In this document: in pieces, positions 1 to 64,000 of the stretch | How positions within the stretch are numbered: position 1 is the first letter of the stretch | Layout of the letters: each line of letters opens with the position of its first letter | Program-made: the position numbers and the translations under genes | Notes under the pieces: generated by a model | The model's input: only the letters and a program-made list of their open reading frames with translations | Database searches by the model: none | Told to the model about the DNA's origin: nothing | Source of the DNA: Nymphaea colorata | Taxonomy: Eukaryota > Streptophyta > Magnoliopsida > Nymphaeales > Nymphaeaceae | Assembly: GCF_008831285.2 (NCBI RefSeq) | Contig: NC_045148.1 | Coordinates: forward strand, 7,879,001 to 7,943,000 | DNA: 64,000 nucleotides | Direction of reading: 5' to 3'

Positions 1-1583
1 GATTTCAAAGCTTTGGCCATGTGCCCCCTAAGTTCATCATGTATAAAGAACATTTGGAAAAACGAAAAATAAAGGCAAATCTTTCCATACTTGTTTTTAC
101 ATTAACCACAAAATCATTACCTCAAGTCGACGATAAGCTTAATGCACAAGGTTTTAGAGATAGTGGTTAAACAAATGAATATAGAAGTGCAAGAGTGATT
201 AAATAGTGTCAATCAAAGTTTATCCATGATACCTTGAAACCAATAGATTTAGCTAGTGAATGCAAGTCAAACTATATTGTATTAAATCTTAAGCAAGCGT
301 TAATGGTGACGTAAATGGATCAGATCAACCTAATGATCAGTCTAAAGCTGAAGCAACTGAGTGGTAAGATGTTTTGAATTTCGTGGTCGTTGTCATGTTC
401 TGATGTGTTACTCCTTTGCACTAAACACAATATCAAGTTGACAGTACCTTCTTTATACTAGGCCTGAAACAAGCCAGAAAACCTTGAAACCTTGGAAGGA
501 TAAAGGTATGATCAACCTTGAAACCTTGGAAGGATAAAAGGTATGATCTTGAGTAGCTTTACAGATGCGGTGGTTTTTCCTAAATAAACTTTTTTTGAAA
601 ACTTCAAAATACAGTTTCACAAGCACTGCATCTGAATTTGAATTCGATATCTGATTGAGATTCAACAAAAAACCGATTCAATTAATGTTGATCTCAGATA
701 GACTGGATTCAAATTGAGTTTCAAAAATAGGATCTGATTCCAAATCTGATCCGCTTAAGTCAAATCTGAAAAATGGTGAATCCATAATAATGTGAACCAT
801 CTAACAATTTCATCATAGAACAGTAGCCTCTGCTAATTGGGGCCCTACAAATGTTTACAAGGCCATGAGAAGAATAAAAACAGATCTTATTCAAAATCTA
901 GGTGTTCCGTGTTTTAAGAGTACTTGGTAGCGGCACGAGCAAGATAAGGGCAGCACAACTGTACGAACATGCAACACTTAACTAAAGCTAGTTACGTGCC
1001 TCTTGCCATGTTTTCATGTGATCGAATGCGGCAAAGTTAGATATGGACACTGCTGTGAAACAGCCCATGTGAAGATGAACAGTATATTCCTGACAGCCAT
1101 AACCATGTTTGATGATCTAGACTCTAGAGAGATGGCTTGAGATAGAAGCATTGTTTCTTGTACTGCCAAAGATTTTCAGTGGAAGAACGATAGAAAAACC
1201 TGTACAGCAAGACCGTGGACAAACATGAAACCACCTGTAGAACATAATGCGTTCGTGTTTCTCTTGTTGAGATCTTGCTTTCCTTTATGTTAAAACAAAA
1301 GCGGCGTTGTTTTAATCTTAGACAGCGCAGCTTTGGCTCTTTCTTAACCCTCTTTCTTGTGTCTTCATGCACATAAAACACAAGACAACTGCTGATGACT
1401 AGGCTCACGAGGATTTGATGTATGAACAGGGGGCCTCTTTCTTTTACGTAACACCTCTCCCCCCCCTCTCTCTCTCACTTCTTTTCTTTAATTCTCTTTC
1501 CTTTTGATTCTTTTTTCTTTCCACAGCCATCTTTTCCATCTTAAGGTAAGTAGATCAGGAAACAAATTTGAAATTCATTCTGG
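1..1583. other. Intergenic, no gene seen
   Basis: I see no supported gene here. The open frames are short, AT-rich and match no family I recognise. The only ordered structure is a small tandem duplication at 481-549. Confidence 0.6.
481..549. repeat. 34-bp tandem duplication
   Basis: Two adjacent copies of a unit beginning ACCTTGAAACCTTGGAAGGA lie at 481-514 and 515-549. The second has one extra A. This looks like a local slippage duplication. Confidence 0.85.
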
Positions 1584-1585
1584 AC

Positions 1586-1661
<76 letters not shown>
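1584..1661. repeat. Compound (CT)n(TA)n microsatellite
   Basis: A CT tract runs directly into a TA tract of about 40 bases. It abuts the MITE that follows. The same CT-then-TA order recurs at 13,841 and 23,831, and with other dinucleotides between at 31,640. Confidence 0.95.
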
Positions 1662-1666
<5 letters not shown>

Positions 1667-2017
1667 GGTAAAACCAAACCACTTGGATAAGAGGCGAAAA
1701 CCATACCTATTAAAATTAATTATTAAAATAAATTTTTGCAATCTAACCTTATAGATAATGATTTGACGAGAAACAAATATTAAATTACTCTTTTCTTACT
1801 TAATAATGTTTTTTTAATTACCCAAAAATGAATCTGCTCTTATAACATCAAAATTTTGATGGTATAAAAATCAAATTATTTTTACAAAAATGATTGGACT
1901 TAAAACATGATTTTTATTAAATTAGTGTTTATAAACACATTGGAAGGTTGACATTTTGTTTAATGGACAGGTTTTTATGCCTTACCCAAGTGGTGTGGTA
2001 TCTACCAATCACTATAT
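1661..2017. mobile_element. MITE with ~40-bp imperfect TIRs, copy 1
   Basis: The left end (from about 1,664: ATTGGTAAAACCAAACCACT) and the reverse complement of the right end (ending near 2,010) share about 40 bases of imperfect inverted repeat, including ACCACTTGG and a following TAAG. The element has no coding capacity and is flanked by TA arrays on both sides. A second copy in the same orientation lies at about 60,885-61,245. Size, TIRs and TA flanks suggest a Tc1/mariner (Stowaway-like) or other small DNA element. TA arrays hide the target duplication, so the superfamily is uncertain. Confidence 0.65.
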
Positions 2018-2110
2018 GTATATATATCTCCAGCCAAGAGAGATCCTCTCCTACCAAGATCAGCTAATGCATCAGATGGCCTCCTTTTATATGTGTGACT
2101 CCATGTACTC

Positions 2111-2133
2111 ATTAGGGCTATGAGAGGTTGGAG

Positions 2134-2199
<66 letters not shown>

Positions 2200-2214
2200 C
2201 TCTCATAGCCCTAA

Positions 2215-2215
<1 letters not shown>
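2111..2215. repeat. Inverted repeat around a (TA)n core
   Basis: Bases 2,111-2,129 (ATTAGGGCTATGAGAGGTT) are the exact reverse complement of 2,197-2,215. The two 19-base arms enclose a TA-dinucleotide array of about 60 bases, and more TA repeat follows to about 2,250. The whole can fold into a hairpin. Confidence 0.9.
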
Positions 2216-2249
<34 letters not shown>

Positions 2250-2250
<1 letters not shown>

Positions 2251-4040
2251 GGTGGCTAAAATGACCAAAATACTATTGACAAAGAAATTTAAAAAAAGTT
2301 ATGCCCTTTTATAAAGACAAGAAATGAAAAGATTGAAAAAACCCATTTTTCAAAGACTAATTAAAATGGCTCTCATAGGATGAGCCGGCGGCTTGTGAGA
2401 GAGATCAAACACATGAATAATATACCCCACCCTCAACACCCACGTGTCGAACTCTTAATTTTGTGTAGCTCAACCCTCGATCAATTAACTTTCTTAGTTT
2501 ATATTGGTTGTTAGGTGCTATTTTAGAGTTAAAAATAGAATGACTGTGAACTCAACAAGCCCCAATGCAGCTTTGGACCCTGAGAGCAATGAAAGAAAGG
2601 AGGGCTTCAACCTCTCAGGATGGCAGTGAGGTCCGTCCCTTTCATCATCAACCACATTAGGCGTTAAATGCATTGGATTTAAAGCCTATTGTCTTCCTAT
2701 TTCTTAATTTTTATACCAGTCTGAAAGGTATTTAATGAGTTAATTTCTCGACATTAATAAATCAAGAGCTGATCATGTCCTTTCAAAAAACTTTAAGAGT
2801 TCTCCCCTTAAATTTTAATCTACATCAAGAAAATGGCTTTTCGAAATAGTCAGCCTGCACTTGTTATACAATTTTGACATTCTTAGCATGAAATCACCCT
2901 TTTAATCCCACAGAAAGTAAACTTGTACTTCTAAAAAAAAAATTCCTTTAATTTCCTATCGGTGTGAGTCGTGTGACAGATCTGTCGCAGATGGCCCTTT
3001 AATGCCAAAGCGGATCGTTTCATGTTCTTTAATTTTTCACTTTATCCTTAATATGAAGATTTTTAAGTTGAGAAAGAACACTTATATAGTAATATCTAAA
3101 TTATATATAAGTGCGTATAAAGTTTTTTGAAGACTGAGATGCCTGTTCATCTTTACAGGACATTTGATTGGCGTCCTCCAGCGCAAGAAACGGCTGCCTG
3201 CATGCATTCCTGGTGATACCCTCAAGTGGGTAGCGATCAAGAGACGTGAAGATCATGTCCCTCTTTTACTCGTCACTCCAAAATTGGTGGAAAGACAGAT
3301 CAAATCACCATGTTCTGCATCTCAACGCCTCATATGCTATTCATTTCTAAATATCTTTCAAATATTTTGAAAGCTTTCTTACTCGTAATTATTTGTATAT
3401 GATTTTTCATTTTATTTTTAAAGAAAGTACGCAATAATTCTTTGCTGATTCATTACCAATTCATCGATTGAAGCACTGAGTTGGCGGCCTAGCAGAACTG
3501 CAAATTCAATTTCTGAATTTTTCAACTCTTTCAATGTCTTCATATGCTGCAATTAGCCACAGGGGCATGCGACATCTCAGTATATTCCATGGTGACAAGA
3601 TGGCCAACTAATCATTCTCGATAACTGTTCACTGCTCGTGCATGTCAGGGAGGTACACAGAAGGGGTCCTATCGTTACCTCCAATCACTTTCTGCTTCCT
3701 TGCAAAGGAACTCGTTGTCCAGGCCATGTGCATTGGCGCAGGCCTTGCAAAGGAACTCGTTGTTTATCCCCTTCTTTTTTGCAGTCCCTTTTGTTGATCA
3801 ATTCCTGTTCTTATGCACAAATTTGAGAGTGACGATCTCAATTAAAGCACAAGGGCTAACAACGCCTGCTATTTGTCCAAAGAGAATTTGCAACAGTGGA
3901 ATAATTTTTGAAGTCATGCTTTATTCATGTGTCTAGTTTGAGTTTCCTGTGTTACCAATTCTCCAAAGCTGAAATTTCAGCCGTAACAGTACTGAAAAGA
4001 AACAATGTCAGTAACTAAAGTTCTTCTCCACCCCCCACCA
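2250..4040. other. Intergenic, no gene seen
   Basis: No coding region is supported. One 21-base motif beginning CCTTGCAAAGGAACTCGTTG occurs twice in direct orientation, at 3,698-3,718 and 3,743-3,763. The open frames over it (3,638-3,936) have no recognisable domain. Confidence 0.55.
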
Positions 4041-4243
4041 GGGCGGAGCCAGGATTTCGTTTATGGACGGGCCAAAAAATACAACTTCAAATTTGGGTAG
4101 GGCAAAAATGAATCTAAATAAAAAAATACATTGAACAACTAAATTATTTTTATTTTTTGAATGTAAATTTTTTTTTTTGAGCTACTTAGGGGCGGGCCAT
4201 GGCCTAGGCAGGCCCTCCCCTCCCTCCGCCCCTGCCCCCCACC
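4041..4243. mobile_element. GGAGCCA-type MITE-like repeat
   Basis: The left edge reads CAGGGCGGAGCCAGGATTTC and the right edge ends CTCCGCCCCTG, so the ends form a short imperfect inverted repeat. The interior is AT-rich and non-coding. Related pieces with GGAGCCA or TGGCTCC ends occur near 11,350, 14,520, 56,020 and 63,115. This looks like a dispersed non-autonomous DNA element. Confidence 0.6.
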
Positions 4244-5949
4244 GCCCCCAACAACAACTAGCACTACTATGTTGCCACTTCATTGAACTCATGCACTTTT
4301 TCTTTATTCCATTTCATTCTGCAATTCAATTATGCAAACTTCCTTAGTTACAGTTTGGATGATTCAAATGATTCTAGTTGGTGATAAACCCACTTAAAAA
4401 AAATGGGTTCCCAACAAAATTAGGCATTCTAAACATGAGCATTTAATATAGTAATTATAGATGGGTCCCAGGGAACCAGGAGGAAAACAAGATTGGGACT
4501 ATCAAATATTTCATAGGGTTGTCTTTCATGGGTGCAAGTGTAGATGTCTCTTATGAAATACTGCTATCAATCAATTAGAAGAAATGCACTATTGAAGAAG
4601 AAGAAATGCAAGATAAATCAAGAAAGCCTTAATGACTATAATCCACACCACAAGAAAAGAGTCACATAGTGATGCATACGGCAACTATGTCACAATTGGT
4701 TAGGATGTAATGCAGTTAATGCACATCACCTTATGTCACAAAAAACATTAATTCTATGGTATAAGTGGGGAGATAGTGCATTATTTTGTGTTTCAGAGTT
4801 CACCCACATCACGAAATGACCTTTAGCAAGAGTATCTCCTTTGCATCACAAGACACAATTTTTGGGGATTCGTAACTCCGGTGCTAATTGATCAGATCAT
4901 TTCTATTGTAACTAAGTAGGATTGGTAACAATTGTTCCTCCTTCAACGATATTTTCTGGTGGAGAGACGGTAGATCTATTAATATATTTAAGAGATCAAA
5001 GGAGAACATCATAGCTTCAATACGTGCTCACCAAATTAAGCAGATGATTGGTGAGCTCAGCTTAATAATTACAACCATGGCAATTGTATTCCGTTGAACT
5101 GCTTGACTCAAAAGTGATTCATAGTCCAGAAAGGCATGGTTGCAGTATATCAACACAACAATAGAAAGAGTGGTTTTTATGGCGATGCAATGAAGCAACA
5201 TGTACTTCAAGAGAATGCCCCAAAAAAAAGAAATAAAAAAAGAAGAAGATGAAGAAGAAGAGAGAGAGTGAGAGCATGTAATAACGCAATCAATACACCG
5301 CTTCAACACTGGCCATGTTAAAGTGCTTTCGAAAATAATTAACCACAGAGAAAGGAGTCAACATACAACATTTGTTTCGGTTCAGTAGGATGCCTACATC
5401 CACTTCATTCACTATCGTTTTCTCCAATGTAATAGGGAAAGGAAAGTCTACTATATTTATAATCGGACCATGTCGATTCACTTTTAGAACAAACGTTACA
5501 AGTTCTTGATGTATATCTTTTTTCTTGCAGCAGCATTTGAAACATCTACTTTCTTGTAATTCTTGAGCAGAAATATGTATGTAGCACGACAAAGAGAAAC
5601 TTCCAGTTCTTTTAGGTAGGCCCAGAAGGGACTGTAAAAACACGGAATCCCTTTGCAAATGATACTAGATCTGATGTATATGTTTGGTGTAAGAATGACA
5701 GTCTGGGTTGACAGCAAGGGAAGTCCCTCCAACATTATTGCACCACAAAGTGGGCTTATAGTTTTTCTGCATTCCATGTTCTTTGAAAGCATTTTCAGCC
5801 ATAATAGTTCTGCCATGACTCCTACAAGGGTTTTGTACTGATCTACTTCAGTGGATCATCCGGCGACCATTGGTTGTTTGGTTGGAGGCACAAGATTTAG
5901 AGCTTGTGTTAAGATGCATCAAGTACTTGCATGTTGATCATGAATCATC
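4244..5949. other. Intergenic, no gene recognised
   Basis: Overlapping open frames at 5,290-5,841 on both strands are the longest here but show no motif I can place. They may be decayed upstream parts of the copia scrap that follows. Confidence 0.4.
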
Positions 5950-6153
5950 TTGCAACTTACTCAATTGACATCTAAAAAGGCCGACAGCTGCAAATTACTT
6001 GATTTTCAAGCTGGCAGATTGTTCATTAGCCGGCATGTGGCCTTCAGTGAAAAAGAATTTCCCCTTCATGAGCTTGAGCCAGACAAAAACTCTGCGCCCG
6101 CCTCTCCTCCATTGACAGGTGACCATATATCTATAAAGAGATTTAGAGAGTAG
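5950..6153 (+). mobile_element. Ty1/copia fossil, fragment
   Basis: The translation contains CKLLDFQAGRLFISRHVAFS, which matches the conserved segment at the C-terminal side of copia-type integrase. Only this piece is recognisable. No LTR or other pol domain is evident beside it, so it is a small, old, broken fragment. Confidence 0.7.
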
Positions 6154-6983
6154 CCATCCTTGAAAGTAGGTCAACATAACCAAATCACATAACATAATGT
6201 GTCACATCTGTCCATATTGTCGACCCTTCTCATGCATATTATAGTTCCTAGTGCATCAAGAAAATCCATAAAAATCTCAGAGAAGGTTAAAAGTTATTCA
6301 TGGAGGTTCTAAATTTAAAAACTCTTTCTCTCTCCCAAGATAGGGGTATCGCCCAATCATTATAGTGGACGACAACACTGGAAAGCTAACATATGTGAAC
6401 GTGGGGTGGAAATAGGAATGCAATCATTTCATTATTGGACTGCGGATTATATGGGCACTTTTCCTTTAGAAGGGAATTATAATGACAAAAGAAACAAGAG
6501 AAACACATCTGAATTTGCCTCAATATAGGACATAGATGATGCTAATAATAGAAACTTAGCCAACAATTGAAGTTGAGGAAATGTTTTTTTGCCCACTTGC
6601 CCATTATTCACCCTGTCTTTTGGAGCTTGAGAAGGAATGAGGTAAAGATAGGAAAGATTCATCAATTGGTTGTCGCTTGGAATGTAGGTTGGGCGGATTT
6701 TTGGTTGGTCTGATCAGCCTGCACACACACACACACATGCACACGCGCAGGCGCACTAAGGCAAGGACACACTGTAAGATGTGTGCATGGTGAGCACACA
6801 TGTGAAGTATCTTTTGGAGATCATTCGAATGACGGAGTCACTTTCCACAGTAGTGATCTATCGTGGGGCCTCCTTCAAGTCGGAAATGTCGCACGCCGTG
6901 ATTCTAGTCGCCTCAATGCCTCTGCCTTAAGTTATCCCATCTTCTTTCTCCAATTTTCGTAATTCCTTTGATATTCTTTGCAC

Positions 6984-6987
<4 letters not shown>
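6154..6987. other. Intergenic, upstream of GARP gene
   Basis: There is no coding signal. A short CA-rich tract lies at 6,721-6,747. The region probably includes the distal promoter of the transcription factor gene that follows. Confidence 0.4.
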
Positions 6988-7024
<37 letters not shown>

Positions 7025-7107
7025 ATTCTCCTGCATTTCCTGTCGCTATCGTTCATTCTAATTCAGAATATTGACACCAAAAGAGAGAGAGAGAGAGAAA
7101 GAGAGAG
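6988..7107 (+). promoter_or_regulatory. Proximal promoter / 5' UTR of GARP gene
   Basis: A (GT)n(TA)n microsatellite at about 6,985-7,022 is followed by a GA-rich stretch (7,083-7,107) directly before the ATG. GA-rich leaders are typical of plant regulatory genes and are bound by BPC/GAGA factors. That regulation is inferred from the family, not shown here. Confidence 0.4.
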
Positions 7108-9772
7108 ATGACGATAAAAGGACTGGATGGTGGTGCACCAAAAGGTGAATTAAGAGAGACGGGAGAAGGAAAAGGAGATCAGCAGGCCGGAAAACCAGCA
7201 AGGGGCGAGGAGTTGGCGGAGGGGGAGGAGAGCACGGAGACGGACATGAATTACAGGAAGATGGAAGAAAAGAGAGCATCGTTCTGTGTGATGCCTACGA
7301 GGCATTACACACGGTCCCTGCTGCCTAGGCTTCGATGGACTCGAGCTCTCCACCTTCAGTTCCTACGTGCTGTTTCAAGACTCGGCGGTCAAGAGAGTAA
7401 GGCGTTGCATTCTTATTTGTATATTCTTTATGATCTCTTGCCACTCATTCTGACCTTTATCTGATGTAAGATGGCCATCTTGGTGGCTTAAGAATTTGAT
7501 AGTTCCATAGTTAACGCGTTGTACGCACACGTAGGTGCCACGCCAAAGTCGATTCTGCAAGCCATGAATGTGAGAGGACTGCGTATCAGCCATGTAAAAA
7601 GTCATTTGCAGGTGAAACTTTGATCAAGAATTGAATTATTTACCTTTTTTCAGTCTGTAGAATCAATCGTTTTCGTTGTTCTCTTCTCTCTCCCTCATTG
7701 CGATGCAGATGTATCGGAACAAGATAGCAAGTGACATTGAACAAGGTACTCTCATGGCGCTTAATCTTCCTTCACAAAACAATTAATTACCTGCACGTAA
7801 CACTTGATAATGATAAGTGATCGACTGCAGTTTTCTAGATGCATAGCAAACAAAGCAACACATATTAGATATGGTGGAATATTTCCAGCAAATGTTAGAT
7901 ATACTGACGCAAAACGTCACAGATTGCATTCACCATCGCAATTCGAACGTGCTGTACACCTTCGACCTGTTGCAGTTTCGCCCTGCACTTGCTTGAGAAT
8001 CATCTCTTTGGCTTGCTCTTTTCAACAAAAACAAAACTTACAGAAGTGATCTTTGTATTAATGTGAACGCTTTAGAAGCCACGCTTTTTCTTTGTGCTTA
8101 TAGGATCTCATCAAGGTTTAAAAGACAACGGCCTGAATCATTTTTGACTAAAAATTCCTACCTTTAAGTTACAAAAAATGGCCTACATAGTAAATTTACT
8201 TTCATATAAAGTTACTCAGAAAAGTAAGGGCTGGTCAAACCAGCTTAAAATTGAGGATGTTCCTGCTTATTTCTCACAGACATATATGAAGTAGGCAAAG
8301 GGAAAGCTCATACTGGAAAGCAAACGACCACAGGTTTAATATTGGATCAACAAGTGCAGTTTATGCAAAGGAAGGAGCACTATCCAAAGGGGGCTGCCTT
8401 GCAGTATCCTTTGATGGTTCGAAGAGGCAGCAACCACAGCAACAACTATAACTTTTTCAACCTCGATCACTATGTCCTTCCGCCTTCTCACGGCCCTGTT
8501 CTTCCACCTAGGTAAAATATAATGTAGTATTCTGCCTATTACATTTATCCTTCTGTTATTTGTTAAACTATTTAACACAACTATTTGTGTGTGTGTAGTG
8601 GTGGGCCATTTCAGGGAAATGCTGGAAGTTATTTTACGTATGGAACATCTGGTGGGGGCCCGACGGGCAATTTCCCTGCCCACAATCACCCCAACAGTCC
8701 CGAACCAAGGCTGGTATCTTTTGGGAGCTCAGAACTGCAGAAGCGAAGGCATACAATTGAACCAGAAGAAGAAGAAGAAGAGGAAGAGGAAGGAGGAGGA
8801 GGAGGACGTGCTGTTACAGAGGTTACTATCCCATGGGTTAACCTGTCTTGTAATAGAAGCAACGGTGGTTCATCCCGTGTAGAATTGGAGCTCATCCCTC
8901 TGCGTCCATCAAGTGACTGTAAGGTGCCCATTTTAGAGACAACAGAAATCACGTAGGAAACATATATTATAGATTTCTTTTTTTGTTTTCTTCGGATGAT
9001 CTCAGGGAAATGCTGCCACGTAAGGTATATAATGTGAAAAGTATGAAGAAAACTTTGGATTGAATTTGAGATGGGCAAGGGACAGCTCTACTGTGTAGTT
9101 TATGCAAAAGACAAGGTCCCAGTACTACACATTTCTATTGGCATGGAATGACGGAAGTTTAAAATATTGCAACACAATATATATATATATATATAACGGT
9201 TATTTTGGTATAGACTCTATAGACGTGCTATTTCTCGGCATTAATTTATATTTATAAGTTTTATTTTCACAAAGTTCATTCCCTATAACGTCCATGATAT
9301 GGCCATTACCTCAAAATTTCTTTGCTGCTACGCCTAATTATGTATGAATAAATAAAAATAAAAAAAATATTTTCGAGCATAACATAGTTTGTCAAGTAGG
9401 TAAACATATAAAAGGCATGTCATTTGTTCGATACCTTAAGGTACTATTTTCTTGAACTGTAAAAGATGGGATCGCAAGTGGGTCTCGTACCCAAAAGACA
9501 GGAAATATGAAGATCCTTAGTGATGGTTTGTTAATAATCTCATGCTCGCCTAAAGTGTCCCACATTTTTCATCGCATCGAATATTGTGAATACAGTAATG
9601 CTACTTTTTCTAGCTTTATTTCCTTTTTGCAAATTATTTGCAGGTAAATCAAGGCAAAGGAATGCCAACACCATTCCTTTGGCTGGAGCTGGGTCTGCAG
9701 TCGGGTGTTCCTTCCCCTTTCAAGCCAGTGGATGCTGAAAGTAGTGGAAGGATATTCTTACCGGAGGAATAG
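7108..9772 (+). CDS. GARP/G2-like Myb-domain transcription factor
   Basis: This encodes a nuclear DNA-binding protein of the GARP family, close to the At2g38300/At2g40260 type. Proposed exons are 7108-7396, 7535-7611, 7709-7745, 8280-8511, 8599-8923 and 9644-9772. All splice phases agree and give about 362 residues. The single Myb-like domain spans residues 74-127, from LRWTRALHLQFLRAVSRLGG through SATPKSILQAMNVRG to HVKSHLQMYRNK. The start codon is the first ATG after a GA-rich leader. A run of nine Glu residues followed by Gly lies in exon 5. The last exon carries LELGL, a perfect LxLxL (EAR) repression motif, and exon 5 has a related LELIPL. The exon 5 donor (AAG followed by gtgccc) is weak. 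Without that splice, exon 5 runs to a stop at 8,954-8,956. A repressor role is inferred from the EAR motif. Confidence 0.9.
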
Positions 9773-10021
9773 AGAATCTACTTCCCCTGTTTGTTCACTG
9801 CAAGTTGAAAACTCACAGGCATCTGACGGAGAAGAAAGTGGTGCAGGTGAGGCTAGTTTTTTCATGATGGCGAGGAAGGCTAGAATTTGGAGCTGAGCAT
9901 TTATATCAGGTGTATCTCCTGCAAACTTGAGACAATGCATTGTTTTGTAGAACTTGGACTTGCATGCATCAGCAATACCAGTAAAGGTTAATGAGGTCTT
10001 AATTTGTCTTCTTAAGAAATG

Positions 10022-10052
<31 letters not shown>

Positions 10053-11195
10053 GGGCAAATCTACGTCTGAACCCTCTTGGAAGCAATGGTACAACGTAAG
10101 GTCGACGGCACGTGAAATTCTTAATGGTGACATTCACAGCCCGCTTGACAGTGACAACCGTTTTGATTTTTTTTTTTTACTGTAGATCCACGTAAGGTAC
10201 TTTCACTTCTATTTCCATTTGGACCTTTAGAAGAAAAGTTCTTAACCTTTATTGGTCCTGTCGTTTGTGTTTTCTTGCCGCTTCATGGGATCAAGCAAAA
10301 AGTTAATCTTTTGTTTGGCTCCTTGTTTACTTAAAGGAAAGGCTAATAAGGTATACTCTTCAACTCAGGCGTCTACCATTTAACACATTAACCTCTTGTG
10401 TGTGAGCCTGGCGCTTTACTATTCAGTTGTGTTTTATATATATATATATATATGCTTTTTTGAGACTTTTCATGTTGACATTAAGAAAGGCTTTTTAAAA
10501 CTTACTAATTATGTGTTAATTTCTGTTTTATAAATGGAACTTTGTTTGCAATTTTGAAGCGTTTCCTAAGCATAAACAAGTCTTTTTTTTCAAAAAAAAA
10601 AATGTCACATTGTGTCTATAAACACAAGAAAAGTGTTGAGTGGTCGAACGGGACAAAATCAAAAGGCCTAAGCAAAGACAAGTTGTCATTGGGTCAACCA
10701 CCAAATTGACATTGTCTTGTGTTAAGGAAGCCGAAGACATGAACAGAAACGAAACGCTCTCTCTCTCTCTTTTCCTGTAGTTGCGTGCTTTAAATTTGGG
10801 TACTACGTTCAAGTTGAAGCAGGCGATGATTTCACCCCATCGCAGTTTGGAACCTGAATGAAGGGGAAGAAAGGAGCTTCAGACATCGTTATTGTACATC
10901 ATACAAATAACGTAATATTCCCTTGAGCACGGCAATTCCAAACCCAAAACCCAACCGTGTTAAATGAAATGAAGTCCCACAAAGAATAGTAGAATGAAAT
11001 TAGTACAAAATTCTCTGTTTAGTGATTCTCTATGTTGCGTGTCAAGCACATGTAAGTTGCTTTAGTGCAGAATTCCGGAATGCCTACTAACGTCTTAGGA
11101 GCATGAGGGACCCACCAGTCTATATAACATTATTCATTTATTTAGCAGGTATATATTGATTTATTTGTTTAGTTTTGCATTTTTCTTAAAAAAAA
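9773..11195. other. Intergenic, 3' of GARP gene
   Basis: This probably contains the 3' UTR of the transcription factor gene. CT repeats lie at 10,028-10,052 and a short TA run near 10,436-10,454. No further coding region is supported. Confidence 0.5.
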
Positions 11196-11880
11196 ATTGG
11201 GTGGTCGAGCCGAGCTCGGCCAGCTCGAACTAGGGTTGAGTGATTAGAGCTCAACTTGAGCTCAAGCTCAATTTTTTGTTTCGAGTGGAGCCTAAGATTG
11301 CTCCAACTCGACTCGACTCGGCTAGGCTCAAACTTAAATCTAGGTTGAGCTTAGCCAGAGGTGGAGCCAAGGTAGGGCTCGCATGGGCCCTGATCCACCT
11401 CAATTTTTTTTTAAATTTTAACTGTAAATTTAGAAAATTTCACTTGTTTTATATAAAATTCTGAAAAATGATATTTTGATCCTAGTTAAAATTTATAAAC
11501 TTTAATTTGATTCTCCTCGTAAAAAAATTCTGATTCTTCTGCCCCTTAACTTTGCCAATCAATTTTATAAAAAAAGTATCATTTTTAGTTTGTCCAAACA
11601 ACAAGTGTCAAGTATGAACCTATCCCTTACTAGAGAAAAGGCCAGCCCAATGAATCTAGTGTTTTTGTATGTGTGTGTGTGAGAGAGAGAGTACACTGAA
11701 ATGCCTTTTATCAATTCAAGCTCCACGAGTTTAATCGAGATTAACGGAGGCAAGCCTAACTACCTCAGGCACAGCGCTCATTTTCTTAAACAAGTTCATT
11801 TTTTAAACTCGAATTCAACTTGTTTATAAATGAGTTGAGTCTAAAAGCAAGTTCGGGTCTCAGCTTGTTGAACATCCTTA
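11196..11880. repeat. AGCTCGA-rich repeat split by a GGAGCCA-type insert
   Basis: Bases 11,200-11,345 and 11,710-11,880 are dense in GAGCTC, CTCGAC and TTGAGC words, the signature of a dispersed plant repeat also present at 13,450, 14,700 and 55,060. Between them, from about 11,355, lies a GGTGGAGCCAAGG start and an AT-rich body ending in TGCCCC, which resembles the element at 4,041. The likeliest reading is one repeat inserted in another. Confidence 0.5.
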
Positions 11881-12698
11881 GGGGAGAGTGCTATGGTGGT
11901 TAACTTGAAAATTTTTGAGGACATGACCAAAATGTAGGCTAGATGACTACATCACCACTCGGGTGGAGAGTACCATATAGATTCTAATTAAACGACGATC
12001 TTGCACAAGAAGGATTATAGTTGCATGAATCGACCAAGTACCAATTGCTAGACTTGACCATACAAAGCCATGCTTAAGATGATCTAGTTATTGTATATAT
12101 TATAGGCTCTTTCACTTTGAGTGCATCATACGATTCAAAATTTAGATGGCAATGAAAGGGATGGAGGCCTAACCTCTAACAGGGGCGATTAGGAACTGCC
12201 CAAGCAGCCGAGGCTTTCCCCCATGGTCTAGTGCCAAGGATTGAAATGGGTACGGAGGGACATTTTCCTTTATCGTAACTTTTATCTATTGAAAGAAAGG
12301 TATTCATTTGTCTCCCATAAGGTTGGTGCAACTATAGGTGTGCAGAGGTTGGTAGGTGGCTAGTTTTTGATTAAAATCTTTGAGGTGTCAATTCTCTATA
12401 CTGCAAATGAGGAGCCACCTGACACACAAGTTAAAGCATAACGGGAGCAACCTTATACCCTAAGAAAACAAGGGCTGGGTAGAAACTTCGGCTCTCATAT
12501 ATGATGAAATATTCTTTATAGTCACCCAAAAGGTATTCAATACATTTTTTCCACTTTGCCTCTAGGGTCCCTTTTTTTTTGGATTCAATATAATGGTTTG
12601 TTGGATTGAGTTTTTTGAAAAAAACTTTTTTTTTTTGGGTTGAGGGGAGCTTCATTTATTCCAATTAAGGAACAATGTAAGCAAAAGTCCCTGTCAAG
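11881..12698. other. Intergenic, no gene seen
   Basis: The open frame on the minus strand at 12,431-12,655 is low-complexity and lysine-rich and is not convincing. Nothing else is ordered. Confidence 0.5.
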
Positions 12699-13384
12699 GA
12701 GGTCTTTAGTGACGTTTTGTTGAAACGTTCGTAAAGTGCCTGCATGGGGAGTTTAGATGACTACGTTGTATGTTTTTGAGAAAATGCCAGTATAGGTCTG
12801 GTCTTTAATGACGTTTTGTCAAGAAAAGTCAGTGAAATCCCCACCCTTTCAGTGACGCTTTGACCAAATGGCAGTAAAAGTTCTTGATCATTTCCCACTC
12901 ATTTTTGGGGAAACCTCATTTTCCACACTTCTTGAAAATCTGAACAAGTTTTATTGATCGAGAGAGCCTCGTGTCCTTGATGTCTTGCCTTTAGGCGGGA
13001 AGCGGATCCGATTTCTCTTTATATTTCCCCTTTTCATTTCTCATTTTTTTGGGGACCCCTGCACTTGCTCTTCCTTCCGACTTGTCATCTTTCTTTCTCT
13101 CATTTTTCATTTCTCGAAGCCAACTCTTTCCGAATCTCGCCGGTAAAGCACATTTGATTCCATGCACTTGTTTTTTTTATTTGAATAGCAAAACTAGAGC
13201 ATTTTTTTATGCTTTCCCTTTTCGGTTTATATTTTCCTTGTTTTTCTTTCGTAGCCTGAGCTGCTGGTTCAGCATCTGAAAACCAAAATCAGTAACGTCT
13301 TCTTTCATCGTTTGCGGACATGACAATTGCTTTTCAGAAGCCATTTGTGACATGATTTACTCTGACGCCACTAAAGAGGTCTTT
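12699..13384. mobile_element. Candidate TIR element (TTTAGTGACG ends)
   Basis: The left edge near 12,701 reads GGTCTTTAGTGACGTTTTG. The right edge near 13,362-13,382, reverse-complemented, reads GACCTCTTTAGTGGCGTC. TGACG(T/C)TTTG words recur inside at about 12,805 and 12,851. The pattern suggests a non-autonomous TIR element with subterminal repeats. The target duplication is not resolved and the open frame at 13,049-13,279 has no known domain. Confidence 0.35.
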
Positions 13385-13449
13385 TTTGGGTGGGCCGGGG
13401 TTGGGGGGTTGGGGGGGAGGGGACATTAGCTGCTTACCAGCCTTTGGTC

Positions 13450-13815
13450 GTGTAACCAATATGGCTGCACAACAAGTTGAGCCAGCTTGAGTTGGAATCG
13501 AACTCGCTCGTTAAAACTTGACTCGTTTATAAATGAGTTGAACTCGATCAAGCTCAAATGCATGTTCGAAAAGTTAAACAAGCTGAGTACAAGTTTTAAA
13601 AACTCGATTAGACTTGTCTACACAATGAATATTGAATTATAATGATAAAACAATTAAACGAGTAACAACTAAACGAGTTAAAAGAAATGACATATACTTA
13701 ACGTAAATGAGTTAAACGAGTCGAGTTCGAGCTCGACTTGTAGCCTCCAGTCGAGCTCAAACCTCAACTCAACTTTGAATGCCTGGTCAAACTCGAGCTA
13801 GACTTGGCTCTTGTG
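13450..13815. repeat. AGCTCGA-type dispersed repeat, copy in forward orientation
   Basis: The ends are rich in CTCGAC and GAGCTC. The centre is AT-rich with AACGAGTTAAA words. The reverse complement of its centre matches 14,800-14,920, so this copy and the one at 14,701-15,045 form an inverted pair. Confidence 0.65.
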
Positions 13816-13839
13816 CAGCGTTAATAACCAGCTATGCAA

Positions 13840-13840
<1 letters not shown>

Positions 13841-13930
<90 letters not shown>
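13841..13930. repeat. Compound (CT)n(TA)n microsatellite
   Basis: About 20 bases of CT repeat pass directly into about 70 bases of TA repeat. The predicted poly-Ser-Leu/Ile-Tyr peptides over it are artefacts of the repeat. Confidence 0.97.
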
Positions 13931-13933
<3 letters not shown>

Positions 13934-14519
13934 AGAAGTGCACACTGTTTATTACGTACAGATGCGAATTCCATGTTCAATTTCACGAATGTTGACATTA
14001 GGATAGGCACAATCAACGGTAAGCTTTTATACACATGCAGATACCTACAGTTTATATATATATACACTTGCCAATAGAGGAGAAAAATATACACAGATGA
14101 ACACAAACTTGTAGATACCTACACTTAAATATATTTCTACAAATTCTTCATTTCGTGTCAGACTATATGCTGCCCCGCTTTGTCGTTTAGAGGTTTATCA
14201 TTCTCAAATACAAAATTGTTTTTCCCTCTCCATTTTTTAGACGGTAAGCTGCAACCTGAGTATGCCAAAATCTTGACATTCTCCGGTTTGAAGGTTCTAA
14301 GACTAGCCCCCCTGCCCTTAGCCTGGTAGACGGAGCTCTTATTGGCATTAAAAATAACCTTTACACCACTTCACTCTGATTAAAGCCATGCTTATGCTTA
14401 TCAATGATCGCGTATTTTGATTTTTTGCTATCTAGAGAAACAAAGGCTTGTATGACATATACATGCTTTAAAGCCATATGTACACTTAACTGTGGTGGTT
14501 CAAGGACAAGTTGGTTGTC
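13931..14519. other. Spacer inside the inverted repeat pair
   Basis: This is non-coding AT-rich sequence between the two AGCTCGA-type copies. I see no gene. Confidence 0.5.
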
Positions 14520-14700
14520 GTAGTGCAATCCTGCGACCTACTAAATAATCTTCATGAAAACTTTTTATTTTTAGCATGTCAAACTATTTATGTATAAAAG
14601 TAAATATTAAATTTGCCAATGTAAAAGTAAAAGAATTTTAAGAAGCTGGTGTGGGCAACTGCCCATACCAACCTACATGTGGCTCCGCTACTGGGCCCTA
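14520..14700. mobile_element. GGAGCCA-type element, partial
   Basis: The right side reads GTGGGCAACTGCCCATACCA followed by CATGTGGCTCCGCTACTG. Almost the same words end the copy at 63,240-63,285. The interior is AT-rich. This supports membership of the dispersed family seen at 4,041. Confidence 0.55.
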
Positions 14701-15045
14701 GCACACGAGTTGAGTCCAGCTCAACTTGACTCAGAAAACTCGAGCTCAAACTCGAATCGGGCTCAATAGAACAAACTTGAGCTCGACTCGAGGATACAAT
14801 GTCGAGCTACAACACAACTCGTTTATATTATTTTTCTTAAGCATGTCTTGTTTTTTTTAACTCATTTAATTATTTTCTCATTATAATTCAATAGTTGAGC
14901 CGAATTGAGTTTAAACGAGTTGAGTTCTTACAACTTAAACTCGATGCTTGACTTGTTTATAAATGAGTCGAGTTCAAGTTGAGTTTTAAGGAGCAAGTTT
15001 GAGTCGAGCTTGAGCTAGTTCTACTGGTTGTGTAGCCCTAGCCAT
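14701..15045. repeat. AGCTCGA-type dispersed repeat, inverted copy
   Basis: The ends carry GAGCTCGACTCG and GAGTCGAGCTTGAGC. The centre has CATTATAATTCAATA in the opposite orientation to the copy at 13,450. No coding capacity is seen. Confidence 0.65.
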
Positions 15046-16915
15046 GGCCCCTGATGGTGCAGATGCCTTTGTCCCTGCAACTGCTGCTTTTACTGGCACA
15101 TCTAAACCCTAAGGACTAGTATAAGCAGATGGTTTTGTTGTAGTAAGTTGGGCAATGAAGTCAACAACTCATAGGGTAGAGTTGGATATAGCAGAGAATT
15201 ATTGAGTAGCTGCTTTATGAAGACAAGACGCAACTGATCTCATTGTACGTGCTTGCACATTCATCTGTTTTTTATTGCATAGAAATGCTTTTGTACTGTT
15301 TACAGTAAAAAGTTGTTTTCTTCAGAGATGGGGGCCATCTTGTTTCTCCATTTTTTTGGGTTGCCTTGGCCTCAAGTGAAAGGAGAAGATTGAACAAGAA
15401 TCTCTCTCTCCCTCTCTCTCTTAGTGCTAAGATCATGTCAGCGGGCAATGTTGCTTCACATGCTTCACTGTAGAATCGTAGATTGCTGGTTATACGTGAA
15501 AATGGAAAAATGTTCCCCTAAGCAAACCCATGAGTACTCGTAAGGTGGTACTCCCATGCATTAAGGGGTCCTCCTTCTGAATCTGGAATCTCATTATGAA
15601 TGTAAGAACATTTGAAACGTCCAAGCATTCATTGGGGCAGGCGATGATAGAGATTCTTCTCGTAAAGAATCACATCATGCTTGTTCGTAAACGAAGAAAG
15701 AATAATTGCATCGACAAACTAGCAATTTGATAGAATGGTACGTAGCTGCACTGACACCACCATTTGGTTATCAAGAGCATGGTCACAAAAAACACGTTCT
15801 TTTTAAAAACATGTTAAAAGCACAAAAAATAAGTCAATATTTTTTTTGAAAAAAGTGCCAAAACAAAAAAAAAGCAAAAAAAATGCCTTTTTCCTTTTCC
15901 CCATTTTTTTCCACATTTTTTTAATGCCAATTGCTTGTTTCTATTTTTTAATTTCTAGTTGTTGCTTATCTACTTACTTTTTAATGTTGTCTTATTAGTT
16001 TCTCATTAATTTTATTTATCCCTAATTTTTAAGATTTTGATTTTTAAAAAAACACATCTGCCATATGTTTTCCCTTTTTCCCATTTTGTTAAGCTTGCTG
16101 TTGTATCTCTTGTATAACCAAGAAGAAACTCCATTTAAACGGGAAAACGATATTTGTGACTATGTCAGAATCAGAAGTATCTTTTTTTTTTGTTGTTGGG
16201 CAAGCTGGGGTAGCTAGAACCCAAGTGATTTACACAGAAAAATGTGTACCAAGATCTTCATGAACTCAACCTCTTCAACTTGGATCTTAGATCCAGCCCC
16301 CTATCTGGCCCTGATTCTAGTAGGATGTTCATGTGGAAGATCAAGGTTCTTAGCAATCGAAGATCCATCGATTTCCTATGAAAATGTAAGTATACAAATG
16401 TCCTCCTGGACTGAGCACGTTGTGTGCATGTTCGTGGCCGAAGCATGCATGCAAAATGGTCGATCCCTCACAGGCTGGTGTGATAGGTATTTTAGCCATT
16501 TTATAAAAAAGAAATGAATATTCTAGGCATTTTACAAAATATATATACCTTTTTTACTTCCAGTTTTGCCATTCTAGATAGGATTTTCTTTTTTACGGGA
16601 CCAGGGGCTTTCTGGTCATTTCACGCGAGCAACAATAATAAATGAAGTTATCTAAGTCCAAATATGGCATTGGCACTAGATGATGCAAGAAGCATTAATA
16701 AAAGCTTAAGCCAACGCTCGAACCGTGGCCACTGGCCAATGACTACAATTATTGCATGATCGTGATCAGATTCCTTCTTCTTTGTTTTCAACTGTTAATC
16801 ATTTTCTTTTATCGGCCACGGCCAATAACATTTTTGGCCATGGCTCTGGCCTTGGCCAACGCAAAACGTCCTCAGCCTTCCGATTGTTTTAGAAGTAGAA
16901 AAAAGCATACCGTTG
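15046..16915. other. Intergenic, no gene recognised
   Basis: The open frames at 16,242-16,517 and its antisense partner match no family I know. The stretch 15,780-16,100 is A/T low-complexity. A short TA microsatellite closes the region at 16,916-16,940. Confidence 0.5.
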
Positions 16916-17098
16916 GCATATATATATATATATATATATACCTCTCAATGCTAAAAACAATCCAATCCCGTCGACTTCCCTCTATTCCCAATAAATGCCT
17001 AGCTTCCAACTTAAGCATTTATCCTCTTTTTTCACCAGCATATATATAATGTATGTATGCATGTCTGTTTGTTTGTATAATATGAAATAGAAGGAGAT

Positions 17099-17531
17099 TT
17101 TTTTTTTTTAATTTGAATTTCATTAACAAACATTTAGACAATTAATTTTTTCGGTTATCGTCCAAGCAAGTTGTACCATAAAAAACAGATTCTGAATGAG
17201 GTACACTACAACAACTAGATTTTACATTGAAATCTTTACTATATCACTCCACGAGGCTCTCCTCTTGCTCCTTCAAGTAAATTCTGAGAAATTTGTCATT
17301 GTTTTCCTTCAAGGAGATATAACTTTCTAATACGAAGACTTCTCCACCATGTTTATGTTTCTTATTGAGACTCTTGTTGCTCACCAGATTCAACGCTTTC
17401 TGCACTTTCATAGGCTGCGGATTGACAACCCCCATCCCTTTATTGCCAAGAGTCCACATAGATGGTGCTGCTGCCAGGACATCTGTCAGATCTTGCTTAC
17501 ATTGTAGGTCCGAAGTCCGAATTAAACATGA
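17099..17531 (-). pseudogene. Unassigned 3' gene fragment with poly(A)-like tract
   Basis: On the minus strand an open frame runs from 17,531 to a stop at 17,244. It includes DVLAAAPSMWTLGNKGMG and then VFVLESYISLKENND. Composition and hydrophilic/hydrophobic spacing look protein-like, but I do not recognise the family. Downstream of the stop, still on the minus strand, AATGAAATTC precedes an A-run at 17,100-17,110, as in a genomic copy of a polyadenylated transcript or an ordinary gene 3' end. A second minus-strand frame at 17,712-17,921 (KTDYATHSFQVPLKLSDG) may be another piece of the same gene. The 1.67 kb transposon lies just beyond. Confidence 0.35.
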
Positions 17532-18102
17532 TTAATGTGAATAAGTTAATATAAAAAAATGACAAAAGATCAAATACAATACAAGTTACAAATCTAGTAC
17601 CAACATCACGAAAACTAGAGCATTCGGCCAATAAAAGGTGATTTCTTCAACAGCGAGGAGCAACCTGAATGCTAATATATAAACCATGCAATTTCAAACG
17701 GAAAGCAAAAGCTATATATGTTCAAGAATGTATACCATATGATCAAGTGACTGGCCCAGTGAGATATCCACAAATGAAGAAAAGTAGTGCTGCAGTAAGT
17801 TCAAGTGACCAAAGTCATGCCCATCGGAGAGCTTCAGAGGAACTTGGAAAGAGTGGGTAGCATAATCCGTCTTCTCTTTACAAGTGGAAACTTCCCACAG
17901 CAATTGTACCTCAGCCCTTCAACATTCAATAACAAAGATCCAGCGCCATGATTCAGTGTTCTTGAGCTGAATAAGGGAACAATGGATTAAATAGTAGCCT
18001 AAAATCTTTCGTGTCTGCACCTTTTAGATCATCCTAAATAAGTAGAAAAGGGCAGGGCAAACATCCGAATTGAATATGACAGATCCCATAGGTCATAACC
18101 AA
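17532..18102. other. Intergenic / possible intron of the unassigned fragment
   Basis: Apart from the minus-strand frame at 17,712-17,921 there is nothing supported. The segment ends at the target duplication of the following transposon. Confidence 0.35.
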
Positions 18103-18227
18103 GGCCCCGTTTGATAGCCGGGGTAAAATGAAAAGGGAGGGAAAAATCTGTATGGGTGGGTGAAATTTCACCCGCCCGACGTAAAATGCATCAAACGGGG
18201 TGAAATTCACCCCGTTTAACATATAAG

Positions 18228-18280
18228 CGAGCGGGTGAAATTTCACCCGCTCGAAAGTCCGAGCTCGCAGCTCGGACTTT
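18228..18280. repeat. Adjacent perfect palindromes
   Basis: Bases 18,228-18,253 form a perfect 26-base palindrome centred in GTGAAATTTCAC. It is followed at once by a hairpin with two 12-base arms (AAAGTCCGAGCT, 18,254-18,265 and 18,269-18,280) and a 3-base loop. The GAGCGGGTGAAATTTCACC word then repeats. Confidence 0.95.
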
Positions 18281-18376
18281 TGAGCGGGTGAAATTTCACC
18301 GTTCGACCGCTTTCGATTTTTCACTCTCACGTCCTGAGCATGTGGCCGAGACTGGGGAGGGGTTTCTGCAGCAAAG

Positions 18377-18509
18377 CACAAAGAAATGGAGGGTGAAGCA
18401 GGTGGTGCGGGAATAGCACGAAGGAATGGAGGGTGAAGAGCAGGTGGTGCGGGAAGAGCACGAAGGAATGGAGGGTGAAGCAGGTGGTGCGGGCAGAGCA
18501 CGAAGGAAG
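18377..18509. repeat. 40-42 bp minisatellite, 3 units
   Basis: Units starting CACRAAGRAATGGAGGGTGA begin at 18,377, 18,417 and 18,459, and a partial unit starts at 18,499. It lies inside the TIR transposon. The open frames across it are repeat artefacts. Confidence 0.9.
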
Positions 18510-18590
18510 TGACGCCGATTTCATATCAATCTCAGAAATCGGGGCTTTACTCTTCTCCGTGGTGCTGGATTCTTCCCATTGACACTGCCG

Positions 18591-18755
18591 ATGGCCTACC
18601 ATAATCAAGGCTTCTCAAATTTCTCCCAATTCAAAAACCCTAATCACCCTCAAATAGAAACTGCAAAGACTGCTGGAAAAAGCTCGACTCTATGCAGCCG
18701 ACTCAGAAAACCCCCCAAAATCTATGGTGGATTGAATGCTCCTGGCTTCACTTGA
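18591..18755 (+). other. 54-residue open frame inside the transposon
   Basis: ATG at 18,591 opens a frame that begins MAYHNQGFSNFSQFKN and stops at 18,755. Asn/Gln/Ser-rich composition and normal codon use suggest a captured piece of a host exon, but I do not recognise the source. It is upstream of the PPR fragment and in the same orientation. Confidence 0.3.
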
Positions 18756-18911
18756 TGTGGAGGATCCATGCAAAATCCCCCTACAGGACACAGTGGTGGG
18801 GCGAGAATTCGAGACCTTCATATCAAAAGATTAGAACACGCTGTGCAACGAAGAAGCAGCAGTGGGGCAAGGGCAGTGGCGGTGGGACGAGGCAGCGGTG
18901 GGGTGAAGCAG

Positions 18912-19031
18912 CAGAGGATGAAAATGAGAAGGGGAAGACGAAGGGAGCCAACAGAGGATGAAAATGAGAAGGGGAAAACGAAGGGAGCCAGCAGAGGATG
19001 AAGATGACAAGAGGAAGACGAAGGGAGCTCT
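18912..19031. repeat. 40-bp minisatellite, 3 units
   Basis: Units starting CAGAGGATGAARATGA begin at 18,912, 18,952 and 18,992. This is purine-rich, inside the TIR transposon and directly upstream of the PPR fragment. Confidence 0.92.
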
Positions 19032-19059
19032 AACAGGCAGAAAAGTGTTCCAATGATTT

Positions 19060-19590
19060 CGATCACACCCCTCTTGGGTGATTTGATGAAATGCGATTAT
19101 TGTCCCCAGATACTCCACCATTTGTTATTGTCCACAGAATGCGATGTGGGTGATTCAATACTCCACCATCTGCACGGGATAACTGGTAACGAACAGCTTG
19201 CTCGCAAGGTGTTCGATAAAATGCCCAAAAGAAGCATCGTCTCATGGAATGCCATGATTGATGGTTACTGCAAAGTTGGTGAGTTCAATGCGTTGCTTGG
19301 GATTTTTAATAGTCTGTTGATGGGTGATTTGAAGCCCAATTTGAGCAGCTTAGTGAGCATTACAGCTGGTCAGTGTGGGTTTCTTGACATTGGCAGGTTG
19401 ATTCATTGCCACAGGATGAAGCTTGGGCATGAGTTATCGTTGGGCATGAGTTGGATTCAGTATTATGTAATTTCATTATGAAGCTTGGGCTTGTAGATTG
19501 TGCTCACCTCCTATTCAATTATCAGTCGTTTCATGGATACTTTCATTGAAGGGTACACAAAGATTGAAAATTTTCATCAAGTTTTCTTGC
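19060..19590 (+). pseudogene. PPR gene fragment (PLS type), captured
   Basis: The first part reads GNEQLARKVFDKMPKRSIVS then WNAMIDGYCKVGEFNALLGI, the signature of PLS-class pentatricopeptide repeats that bind organellar RNA. A later frame gives IEGYTKIENFHQVFLLF, the next repeat. Between them the frame is lost near 19,430-19,480, where KLGHELSLGHELDS-like coding shifts frame. About five repeat units are present out of the ten or more of an intact protein, with no start region and no E or DYW domain. It sits wholly within the TIR transposon, so capture from a host PPR gene is the likely origin. Confidence 0.85.
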
Positions 19591-19778
19591 TTTTTACCAG
19601 GTTAAATTTTTCCTGTGCATCAAACAAACTTAAATTTACCACGTTAAATTTTTCGTGTGCATCAAACAAAGCCTCACATTGGAACAAGGAGAAATTTCAT
19701 CCTGTAAATTTTTCCAGAAAAATTTACCATGATAAATTTACCATGTTAAATTTCACCCGACAATCAAACGAGCCCCAA

Positions 19779-21204
19779 GGGAAGTCTTGGATAAAAATAG
19801 GGCCAATTTGTCGGGCCATAAGAATGGGCTCCAATGCATTGAATGATATGTGTAAAGAAAGAAATATTTCAATATTAGGACAGTAGTGTATCTACTTAGT
19901 GATTAATGTGGGCAGTCAAGTGTTATACAAAGTTGTATGCTTAGGCGACAACATAGCACCAATTCCTCATGATTTCATCAATGAAACCCATTCATATCTG
20001 TCTGTTAAAAACAGTAAGCAGTAGAAGTACAGGTATATGTTTCTTTGATGTGGCCTAACATGATGTAGCACGACATTCTTTCCAATGTCCATGACACACA
20101 GAAAATAAGTGTAAAATACCATTCCAATGTCATCCGATGACATTTTCTAGAAGGACCTGGAAACTTATAATCCAGATATAAAATAATGAGCACCACCCAT
20201 CTGAAGAAACCACTTGCTTCAGGGGAACATGATCAGTCTTCAAATTTTTGAAACTCAATAATAAACAATGAGCTCAGATCTTCATCCATCAAATGCCTAA
20301 AAATATCAGACAAGAAATTAACTCATGACGAACCCATAAAGAAATGGATAAGCAGAAAGTGACCAGCTGATATACCCAAATTCAATCTGCATATTTCATT
20401 CTCTTTTCTAATCCTATCCAATTCAGTGTATCCTGCAATGCTGAATGGAGAATACATGAAGCTTTTTACCTTGTGATACATTAAACTGCGTATCTGCTAA
20501 ACTACATAAGCACTTTCAAACTCATTCTACAGCCAAGATTATGATTGTTGCAATACAAGCCAGAAATTGCACCAAGAAGATTGATTTTTAGTGATGCACA
20601 ATAATTTGCAGCACCAAATGTAAAAGCCCTGCCATTGAAACCTTTCTCGACGGAAAGACTATGCCACTGTTGATAATCAGTAATGCACTGTGTGTTTTTT
20701 AATAACAATCCATAACATACTTCAATGTCATTGACAATGGATATTAGAAATACAGATGCATCACGAGTTGTCTATTCATTCCAGCCATGGTCACATTTGT
20801 GCAAAAATATGCACTACAACCTCAAGAAATTTTTGATCTGTATCATATTTTTGCCTGTTCAACCTGCACAAGAGATAGCTGGAAAAGGAGATAAGAGTTG
20901 TTTTCAGGCTTAAGTTGTCTAACCCAGAGGCACTGAGTTCCCACAGAGAGAAGCTTTGATAAGCAACTCGGATCTGTGGTTCAGCAAAGGTTTTTCTTCT
21001 TTTGTTTCCCTGGTAGAAAAAAATGTTTTTGGAGTCTTGGACAGTAGTAATATTTCACAACACAAATGGGACCAGAGAATACAATTTGCAGCAGACCTTG
21101 TATGAGCTTGGAGAACTAGAAGAGGTTGAGCTGGACCTTGCATGCCTTGGAACAACAGGACAAAAACAAATGAAACTATTTTGTTCTTCTACTAGTTCAC
21201 ATTG
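19779..21204. other. Intergenic, no gene recognised
   Basis: Short frames on both strands (for example 20,005-20,196 and 20,502-20,708 on the minus strand) have no recognisable domain. No repeat structure stands out. Confidence 0.45.
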
Positions 21205-21533
21205 TCACATGGGTACTGCTGTAAAGGCAGCGTACCCGTACCAGTAGCGTGAGTCACTGGTACAGGTACAGGTACTGTCTTGGGTACTTTTTGAGTACCG
21301 GCCAAACAGTACTATATACAGTCAACGTACCTGGGACCATATCCGTCTGATTTAGGACTCAGTCAAAGTTGACCAAGTCCTTTCCTATCCAGAATTTAGG
21401 GTTTCAGTTTTTTTTTCACATCATTTATACTCATACAAAGCTGTGTTTTCATATTTTGTTCAACAATTTCTTCTTTAGAATAAATTTTGAATCATGAATG
21501 TGTTATTTTGTTTGATTGAATTCTTATTTTTTG

Positions 21534-21569
<36 letters not shown>

Positions 21570-21625
21570 CCCCAAATTTTTTTAAAAATAGTTCGTACCC
21601 TACCTGTACCAGCCCCGTGCCTATG
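21205..21625. mobile_element. GGTAC-rich candidate TIR element
   Basis: The left part is dense in GGTAC and GTACC words (GTACCCGTACCAG, GGTACAGGTACAGGTACTG). The right part ends CGTACCCTACCTGTACCAG, the inverted counterpart. The middle is AT-rich with a TA/CA microsatellite at 21,536-21,570. No coding capacity. It abuts the copia fossil. Confidence 0.4.
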
Positions 21626-21630
21626 GTCCA

Positions 21631-22510
21631 ATGGGGCACCTAAAACTTGTGACGAAGGATAAGGATCTTGGCCAACTACGATATTTCTTGAGAATAGATG
21701 TCGCTTGCAACAGGGAATGTGTAGTTTTGTCCAAACGAAAGTATATTCTTGATTTATTGCAGGACAATGAGATGCTAGGAGCTAAACCGGCCATTCTACC
21801 TATGAATCCATGTGTACATCTTTATGATGGCCAATCTAAATTAGTGGATTCTCGATCATACAAATTCCTTATTGGGAAGCTCCTCTATGTTACTGTGACC
21901 AGACCAAACATTAGCTTTGCAGTGGGGAAGCTAAGTCAATTTATGATGCAACATTCATGGTGGTCACATATTTGAAATCATCTCCAGGTAAAGGACTTTT
22001 GTTCACAAAAGGCAAGACCTTAGAAGTGGAAGCCTATAGTAATGCTGACTATGCTGACTTAATTGAAGACAAGAAGTCTACCACAGGATTCTGTGTATTT
22101 GTGGGAGACAACCTTATATCCTGAAGAAGCTAATAGCAAGGTGTGGGGTCAAGATCTAGTGTAGAATCTGAGTACAGGGTTATGACTCAAACTGACGTTG
22201 AAATGACTCGGGCTAAATCCATGCTATCTAGCCTAAGTGTGTTAATTCTTCTTTCCATAAGGATGTATTGTGACAATAGAGCAGCCAGATACATTGCAAA
22301 TTATCCAGTTTTCCATGAGAGAACTAAACATATTGAAGTGAACTGTCATTACATTCGGGACCTTGTTCAAGGAAGAACTATAGCCACTATTCAAGTATCA
22401 TCTGAAGATTAAACTGTAGATGTCTTCACCAAAGCTCTTCCTATTGGTGATTTTTCTACATGTTGTGACAAACTGAGCATGATTAATATGTATGCTCCAG
22501 TTTGAGAGGG
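21631..22510 (+). mobile_element. Ty1/copia fossil: RT end, RNase H
   Basis: The order is the C-terminal part of reverse transcriptase (KYILDLLQDNEMLGAKPAI, then a RPNISFAVGKLSQF segment), then RNase H with SVESEYRVMTQTDVE, MYCDNRAARYIANYPVFHER and TKHIEVNCHYIRD. It ends in a purine-rich tract near 22,502-22,511 that could be the polypurine tract. The element is truncated on the 5' side and broken by several changes, so it is inactive and not recent. An LTR remnant may follow to about 22,700 but I cannot define its ends. Confidence 0.9.
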
Positions 22511-23114
22511 AGGGTTAATTTAGAAGACTTTAAGTTTCTAGGCGGTCTTTTGCAATGTTTAATATTTACGCATTCTCTTTAAACATTTCTCTATTTTTGG
22601 ACGATGTTATTTGTAAGTCTCTACTGCTGCCATAATCTCCTTATTAGTTAGATTAGGGTTAGTTAATAATATGATTTTCTCTCTCTAAGACTGCTGCCGA
22701 CTGTAACAACCATGTTGAAATAGTATCCAAATGACCACCCCAAAGCATGATAGCAAAGTTGTACTAACCTGATTCGCAGTTTCATCATCTTCATGCAGCT
22801 CCAAAAAAGCAGCTGCAGCCTCCCATCGGCTGCTTCTTCAGAAAAACTATCGTAACTCACTAAAGGGCCTGATGCCCTAGTGTAAGGCTCACTTAGAAGT
22901 ACAGTGAAAGACTATCATGTCCTTCACTTATACAGGTTATAACAATTAGACCTTAAAGCATAAGTTGGACATACAAAGGCTTTGACCAACTTAAGGGACG
23001 AAAGAAACCATATACTTTAACAAGATCAAGCTTCATCACTAATTGTCTTTTTAAGCTGCCTTGCAGTAGTTAGTGGATTTGAACTTACTTTGAAGGTTTC
23101 CACACTTCATTCTC
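22511..23114. other. Possible LTR remnant and 3' flank of ankyrin-like gene
   Basis: Sequence after the copia fossil may be LTR-derived. On the minus strand an exon-like stretch at about 22,750-22,800 reads WEAAAAFLELHEDDETANQ, ending at a gttagt donor. It lies downstream of the ankyrin-like gene's stop and could be an unannotated or alternative exon. Confidence 0.3.
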
Positions 23115-23827
23115 TCAGAATAAAAGCGGTTTCTGAACATGAATTTTTCTTTCAGCAATATCTAGTGCAGTTTCACCAGCCTTGATGTTTAAACCCTCAG
23201 CATCTAAGAGAGATGCCACCATCTGCAATAGGAAACAGTTCATTAACAATGCTTTATGAAATAGCAATAACATAAAATTTCCACATTTCATGACAAGAGA
23301 GAACCCTCACTCAACTATGACCCCTTAAATTCTCCCAATAATTTCAAAATAAAAATTGGCAGCACTCGCTTCCTCACCAATACAATATATTGACCAATAT
23401 ACTTTGTCCCACAGTGCCTATATATGCATTTAACAAATAGTTTTGTATTAAGAAACATAAAGGAACTTAACACCTAAAATGTAACAATCCAAACCTGTCC
23501 ATTATTTCTTCATTGAGTGCTCAATAACAAACATTTAGTGAGACAAAAATGAGAAAAAGTTGGCATGGTGTGTCACATAATGGGTTGTTAAGATTGAGTT
23601 TTCTAACAAACATGCAAAGCTATATATATATACACATTGTATGCTAGGTAGTTGCCAGATGGTTTAAAAAATTGTCATTAAAAAAACAAAAAATTGTCGC
23701 TAGATCCAAATAATCCGTTGCCACATTATTAACAGTGATTCATACCAATTTAGTGACTGTTTTTTAGTAACAAAGTTTTAAAACTTGAACTATTCGGCAA
23801 CATCTGACATACGACAATAATGAACTC

Positions 23828-23893
<66 letters not shown>

Positions 23894-25880
23894 ATCCAGT
23901 GAAAATTTCCTATAAAACTTCTAACTTGTTGAAGACTTGAAGTTACATATGAAAATTAAGTTATTTTTGAGGTTGGATCTAGTAGAAGACACACACACAC
24001 ACATATGCAAAGTATCTATAAGCCCCCAAGGCAGATTGTACGCTTGATAATTGAGTTGATAAATCAACCCTTTCTACTGGAAAATCCAACAGACATACAC
24101 ACATAGTTTCATAGTATTTTTGCAGGACAAAGAGGGAAATGTGAAGGCTGCAACTTGAAGACCCTGGAAGAAGTCTACCATTATGAGTTTTCTTTTGGTA
24201 TTGTCTCACCTCATACTCATCATTAGACAAGATAATTAGAAAAGTCACAAAGATTTTCAGATCTACCAAACAGCATCTTTACTGCAGCCTGTTTATAACA
24301 ACCTGTTACAAATCACTAAATGTTCCCATTCTTTTAGAAATAATAAATAATAACAATAATAATAACAATGTACATTACTAAATTCAAACATGCACCTTCT
24401 TCATGGTGGATCCATCTGACCCAGATCTTGTACATAAAAACTGAATTACAAGTGCTCTAACCAAGAATGATTTTAGAAAGAAGCATGAAAAGCAGTTTCC
24501 AAGTTACAGCTGGTACTAATTAGGTAATAGTTTCATATAGAGGAACGTAAAAATCAGGTCATCCCAAACAAGTAGTTAGAGGTAATCTTTAGCATCTCTT
24601 TCATGTTATCACAGAGGACATTTTAAGCCTTAGCAATTCAGGTCATTCTTTCCTTCCAGTCCTCCGTGAAATGCCAATTGAACATGGCTATTGCAACAGC
24701 CTAACAGGTGTTATCTCTTTTGATAGAAACTAAACCTTATGCCAACTTCACAGGGTAAGAAAGAAGCTTGCACACTTCCCTTGGCTCTCTTTGAGATGCA
24801 ATTATGATAATTTCCATTAGAATAAACAAAGTCATAAATTGTTCCGAGGCATTACGATCAATATTGAGCTTGATGTATTGTTCTGCCTTACACACTTTAA
24901 AGGAATTGGTAGTGCGTCTGTCAAATTCCTACCATTAAAAATTCTTCTTCTCCTAGCAACAAGATGTCATGACATGGCATCCGGTACATAGATACAGCAA
25001 GCAAGGCATCCTGTATACAGATACAGCAAGCAACTGAACCCGCGGAACTCATCCATAGCAATCACGATGCTAGTATGCAGATATATAAATAACCTTGTAA
25101 TTATGAACGCCACATAGTGAAGATGAGAAAAACTCCTTCGAAAGCAGAAAACGAGCTCGATTTTGTATTTGAGAACAGAGCCGAACCTTAAACATAAATC
25201 GAGTTAACCTTCTTGGGATCCTGAGTTACTCGACCATCAGAAAACCTACGTTGAAGCTCTCATCTATAGTCGAAGTTACACGATCAACTTAGATAAATCA
25301 ATGGCATCCATTGATCGATAAGAACTGCACCTGATCTTCACAAAACCCCGCCTTAATGACTTGAACTCGTAACTGCTGGATGACATTTGGAGAATTTTGA
25401 AATTCAATGTCTTCAACTTCTCCAGCATCAAGGAAGCTCCCTGATTGAGAAAAGGAGCAAAAGCAAACAAGAATAAGTCACGAACCTGTTAACGATGAAG
25501 AACAGGAAGTGTCAGAGTTGCAACTGCAAAAGAAAAATTGGTCGTGCAATAAAACATGGGGAAAAGAGAGTAAATAATTTAATTGTATCAATTGTGTACA
25601 CAAAAAGTGACCGTGTAATGGGGGGTGTGTGTGAGAGAGAAAGAGAGCACCAGGCATTGCTAAGAACGGCAGAAAGGGAAACAACAGAGCGCTTGCAATC
25701 GCCCATGCTCTATGAATGGTGATGGGCGATGGCAGAGAGTTCCTCTGCAGACGGAGATCTGGGCATGAAGTTGAGGAACGGGGAAGTGTTGTTGAGTCAG
25801 AGAGATTCTCGATGGAGAAACAGGAACCGGCGAGAAAAAGAGGACTTACTCGTGGTTTGTAGGCTACTTTGATGTGCCAT
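23115..25880 (-). CDS. Small ankyrin-repeat-like protein, four-exon model
   Basis: Minus-strand exons 25850-25880, 25331-25440, 24396-24440 and 23115-23222 join with matching phases and GT-AG borders into a 97-residue protein starting MAHQSSLQTTRSFLDAGEVE. The last exon reads MVASLLDAEGLNIKAG then ETALDIAERKIHVQ, which fits the second helix and turn of an ankyrin repeat (LLDAG...GETALDIA). With only about one to two repeats it is much shorter than usual ankyrin proteins. It may be a truncated paralog, or I may have missed middle exons in the 890-bp and 1.2-kb introns. A (CT)n(TA)n microsatellite and a MITE lie in the last intron. The function is unknown. Confidence 0.5.
23646..23812. mobile_element. 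MITE-like element in intron
   Basis: The left end has TAGTTGCCAGATGGTTTAAA. The right end has TTTTAAAACTTGAACTATTC then GGCAACATCTGAC, so the ends are imperfect inverted repeats. The words GTTGCCAGATGG link it to the clearer element at 34,902-35,062. Confidence 0.45.
23831..23887. repeat. Compound (CT)n(TA)n microsatellite
   Basis: A CT tract runs directly into TA repeats, inside the last intron of the ankyrin-like gene model. Confidence 0.95.
24976..25033. repeat. 29-bp tandem duplication
   Basis: Two adjacent units starting GGCATCC and ending GATACAGCAAGCAA lie at 24,976-25,004 and 25,005-25,033, with three mismatches. Confidence 0.88.
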
Positions 25881-26187
25881 CGAATGGGGAGGAGGTCGTG
25901 TTGCCGCTCCCCACAAAGTCCTCAGTCGTCCTTACGTTGCTATCGACATGCATTCTACAACCCAAAAGCCTGTGATACAGGATGAAGATATACGGAGCAC
26001 CAACTGAACACAGGTTTCTTTCTACTGCATAACACCAACACAGGTCACTACTGCGTTACGGTAAACTTGAAAGCCTCTCTCTATAAATGCCGTTATTAGG
26101 AGATTCTTTATCCTTTTCTAAGTTTCAACTAACTTTAAAACGGTAAACATAATCGTAGGAAACGATAAAAAATGAAAAAATGGATTT
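25881..26187. other. Upstream region of the ankyrin-like gene
   Basis: This holds the presumed promoter of the minus-strand gene. A T-run on the minus strand at about 26,174-26,180 is the Pol III terminator of the neighbouring tRNA. Confidence 0.4.
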
Positions 26188-26260
26188 TGGAGACGCGGGG
26201 AATCGAACCCCGTGCCTCTCGCATGCGAAGCGAGCGCTCTACCATATGAGCTACGTCCCC
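26188..26260 (-). tRNA. tRNA-Ala (anticodon CGC)
   Basis: The minus strand folds into a full cloverleaf of 73 bases. The anticodon loop is TTCGCAT inside a CTCGC/GCGAG stem, so the anticodon is CGC and reads GCG. The acceptor stem GGGGACG pairs with CGTCTCC, including the G3-U70 wobble that marks tRNA-Ala, and the discriminator base is A. The T arm carries GTTCGATTC (B box). A T-run follows as Pol III terminator. No intron. Confidence 0.97.
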
Positions 26261-26343
26261 GTGAATGATGGATTCAACTAATAGAATTTACTCATTCTAA
26301 GAACACCGAGAAAAAGATCGCCCGCCGACAAAGAAAAAGACAA

Positions 26344-26416
26344 TGGAGATGTGGGGCATCGATCCCCAGACCTCTCGCATGCAAAGCGAGCGCTCTACCA
26401 TCTGAGCTACATCCCC
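26344..26416 (-). tRNA. tRNA-Ala (anticodon TGC)
   Basis: The minus strand forms a 73-base cloverleaf with anticodon loop TTTGCAT, giving anticodon TGC. The acceptor stem GGGGATG/CATCTCC again has G3-U70. The B box is GATCGATGC and the A box TAGCTCAGATGG. A TTTTT terminator follows. It lies 83 bases from the CGC copy in the same orientation. The two differ at several stem positions, so they are not a recent duplicate. Confidence 0.97.
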
Positions 26417-28210
26417 ATTTTGTTGGGGCTTTTAGCATAAGTTTTGAAGGTCATCATTTTCATCCGTTCTTTACAAATACTACTAACTTGTTCAAAATGT
26501 AATTCTCCTAAGGATCCAAGAGGATGAAACAACCCCTAATCAATTTTGGTCCACATTCAACCTTTTTTTTGTTATAATCTGTGCCAGTATGTAAAGGGTT
26601 CAGATTTAGTTTCAAGGATATTAAATTCTCATCTCAATCAGACTCTTACCAAGCTCTTTGCGTTTGTGATCCAAGCAATTGCAGATGAGGAACAAACTGG
26701 GTACTTTTTAACTTGTTATAATGTAATTACAGATTGCTGGTTTTTCCTTTCTGGAGCATATGCATAATCGTTAAACCAAGAACCATCAAATGCATCTGAA
26801 ATTTAGAACCAGACCTTGATCTGAGACCGGACTCGTTTTTCCATGGTTGGATTACTGACCGACTCATGCCTCCTTCGGGTCCCAACACCGAATCTAGGAG
26901 TCCACTCTCGCCCTACTCATAATGGATCGTTTCTCAAACCCGACCCTTTCTGCGGCTGCTCCTGGTGGCGAGTGCCTGGTAGGGGGCCTTCTCTCGCTCC
27001 CTGCGTATCCCGGCACCGCCTTTCGTTTCCGTCTTTCGGGTGAGTAAAAGCAAGATTTCTACGATTGGTTCGATTGTTGGATCCATTATAACGGTGGTGC
27101 AGCTTTTATTTGCGAATTTCAACATTTTCTCTAGCCCTGTGTCGTCCCTCCTCCTCTTTGTTGGTTTCTGCTTGTGGGTGCCATTGCACTGGTAGGACAT
27201 CGATTTGACCATGAAAATTGACTATTGATGTGATTTTGGGTGCTTGGTTTTTAATATTCTAGTTATGTTTGGAAGAATTTTGTTTGTGAGTCTCGGCTGG
27301 TGGGCGCGCTTGGTTTAAGTTCATGAGTTCGAGAACAGTTATTATGTTTGTATTCGTATCTATTTATATAACCGATTCGTTCATGCTGGTTTGCAAACCG
27401 TCATTAATCTACACTCGTTAGTTTCTGTGCACTCGAACGGCAATGAAATTGCAGGCGAAGTGTTTGTTGATTTGTGCGAACGAACTTAAACATGGCTTCT
27501 CATGCAAACACTGTCAATGAATTTTACGGTGCTTTTTTGCTGTATACTTTTTTACAGTAGTCTGAATGGTTATTCACTCATTTTCAATAGCCAAATTTTT
27601 TGATGATTTACTGAGATGTTGTGAAATTTGTTATCTTACCCTCACGGGCAACATCCAGGCTCTCGATAATTGATGATGTATTGTTGTCAGCACGTAAGAA
27701 GACATTTTGCTTCTAAGGTTGTCATTATAGGCATCTTTACTGATCACGTACATCTTCGTTTAGGTGGTTCTCCAGTTATATGTGTTGACTACTTATAATT
27801 GACCGCAAAAGTTTTGATGTGGTTTAGATGGAATAATCAGCTACACACTGGCGAAGGTTTATATGTTGCTCTTTAAGTAGACTATACTTCCCAGTGGCAG
27901 CATTTTTGTATGTTTATTGGGAAACACATTCTGATGGAAACTTGAAATCACTAGTCCATGCGGACATGTGTACATGCAGGGGTGTAAGCTATAAAGTGTA
28001 TAGATTCAGAAATCATGTTATAGATTAAATGAGGGGAAGGAAGGAAGTGATGTGGTATAGTTGTTGCTTTAGACATTGCTTTATTTGCTGATAGTATCTT
28101 TGAAGAGAAATTGGAATAAGCCACTTCCTATTTACTGTCATCTTTTCTCCAAAATGCATGTGAGCTGAAGCTTTTGCTGTTTTTCAGGTCTGGTAAGTGA
28201 GTGTGCAACT
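26417..28210 (+). promoter_or_regulatory. Promoter, 5' UTR exon and leader intron of ferredoxin gene
   Basis: A GC-richer stretch at about 26,850-27,039 ends in a strong donor (gtgagt at 27,040). A matching acceptor at 28,187 precedes the ATG by 23 bases. This suggests a non-coding first exon and a 1.15-kb leader intron. Exon and transcription start are inferred. Confidence 0.45.
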
Positions 28211-29758
28211 ATGTTGATTCGTCGGCTTCAACGATTAGGAACACGAGTGGTCTCAGAGTTGAGACGAGGTACAATTACCTCTCTCTCTGAAGTCAACTAA
28301 TATTTTAGATTTCTTTATGTTGACTTGAATGGAAATAGTTCTCCATTTATTCTCCTCTTTCAAATCCAAGTGACGTTAGATTATTGCTTTCAATTATTTG
28401 TATGCAGACGGCAAAGACATGTCTAATGAAAATGTGTTCTACTACCAGCTAGATTGTTGCTTTGAATTACTTGTATACCGAGTGTAGAGACGTGGTGAAT
28501 TGCTGACTAACCATGTAACTTGGCTTTCTCTTGTTGAACGTTAGTGGACAATGTTTAGATCCATAACTATCTTCACATGATATGAAAAATCATTGCTTCC
28601 AACTTTTTACATAAGGTTTCTACTTGTTATAGGAGCAAGTATTTCATTGATTTTTTGTTGAAAATGTTCGTAAATGTAATTAAAAAACAGATTTTGCTGA
28701 GGAGAGTGGTTCCTTTTTTAGCATGTCAGTAGTTACTGCATCCCTTCTTGAATGTTTACAATGGCTTTTTTTCAGGGCAAGCTTCATCTTTTCCTAGACG
28801 TACCTATCTGTTGACACACTATAAGGAAACACCGCAAACACATTGTTGGGAATATGTGGTGAGCATCACTTTCCTTCTATAGCTTCCTTTTTGGTAAGTG
28901 GCATTATTTGCCACAAACACAAGCATGTTTGATGAAATGTGACCCATCACACTGAGCAAAATTTTCATTTCTCAAGCCTGTTGGCTTTGAGGAATCTTTG
29001 GAGAGTCTTGATCGGGGCTTTTTCTGATTTGACATTTTCATCGAGTGAGCTTATTCTTCTCCTTCGTCCAATATTCTGTGCAAGAGAGAAATTTAACGGG
29101 AAAAGGAAAAGATTGCTTCATATACAACAAGCTGGATCTACTCCATGTTTACCCGTTTGCTGCAGCACCTTTCATGATGGTACAAGTATTGCGGTTAATA
29201 CAGTGTAAACAGCCAAATAGGGGTGGTTCAAGTGCAAACATTTAAAACTGATGACCACCTTGTTTCATCTGACTTCTTATCAGTATCCCTATCCCAGTAA
29301 ATCTATGGAGCTAGAATTAGACTACTTCTACATTGAGTGAGATGAAGGCCAGAAGGTATATGATACTTCTGTCCAAATTATAGGAAGCTACAGAAAGAGG
29401 TTAAACATCATGGTCCATCCTAACCAAAGTGCAACGCAAATAATAATGTAAAATATATAATTGTGAACTCCTGGTCACTTAACGGCCTTGTATATGTTAT
29501 GTGTCAAATTGATGAAAAATCTTTCTTTCCCAGAACTTTGCCTGTCACTGATATTCACCTCTAACTGAATATGGGGATACACCTTATTGAAAAATTAAAA
29601 TAGTTCAATGATTGTAATTTCAGGTGTCTTATGGATTGTATCTTCAAAAGGTAATCACAATGAAGACAAAAGAGTACTTAAAAGTTGTACTCTTCATGGG
29701 AACAGAGGGTGGGAAATAAATCTCCTCTATGTGATTTTCCTGGACATGTACATGCACC

Positions 29759-29792
<34 letters not shown>

Positions 29793-31685
29793 ATGTGTGC
29801 CTATGCATGTCTTTTGGTGTCGTAGAGAATTTCCCTATTATAAGCTTCTCTCTCTTTCGACTTCTCATTTGGTGGAACTACCTACTTGTTTTTTTTTTTT
29901 AATTTAAAATATGGAGAATTAATATATGTATACCTTTCTTAGCAGAAACGCTCATTTTCAACATCCACTGAAGATTGTAATCCTGGCAATCAACAGGAGA
30001 AAAAAATGTGAGGTTTCCTTTTCCAGTGTAAAGTATGTATGGTTGAGTGGTTCAAAAGCCATGGTACTGGTGGGCAAATTATGTGGTTCAATTATCCAAA
30101 TAGCATTTCAGAGGATACTGTATATACCTCATAATTTTGTTCATCTGTTATCAAATGTTGATCACGTCTTCTTTATAGTCACCTATTTGATTATCTAAAC
30201 ATGATCTGTATTAGTATCCAAGAGAAACCCATCCACATGTCCACACTTCAACAAATTGTGAAGCAATGAATTACATACATGTAGGATGTAGGATGGGGGA
30301 CAATAGAAAAAACACTGGATGGAATCAAACAGTAACTACTGTTGTTCTGGAGCATTCTTTTGGTACTGTAAACTGTGAAATGAATGTTTAAGCAAAATAA
30401 GTTTAGAGGAATCATTTATTTCTTTGGAGTTTGGACCTAGATTGTAGTTGAGATTGTACATGCAGTGGACTTGGAGATTTATGGGGTATTCATGACAATT
30501 TTTTGGTTATTATGGGTTTTTATGATTGCAACCTTGAGAATGTGTCTAGAATTTTCAACATTGCATTTTGATGTACTAGTTTATCAGCCTGAGATACTTT
30601 CGATCTATTACAATTTTGTGGATTTGGTCCAAACTCCAAAGTCTATTTTGCATTCGTACATCTGAAGTTCATAGCACTGTTACATAGTAAACTATCCCCA
30701 AGGCAAGTTTCTTTTAGATATTGCCATCCAAGATAAGTGCAAAATTTTGTGAAGTTAGTATGCAAATTAACAAGTTCTTCTGCGGTTATGTGAAGGCATG
30801 AGGTTGTAGCCAAAGGTTCATTTGAGGCGCTGTTGGTGGCTGACTATTGATTGCTACAGTCTTGTTGAAGAATTCCAGTTGGGGAGTTCAATGTATTGTT
30901 TACCTGTCTGAACTGATAATCTTACAGTTTATCCAACCTTCATCAATGAAGAATGAATGTTTGCTCTTCATTTAGTTTGGCTTTCATAAGGGTCCTCATT
31001 TATGTAGTCCATTTCAGGTTTTTCATTTTTAAGCATGGAATAGTTAAGTGTACATTATCGATCTTTATTGCCAATGGTTATTTAAATTTATCACTGTGAT
31101 GGTCTGGGTGATCTCATGCTGTGTAGGTTTTGACAAGGCAGGATTTCAGTGACATTTGTAAACAAAGATGGAGAAGAGAAAGAAGTGAAGGTTCCTGTTG
31201 GAATGTCCATTTTGGAAGCTGCTCATGCTAATGACATAGAACTCGAAGGTAATCCGTTTCTATTTTCCTTTTTTACAGCTCGGATGTCTTGCTTGATACC
31301 GCTTCCATCTCTCATATTGTGGTCACTTTTCCTGTAGTCTATTCAGGTTCTATGAATTCAATTTTGTATTGAAGCTATGAGATTATAGTCACGTAGTTCT
31401 GTTGGGCAATGACTTGGATGTGCAGGAGCATGTGAAGGCTCACTTGCCTGTTCTACGTGCCATGTGATCGTAATGGTACCCCATCAATCTTGTCTCCTTT
31501 GTTGACTAAACTTTTCTTTCGCCAGAGATGATGGGTCTGTTATATTATTTTAGGATATGGAGTTCTACAACAAATTAGATGAACCTGTTGACGAGGAAAA
31601 TGACATGTTGGACCTGGCATTTGGCCTTACTGAGACGTGAGTCTCTCTCTCTCTCTCTCTCTCTCTCTCACGCACACACACACAC

Positions 31686-31739
<54 letters not shown>

Positions 31740-31891
31740 CTTGAATGACCAATCATTTTCCATGTGGTCTGGACAGATCAAGGCTTGGTTGTCAAATCAT
31801 AGCAAAACCTGAACTGGATGGAATTCGCCTAGCATTACCATCGGCCACCAGAAACTTTGCTGTTGATGGATATGTGCCTAAACCACATTGA
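28211..31891 (+). CDS. MFDX: Mitochondrial [2Fe-2S] ferredoxin (adrenodoxin type)
   Basis: This encodes a matrix electron carrier that takes electrons from mitochondrial ferredoxin reductase for Fe-S cluster assembly and biotin synthesis. Exons are 28211-28268, 28776-28858, 29624-29650, 29946-30007, 31142-31248, 31426-31475, 31554-31636 and 31777-31891. All phases fit and give 194 residues, close to the family's usual 197. Residues 1-70 are Arg/Ser-rich with little acid ([20 protein letters not shown], later KRSFSTST), as in a mitochondrial targeting peptide. The cluster ligands are Cys115, Cys121 and Cys124 ([12 protein letters not shown]) and Cys162 (RLGCQ). The C-terminus [12 protein letters not shown] is the plant MFDX ending. 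Exon 3 is only 27 bases. The gene looks intact. Confidence 0.96.
29761..29791. repeat. (GT)n microsatellite in ferredoxin intron
   Basis: About 15 GT units lie in the intron between exons 3 and 4. Confidence 0.95.
31641..31738. repeat. Compound CT-CA-GT-TA microsatellite in ferredoxin intron
   Basis: Consecutive tracts of CT, CA, GT and TA fill most of the 140-bp intron 7, starting a few bases after the donor and ending 39 bases before the acceptor. The CA and GT tracts are mutually complementary and could pair in the pre-mRNA. Confidence 0.95.
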
Positions 31892-33300
31892 AGGTTGGCA
31901 CCTTCGAGACCCTCAGTAAGATGCAGGGGATTATGTGATATGGAGTTGATGGAGATATATCTAACTACAGAGGATACAATTGTTCCCCGCTGTTGATGGT
32001 TTATCCGAGTGTAAAGTATGTGATAAACTCCGGTTCATAAAGTTCTAGCCTCCAGTGCTATTGCTCCTGTTAAATTGATCACCTTTGCTTGTATCAGTTG
32101 AAATTTTTGAGCACGGAATAATTTATAGACCTTTCCTTCTTTTTAAATATGTTCGCATGGTATATTATCTGGACACCTTCTGTGCTGCATATGGCCTGTG
32201 CTTGCTATCAGCCATCTTCCAGCCTTTTGGTAGTGAGGACGCGTTTGCGACCATGAGATCCTCCGCTTGCTTGGAGACATGATTCCGTTGAACTTGGGAT
32301 TTAGAGTCAAATCTGGTGTCAAATTAAACAAAATCATCTTCTTTGTCTCTTCAAAGACTGTCCAATTGGCGGTCAAACCCCTTTTTCTCTCGTTTTTTGC
32401 CTCTCAGGCCCGGCTAGATGGATTAACCACTCGCTGCAGACAGAAATTTCAAGATAATAGGCACCGTTATACTGAATTTTAAATTTTAACAGATACTTAG
32501 ATGTAAAAAGAAAATAAAAATGAATGAAGTTTTTAGATATAAAAAGCAAACTCTATCGGCAAATGTAGCTCCACCATCTTTCCGGAGCTTACACCTGAGG
32601 AAACTTCACCTCAATGAAGCCTTGGACTGATCTTAGTCCTGCCGGGTTGCTTCCCCATCATCAATGTAAGAGAGATTCATACGAACGACTGCTGATGATT
32701 TCACCGGCGTCTTTCCAGGGCAATTGACGTGCACGGGAGGTTGGTGGCCTTGCCGTTTCCACCTCCCCGTTCGTACCCATCATAAAGCTAGTTGAACGAT
32801 GCGCGCTCGTAGCTTGCCACTCATTTAAGAAGACCACCTCTTCTCATTGGCATCGCAAACGTCGCCTTCTTCTTTGCCACAATTTTCGCAACAGTTGATC
32901 TAAATATTGTTTGGTGCTTGACGTGTTGATTTGGTGCACAACCCTATGATTCGTCTGTATCATTGTTGCTTGTGCATGCAGTTAGGTTGATAATTAATGG
33001 TAAATTTGATTGGCTTGAGCTCTTTAATGTTGACTGCCAAACAAGCGTTCCCCACTGAGTGTTCCAACTGTTATGAGTCTCTTTGATGTGACCTTGCTCT
33101 GAGAGAGAGAGAGAGAGAGAGAGGAAGAAGAAGAAGAAGAAGAAGAAGAAGAAGAAGGGAGACAAACTGGTTCACTTGGCTTCTTAATTTAAGGTCTTAC
33201 ACTACTTCTCAATATGATCGAGATAAACGAACGGAACCTGGCAAGGTGAATTTTCATTTTGTTGGCACTCAACAAACAAAGAGGAAAGGGAAGCGCTGAA
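31892..33300. other. 3' flank of ferredoxin gene, no further gene
   Basis: This probably includes the 3' UTR. A (GA)n(GAA)n microsatellite lies at 33,101-33,157. Open frames at 32,085-32,482 are unsupported. Confidence 0.5.
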
Positions 33301-33306
33301 TCCTTG

Positions 33307-33377
33307 GCAGGCGACGATTTAAAAGAGTTCCTTCCCTACTGAATCTATGGCAGGCGACGATTTAAAAGAGTTCCTTT
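33307..33377. repeat. 41-bp offset direct duplication
   Basis: GGCAGGCGACGATTTAAAAG and the bases after it occur at 33,307-33,336 and again at 33,348-33,377. The second copy contains the ATG at 33,347 of a frame starting MAGDDLKEFLSDS. Confidence 0.9.
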
Positions 33378-33480
33378 CCGACTCCCAAGTAGGGCCAACT
33401 CCGAGTCTCCGACGACGCCTACCACGAGATAGGGTCCGCACTCCGCAGAAACTTAAGGAAAGGGGTGCATTGGCCGAAAA

Positions 33481-33937
33481 ATGCAGTCGCCGGCGTCCGG
33501 AAGCAACTCAAGGACGCCGAGCTTTTTCCGGAGCCACGCGGAGCTCGGGATGGGGACCTCCGAGGCCAATGCCGGAATGCTAAAGGTGTTCCTGAACGAT
33601 CTAAACACTGCCTGCATACGCTCCCGCCGCGAGGACCACGTGGAAGTGACGCTCGATATCGATGCGGACGCTGAGGCCGACGCAGATGGCCGCGGAATTT
33701 TCGTCCGCAGCGTCGGTTCAGTGTCGGAAGACGGCGGCGGGCGGCTCGAACGGATAGGGTCCTCGAACTCACTTGTAAGCCGGGGAACCTCCCGCTTCTG
33801 GCGGCTCTCTGCCGACCTGATGCCGGAGATCCGGCGGTATGCAAAGTCGGCACACGGTCGCCGTCGTCGAGATTTTCGGCTGCATCGCGTGGCGGTGGCA
33901 AGGAGTCAATGCTCGCTCCAATGTTCCATCATGCAAG
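33481..33937 (+). pseudogene. Fragment resembling RBOH (NADPH oxidase) N-terminus
   Basis: In this GC-rich block the frame from 33,481 reads AGMLKVFLNDLNTACIRS, then HVEVTLDIDADAEADADGRG and FVRSVGSVSEDGG. The spacing of VFLNDL, VEVTLDI and a short SV motif matches the cytosolic N-terminus of plant respiratory burst oxidase homologs of the RBOHE/F type. No EF-hand, ferric reductase, FAD or NADPH domain follows in the next 3 kb. The frame ends at a possible donor (33,938), and a second frame from 33,347 overlaps it. This is either a truncated gene copy or a captured exon. A chance resemblance in a low-complexity acidic stretch cannot be excluded. Confidence 0.4.
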
Positions 33938-34901
33938 GTACCATCTTCAACTTGCATATTGCCTATAAAAATTGCCACGAGAGTTGGAAACTAAGAGTTG
34001 CTGTCAACTCTCTAGCAAATAAAGCTCTTCTGAAATAGAACCACATAAAAGTATCTTCACCGAACTAGACAAGATTGGAAGCAAACAGAAGAAAAAAACC
34101 AATTTTTTTTCTATATAAAGTTTTAAATTGAACAAATATAGGTAAAAAAATCAGAACAAGTATGTTTTTTAGTTTCTGAAAAGCAAAGTTTTAGAGAGCT
34201 TTTGGCCCAAAATTCCTGGCAAGTGTTTACTAGACTTAACTATGTAATTTCTATCCAAAAACCATGGGAAAATTCGACTCCTAGCCTTCTATGAGAGAGT
34301 TACTAATTTTTGCCCAAATTATAGACAAAATTATTGTGACTAGTTTTAGAAAATAGGTCAAACAAGAGGCTTTTCCGATTGATTTTTATCAAACTAAAAC
34401 TGATTTTGGTTTCCTTTTCTCTATCTTTTCAGATTGATCATGGCATGAACCTGTTAGATATCGAGGTCTCCAACGAAAAAGCCTTCAATGTCGGCGATCA
34501 CAAAAGTTTCTACATGGTGACAAACATCCAATAAATCTATTCTCTTCTATCACTAATGGATCTTAGCTTAGTAATTGCTGTCATCTATCATAAACTCAAT
34601 GCACCATGATGTTTAAAAGACTGATCAGTGAGGCTGGCCCATTTATCTAGGAGGCCATGGTACTCAAATCAATTAAGAATTTATTGCACAAGCTCATGGT
34701 CCCAACTACCGTGATGAGAAGATTCTTGCCAAATACAGGTGATCATAGTTGAACACATTTTTTCTGAAAAACATACAATGATCAGGCTTTGAGATGTCGG
34801 TGGTCAAGATCATATAAGAAAAAAACTTTAGTGGAAAGATGTGATGGAGGTCATGGAATGTGGACATGTTACCTTAACTAGGAGAATTAAAATATGTCAG
34901 T
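33938..34901 (+). other. Region with one exon-like segment
   Basis: Bases 34,433-34,516 are bounded by a pyrimidine tract plus AG and by GTGACA. They read IDHGMNLLDIEVSNEKAFNV then GDHKSFYM. Composition is protein-like, but the phase does not match the RBOH-like frame upstream and I do not recognise the family. The rest is AT-rich and non-coding. Confidence 0.3.
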
Positions 34902-35062
34902 TGCTGGATGTTGCCAGATGGCTAAAATTTTAAAAACGATCGCTGAAACAACCATCACTACTTGCTAAAACCATCAAAACTATCATTGTACTATAAACTC
35001 ATGTGACAACTGTTTCTTTATTGATATTTTTAAAATTTTTAGCCATCTAACAACATCCAACA
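34902..35062. mobile_element. MITE, 161 bp, ~35-bp TIRs
   Basis: The left end TGCTGGATGTTGCCAGATGG, followed by CTAAAATTTTAAAAA, is mirrored by the reverse complement of the right end TGTTGGATGTTGTTAGATGG, followed by CTAAAAATTTTAAAAAT. Non-coding interior. No clear target duplication. The element at 23,646 is related. Confidence 0.8.
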
Positions 35063-36600
35063 GGCTATTACCAGCATCAAAATTCCAGGGGCACCTCACT
35101 TAATTTACACTTAATACTTGGCATATTCTTATGACCAAGTGCCAAGATAGGGCAAGTTACATGGGAGTTTGACTCTTCTATGGCTTTGAACAGACTCCAA
35201 GTAATTGATCTCTGACCATACTGTTGAATGTGCGAGTTGAATAAGGATTCATTGCACAACTTTTCAAAAACTTCATTAGAATCTTTTTTTTTTAAAGAAT
35301 TGAAGGTGCTAAATACATATTTTGTTTTAGTCAGACAAAGCTGATGTTGTACACGGTTTAGACAAGAGAATACCAGAATTTCATGAATATAAAGTTTCAA
35401 ATTCTAGTTATACATGAGTCCTTACTTACATGTTCATGTAAGTGAACTTGCTTCACATTTTGAATATGTTTCGGTTCATATTACCTTTCTAGAACCGAAG
35501 TGCAAATTGGCATTTGACAAGCTTGGTGTGAAGTGATCAAGGTCGAGAAGAACACCTCTACTAGTGCTTCTTTTAGATGTGCCTTATATTTTTATTTGCA
35601 TTTGAGTGTTTACCTAAACCTTTATGAACCCACATCCATATCCATTTAGCAAATGAATTTGATTTGATTTAAACAGCTGTTCTAGATCTTATACAAGAGA
35701 ATTGAAAATGGTGTCAACATTTGATCAATATTATCCCAAATTCGAATTGGGTCACCGTACATATACAAATTTCCAAGATATATAATTAGAATATAGATTA
35801 TGAAAGTTTGGCATGGGGGATTTGTCAATGGCTTTCTAGGCAGACAGAGATCTCAAATTGCCTGTAAAGGATGCATTACTTGTCTAAAATTCCATTTCAA
35901 GGCCGCAGGTCCTACCGATAAATTCAAACAGTGAAAAGATTCATTTTCAAGTACATCTTGCTACAGCAGGCTAACATGAGAGAGTGTGTTAGGGGTCAGA
36001 ACTACCATAAATACCCTTGCTAGTGAACTAGAAGACCCCTCTTTTATATGGAAAAAAAGTGGAATTTTAAAATATGATTTTATAAAAAGACGAAAATACC
36101 CCTACGATGTTCATGTAGCATGTTAGCCCCCTAACAAGGAACCCAACTTAACATCCAGTTCATAATTCCCAAAAGGAGATATCTTTAATTTCTTAGTAAA
36201 TTTCTCACATGTACTTAACTTGTATTAGAGTAAGGCTCATGCCTCAAGGGGCTGATTGGGTAGTCTGTTTGATTATGTGAACTTAGGTGGAACCATATCT
36301 AAGTTAAATGGTGTACCTTATCTCACCTAAGTCTCGTCGCATACCAAAACTCCGAAAGAAGAGGAATGGAACCCTAATTGATTGCTAATTATATACTTTG
36401 GATACTTGGATAACTCGTGTTCTCATCTCCTCAAAATGCATGTTCACATTCTTATGGTCAACGACGACAACAGGACAAAATTACCGTGTTTGAATGGGAT
36501 AAATTACTTTGAGTGCAAAACAGAGGCAAGTTACTCGTCGATGGAACATTTTCTCTCTTCATTCCTGCCAAGATGAGTTCTCCCTCCTTTCCTCGTTGTT
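35063..36600. other. Intergenic, no gene recognised
   Basis: A 107-codon minus-strand frame at 35,077-35,400 is the longest here and shows no known domain. The rest is AT-rich. Confidence 0.5.
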
Positions 36601-37209
36601 CCTTATTTGCTACTAAGGGCAGCATAATGTCAAATCGAAAAGATGAGTTTGAGTCTTTCAGAACATTTAAATCGTAGGAAATAGGAGGCTCGTATCAGGC
36701 AAATCAGAGAATGTGGTCGCTTTATACAATTAAATAAAAACTGTGGGGCGTTACTGGAAAATTTCTTCAACAAAACGCCACCGCGCTGCCTGCTGTCGCG
36801 AGTCGCGAATGTGCTCGGGAAGTGGGACTGAGACTCTCTAATCGTCGAGAGGTCGGAGGCGGGAGCAATCTGTGCCGTTGGATCGTTTTGCGCCGTCCAA
36901 TCTGTCCCTCTGATTGTCATTCGAGGAGCTCATCCCTCCTTCCGATCTGCGAACGGCATCCTCCCAATGGATTACCGGAGTTTTCCACAAGGTTTCGCTG
37001 TAATAGGCGTTTTGAGCTTCTGTTCGCCCTGATTTCCGTTGACTGCGGTCCCATGAATCTCCAAGATGCGTTTGGGTAGAGCCTTCTTGCGGATCAGAAC
37101 GTTCGTTTCTGAAGAATAAGAGTTCCAAGACAGGTTTCGGTGGATTGGGTTCGTGGCGGATGGTCCAGATGCATTCTGTACATCGGTGTGTTTGTTAGGG
37201 ATTGCGGAG
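36601..37209 (+). promoter_or_regulatory. Promoter and 5' UTR of GAUT10-like gene
   Basis: GC content rises from about 36,780 to the ATG, as in a leader region. In-frame sequence from 37,153 starts with GTG, not ATG, so the start at 37,210 is preferred. No clear TATA box is seen. Confidence 0.4.
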
Positions 37210-40200
37210 ATGATGAGGCGACGGCAGATCCGGACGGCTCGCCGGAAGTTCTCCGGTGGGGTATGCGTTTTCGTAGGACTCGTTATTTTGATGTTGATCG
37301 CGATTTTCAGTCACAGTAGGCAGAAACATTTTGAGTCGTCATTTATTCAGGTAGTTCATTTCCTTTTGAATTTGTGGGTGGATTCATCTTCCTTCTTAGT
37401 TTACTTTATTTGGGTTTATTTCTCATTATTCGTTTAGTTAGTTTGAACTGGAATCTTCTGCCGTATGTGCAAGAAGGAGAATCTTTACAAATGATTGCTT
37501 TTCTTTAAATGGTGGACTCGACTTTGTCTGAACCTTTTACTCGCGAACCTTTAGCTGAGGGTTTCTGTTTTTTCATGAATAGTCTTGTTTTATGTTATTT
37601 TGATGAAGTAAGCAAGCCGTAGAGTAAAAAAATTGTTTAACAATAAGTTTTACTTGTTGGCTATAGCTAGTTTATAAGTAGATAGTGATCCAGCTGCTGC
37701 GTTGAAATGTGGCTTCCGAAGTTCATATTTGCCCCCTGATTTGTGTCATCTATGAAATATATTCATACATTGGCCGAAAGAGATTGATTTATTGGAGTCC
37801 AGTCGATTGTTAACTTGCATCTGTGGAGTGTCTGCTTTTGGATTGATTTTTTGTTCCTTAGCATTATATTGTTAGAATTGAGTGGTTTTTGGAGTAACAT
37901 TCCTTGTCCGTGTTCCTTGAGATAGCATCCTTGTTCGGACCTAGAATTAGCAAAGTGGATTTATCGAAATGAACATTTTCCTGTATAAAGAGTGGATAGC
38001 AAATCTCGTGGTCACCATCAATATAACAAAGCCAAGACAAGGGGCTATGGTTAGGCAAAACATAAAACAGACATCGTTAAGGAATGCATATCATATCAGA
38101 TCAGATGTTACCTCTTGGGGTTACGCTTCATCCCCAGAGATTGAGGGAGAGATCTTTGACGAAGAGACCTTTTTTTTTCCCCTTGGTAACTAGGAATGTA
38201 CCAGGTTACCCCAGGTATTGGAACTCTTAAACTCTGATATGCAGACCTGAAGTTCCTTGTAGATTAGCTTTCACACCATCAGTGTCAGTTCCAGTTCCTG
38301 ATGGGCCGATGGTTGTGAAAGGTTGGCAAACCTGTTGTTGCATAACTTGCAGTAGTGAAATTCTCAATGAGATTTGCTATGGTAAGATAGAACTCGATTG
38401 CAGTGAGAAGTGTTCAATCACTGTAAAGTGAGGCATTTACCACGAGTAACCTGCTGGGACGTAGTTGCTTGACGAGATGGTAAAATAATTGAACAGATAT
38501 AGCCACCACAGAAAAACCGTCAACAGATCTATAGTAAGTATAGTGCTTATTTACCATTTGAATGTATAACACTAAAGGCACACATTGTACTCATCAAGAA
38601 CCCGTAAGTTTGATCAAAATAATTGAACAGATGTAGCCACCACAGAAAAACCGTGAACAGATCTATAGTAAGTATAGTGCTTATTTACCATTTCAATGTA
38701 TAACACTAAAGGCACACATTTTACCCATCAAGAACCCGTAAGTTTGATCTTTCCTTTCTTATGGCTTTAAAACAAAATTAATAGAACTCCATGGCTCTAA
38801 ATAATGGTTTCAGGAAATTTAGGTCATATATTATTGCTTGACTTTTAGACTTCAGATTTTACAACGGTATAAGGTTAACCTTATTTTGAATCTTAGAGTT
38901 CCTTCCACTGCTCAATTTAAGTTTGAATTTGAACTTGGAAACATTTGTTCTTTTCACACTGGAATTGGCCCTGAACCATTTCATCCCGTCATCAGAAAGT
39001 TGTTCAAAGAATGGTGACATAGAACTAGTGTGGTGATCATGGTGACTTAGATCAAAACTTAAATTCAGGTCTTGGCTGCTCCATCTTTTCTACCACCATA
39101 TCCTACAGTGTGGGATGTATATCACACCATATTTTATGATTCGGCTCCATATATATGATACAGTGTGATAAGGGTACATTACTGATCACACCCGTGAAAC
39201 TAGTTACGGGGTTTAACATGCCTATAAGGAATGTTACAATACTTACGGCACTTTTTTTATCTTTTGGTTGCTTTTCCCATAAGTTTCACAGCAACCATGA
39301 GAAATCAGTAAAGAAAAACAAACACCACATTGCGTAGAATATCAGGGCCATTTGTCTTTTTTGCAAGTGTTTCTCATAATATGATATATGAGTGAGTTCT
39401 TCAGCCCTAGCCCAATGATCGGATACTTTCCTTTTCTGCTTGGACTCTAGTTAAAACTACTTCACTTTCGAAAACAGCGTATGCTTAAGATGCTGTTTTC
39501 TTCCATAGCTTACAAGTAGTCACAAATATCAAGGATATTTTCAAAATGTGATGATAATATTGCCAAAAAAGAATAAGATGAAAAAGAAATTTATTGCAAT
39601 TTTTCTTAAAGAATCATTTTTAATATATTTAAATTTTTATTTTGACATTTTAATAAGTTTTTTGAATTTTTATCCATGTTGTTGTGAGAAAATGAGTAGA
39701 AAACTTGATAATTTCATAAATTTTCTGCAATGTCATGATAGTGGTTTATAATATTTTATCTATGTAACTAATGTTTTTGATAGTAGCGAACAATGCTTTT
39801 GTACCCTTAATTTCAAACTTTGAACTAGAGTATTTTGTCCCATATGCTTATTCATCTGGGAAATGTTTGGATAAATTTTGGGCTTGAATGGTTGGAAGTA
39901 AATTTTTAGTTCTTGTTACTTACTTCCGTGTTCTTGGCACTGTATTTTAGGCATGATTGGACATGCTCATATATTATGTTATATTGTTTACATGACTGCT
40001 ATCTTATTTTGTATCCAGAAATATCGAAGAAGCAATAATCTTGCAGTGGGATACAATGTTACAGAAGAAATGGTAGGACCCTTTTCAGTCTCTAGACAAC
40101 TAAATGATCAAATTGCACTTGCAAAAGCTTTAATTGCAGTGGCCAAAGAACACAATAACCTCCAATTTGCTTGGGAACTCAGTGCTCAGATCCGGATATT

Positions 40201-41473
40201 TCAGCTGCTTCTTTCCAACTCAGCAACAAACCAACCTCCTTCTGCATTTCATGCAGAAGTGGAAACAGCTATTCGTGACATGTCTTTATTGATTCACCAA
40301 GCGAAACAGCTTCATTATGACAGTGCAACCACAATCATGAAATTGAAGGCCCAGATCCAAGATTACAAAGAACAAATAAGCTCCTTGTCTGACAAGAACA
40401 CAAAGTCTGGTCAGCAAGCAGCAGAGGCAGTTCCAAAGGGACTGTACTGCCTGGGTGTCATGCTTACTATGGACTGGTTCAGGAACTCGAATTTACAGAG
40501 GAAGAACATGGAGAAAAGAAGAATTGCCGAGAAGCTCAATGACAACAATCTTTACCACTTCTGCATATTCTCTGATAATCTCTTGGGAACATCTGTTGTC
40601 ATCAACTCCACTTCAATTAATGCCCATCATCCTGAACTGCTTGTGTTCCATGTTGTAACTGATCAAGTTAACTATGCTGCCATGAAGGCATGGTTTTCCC
40701 TGAACAGTTTCAGGGGAGTAACAGTTGATGTTCAGAAACTAGAAGATCTCACTTGGCTAAATGCATCCTATGTTCCTGTACTAAAACAGCTCCAGGACTC
40801 AGAAACCCAGATGTACTACTTTTCTGGCAAGGCAAATGTGAAAACTCAGATAAAATTCCAAAATCCGAAGTACTTGTCAATGCTCAACCACCTTCGCTTC
40901 TACATCCCTGAATTCTTGCCGCAGTTGAAGAAGGTTGTATTTCTTGATGATGACGTGGTAGTGCAGAAAGATCTGATCCCACTTTTCAAAATTGATCTCC
41001 ATGGCAATGTGAATGGGGCTGTAGAGACTTGCATGGAAACGTTCCACAGGTTCCATACATACTTAAACTTCTCTCATCCATTAATCAAGGCACATTTTGA
41101 TCCAGATGCCTGCGGGTGGGCATTTGGGATGAACGTGTTTGATCTGGTGGAGTGGAGGCGGCGAAATGTCACAGGGATCTACCACTATTGGCAAGAGCGA
41201 AATGTCGACCGGACCTTGTGGAAACTTGGTACATTACCACCAGGTTTATTGTCATTTTATGGGCTAACAGAGGTGTTGAGTCCAGAATGGCACATGCTAG
41301 GGCTGGGTTACGATGAGTCTAAAGATTTGAAGGCATTCAGAGATGGTGCAGTTGTTCACTACAATGGAAACAGGAAACCATGGATGAAGATTGCTATCGA
41401 AAAGTACAAGGGCCTTTGGGAAAAGTACGTGGACTATTCACATCCATTATTGCAGCAATGTAATGTGCATTAA
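37210..41473 (+). CDS. GAUT10: Galacturonosyltransferase, GAUT10-like
   Basis: This encodes a Golgi type II membrane glycosyltransferase (GT8) of pectin homogalacturonan/xylan-associated synthesis. Exon 1 (37210-37350) starts MMRRRQIRTARRKFSGG with a membrane anchor at residues 18-33 (VCVFVGLVILMLIAIF). Exon 2 (40019-41473) holds the whole remaining protein, giving 531 residues against about 536 in Arabidopsis GAUT10. The stem has RQLNDQIALAKAL. The catalytic region includes FLDDDVVVQKDL with the metal-binding Asp357-359, CGWAFGMNVFDLVEWR, TLWKLGTLPPGLLSFYGLTE and HYNGNRKPW at 494-502. It ends YVDYSHPLLQQCNVH, close to the GAUT10 C-terminus. The reading frame is intact. Intron 1 is 2.67 kb. 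Confidence 0.95.
38482..38749. repeat. 134-bp tandem duplication in GAUT10-like intron
   Basis: Two adjacent copies (38,482-38,615 and 38,616-38,749) start AAAATAATTGAACAGAT and end GTAAGTTTGATC. They differ at about five bases, so the duplication is fairly recent. Confidence 0.95.
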
Positions 41474-43110
41474 GAGAAGAAACTCACGACAGAATGCATC
41501 CGAAGCAGATGGTGCTAATGGTTGTGGTGCTGCCATTCCACGCATTGCCAAGGGGTGTCTTCGTGACGGCATTCAGGAAAAACGATCGGCATATTGCTGG
41601 TCTTTTTGTTTTTTCCTCGTAGTTTCTGTATTTGGTGAGTCCGGCAGGTATTTATTTAACTCGATTACCGAGTCTTTCTTCCAGAGAAGAAAATCTTGGC
41701 TGGGACTTAGGAACTTGTTGCGATTCAATAAGTTGTAGAACTCAAAGAAAAAAGTAGAATAGTAGAATTGTTTGCATAAGATCCAATATGAAAGGTTGGT
41801 ATATGAACTGATAAGCTTTCGTCCTTAATTTCAGACTGCTCTTGTGACGTCTGGCAGGATGTTTCCGTGGTTCATTTACAATAATCAAAGCTGAAAGCGA
41901 TCACAAATGTTTAGAGCGACAATCAATAAGCAGCAAGAAATTTGTGGTCTAGCAGGAAGCTTCCGTGGTTCATTCACAATAATCAAGCTGAAAGAGATCA
42001 GAAGTGCTTAGAGCGACAATCAATTAAGCAGAAAGAAATTGCAGTCTTTCTGTTAAAGTCATGAGAAGTTCGTTGGTTGTGGTAAGGGAAGTAGAGAAGC
42101 TCAGAAAGTAGAATATAGAACTTCAGAAAGCACGCAAACATAGACAAGGAAATGGTATTTTTTTAATACACATCCAAGCGCCGAAATTGGTTTATACCAG
42201 AGCTTTCGCCGAGTACAAAGCTAACCAGTTCAAAATACATAAACTCTTCTATTTTGCAATCTTTGTAGATGCGATCCTGCCATTAAAATGTTAGTTTACA
42301 TGTTTCAATTCAAACTCATTTGGTAAAAATTTTTTCTTTTTTTGCGGATCTAGTTTATGGTTCCTATATTGCAATATCACATCCAAAACGTTTGATTATA
42401 CAGAAGAATATATGAACTTGTGTATTAGGCACTATGCCCGTAGAGTTCCTTACCAGTTATAAAAAAGTTTCATTTTTTTAATAAATGATAAGCTTCTTCG
42501 TCCATTCAACCTTCCATATATATATGTCTAAACAACATGAACAATGACATCATTTCTACCTAAAAACTGCTGAATAGTTATATAAACAAGCATAATTGAA
42601 ATTATACTTTTAAATTTATAATGGATAGTAGTGCATTGCAAAAAGCAAAACAATTTTATGTATTAGAAGGGTCTCGAAATTCCAATTTCACTTTATCATC
42701 TTAAGACCAACAATCTGGATCTAATTATGCCAATCTAAGTGCAAGTTTCTGTAATAAAGGGCAGGGACAGAACATGGTCCGCTTGACTCAGACAACCTCC
42801 TAGCAAGGGGTGAATCCATGTAGAATTAACTCTCTAAGATTTGGATCGCGGTCAGTTTAGCTTGATTTCACATAAACCCGATTGATATCCGGCCCTTTAA
42901 TTTCCAAAATCACGCTGATTCTTGCTGTTTCAATCCAACTCTGATGGTTCTAAGCCAAAATTCAGTCATCCCATAGGAAAAGAGAAGGAAAACTGGATAT
43001 GCAGTGTCAGAGGTATAATCCAATATGGATCCGCTGGTCTGAGGGAATGTTTTTGGTCAACGTAGACTTGTCGTGTATTAATTGTGTGTATTAAAAAAAG
43101 AGCAACACAA
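41474..43110 (+). other. 3' flank of GAUT10-like gene
   Basis: This holds the likely 3' UTR and non-coding AT-rich sequence. A tandem duplication lies at 41,850-42,047. The open frame at 41,391-41,738 overlaps the end of the real gene and is not credible. Confidence 0.5.
41850..42047. repeat. 98-bp tandem duplication downstream of GAUT10-like gene
   Basis: Units starting TCTGGCAGGATGTTTCCGTG (41,850) and TCTAGCAGGAAGCTTCCGTG (41,948) share GCTGAAAG and TTAGAGCGACAATCAAT. They differ at about a tenth of positions. It may lie in the 3' UTR. Confidence 0.88.
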
Positions 43111-43182
43111 GTCGTTGTAGTATAGTGGTGAGTATTCCCGCCTGTCACGCGGGTGACCCGGGTTCGATCCCCGGCAACGGCG
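43111..43182 (+). tRNA. tRNA-Asp (anticodon GTC)
   Basis: A 72-base cloverleaf. The acceptor stem GTCGTTG pairs with CAACGGC, the discriminator is G, and the anticodon loop CTGTCAC gives GTC. The A box is TAGTATAGTGG and the B box GGTTCGATCC. TTTT follows at 43,184 as Pol III terminator, and CAACACAA lies just upstream, as at many plant tRNA genes. Confidence 0.97.
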
Positions 43183-43234
43183 TTTTATTTTATACGGCTT
43201 TTTCTAAGCTGCTTTTACAAGTTGAAGAACATAC

Positions 43235-43760
43235 CCCAAGTAGTGTAACCAGCTAACAAAGTGGATATAGGGAGATATTTTTGTTAATTATAATGGACAT
43301 TTAGTTACTTATACCAAGGTAGTTTCTTTATAAACAGTATATTTATTCATTTAGCTTGAGAGGATTAACATATTTTGTCACCAACACTATGTATTTATAC
43401 AGCTTTCAATCCATTAATATGAATTGGGGAATATCAGTCCTGCAGATATGTTCTTGTCACTTTCCATTTAATGGAGTTACGTTCATCTCCAAACACTCAA
43501 ATGTTTTATCAAATAAATGGCTTTATGAAACTTCCATTTGTCCATTTACAAATATACAAGGAACCCGGACAAGATTCTGCATGTACATAAATGTAACGTT
43601 TTATATTTCATACGATCGATTGAATGTGTAACATACTTTGTACCTTAGAAGCCAAGTTATTTTGATCCCGATTCATTAGTGTAAATGAATTCAGCATTGT
43701 CAGAGAAGCGCAAAACCACTTCTGATTTGCTTTTTGAAGAGAGAGAAAAAAAAGGTTTTT
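43235..43760 (+). repeat. Flanking repeat A (matches 60,305-60,750)
   Basis: AGTGTAACCAGC, then GTTAATTATAATGGA, ACTTATACCAAG, CTTGAGAGGATTAACA and TTGTCACC.ACACTATGTAT recur in the same order and orientation at 60,305-60,750. The copies are clearly diverged. This one lies upstream of polygalacturonase copy 1. Confidence 0.85.
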
Positions 43761-44361
43761 TGAGCCTTCAAAGTCCATTCTTTCTCATTATTTTCGAGTA
43801 AAAAACTTTATTATACGTTATATTTTGATATCAGTAGCAAAATGTTCGTCACAAATAAATTTTAACCAATGACGCATATGTAGGCATTTTGTTACCTTTT
43901 CTTTCAATGGTAGGACCTTTAGTGACGAGGTCAGTGGCACATTGTTTTTGTAATTGAAGATATCTGGTGGCTCATATTCTGCGCTATTAAATGTCATTCT
44001 GGGATTAATATCTAAGCAGGCACAAAACTGGGTTTTGGGCTGTCATTCAAACAACCTGGCACATAGACTTTTCTTCATTTTATGTTCAAATCTCCGAATT
44101 TGAATTCAAATATGTGAACATTTGAGAAAAACAATTGTGGTTCATGGCACATCTGATTCAATTCTGATCCATTGACAGAGACACTTTCTTTTTACAATTT
44201 TGCTAATTTTCTTAAAATTTTGTTTGAGATGGGATTTTCGTCTTTGTAATTGCTTTAATGAATTTTGTGACAAAGCGATTCTTTCAGCATTAGATGCAAA
44301 AGTCAATGGCCTTATTGATGAGTTCCAAAGATTGTTTGTGTGTATGTGTGTGTATGTGTGC

Positions 44362-44429
<68 letters not shown>

Positions 44430-44879
44430 CATTTGATACATAACCATTCTTAGATTTTGGTGTGCATCTGTAAATTTCAAAAGGGGGAAGAAACATCACA
44501 GAAGGAAAGAAGGTTCAACTTTGTGGCTGGTGCATGTGCTAGGGGATGTTCTTAATATAGTGACGCAAAATCACACGTCAATAATCAGTGTAAGGTGGCA
44601 CAGATGTCCGTAGCTAACCCAAAAAACGTCGCTATTTAGTCACATTCAAACAAGTTTATTGCACAGCTAGACAGAGTTCGAAAGATCGTACTCACATGTC
44701 AATAATCAGTGTAAGGAGCTGCTTCACATAAGCAGCCTTATCATGACCCTTGTTCAATACTTACTCTCAAGTGGCCATGTGCGTGTAATAATAACATTAG
44801 AAATTGCATATATAAATCTGTGTGTGTGTGTGTATAAGATGAAAGAAAAAAAGAATGGTTGTGAAAAACTCTTTACTGA
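43761..44879. other. Intergenic between repeat A and polygalacturonase arm
   Basis: Non-coding. A (GT)n(GA)n microsatellite at about 44,336-44,428 accounts for the repetitive open frames here. Short GTGACG words near 43,920 and 44,560 resemble those of the candidate element at 12,699. Confidence 0.5.
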
Positions 44880-45275
44880 AAAGCATCTGTTTTATGTTAA
44901 CGTAAAATGGTTTTCTTTTAATTTGTAATGTTTTTCATTTATGGCGTTATGTGTGAATTATGTTCTGAAGTTGGAAGATTATTTGTAATATTTAAATGTT
45001 AGGGGTTCTTCATATATAAATACCTCTAAATCTGAGAATGGTTATGTACTAAATTTCTCGTTTTTCTTGTCCTAGTTCCCATCGAAACTCTCTCTCACTC
45101 CCCTACAAATACAGCAAATTAAGGTCAAATATAAGAAAAACAAAGTCAAATGACTATTGTTAGAGACGAAATCATGAACACACTAGGCGCAGCAAAATTT
45201 TCGGGTCTCCAATTGCCGATCAAACTTGTGGTCAGTGATTCAACATTTAGTTCTACGAAGCACCATAGCAAAACC

Positions 45276-45283
45276 TATAAATA
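45276..45283 (+). promoter_or_regulatory. TATA box of polygalacturonase copy 1
   Basis: TATAAATA lies 94 bases before the ATG, within CAAAACCTATAAATACTCAA. The same context is found in front of the inverted copy. Confidence 0.8.
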
Positions 45284-45369
45284 CTCAACCTCACCCCCAT
45301 CAAAGTTAATATTGTGGATGGACTAGCCCTCCTTTTCAATCATCTTCCCTCAATTCTTCCTTCTCCACG

Positions 45370-47196
45370 ATGGATCTTCGGTTTGTTTTCTGGCTTTCCA
45401 GCTTTGCTCTTTGTTCATTCTCAGCCATTTCCCTAGCAGGTTCGAGCTCGGGGACTTACAGCGTCGATGATTATAGTGCCAAAGGTGATGGCAAAAGTGA
45501 TGACACAAAGGTTCTCTTCGACTTTAACCATCTGTTCTCTCTCCAAGATTATTTTTTTCTTTCTCCAAGGACCGACAAATTGTTAAGGGAGAGCCACCTT
45601 TCTCTTCACGTGTAGCCAATAATATGTGTAGATACATTTTATGTATTTTACTAATTCCGGTGAGGTGATCTTCTTTTGCATGGACGCTCTAGGCATTTAA
45701 CGATGCCTGGGCTGCAGCCTGCGCGGATTCCGGCAGTCCGACTCTGATGATTCCCGGAAACAAATACGTGGTGGGGCCGCTCCTGTTTAAGGGCCCATGC
45801 CAAAATACTGGTCCGTTGACGGTGAAGGTGCAGGGCACCGTTTTGGCATCGACCAACCTCAACCTTTTCACGGGACAGGAGTGGGTTCTCTTCTACAAGG
45901 TCAATCAGCTCAGGTTGACAGGAACCGGAACCTTTGATGGGCAGGGGACTACGGCTTGGCCACAGAACCAGTGCCCTTTCAAGAAGCAATGCAAAGTCTT
46001 GCCTGTTGTAAGTTCGTTCTTCATTTACCAAACTTTCTTTTCTCTTTTTAAATTTTTCACATACAACATACATGCTTAATGCACAGTCGCATCGCAAAAA
46101 GGACTAACAAAGTTTTTCCTTCATAAAAATATGCCTGCAGTCACTCAAGTTTGCCTTCTTAAAAGACACAGTAGTTTCGGGGATTACCTCATTGAACCCC
46201 AAGATGTTCCACATTGCTCTGCTGAACAACGAAGGGATCAAGTTCCAAAACGTCCATATTAAAGCACCAGGCGACAGTCCAAACACTGATGGAATCCATA
46301 TTGAGACTTCTACTGGCGTCCAGATATTGCAGTCTGACATCGGTACTGGGGATGACTGCATTTCTATTGGCCATGGAAACACCGATGTTTACGTTGAAGG
46401 CGTTAACTGCGGACCAGGACACGGAATCAGGTACTTACTTCCATTTACCACACCTCCTCCTCCTCCTCCTGATTTCGCCCATTCCTATTCTTTGTTTTTC
46501 TTTCCTCTCCAATCCTTGATCATATGATCCATGCACTAACGTCGTCGTGTCATATATATGGACTGCCAAAACTCCAGTGTCGGCAGCTTGGGCAGGTATT
46601 CCTATGAAAAAGATGTTACTGGCGTGATAGTAAAGGGATGCACCATTAGCGGCACCATGAACGGGGTGAGAATCAAGTCATGGCAAGCATCTCCTAGCTC
46701 CATCTCTGCAACCAACATGACCTTCGACAACATTATCCTCAAGGATGTTGGCAACCCAATCATCATCGATCAAAACTACTGCCCCTTTAAATCTGCTTGC
46801 GCTCAACAGGTAATTGAGCCTGCTAGCTCCCTATGTTATCTTCAATTCCTTCTTCTCATTCTGTGTTCGTGTTTCTTATTCAGAATATTAATGGCTTAGT
46901 TATGATGATGTGCAACTTTATGTAATTCGAGCAAAACAAGTAACAATTGTATATTGTTTTTGTTGCAGGCACCATCACGAGTTAAGATCAGTGGTATCAC
47001 GTTCAGCAACATCAGAGGGACTTCGACGACACCTGTAGGAGTAACTATGCAGTGCAGCAAAGCGTATCCTTGCCAAAATATTAAGGTTCAAGAGATAAAT
47101 CTGAGTTACAATGGACCTGGAGGGCCCATAACATCTTCATGTGCTAATGTCAAGGCCAGCTACAGCGGGAAACAGGTTCCTGATCCATGCAACTGA
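45370..47196 (+). CDS. Polygalacturonase (GH28), copy 1
   Basis: This encodes a secreted pectinase that hydrolyses homogalacturonan in the cell wall. Exons are 45370-45510, 45693-46007, 46141-46430, 46578-46809 and 46969-47196, giving 401 residues with all phases consistent. A signal peptide covers about residues 1-23 (MDLRFVFWLSSFALCSFSAI). The four GH28 motifs are present: NTD at 200-202, GDDC at 222-225, the GHG histidine at 246 and RIK at 280-282. The exon 1 donor is weak (gttctc), but the same junction is used in other plant polygalacturonases (DDTK/AFNDAW). There is no long propeptide, as in the pollen/exo-type clade. Exons 2-5 encode the same residues as copy 2. Activity looks intact. 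Confidence 0.95.
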
Positions 47197-47403
47197 AGAC
47201 CTCTATCGGCAACTAACTAGCTTAATTAACTACAAATTAGCTCTCTCCTGGCTTCCTCATGCAATCAAAGTGCATGAGTGCATTTACTAGGAGATAAGAA
47301 GCTCATGGTCCGAGACCTATTCAGTTTGTAATGTTTTTTTCTTTTCTTTTTTTCATATAAGAGCCACCTCACCAACTATTGGGTGGCCATGTATTTGTGA
47401 TTG

Positions 47404-48049
47404 ATAGATCAACTTTGGATTAATGAAAATACAGTTATGAAATCCAGGCATGTTTTGAGAATGAGAATTTTTCATAAAATAAGAACAATGGTAAGATGGT
47501 AGCTAACAAATACTGCAAGTTTGAAAAGGAGGTACAGTTTGACTTCTGAAAGAGCGCGACACCACCACAGTGGGATATGTGGAAAAGAGAAAAGAGAAAA
47601 CAAGAAGCAAAAGAGGCTGCGCGGTTTGGAGAAAAAGAGATGAAGTACAAAATGACAATTACTTTTGTGCGTCCCCCGCTAATATAAGATGTTGCTTTAG
47701 TGAGTTGTATGAGCATTGAAGTTAAGTGTCCCATTTTCTAACCCTTTCTTGCCTTAATCAAACTTAACATGATCTATAGGGGGTGTTTGGTAACAGGAAT
47801 ACTAGCACAGTGTCCTATGAGTGAGGACACATTCATTAAAATTCTATTATTATAAATATGCTTTAATCTTTGACATAGGTTAACAGAATGCTATATTATA
47901 TATTAGTTTTCTTGTTATCAAACACCAATCAGGGTTCTTTGAGTGGAGGTGAGCATATAAAAATTATTGGAACCTTATGTGTACCATGCATGCCTTTTGA
48001 TGATACACGAACCAGCGAAAAATAATCAAACTTTTAGTGCTCAAGGTAC
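47404..48049. other. Intergenic after polygalacturonase copy 1
   Basis: AT-rich and non-coding. The minus-strand frame at 47,435-47,734 shows no known domain. Confidence 0.5.
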
Positions 48050-48500
48050 CTTTTTTCCATAAACACACAAATAATTTACTTCCTGCGTTTTCCATCATAT
48101 TGCTGGAAACGTTTAAGCTGCATAATGCATATCAATTCAAAACATTGTACGTTCCTTCATTCATTTGGTTATATAGTGTAACTTCTAAAAACGCTCATGT
48201 AAATTAATCTTGATCATTGCCAAAGTACTGAAAACGTTATTAATGTTAGGGCTTAAAGGTCGTAATGCTTCTTGAATTTTACATTGTACAAAGTCAAACT
48301 ATAGGTATGGCAGGTAAAACCAGTGTATAGCTAAGTTTCGTTCTGCAAAGTGCATGGTTCCTCTTATCTTGTAGAAAAGAAATAGCACTTGTTCTTTCCA
48401 TCTTTATATATTGCATTCAGTGTAAGATGCTAACTGTTTTTTATGCTTTTGACGTTACAAGATCCACTTCCAACTATTTGGAGTTTAATTTTATGCTTGC
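48050..48500 (+). repeat. Flanking repeat B (matches 59,815-60,160)
   Basis: TTTCCATCATAT..GGAAACGTTTAAG, ATCAATTCAAAACATTG, TTCCATCTTTATATATT and GACGTTACAAGATCCACTTC recur in the same order and orientation at 59,815-60,160. It is diverged. It lies 3' of polygalacturonase copy 1. Confidence 0.8.
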
Positions 48501-48559
48501 TGCTACCTTTACATGATGATATTAAACCATTCCAAAAAGATACACCCAAAGTTTTTTCA

Positions 48560-48782
48560 TAGTTCCGGATGAGCAGGAGGTTAACGCCCATCGCCCCCAA
48601 AAGAAGCTAAAGGCCTCTCTCTATTCTTCCTACCTCCATAGTCCTTAACGGCATAGGGGACTTGGGTAGACTACAATTCACCTTTAATAGAGTGTCTTGA
48701 ACCCACCTTTTGTGGTCCCAAAGGGAATAACACTCACGGGAATCGAACTGATCTATCAACCTACTATGCTACATCCCTTAAG
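48560..48782 (-). mobile_element. tRNA-derived SINE-like element
   Basis: On the minus strand the 5' part (from about 48,782) reads GGGATGTAGCATAGTAGGTT, like a Pol III A box, and about 30 bases later CAGTTCGATTCCCGTGAGTG, like a B box (GTTCGATTC). A further 160 bases of non-tRNA body follow. A/B spacing and orientation fit a tRNA-derived SINE. The 3' tail and target duplication are not clear. Confidence 0.6.
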
Positions 48783-49329
48783 GCCAAAGTTGTTCCATAG
48801 TTAATTTTAAACAAAAAGAGAGAGAAAAAAAGGATGTGCATTATCAAAATTAAAAACACCCAACTTCCATAGTTGATTTAAAAACATAAAAACTTATTTC
48901 TGCCAGTTATGGTTAAACTAGTGAATTAACATTTTCCTTTAATTTTGATGGCCTCCATCCTAAAAGTAATATTAAGACATACCTAGGCGGATTTGTAGTT
49001 TATTAATCTCACCCAAGTTTTGATTGTCAAAGTACCTTTCAGACATTAATTAAAATGAAACTAATTTGATAATCACATATTAATATTTTTATTTGGATAA
49101 ATTTTAAAAATTTAATACAAATGAACATGAAATTGTTTTTTGTTTTCATATCACATTATTAATAAAACTTAAATTAATAATGACCTACCTAGGGTTAAAC
49201 ATTGATGGAAATTTTATTATTTATTATAGTAAGCGAATGATTTTTCATAGAACTGATGCTGGGGGGTTGCCCCAGAATTTATTGACAAAAAAATGAGAGA
49301 GTATTTACATAAAAAAATGGGACCAGTGA
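48783..49329. other. Intergenic, AT-rich
   Basis: No gene. A GGGGTTGCCCCAGAATT word near 49,262 resembles the GGAGCCA-type family. The LINE 3' end should lie near the right edge but no clear poly(A) is seen. Confidence 0.4.
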
Positions 49330-52300
49330 GATCCTATACATTTATAAAATATGCTTGTTTGACCTTGAGTTTGGAGAAAGCTGATGCAATACTTTACAGA
49401 TAGTGGCATTGTCCACTCTTTTGAGCAAGATGAAACACTTTAGTGTTGGGTCATCTCTAAAAAAACCAAATTGATTTGCAGTCAACTTGCGGAGCCACCC
49501 AAGACCTGCTGTACATAATCTTCTTTCAAGCTTTTGCAATAGCGACTGATGAAGCACCCATTATTACAAATCACCTTAATGATGCCAATACACCTTTCAT
49601 TTTCTGGACTGCTAATAGGCTTTGCTGAAGTAGGCAGACTTCACCAGCTAATAGGCTTTGCTGAAGTAGGCAGACTTCACCAATAGCTCCACCTCCAGCA
49701 CTTCAACAAGTAATGACAAAGATGTAACACCCACTACTCTCCCTTACTAGAGCCACCACATCCTTGTTGTCCTTGTTAAGGCACACTACAATGTGGATAT
49801 TATAGGCAGTTCCATATTCCCACCTCCAGCAGCCCCAATGTAACCCTACCTCTACCTATGTTTGGATAGCTTGTCTAACACTTAGGTTCCAGTCTCTAGA
49901 GATAATAAAATCACCGCAGTAACTCCATAGCACCTTACCACTGGAACTCATAGCAGGTTTTTTCTCATGCATGTAGTTGTTGTGCCATTTCCATATATGC
50001 CAAAGGATTATGTACAGTAAATTCTTCCAGCACTTGAAAAAGATCTTATTTTTAAATTTGTGAAAGGTCCATAAGACAAAAGCATCATTGACAGTTGTTG
50101 GATGAAAATTGCTCTGCCCAAGCTTCCTAATAACCAACTCTCATAGGCTTTTGGCTTCTATGCAATGAAGGAAAACATTGTTAGTATCTTCTTTAGCCAT
50201 TTTGCATATATTAGAAGCTTAGAACACACTTTTGGACTCTAGCATCAACAAGGAGGTAACCTTCAACTGCCAAGAAGATCGTCCATGTAGCATGGGGAGG
50301 GGCTCCAACTTTCCAAATGGAATTCCTCCATTGCTGAATGAGACTCTTAGCCCACAACGCGTCCCAAACATAGTGTTATGACATCAGACATGAGCTGCAA
50401 TCTACCCATTCAAGTATGTCATGTCTACTATCATCAAGCATCGGAAGTTGCATCAAATTGTTCATAGAATCGAGGAGCACTTGGACATAGGTGTCCTCAT
50501 CGACAAGCAACTCTTTAATAGTGCAATTCATGATATCTTGAATTAGGGGCCAATGAGCATGTGAGATCATAGTAGCGATAATGACACCATTCCACCGGTC
50601 ACGCCAAAATTTGACTCTTGAGCTATTATTGACTCTCTAATGAACTTGAGATTCAATTAACTGCCAACATTTGATCAACCTCTTTCATAAGATAGATTTG
50701 ATCCTTTTAAGTTTGTAATGCCACACACTCTTTTTGGTTAAATACTTGGTCTTGACAAGATGAACCCAGAGAGAATCTTGCATGATTGCTTTAACCCAAA
50801 AAAAATAGAGGTTAGCCATATTAACATTTAGCATGCACCGAAGACTAACTCCACCCTCCACCTTCGGTTTACAAAGAGTATCTTAGTTGATAAGGTGTGA
50901 CCCTTTTGCCTCCATGACATCCCTTCAGATGAAGCCCAAACACAACTTGTCAATTTGATGACAAGTGGATAAAGAAATCCACAAAACCATAATCCAATAG
51001 CTAGGAATAAACGTCAAGACATGTTCAACCAAGCAAAGTTTATCGACATAAGAGAGTAGCTTCTGCTTCCAGCCGGTAAGCTTGTGATTAACTTTAAGCA
51101 CTATATGCTCATATTGGCTCTCTGTGATGGCTCAGAGTTGGAGAGGCAAGCCCAGACGTATAACATGTAAATTACCCGTCTCCAACCCATGATAGCACAT
51201 AGTCTATTGCACTCCAACTTAGAAAAGTTGAAGAAAAAAAAAGAGGTCTTGTTAGGATTAACTTTGATACAAGCCTCAACTGAAAGAGGCAATCTCTAAG
51301 GCAAAAAAAAAAACTTTTTTTTACCTTCAACTAAAAAATGACATGGTTAGCATAAAAGGAGGAACCTATGGATCTTAAAGAACTAACCTTGGAACCAAAG
51401 AGCATTCCCTATTGCAAATAAGCCAGCACACTTCAGCTAAGAATTTTCATCGTAACAGTGAACAAGTAGGGGGACATGGGGTCTCCCTACTGCAACCCCC
51501 TTGTGGTGCTGAACCAGGAACCTTCCATGCTATAAATACTACAGTCATAATACAAAAGCCTAGTAAATTAAGCTCATTCTTCACAAACCACCAATTCACT
51601 TTGTCATAAGCCTTGCTAAGGTTGATTTTAACACATGCAACTTTAGACATATTATGAGCAAATGAATGAACCACCTCCTGACTCAACAGAAAGTTGTCCT
51701 GAATGCTACGGCGCATCAAAAAGGCCGACCGATTCTGGTCAAGAATATGGCTCAGAATAGGTCTCATGAGTAAGACCATAATTTGAGTGTGGAATTTAAG
51801 AATACTATTGCATAGAGAGATAGGTCAGAACTTGTCCATAGTACAGGCATCCTCTTGTTTGAGAAGAAGAACAATGTGTGTTCTATTGATCCCTTTTACG
51901 ATGTGATCGAATAAAAAAGCCTCCTTTATAGTGAGACTACATCGGGCCCAATGATAGATAAACGATTGATAAAATCGATTGTTGAAACCATCTAGCCCAG
52001 TGGTCGAATCCCTATTCGCATTGAACATTGCCCATTGTATTTTCTAATTGCAAATAGGGCTAACCAAAGACTCATTTTCTTCAGCAGTCACCATCGGACC
52101 TAGATAAACATTAAAAGGAAGGAGCTCAGAACTCACATTGTAAGTCAACATGTCTTTGAAATATCTAGTGCATGTAGCAAAAAGTTCATCCATCTCCAAA
52201 ACAACCCTCTCGCCATCCATGATCGTGTGGTTACGATTTCTCTTTTTTCTGCCTTTAGCAATAGCACAAAAAGATTTAGAATTAGAGTCCCCCTCTCTCA

Positions 52301-54960
52301 TCCACCTTACACGAGCCTTTTGTCTTGATAAGCTTTAGGAGAGTGAGACAAAGATTCATCTCACGAGTGCTAATAGATAGATCACCCCCTTCCGTCAGCT
52401 TCTGGGCCTTGCCCACCTGCACTCTAAGTCTCTCGACAATCCTCCCAGATCATTAGGGCCTTTCTTAGACCAAACCCAAAACTTATCTCTGACTAATTAG
52501 AGTTTAGATACGAGTCTAACCGTGGGGCAACTAGCAACTTGTTCAAACCAATAATCTACAATAAGACTTCTAAACTGGAGAAATGGTTTCCAATAAGTGA
52601 AGTATCAGAAGGAGACTGATTTGCCACATGTAGATGTGGTTCCTCTCAGTCGCCATAACCACAGGGCTATGGTCAGATGAGGTACGAGGAAAAGACTAAA
52701 AAACCAATCACGGCAATCCCACCAGTCATGAAAGACAAAGTAGTGGTCAATCAGACTCTGCACATTAGTGAACCCCTCTCTATTGTTCGACTAAGAAAAC
52801 TTATAGCTGGGGTCAAGTATTTCAACAAACTGATTGGTGGTAACAAAATTATTGAATAGAATGCACGACCAAAGAGCCGAGAGTTTACCTGATTACTGCG
52901 ACATATCCCTCACAGAATTGAAACCACTCAAGCATACATTCAGCTAGCAAAGGCTAGAAAGCTTCTCATTAAGCTCATCTCCGAATTCGGAAGTCCGGAT
53001 GGATGTACACCTCTAAAATCGAGAAGATTTTGTAGGAACTTAGGTGCTTATCCACGATAGATATCCAATGAACTTGCATTTTAGATGTGCATCTTGTCAA
53101 CATCCCACAATAGCCAAATCCTTGCCCATTTTCCATTGAGATGAATATTAGAAATAGAGTGATATCTGGGAAACTTCAACCTGAGTTTTTCTAAAGCAAC
53201 CTTTCAATTTTGTATCAATGAAGACTACAATCTCTGGGTTAGCATGCTGAAAAATAAACTATAGATCGCGCTAGCCAGACACGCCGGCCTGCCCATGAGC
53301 TTTCCAAGAAAAGGACCTCATTGCATCCCAACAAGAACGCTGCATTCACTATTGCACCCTACCAGTTCTTCACTGCTAGGGTTATTATCCTTTTCATCTA
53401 TTTGGAAGTTCTTCTCTTTGTTAAGTAAAGGTAAACTCATTTCCTGATCACCTGAATCTTTAGTAGCTGAGGATGCCTTGGATTTAGGCTGCACCGAAGC
53501 TAGAGTGGTTAATGGTTTGAGAAAAAAGTAGGCCTGTGTCTGAGCAAGAGACATAAAGATCCCAGAGGAGCTTCTTTGGCAGAGGATGACTGTTGGGCCT
53601 CTTCTTAAATGAGCTCGTAGATTTGCGTTCAACTGGCGTTTCTTCTCCATTGAACTTTTCCAGAGGGACACCATTACACCAATTGAGTGATAATGAGATT
53701 CATCTATAGCCATACAATAAGCACTTAACTGGGCTTGAAGGATGCTTGCGCTAGCCGCCACCTTAGTTACGGTAGGAGCAACCACTATTGTGTAACCTAT
53801 CATGATCCACCACCTCTGGGCGAGTCTCCTTGGCCTGCGCAGGTTTCCTTCTCGTGTGCTCAGGGATAAGCTTAGAACTAGTCCCTCCCTCCTCAGGTAA
53901 CACCCTTCTCCTTCTTGAGCAAACTATGTAGGGCTGAAAATCTGTTTGCCTGATCAGCTGGGCAAGCCGTTTTGTTCAGAAAAAAGGACCGGTGTTTGGG
54001 GCTTTTAACTGTCATCTATGCATTCCCATCATCTAGTCCATCAGTATGTATAGTGGGAGATTACTTCAATTCCTCACAAGCAAATGTGAAATGGTTCGTC
54101 GCCCCACATTTAAGGCAATATCTCACGTTCAACTCATACTCAAAACTTTACACGAGGGCACCCCCTTCTTCAAATGAGACTCTGACTTCATTTACTGGAT
54201 GAAAGCACAACGGAACCTCAAAGATCACATGCGCAAAACCCAAACTAGTGACCTCTCTTGTGAAAGCATCAACTTCTGGAATATATGGTTTTTCTATAAT
54301 TGTAACAGAAGATAAGGAAGTCGCACCCAAATGCGGACCTACTCGACAATTCAAGTTTCAAAGACATACCAGGTCACCACCGACTAGCTACTAGGACCCG
54401 TGCCCACCCGTCCAACTTTCCAGTGGCCAGGAGCAAGAATCATATGCAAATCAGCCTCATTTGAGGCCTTTACATGAACAAGCTCTGACCTACTGACTAA
54501 AACTTGATCGGGCATAGCCCAGCCCAAAAAGAATGAAAGGAAGAAAATACAAATCCATAGTCTAACCTATTGCAAGCCTGACCACGCTGTAAACCGGAAA
54601 CAAGCCTTTAGCTTCTCATGCGTTGACTTGGGAATGAACAACACCTTATTGCCGTCCACCTCTTGAATTTCTACCTCTTTCAGATCATCTTCATCATCAA
54701 GCTTTTCCCCTTCAACGATGGACACCCACGAGGGACCCTTAGTTGCAGAAGCCTCTTTGTTATGCTCAGCGGGTTGAACGCCTTCATTTCCTCCTTCTTC
54801 CTGCACATTGCAGTCCATCTTTTCACCAGCCAGTGGAGCGAGAAGGACTCCTTACATTTCCAATCAAGCCCAGATCACTGGCCAACCGACCGGCCATCAG
54901 AGGAGCCCTAACACTACGCATCCTATCCGTCTTTCGACGAGCAAGCCTTTTGGTGACCTA
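49330..54960 (-). mobile_element. L1-type LINE, degraded, near full length
   Basis: This reads on the minus strand from about 54,960. ORF1 has a DUF4283-like part and a CCHC zinc knuckle (YCLKCGATNHFTFACEEL, near 54,070-54,130). ORF2 begins near 53,310 with an endonuclease-like MRSFSWKAHGQAG and NPEIVVFIDTKLK. Reverse transcriptase follows (GDSNSKSFCAIAKGRKKRNR at about 52,250, DGFNNRFYQSF, KINLSKAYDKVNWWFVKNEL at about 51,590, SPYLFTVTMKILS). The catalytic YADD box reads YANH near 51,350, so it is inactive. A zf-RVT-like end lies at 49,860-50,340 (LLYIILWHIWKWHNNYMHEK). Frames are interrupted many times. A 36-bp tandem repeat (49,611-49,682) lies near its 3' end. Confidence 0.88.
49611..49682. 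repeat. 36-bp tandem duplication
   Basis: GCTAATAGGCTTTGCTGAAG and the 16 bases after it occur twice without a visible mismatch, at 49,611-49,646 and 49,647-49,682. Confidence 0.95.
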
Positions 54961-56019
54961 ACTGCACCTCGAAATGAAAGACCTAACTACTCAGTGCATG
55001 ATTTTCAAAACATCAAAAGCTAGTTGCAGTTTTACTATATTAGGTGCATTTGTTCAAATTTATGGCAACCCCAGTCGGGCATGGTTGGAGTTGGGATGAC
55101 AAAGGTAACCATGTATAATTCGATTTGGGCTTGAGCTTAGGATACCCAATTCTTTGGGTAGAACTATTATTCATAATATAGTTAACTTGTTTACAAACAA
55201 GTAACTTCAAGCGTAAAAGTGAGCCCACTAGATAAACGAATTTGCTACTTATACGAGCAAGTTCGAGTCGAGCCAGAGCTGGCTTGACTCGTTATACATT
55301 CATAATGATATCCTCATCCTTCCCTTTTAAATTTCGAGAATTTCTCAATATAAAGGTATGCCAACAATTTGATGGTTAAATGTTTTCAGCAGTATGATGG
55401 AAAGCGTACAAAAATGTATCTTTGTTGTGTTTTTAGCAAAAAAGGAAAAAAAAAGGCATTTTGGGACTCAAAAATTTGATGACCTTTTAACCACAGAGTT
55501 TTGTATAATCAAAAGGCATAATACACTTAGTGGATTCTAGTAATCAAAATGCCCATGGCTCTGAAAGAATCTCATGGGGTGTCTGGCAAAAAAAGAAAAA
55601 AAAAGGAAAAAAATAGTAATCTAGTGTTCTATGAATAAGTTGTAGCAAAGCAAATCCATAAAATGGTAGTATTTAATAAATTTAGCCCAATCTTTGAGAG
55701 CAGATTTATGAAACAATATGAATATGGTATTAATCTTTGAGAGCAGATTTATGAAACAATATGAATATGGTATTGCTCTTATTATCAGATCGCATTAATT
55801 TGCCAAATTTGATTAGGGACAAAAAAATAAAAAATGGGGCACTAACAAAATAGCCCGTAGAACTCACTGTACCAACGGTTTATTAGAGGGGAAAGAAAAC
55901 TGTTCATCTTTTGATGGGTTTACAAAGAACTGCTTAATATATATATAAAAGTTACAAGTAATGATTTGTTATAAATCATTACACAGGAACATGCCTCATG
56001 GTTGAGAGTGCTTTGGCAG
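54961..56019. other. Intergenic with AGCTCGA-type repeat and tandem duplication
   Basis: Bases 55,060-55,295 carry the GAGTCGAGCCAGAGCTGGCT type of words of the dispersed repeat seen at 11.2-15.0 kb. The rest is AT-rich and non-coding. Confidence 0.5.
55689..55774. repeat. 43-bp perfect tandem duplication
   Basis: AATCTTTGAGAGCAGATTTA and the 23 bases after it are repeated exactly at 55,689-55,731 and 55,732-55,774. Confidence 0.97.
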
Positions 56020-56182
56020 TTGGTGTTCTTTGCAAAATTATAATCTACCCATTATTTTTTTTTTAAATATGAGTTTGGTTCCTATAAAAATTTTGAAAAA
56101 TAAGTATTGCCACTATAAATAATTTCAAAAATTATGTTCAGCGTCTCAACCACCCAAGGTCAAAATCCTGGCTCTGCCCCTG
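56020..56182. mobile_element. GGAGCCA-type element, partial
   Basis: The right end reads AAAATCCTGGCTCTGCCCCT and the interior is AT-rich (TTTTGAAAAATAAG), like the element near 11,355. Only one end is clear. Confidence 0.5.
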
Positions 56183-56685
56183 GGGACACATAAGTGTTTG
56201 CTTTTTTTTTTTTCTTTTTAATTATTTTCCTAATTTCTTTCCCACATGCCCAATCCCTACTTCTTTTCATTCTCTTTTTTATTTTTAATTTTATTTTTCT
56301 CCTTTCCATCACCGTTCCCTCGCGCTCTTTCAGAAGTGAAACAATGCTCTCGTTTAAAGCTTGCTGGCATTCGTTAGCTTACCATATTATCACTGTTCTT
56401 ATTTTGTGGCAAGTTCTTGTGCTTAACACATGTCTGGTTGTTAGTAATCTTATTTTCATCATTACAAAATTGATGATCAATTACAAATACATGGCCACCC
56501 AATAGTTGGTGAGGTGGCTCTTAAAATGAAAAAAAGAAAAGAAAAAAACATTGCAAACTGAATAGGTTTCGGACCATGAGCTTCTTATCTCCTAGTAAAT
56601 GCACTCATGCACTTTGATTGCATGAGGAAGCCAGGAGAGAGCTAATTCGTAGTTAATTAAGCTAGTTAGTTGCCGATAGAGGTCT

Positions 56686-58513
56686 TCAGTTGCAAGGATC
56701 AGGAACCTGTTTTCCGCTGTAGCTGGCCTTGACGTTAGCACATGAAGAGGTTATGGGCCCTCCAGGTCCATTGTAACTCAGATTTATCTCTTGAACCTTA
56801 ATGTTTTGGCAAGGATAGGCTTTGCTGCACTGCATAGTTACTCCTACAGGTGTCGTCGAAGTCCCTCTGATGTTGCTGAACGTGATACCACTGATCTTAA
56901 CTCGCGATGGTGCCTGCAACAAAAACAATATACAATTGTTAATTGTTTTGCTCGAATTACATAAAGTTGCACATCATCATAACTAAGCCATTAATATTCT
57001 AAATAAGAAACACGAACACAGAATGAGAAGAAGGAATTGAAGATAACATAGAGAGCTAGCTGGCTCAATTACCTGTTGAGCGCAAGCAGATTTAAAGGGG
57101 CAGTAGTTTTGATCGATGATGATTGGGTTGCCAACATCCTTGAGGATAATGTTGTCGAAGGTCATGTTGGTTGCAGAGATGGAGCTAGGAGATGCTTGCC
57201 ATGACTTGATTCTCACCCCGTTCATGGTGCCGCTAATGGTGCATCCCTTTACTATCACGCCAGTAACATCTTTTTCATAGGAATACCTGCCCAAGCTGCC
57301 GACGCTGGAGTTTTGGCAGTCCACATATATGACACGACGACGTTAGTACATGGATCATGTGATCAAGGATTGGAGAGGAAAGAAAAACAAAGAATAGGAA
57401 TGGGCGAAATCAGGAGGAGGAGGAGGTGTGGTAAATGGAAGTAAGTACCTGATTCCGTGTCCTGGTCCGCAGTTAACGCCTTCAACGTAAACATCGGTGT
57501 TTCCATGGCCAATAGAAATGCAGTCATCCCCAGTACCGATGTCAGACTGCAATATCTGGACGCCAGTAGAAGTCTCAATATGGATTCCATCAGTGTTTGG
57601 ACTGTCGCCTGGTGCTTTAATATGGACGTTTTGGAACTTGATCCCTTCGTTGTTCAGCAGAGCAATGTGGAACATCTTGGGGTTCAATGAGGTAATCCCC
57701 GAAACTACTGTGTCTTTTAAGAAGGCAAACTTGAGTGACTGCAGGCATATTTTTATGAAGCAAAAACTTTGTTAGTTCTTTTTGCGATGCGACTGTGCAT
57801 TAAGCATGTATGTTGTATGTGAAAAATTAAAAAAGAGAAAAGAAAGTTTGGTATAATGAAGAACGAACTTACAACAGGCAAGACTTTGCATTGCTTCTTG
57901 AAAGGGCACTGGTTCTGTGGCCAAGCCGTAGTCCCCTGCCCATCAAAGGTTCCGGTTCCTGTCAACCTGAGCTGATTGACCTTGTAGAAGAGAACCCACT
58001 CCTGTCCCGTGAAAAGGTTGAGGTTGGTCGATGCCAAAACGGTGCCCTGCACCTTCACCGTCAACGGACCAGTATTTTGGCATGGGCCCTTAAACAAGAG
58101 CGGCCCCACCACGTATTTGTTTCCGGGAATCATCAGAGTCGGACTGCCGGAATCCGCGCAGGCTGCAGCCCAGGCATCGTTAAATGCCTAGAGCGTCCAT
58201 GCAAAAGAAGATCACCTCACCGGAATTAGTAAAATATAAAAAATAAAAAGTATCCACATATATTATTGGCTACACCTGAATTGAATGTGGCTGTTATTAA
58301 CAATTTTTCGGTTCTTGGAGAAAGAAAAAACTAATCTTCGAGAGAGAACAGATGGTTAAAGTCGAAGAAAACCTTTGTGTCATCACTTTTGCCATCACCT
58401 TTGGCACTATAATCATCGACGCTGTAAGTCCCGGAGCTGGAACCTGCCAGCGAAACGGCTGAGAATGTAGAAAGAGCAAAGCTGGAAAGCCAGAAGACAA
58501 TGCGAAGATCCAT
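56686..58513 (-). CDS. Polygalacturonase (GH28), copy 2
   Basis: Minus-strand exons are 58373-58513, 57873-58187, 57449-57738, 57073-57304 and 56686-56913, with the same lengths and phases as copy 1, giving 401 residues. All four GH28 motifs are kept (NTD 200-202, GDDC 222-225, His246, RIK 280-282). The protein differs from copy 1 only in the signal peptide (MDLRIVFWLSSFALSTFSAV). Exon 4 starts AG/C instead of AG/T, a silent change at Ser249. Intron 3 has one CCT unit fewer. The two genes probably have the same enzymatic activity, and any difference would come from promoter or secretion signal. Confidence 0.95.
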
Positions 58514-58629
58514 CGTGAAGAAAGAAGGATAGGAAGAAGAAGAAGAGGAAGAAGAAAAAGATTGAAAAGAGGACAGTGTAGGATAGTTAGCCCATCCACA
58601 ATATTAAGTTTGATCTGTGGGAGATTGAG

Positions 58630-58637
58630 TATTTATA
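58630..58637 (-). promoter_or_regulatory. TATA box of polygalacturonase copy 2
   Basis: TATAAATA on the minus strand, 117 bases before the ATG, in the same CAAAACCTATAAATACTCAA context as copy 1. The longer leader contains extra CTT/TTC repeats. Confidence 0.8.
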
Positions 58638-59030
58638 GGTTTTGCTACAGAGTTTCCGATAGCTAAATGTTGAGCCACTCACCACGTTTTATGGGCAATC
58701 GAAGACCCGAAGATTTTGCTGCGCCTAGTGTGTTCAATTTTTTCTCAAAAAATAGCCATTGACATTCCTGCGATATTTGACCTTAATTTGCCGTGTTTGT
58801 AAGACAGAGAAAGAAGGACAGAGTCTCGATCGGAACTAAGAAAAGAAAAGAAAAAAATATTTAGTTCAGAACCATGCTCAGCTTTTGTTGTATATATCTA
58901 TGATGAACCACCTAACATGTAAATATACGAATAATCGTCCAAATTCAGAAAATAATTCACATATCACCCCGTAATGAAAAACATTCGAATTAAAAGAAAA
59001 CCATTTTACATCTAACAAAAGGCAGTAGCT

Positions 59031-59814
59031 TTAAATAGAGAGTTTTTCACAATTATTTTTTATTCTGCTCTTCACAAACACACACACACATATATATATA
59101 CACACACACATGTGAAGCTTCGAAGCCTAGAGGTACCGCTGCATCACAAAATCCCTTAAAAGGCCTGTAACTCACATTCACAAGTAATGTTCGGTGTTCA
59201 ACCCACATCACAATTCATGAAAATTTTCCTACTTATCTTGAAAATAATTTTTTACTTCTAAGAACAACGACTATAATAAATATGATTGAAGACCTTATCT
59301 CATTTATCTAATTAAGATATAGCTCACCTCACTAGGTTGTGCAAGCGGCCTGCACTAGCCCATGTGCAATATAACCAATTAGGAGAACAAATATATGGAA
59401 CATACATGATTCTGCTAACCATAGCATGCGTATTTGCTCAATTGTGAGCATTAATCCTGCGAAAGTTACATGCTTCAACATGCATGGCTTGACATGGCTG
59501 CATGCTGTTTTAAGTTTGTTCCGCATAGCGCATGCATATATGATGCCAAAGAGAGAGAGAGAGAGAGAGAGACTTGTGTGAGTGAATGCACTGTGAAATT
59601 GAAAAGTGAAATATCAAAAGAAAAGGAGCAAGGCCGACAAGAGAGTAGGGAGAGTGCTTCCATCTCTTTCTGAAAATGGGATGACATCTTTACTGATCAC
59701 ACAAAGAAAAAACTTCGTCAATGTGGAGAGTGGTGAGAAATTGGAAAATTGAACCTTAACCGACATGAAAGTTAGTGTCACTAATTTCTATTTTTTAAAC
59801 TCAAACATACTTGA
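59031..59814. other. Upstream of polygalacturonase copy 2, no gene
   Basis: Contains CA/TA microsatellites (59,081-59,111) and a GA tract (59,551-59,573). Open frames at 59,332-59,687 are not credible. Confidence 0.5.
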
Positions 59815-60160
59815 AACACACATATCTTATATATATATATATATATAGGTTTGCCATTCCATCATGTAGATGAAAACGTTTAACCATCATGAACATCAAT
59901 TCAAAACATTGAAATGCAAGTGAAACTTGCAAACGTGTGTAAACAGGACTGTTTAGCATCAAACCATACATTTTTTATCTAGATCTAGAGCGTGCATGGT
60001 TTAACTATCTTCAAAGAAAATAAATATTAATCAATTGCTTATTCCTTCCATCTTTGTATATTTCATACAACATTAGATAAAGACTATCTTATGTGTGCTT
60101 TGACTTTACAAGGTCCACTTCCTATATTCATTGCTCGACACGTTTAAATGGATTTGGATT
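59815..60160 (+). repeat. Flanking repeat B'
   Basis: This is the diverged, same-orientation partner of 48,050-48,500. It lies on the promoter side of copy 2, whereas B lies on the 3' side of copy 1. Confidence 0.8.
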
Positions 60161-60304
60161 CAGGTATCTAAACCCGACACTCGGGTGTTCCTTATTTCCT
60201 AGAAAAGTAATAAACCATATAGGTTATGCTTTCATGGAAGGAAAGACATTAATTACTACATAAGCCTCAAATTCTTGAGTTTTTTCACGTTAAAGATTAC
60301 AACT

Positions 60305-60750
60305 AAGTGTAACCAGCGAATTACCAAGAGGACACAGAAAGATACTGTTTGTTAATTATAATGGATTCTTATTTACTTATACCAAGTTAGTTTCTGTATA
60401 AGCAGTACATTCATTTACCTTGAGAGGATTAACAGAATTTGTCACCGACACTATGTATTTACAGATATGTTGTTGCCACTTTCCATTCAACGAAGTGGAG
60501 TTCATCACCAAACACTCAAACATATCATTGAATGAATGACCTTATGAAACTTCCCCTTCCGTTTACACACAAGGCACGCGTACACAACTTTGCTTGTGGA
60601 CATAAATGAAGCATTTATGTTTCCTACAGTCGATTGAACGTGTAATATGTTTTGTACATAAGAAGCCGACCTATTTTGTACGTAAATTCAGCATTGTAAG
60701 AAATACAACAAAACCAGATCAGTTGGTTTGCAAAAGAGAAAAAATATGGT
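60305..60750 (+). repeat. Flanking repeat A'
   Basis: This is the diverged, same-orientation partner of 43,235-43,760. It follows B' at a distance of about 150 bases. Confidence 0.85.
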
Positions 60751-60884
60751 TATCTTAATCTTCCATCACGATAGATCACATAGCGCTTATAAGTCATGAG
60801 CAGAGTGAGTGACTCTTTATAGGGAAAGTTACTATATATATACATGTTTATAAGTTATATATTATATTATATATTGTGTGTGTG

Positions 60885-61242
60885 TATGTGTAAGTTAGTA
60901 AAAACCAGACCGCTTGAGTAAGAGACAAAAACCAAACCTATTGAAATTAATTATTAATTTTTATTTTTTTTTGAAATCTAACCTTATAGATATGATTTTA
61001 AGAGTGATTTGATGAGAAACATATATTAAGTTAGTTGTTTGCTTACTTAAATTTCATTGTTTTAAGAATAAAAAAATGAATGGCTCTTAAACATCAAAAT
61101 TTTGGTGGTACAAAGATCATTCTTTTTTTACAAAAAAAGCAAGATTTGTATCAAATTTGTACCTATGAACATATTAGAAGGTTCATATTTTGTTGTAAAC
61201 ACCTTTTTTACATGAATTTAAGAGATCTAGTTTTCCTACCAC

Positions 61243-61245
<3 letters not shown>
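60885..61245. mobile_element. TA-embedded MITE, copy 2
   Basis: AAAACCAGACCGCTTGAGTA, then ATTAATTATTAA, ATCTAACCTTATAGAT, ATCAAAATTTTGGTGGTA and CCTACCACTCACTATATA follow the order and orientation of 1,661-2,017. TA arrays flank it on the right (61,246-61,280). It is diverged and shortened near the right TIR. Confidence 0.7.
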
Positions 61246-61280
<35 letters not shown>

Positions 61281-61281
<1 letters not shown>

Positions 61282-61837
61282 AAATTGTATAAAGATATAG
61301 AAAAGAATTAATTCTTAAATTTCCTGAATCGGCATGCCATTTATGTGAGTGGAATATTCCTTCACTTAGGAGTCGGATCTACAACATTTCCCGCAGGCAT
61401 CTGCCCGAAGATTGAAGACGAATTAAAAATAAAGAAGCACGCACGGGTGCACTGTTTCATTTGGTGAAGCCGCTTCCATCCCACGAGCGTCCCGTGAGGT
61501 CAGCCTTCTTCCTCCTCACCAAACCTGCACCGTCCCACCAACGAAAGCCTATTGCCAAATCACGGTTCGGGTATTAATAAATCCATATCGGATCCAAAAC
61601 TCCACGTAATTAGTAGTGAAGTCACGAGTCCAATTTGAATCGAATTAAAATCTGATGAAAAGGACACATGCATGTTTGAACCCGATTCGGATCCAAACCT
61701 TTTGGCTTCTTCAGTTCTTCCCAGCTACCTGCCAACTTCAACCGGAAGTTGTTTTATTCATGGTCTCAAATTTCTGGGATATAATTCTAAGGCACCCCGG
61801 CGTTCTCGTTGTTCGCCTAGGCCCAGTGGGTGGAAAC
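61281..61837. other. Region upstream of the unassigned open frame
   Basis: No coding family recognised. GC content rises after about 61,440. ATG codons at 61,655 and 61,672 start two long overlapping frames. Confidence 0.4.
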
Positions 61838-62224
61838 ATGGCGAGCTCATCTCCCCTACCAAAATGGCAGCTCGTTTCGCCGGAGAATTCCCAGTACATC
61901 GCACCGTGTTCTTTGCCACTAGGTCTCACTTGGCCGACGTTGGCGCTGGCCGTGCTTGCCTTTGTTATCTGCGTTTGGCTCGAGGGTGTAGGCAACTGGA
62001 AGCCTGTAATTCCGGCAGCGGACGCCGCCGGCGTACTCAGGCGAGCCGGGATCTCTCAATGGAGCCAATGCGCCAGCATGTCCAAGGAAGATATGGAAGG
62101 GATGGTGTGGAGACTAATGCTGCCGCCGCCATGGAGGTGGTGGCCGAGCGCCGATCCCGTGGGGAAGAAGTGCGACGTAAAGGGCAGGTTTAGGTTGTCG
62201 TGGCTCATGTTATACTTGATTTAA
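61838..62224 (+). CDS. Hypothetical membrane protein (128 residues)
   Basis: The frame starting MASSSPLPKWQLVSPENSQ is one of two long overlapping open frames. It is open upstream to 61,655. One membrane segment is predicted at about residues 32-50 (WPTLALAVLAFVICVWLEG). The C-terminal half has MSKEDMEGMVWRLMLPPPWR. A +1 frame (61,672-62,193, 173 codons) is also open and is Arg-rich, so GC-rich composition alone could explain either. I do not recognise a family. It may be a truncated gene. The A/T-rich flank at 62,225 ends the coding-like composition. Confidence 0.3.
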   Translation: MASSSPLPKWQLVSPENSQYIAPCSLPLGLTWPTLALAVLAFVICVWLEGVGNWKPVIPAADAAGVLRRAGISQWSQCASMSKEDMEGMVWRLMLPPPWRWWPSADPVGKKCDVKGRFRLSWLMLYLI

Positions 62225-63109
62225 GGAGTTACATGATCGACTGAAGGCCGAGGATCATTGGAGATGTGTTGAATAAAAGTGCAGTACGGGGATGAAGTTT
62301 CTGTTTCTTTTTTCACTTTTTCTTGCTTTCATGGGAATGTTACCTTCAATTTTTTTGCATCAGTGATGTTACTGGCTTCCCTTGTTTTGATAAATATATA
62401 AAGCAACTGTTCTATATACACGGTCTTGTTGGCGATTCTTAATCTCTCTCTCTCTTATTCAAAGCAGTTAGACGCTGATATCATAAGATTGTATATTTTG
62501 AGATAGTGAATAATAGGATTTGGAAGAGAGTTATTTGTATCGACCATGGCGTCCAATGGAGCATGTCATTGGGTATTCCACATCAACAGTAGAACGTTTC
62601 AACCACTTGACTTTAGCTATACGTTGAAATGCCTCAACAACTTGGACCATCTGTTAAGGACTGGATCCAATTGGGGTATTCCACACTCTCAGATGAAATG
62701 TTAACACCCAAATCAGCTGTGTTTAATGTTGGATCTAATTTTCTCAAAAATGTTACAAATAATTATGCACCTAACTGCCAATATAAAACTACCATCCAAC
62801 GTAAAAAATGTTACAAATAATTATGCACTTAACTGCCAATATCAAACTACCATCCAACGTTTGGAACTAGCATTCTTGAACTTTTGCATCTACTTTTCAA
62901 ACAATCGCTTTCTCATTAAAAAATAGTAAAATAATAAAGAACAAGACAAAAAAACTCTTTTAAAACTAATTTCCATTAAAAAACCAGCAAAAATTAAAGA
63001 AGAAAAAACACTAACGATGACCACTTAGGCATTAGGCATGACGGTTCCAGGGGAGGGGTGGTGCTGGAAGGCTAGGATCCCCGGGCCCCTCCACATTCAA
63101 CAAGGGTTT
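62225..63109. other. Intergenic with 58-bp tandem duplication
   Basis: Units beginning AAAAATGTTACAAATAATTA lie at 62,746-62,803 and 62,804-62,861 and differ at about three bases. The small open frames here are made of this repeat. No gene. Confidence 0.7.
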
Positions 63110-63290
63110 TTGTTGGTAATTAGTGGAGCCAGAAATTTTTTCTGGTGGGGACATTCATTCCATATCTTTAATTTGTTATATATATAATAATCAAATATAT
63201 CAAAACATTATCATATATATTAAACTAATTTTGTGAGGCTAGTGTGGGCAACTGCCCACACTAGACACCATGTGGCTCCGCAATAAATGT
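63110..63290. mobile_element. GGAGCCA-type MITE-like element
   Basis: The left end is TTAGTGGAGCCAGAAATTTT. The right end is GTGGGCAACTGCCCACACTA then CATGTGGCTCCGCAATAA, giving inverted GGAGCCA ends. GTGGGCAACTGCCCAC is itself palindromic and is shared with the piece at 14,520-14,700. Confidence 0.6.
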
Positions 63291-64000
63291 CGGCTCTTCG
63301 ATGAAGCCTGCATCAAGATGCTGGGATTTGGACACGAACCAATGATTTCAATTCTAGGTATTCCCTCAACATCCTTTTATATACCCAAATAGGAAGACTG
63401 GAATGTATTGTGTAGTATGTCTCTAGTTCGACCCCCTGGAGGCTATTCTCCTGTATCAAAAAGGTGGAGTCAAGTTGAAGTTTGTGGACATCTTATCGTT
63501 GGTATCGATGCAGCTGTAGGCAAAGGGAAAAAATCTTGGCTTGATCTATGGAATAACCTCCGGTTCACCCAATCTTTGAGATTCGTTGATTCACTTTCTA
63601 GTCTATGAACTAACTAAAGATAAAAGCTAGATGCACCTTATTAATAGAGCAACGAAAATGAACGATTAGAAGGATGAAACTGCTGCCCCTTTCTAAGTCG
63701 GCCCTTGAAAATCAGGGGAGTCTGGCTGGGGCAGAGCAGTTACCAACCTTTGGTCAAATTTCGCCGATTTCGGTGCTAGTCAGAAGCCTAGTACATCAGA
63801 ACAATTAAGGCCATTTATACCAAAAAGATTAAAAAACATGAAATCAAGTAATTTGAAACGGTGAAACTAAACCTCAATTGCTCACGGTAAGAAGAACAAC
63901 ACAAGCATCCAAAAAAATCAATCGCTAATCAACAAAAGAAACTTAAAAACCTTATTTATGGTAGTCTAAACATTCTCTTATAAGTTTTCACATACGTGTA
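63291..64000. other. Intergenic, no gene seen
   Basis: The frame at 63,408-63,608 has no recognisable domain and no other structure is visible. Confidence 0.5.

Follow-up and report, generated by a model that had tools for sequence, protein, structure and literature searches.

Mosaic near-identity of linked polygalacturonase genes in Nymphaea colorata and its probable explanation by recurrent gene conversion

Two genes for polygalacturonase (PG), an enzyme that cuts pectin, lie as A and B in opposite orientation in a 64,000-nucleotide stretch of Nymphaea colorata DNA (the window), and the near-identity of their bodies next to clearly diverged flanks raises the question whether the genes are young duplicates or older copies homogenised later. 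An earlier note on this DNA proposed the latter, namely, gene conversion between the inverted copies with an edge inside intron 1. Here we follow that proposal through the limits of the near-identity, the related copies next to the window, and the rival explanations. Features of the locus are collected in the table.

Table. Features of the polygalacturonase locus (window coordinates)
Feature	Position	Strand	Remark
Copy A polygalacturonase gene	45370-47196	+	open frame, GT-AG introns
Copy A exons (n=5)	45370-45510, 45693-46007, 46141-46430, 46578-46809, 46969-47196		
Copy B polygalacturonase gene	56686-58513	-	open frame, GT-AG introns
Copy B exons	58513-58373, 58187-57873, 57738-57449, 57304-57073, 56913-56686	-	
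Diverged 5' arm, copy A	44805-45643	+	promoter, exon 1, left intron 1
Diverged 5' arm, copy B	58237-59102	-	
Near-identity (converted) tract, copy A	45644-47398	+	shared with B
Near-identity (converted) tract, copy B	56483-58236	-	
Diverged 3' arm, copy A	47399-47559	+	
Diverged 3' arm, copy B	56320-56482	-	
Shared left border of core	45635-45644	+	at 5-bp T-rich indel
Right border, A and B versus C and D	47197-47200	+	last shared base 47199, 3 bp past stop codon
Separate A-D tract	45356-45609	+	from 14 bp upstream of the ATG to the middle of intron 1

Genes A and B and their near-identity tract

Copy A comprises 401 codons and a stop codon, and most of its protein is spanned by the Pfam domain Glyco_hydro_28 (PF00295; residues 57-390, profile positions 1-321 of 324, E 4.4e-92). 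SPNTDG, GDDC, GPGHG, and RIK, with NTD, GDD, GHG, and RIK being the catalytic motifs that define GH28 polygalacturonases, are found in the translations of A, B, and a further copy, D. A and B thus encode GH28 polygalacturonases. The enzymes may resemble pollen exo-polygalacturonases (clade C); the closest solved relative by sequence is ADPG2 (7b8b, the top PDB match of copy A, E 7.2e-81). The proteins of A and B differ only at residues 5, 15, 16, and 20, so that outside exon 1 an identical protein is encoded by both genes; their promoters have diverged. The same mature enzyme may therefore be secreted from A and B under separately evolving promoters. In exons 2-5, the two copies differ by nine synonymous changes and no replacement, which suggests that purifying selection holds the protein in addition to conversion. 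An origin of the copies by retroposition is ruled out by their retained introns.

The alignment of 43000-48600 with the reverse complement of 55300-60900, scanned in windows of 50 columns, revealed a two-sided drop in identity inside longer homologous arms. On the left (44836-45641), 30-44 of 50 columns are identical, with the exception of a window with a 30-bp gap (12/50) and two windows over 45447-45546 (49 and 48). All windows at 45642-47389 have 47-50 identical columns, and those past 47390 drop to 39, 36, 34, and 29. The step expected in such a plot was thus seen, and the smooth gradient that would have favoured another reading is absent. The final difference left of the tract is at 45643/58237, which sets the tract start at 45644/58236, within 2 bp of the position proposed earlier (45646/58236). 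The near-identity, estimated before at about 1.75 kb from intron 1 on, extends over 1,755 bp, from inside intron 1 to inside the 3' UTR, and its content agrees with the description as scattered single changes and one CCT unit: we counted 23 substitutions and three indels, one of them the CCT unit. The four-way alignment with copies C and D gives 26 substitutions (17 non-coding and nine coding), since the T-rich stretch near 47350 is aligned there in another way. The drop of identity on the right-hand side was absent from the earlier note.

Results of a best-island test support these limits. With all columns, the island of lowest divergence is 45644-47352 (22/1706 differences vs. 140/743 outside, lnLR 119); it was matched by none of 200 shuffles, the top one reaching lnLR 13.7. 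With non-coding columns, it is 45644-47398 (lnLR 66, 0/200 shuffles), and non-coding differences amount to 17/687 (2.5%) inside the tract vs. 126/556 outside (P about 3e-30).

According to one alternative, the duplication is young, the promoter and 3' flank evolved fast, and the body was held by selection. While the excess of synonymous changes in exons 2-5 fits purifying selection on the coding exons, the similarity of introns 2-4 (3/133, 3/144, and 4/159 differences) comes close to that of the exons, and intron 1 has 21/131 differences to the left of a single point and 0/49 to the right of it (Fisher P 0.0012). Identity is also retained in a pseudogene, copy C. This alternative is hardly credible. 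The preference for gene conversion over a young duplication, expressed in the earlier note, is borne out by the diverged homologous flanks on both sides, the low non-coding divergence inside, and the borders shared by multiple copies.

A/B homology extends to the right of the tract up to 47559/56320. Duplication or movement of the core without homologous flanks is ruled out for A/B, as homology passes both edges. The divergence of the arms depends on the aligner: the A/B 5' arm differs by 15.7%, in addition to indels, at 45060-45355 in the pairwise alignment and by 24.0% at 45100-45369 in the four-way one, the overall ranges for 5' flanks being 15.7-19.5% and 24-38%, respectively. For the A/B 3' arm, the values are 23.3% (47399-47530, pairwise) and 27.1% (47401-47530, four-way). 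The claim that differences and indels are frequent immediately upstream of the step holds for the arm (16-24%) and is softened at 45451-45543, where A and B differ once. This patch, at the end of exon 1 and the start of intron 1, may be a third A/B tract and blurs the A/B picture to the left of the step. A mark of GC-biased conversion was also sought, and no clear signal was found in the G+C content of core introns (36-37%) as compared to left intron 1 (31-38%).

Borders and groupings across four copies

Two further genomic copies, pseudogene C and intact D, are located just beyond the window. The local family, arranged as A+, B-, C+, D- across about 73 kb, alternates in orientation, with A and C, as well as B and D, forming direct-orientation pairs. 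The proposal of conversion between the inverted pair is therefore retained as to conversion and not as to the pair, since at least four copies, direct-orientation ones included, are involved. The part of the tract at 45644-47199 is also common to D and to the remnant of C. Among intact copies, pairwise divergence is about 1-2.5% in the core, about 16-20% in 5' flanks, and about 14-31% in near 3' flanks. A low-divergence island is present in all six pairs, with none of 200 shuffles matching.

The left border of the core, defined by the position of the last difference and not by the best-island fit, coincides within 9 bp of intron 1 in all six pairs: 45643 for AB, AC, and AD, 45641 for BC and BD, and 45635, an indel, for CD. 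Best-island starts (all columns) fall at this border for AB only (45644) and off it in the five other pairs (AC and CD 45370; AD 45356; BD 45611; BC 46640), owing to exon 1 similarity, a tract of A and D of their own, and mismatches at the C deletion junction. The right border differs between pairs, being at 47398 for A-B, at 47199 for either of A and B with either of C and D, and at about 47342 (about 145 bp past the stop codon) for C-D. At the start of the 3' UTR, the divergence between A or B and C or D is 16-25% pairwise or about 33% in the four-way alignment. Over 46640-47199, pseudogene C is one base away from D and five from B; this identity might also stem from a deletion that arose recently in a gene active until not long ago.

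The grouping of copies, judged from site patterns and extent of homology, conflicts between segments flanking the core. The separate A-D tract over exon 1 has 4/254 differences vs. 29/252 for A/B (24/252 in the pairwise alignment; Fisher P 3e-6 with 29/252); the 34 bp after it carry four differences and a 5-bp indel. A grouping of A with B and of C with D is seen at 41 sites of the 3' UTR (47200-47400), and distal 3' homology is longest for A-C, while in D it is lost about 240 bp past the stop codon. Within the core itself, where differences are 19/1553 (AB), 19/1547 (AD), and 14/1548 (BD), which of A, B, and D stands apart from the other two switches in blocks (26 sites in 10 runs vs. 17.7 expected, P 0.001). 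With three C6 paralogues as outgroups, five of 16 variable exon sites seem derived in A and B and four in B and D, which does not fit one tree; these outgroups, at 26-32% divergence in exons 2-5, leave five of the 16 sites unpolarised.

Two alternatives should be weighed against these patterns. In a single wave, one core would have replaced the others once, the core differences being later point mutations. The left border common to six pairs and the similar AB, AD, and BD core divergence are in line with it, but the three right borders need more than one event, core differences cluster by copy, and A and D have a distinct tract over exon 1; such a single replacement is unlikely. An artefact, with copies collapsed or overwritten during assembly or polishing, could be considered in the case of a 783-contig assembly. 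However, a collapse would give exact identity and not dispersed substitutions and indels as in the A/B tract, every A/B change in exons 2-5 is synonymous, border combinations differ among the four copies, the 164 kb examined contain no N, and polishing would hardly overwrite copies with flanks diverged by about 16% or more. We consider it highly improbable.

Proposed explanation and known systems

Recurrent ectopic conversion accounts for the pattern, and young duplication or selection on the protein does not; very probably, A-D are an old local family whose members ectopic (non-allelic) gene conversion has homogenised time and again. Related mosaics in a second PG cluster, on C1, also speak for this. 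Probably, a neighbouring copy served as template when double-strand breaks or stalled recombination were repaired. At the left edge, branch migration or heteroduplex may be halted by heterology (the 5-bp T-rich indel and roughly 10% mismatch), and later events may be trapped within the part whose similarity earlier ones maintained.

The locus is a clear case of an already known process, gene conversion. A classic example of near-identity giving way to divergence at a step within an intron, ascribed to conversion, is that of the human G-gamma and A-gamma globin genes, which are direct tandem copies in an animal, with the edge at a simple repeat. Unlike that edge, the PG one is at a 5-bp T-rich indel. 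The closest known cases are the Amy and Hsp70 genes of Drosophila, in palindromic arrangement (PMC3924832). As for Amy in that account, carbohydrate hydrolase genes linked in inverted orientation have a homogenised body and independently evolving flanks, and purifying selection acts together with conversion. Unlike Amy as described there, the PG tract includes introns as well as some of the 3' UTR, its left edge is intronic, at least four copies, a pseudogene included, share the core, and the case is known from one genome. The Hsp70Aa/Ab and Ba/Bb palindromic pairs are likewise inverted linked copies with ectopic conversion (PMC3924832); there, they are backed by orthologues and shared polymorphism, while the present case is backed by the sequence of one genome.

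Plant PG tandem clusters are described in the available portions of three papers (PMC1794546, PMC3517903, PMC6102391) as duplicates with divergent expression, and for four misplaced gene copies of Medicago, conversion was suggested and a test proposed. A mapped tract, a shared border, or a decoupling of body and promoter was not found in these portions, nor was mapped conversion in PG genes found in the titles and abstract openings of the papers listed on PG and gene conversion or concerted evolution.

Due to the homogenised bodies, duplicate ages and family trees derived from coding sequence would mislead here: copies of an enzyme family may look young by coding or synonymous distance and yet be old. 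The locus also offers a clean natural record of where conversion between inverted and direct neighbours starts and stops, as well as a testable case of a conserved enzyme with promoters free to evolve. Tentatively, and with considerable doubt, PG clusters of this genome may keep a common enzyme body by recurrent conversion, confined by self-reinforcing borders within intron 1 and close to the stop codon, and leave promoters, signal peptides, and 3' ends free to diverge. One enzyme would then be under several independent switches, a dead copy would be a further sequence donor, and mosaics likewise limited to the body, if present in other PG clusters, would indicate a family-wide habit and not a one-locus accident. 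In the PG cluster on C3, the gene body is 91-100% alike in 10 of 10 pairs (columns 700-1999) and 5' flanks are variable; it was not counted as evidence of conversion, since a recent duplication also fits.

The step in divergence between copies A and B

Copy A matches the Pfam family Glyco_hydro_28 (E 4.4e-92), its top solved relative in a sequence search being the ADPG2 polygalacturonase (PG). It is convergent with copy B, and a spacer of ~8.8 kb separates their homology arms. This spacer contains an RVT_1 (reverse transcriptase) fragment barely over the Pfam cut-off. A galacturonosyltransferase-like ORF (pectin synthesis), carrying GT8 and GAUT domain 1, is located ~3.9 kb upstream of the pectin-degrading copy A.

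Coordinates of the PG copies and other features (G000, this genome; plain numbers, window positions)
Feature	Position	Strand	Remarks
Window	G000:C11:7879001-7943000		within 408-Mb genome, judged a plant's from its plant-type genes with introns
Copy A PG gene	45370-47196	+	five exons, GT-AG introns, 401-residue product
Copy B PG gene	58513-56686	-	five exons, GT-AG introns, 401-residue product
A/B homology arms	44805-47559 and 59102-56320
Copy C, ATG	C11:7948521	+
Copy D, ATG	C11:7997290	-
Copy D exon 3	G000:C11:7996223-7996528
RVT_1 fragment	51447-51824	-
GT8/GAUT ORF	39902-41473	+
tRNA-Asp gene	43111-43182
First direct repeat	43242-43664 and 60306-60678		70%
Second direct repeat	1622-2027 and 60856-61261		~72% identity
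Two tRNA-Ala genes	26188-26260 and 26344-26416	-	anticodons cgc, tgc
PPR-repeat ORF	19008-19481	+
L035 fragment	G000:C7:5711150-5711300
L041/L042	G000:C1:16542500-16548900		inverted pair

The abrupt change in A/B divergence inside intron 1, claimed in an earlier note, is borne out by identity scored in 50-column alignment windows. Left of the near-identical tract (44836-45641), windows score 30-44/50 with three exceptions, namely 12/50 at a 30-bp gap, and 49 and 48/50 over 45447-45546, while those over 45642-47389 score 47-50/50 and those further right drop to 39, 36, 34 and 29 of 50. A and B are nearly identical also at 45451-45543, left of the step. The tract itself (45644-47398) contains 23 substitutions and 3 indels. 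In the best-island test, lnLR was 119 with all columns and 66 with the non-coding ones, and neither value was reached in any of 200 shuffles. Intron 1 differs at 21/131 positions left of the border vs. 0/49 right of it (P 0.0012), and introns 2, 3 and 4 differ at 3/133, 3/144 and 4/159, respectively. Selection on the protein cannot produce such a pattern.

The A and B proteins differ only at residues 5, 15, 16 and 20, which appear to lie in a signal peptide. In exons 2-5, all 9 changes between A and B are synonymous, and A differs from D by 9 synonymous changes and 3 replacements, which indicates that conversion and purifying selection are both at work. The replacements in D, relative to A and B, concern residues 183, 213 and 220 in exon 3, the last being two residues ahead of the GDD motif. 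The D base at codon 213 is that of all three outgroups from C6.

Copies C and D and the borders of the shared core

When three segments of arm A were searched against the same genome, which gives lower bounds of copy number, at least two more copies, C and D, emerged on the chromosome of A and B, the order being A+ B- C+ D- over ~73 kb. The remaining matches are of identity ≤78% or are fragments of ~150 bp or less. L035, a lone fragment on a different chromosome, is 90% identical to A 46537-46688, which covers the last bases of intron 3 and some of exon 4, and other A-like fragments are present on C7, C4 and C12.

Copy D has an intact frame of 401 codons. Copy C is a pseudogene, as its exon 1 is interrupted by a stop codon and it lacks exon 2 through part of exon 4. 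Its retained region 46640-47199 (part of exons 4-5, with intron 4) is one base off D (47136) and differs from B at 5/560 positions; its total core differences are higher, e.g., 26/656 vs. D, and are mostly letters at the deletion junction. Either sequence exchange with this broken copy is still going on or the deletion is very recent.

In the four-way alignment, from which the borders were read, the last difference left of the core is at 45643 (AB, AC and AD), 45641 (BC and BD) or 45635 (CD, an indel). Best-island starts are off this shared border in five of six pairs: with all columns they fall at 45370 (AC and CD), 45356 (AD), 45611 (BD) and 46640 (BC), and with non-coding columns at 45589, 45356, 45611 and 45642, respectively. 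The fit misses the border because exon 1 and some of intron 1 are similar too, A and D share a tract of their own and C has mismatches at its deletion junction; the shared left border is therefore based on the last difference. The A-D tract (45356-45609) differs at 4/254 positions vs. 29/252 for AB (P 3e-6; 24/252 for AB in pairwise alignment), and between it and the core lie 34 bp that contain 4 differences and an indel (P 0.0013). Further 5', divergence across the six pairs is 15.7-19.5% in pairwise alignment (45060-45355) and 24-38% in the four-way alignment (45100-45369), and since it depends on the alignment, it should be taken as ~16% or more.

The right border separates {A,B} from {C,D} 3 bp past the stop codon. 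At 47200-47330 they differ from each other at 38/117 to 40/117 positions vs. 3/131 within AB and 4/117 within CD; pairwise alignment of 47200-47341 gives 16-25% vs. 2.1% and 3.1%. The near-identity of A and B extends to 47398, while C and D show a step near 47342, with 20/68 differences at 47342-47398.

Evidence for more than one event

Among the 26 variable core sites of A, B and D, the odd copy shifts in blocks, with 10 runs vs. 17.7 expected (P 0.001; 100,000 shuffles). Sixteen of these sites are exonic and were polarised with three C6 paralogues, the state in at least two of three being taken. D has the outgroup state at 46321, 46343, 46377, 46611 and 46623, where A and B look derived, and A has it at 45783, 46578, 46977 and 47187, where B and D look derived. 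Single copies look derived at 46401 (D) and 47148 (B), and five sites (46232, 47064, 47079, 47133 and 47169) are without polarity. No one tree accommodates both the A+B and the B+D sites, though single sites are uncertain with outgroups 26-32% diverged. The 3' UTR sequences form the pairs AB and CD; the distal 3' homology is longest for A and C (pieces of 68-79%, out to ~1.25 kb beyond the A stop) and is lost in D ~240 bp beyond the stop.

Assembly error is unlikely judging from the sequence, as copy-specific changes are dispersed and the flanks are diverged. Most likely, breaks would have been repaired with a neighbouring copy as template, a conversion tract ending where heterology halts the heteroduplex. 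The common left edge, marked by a 5-bp indel rich in T, may thus act as a self-reinforcing barrier, inside which sequences would be held alike and outside which they would drift.

The consulted portions of the PG literature on gene conversion and concerted evolution contain no mapped conversion tract. One paper suggests conversion for misplaced gene copies in Medicago (PMC3517903), and another describes tandem PGs whose expression diverged rapidly (PMC1794546). The case of copies A-D is a well-resolved example of an already known kind of system.

Other PG clusters and further features of the window

Ten more PG genes were taken from two other clusters located by protein search. L040 and L043, an inverted pair on C1, have 0 differences in alignment columns 1327-2455, which include two introns (exon limits are approximate). 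To the right, their identity is 70-73% and then 40% just beyond the end of the coding region, and there L040 resembles L041/L042 instead (84-95%); on the left there is no abrupt step (90-100%). L041 and L042 differ at 34/400 positions inside columns 2076-2602 vs. 29/2301 outside, so similarity is lower in part of their gene bodies than in their flanks, which is the opposite of the A/B pattern. Some sites pair L042 with L039 and L041 with L040. These patterns are compatible with conversion in the C1 cluster as well. In the C3 cluster, the body is alike in 10/10 pairs; this could also be recent duplication and was left out of the evidence for recurrence.

Just beyond both arms there is a repeat in direct orientation, despite the inversion of the arms, and a tRNA-Asp gene adjoins it. 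The window also contains a second direct repeat, a PPR-repeat ORF and two tRNA-Ala genes, which are 83 bp apart and 86% identical.
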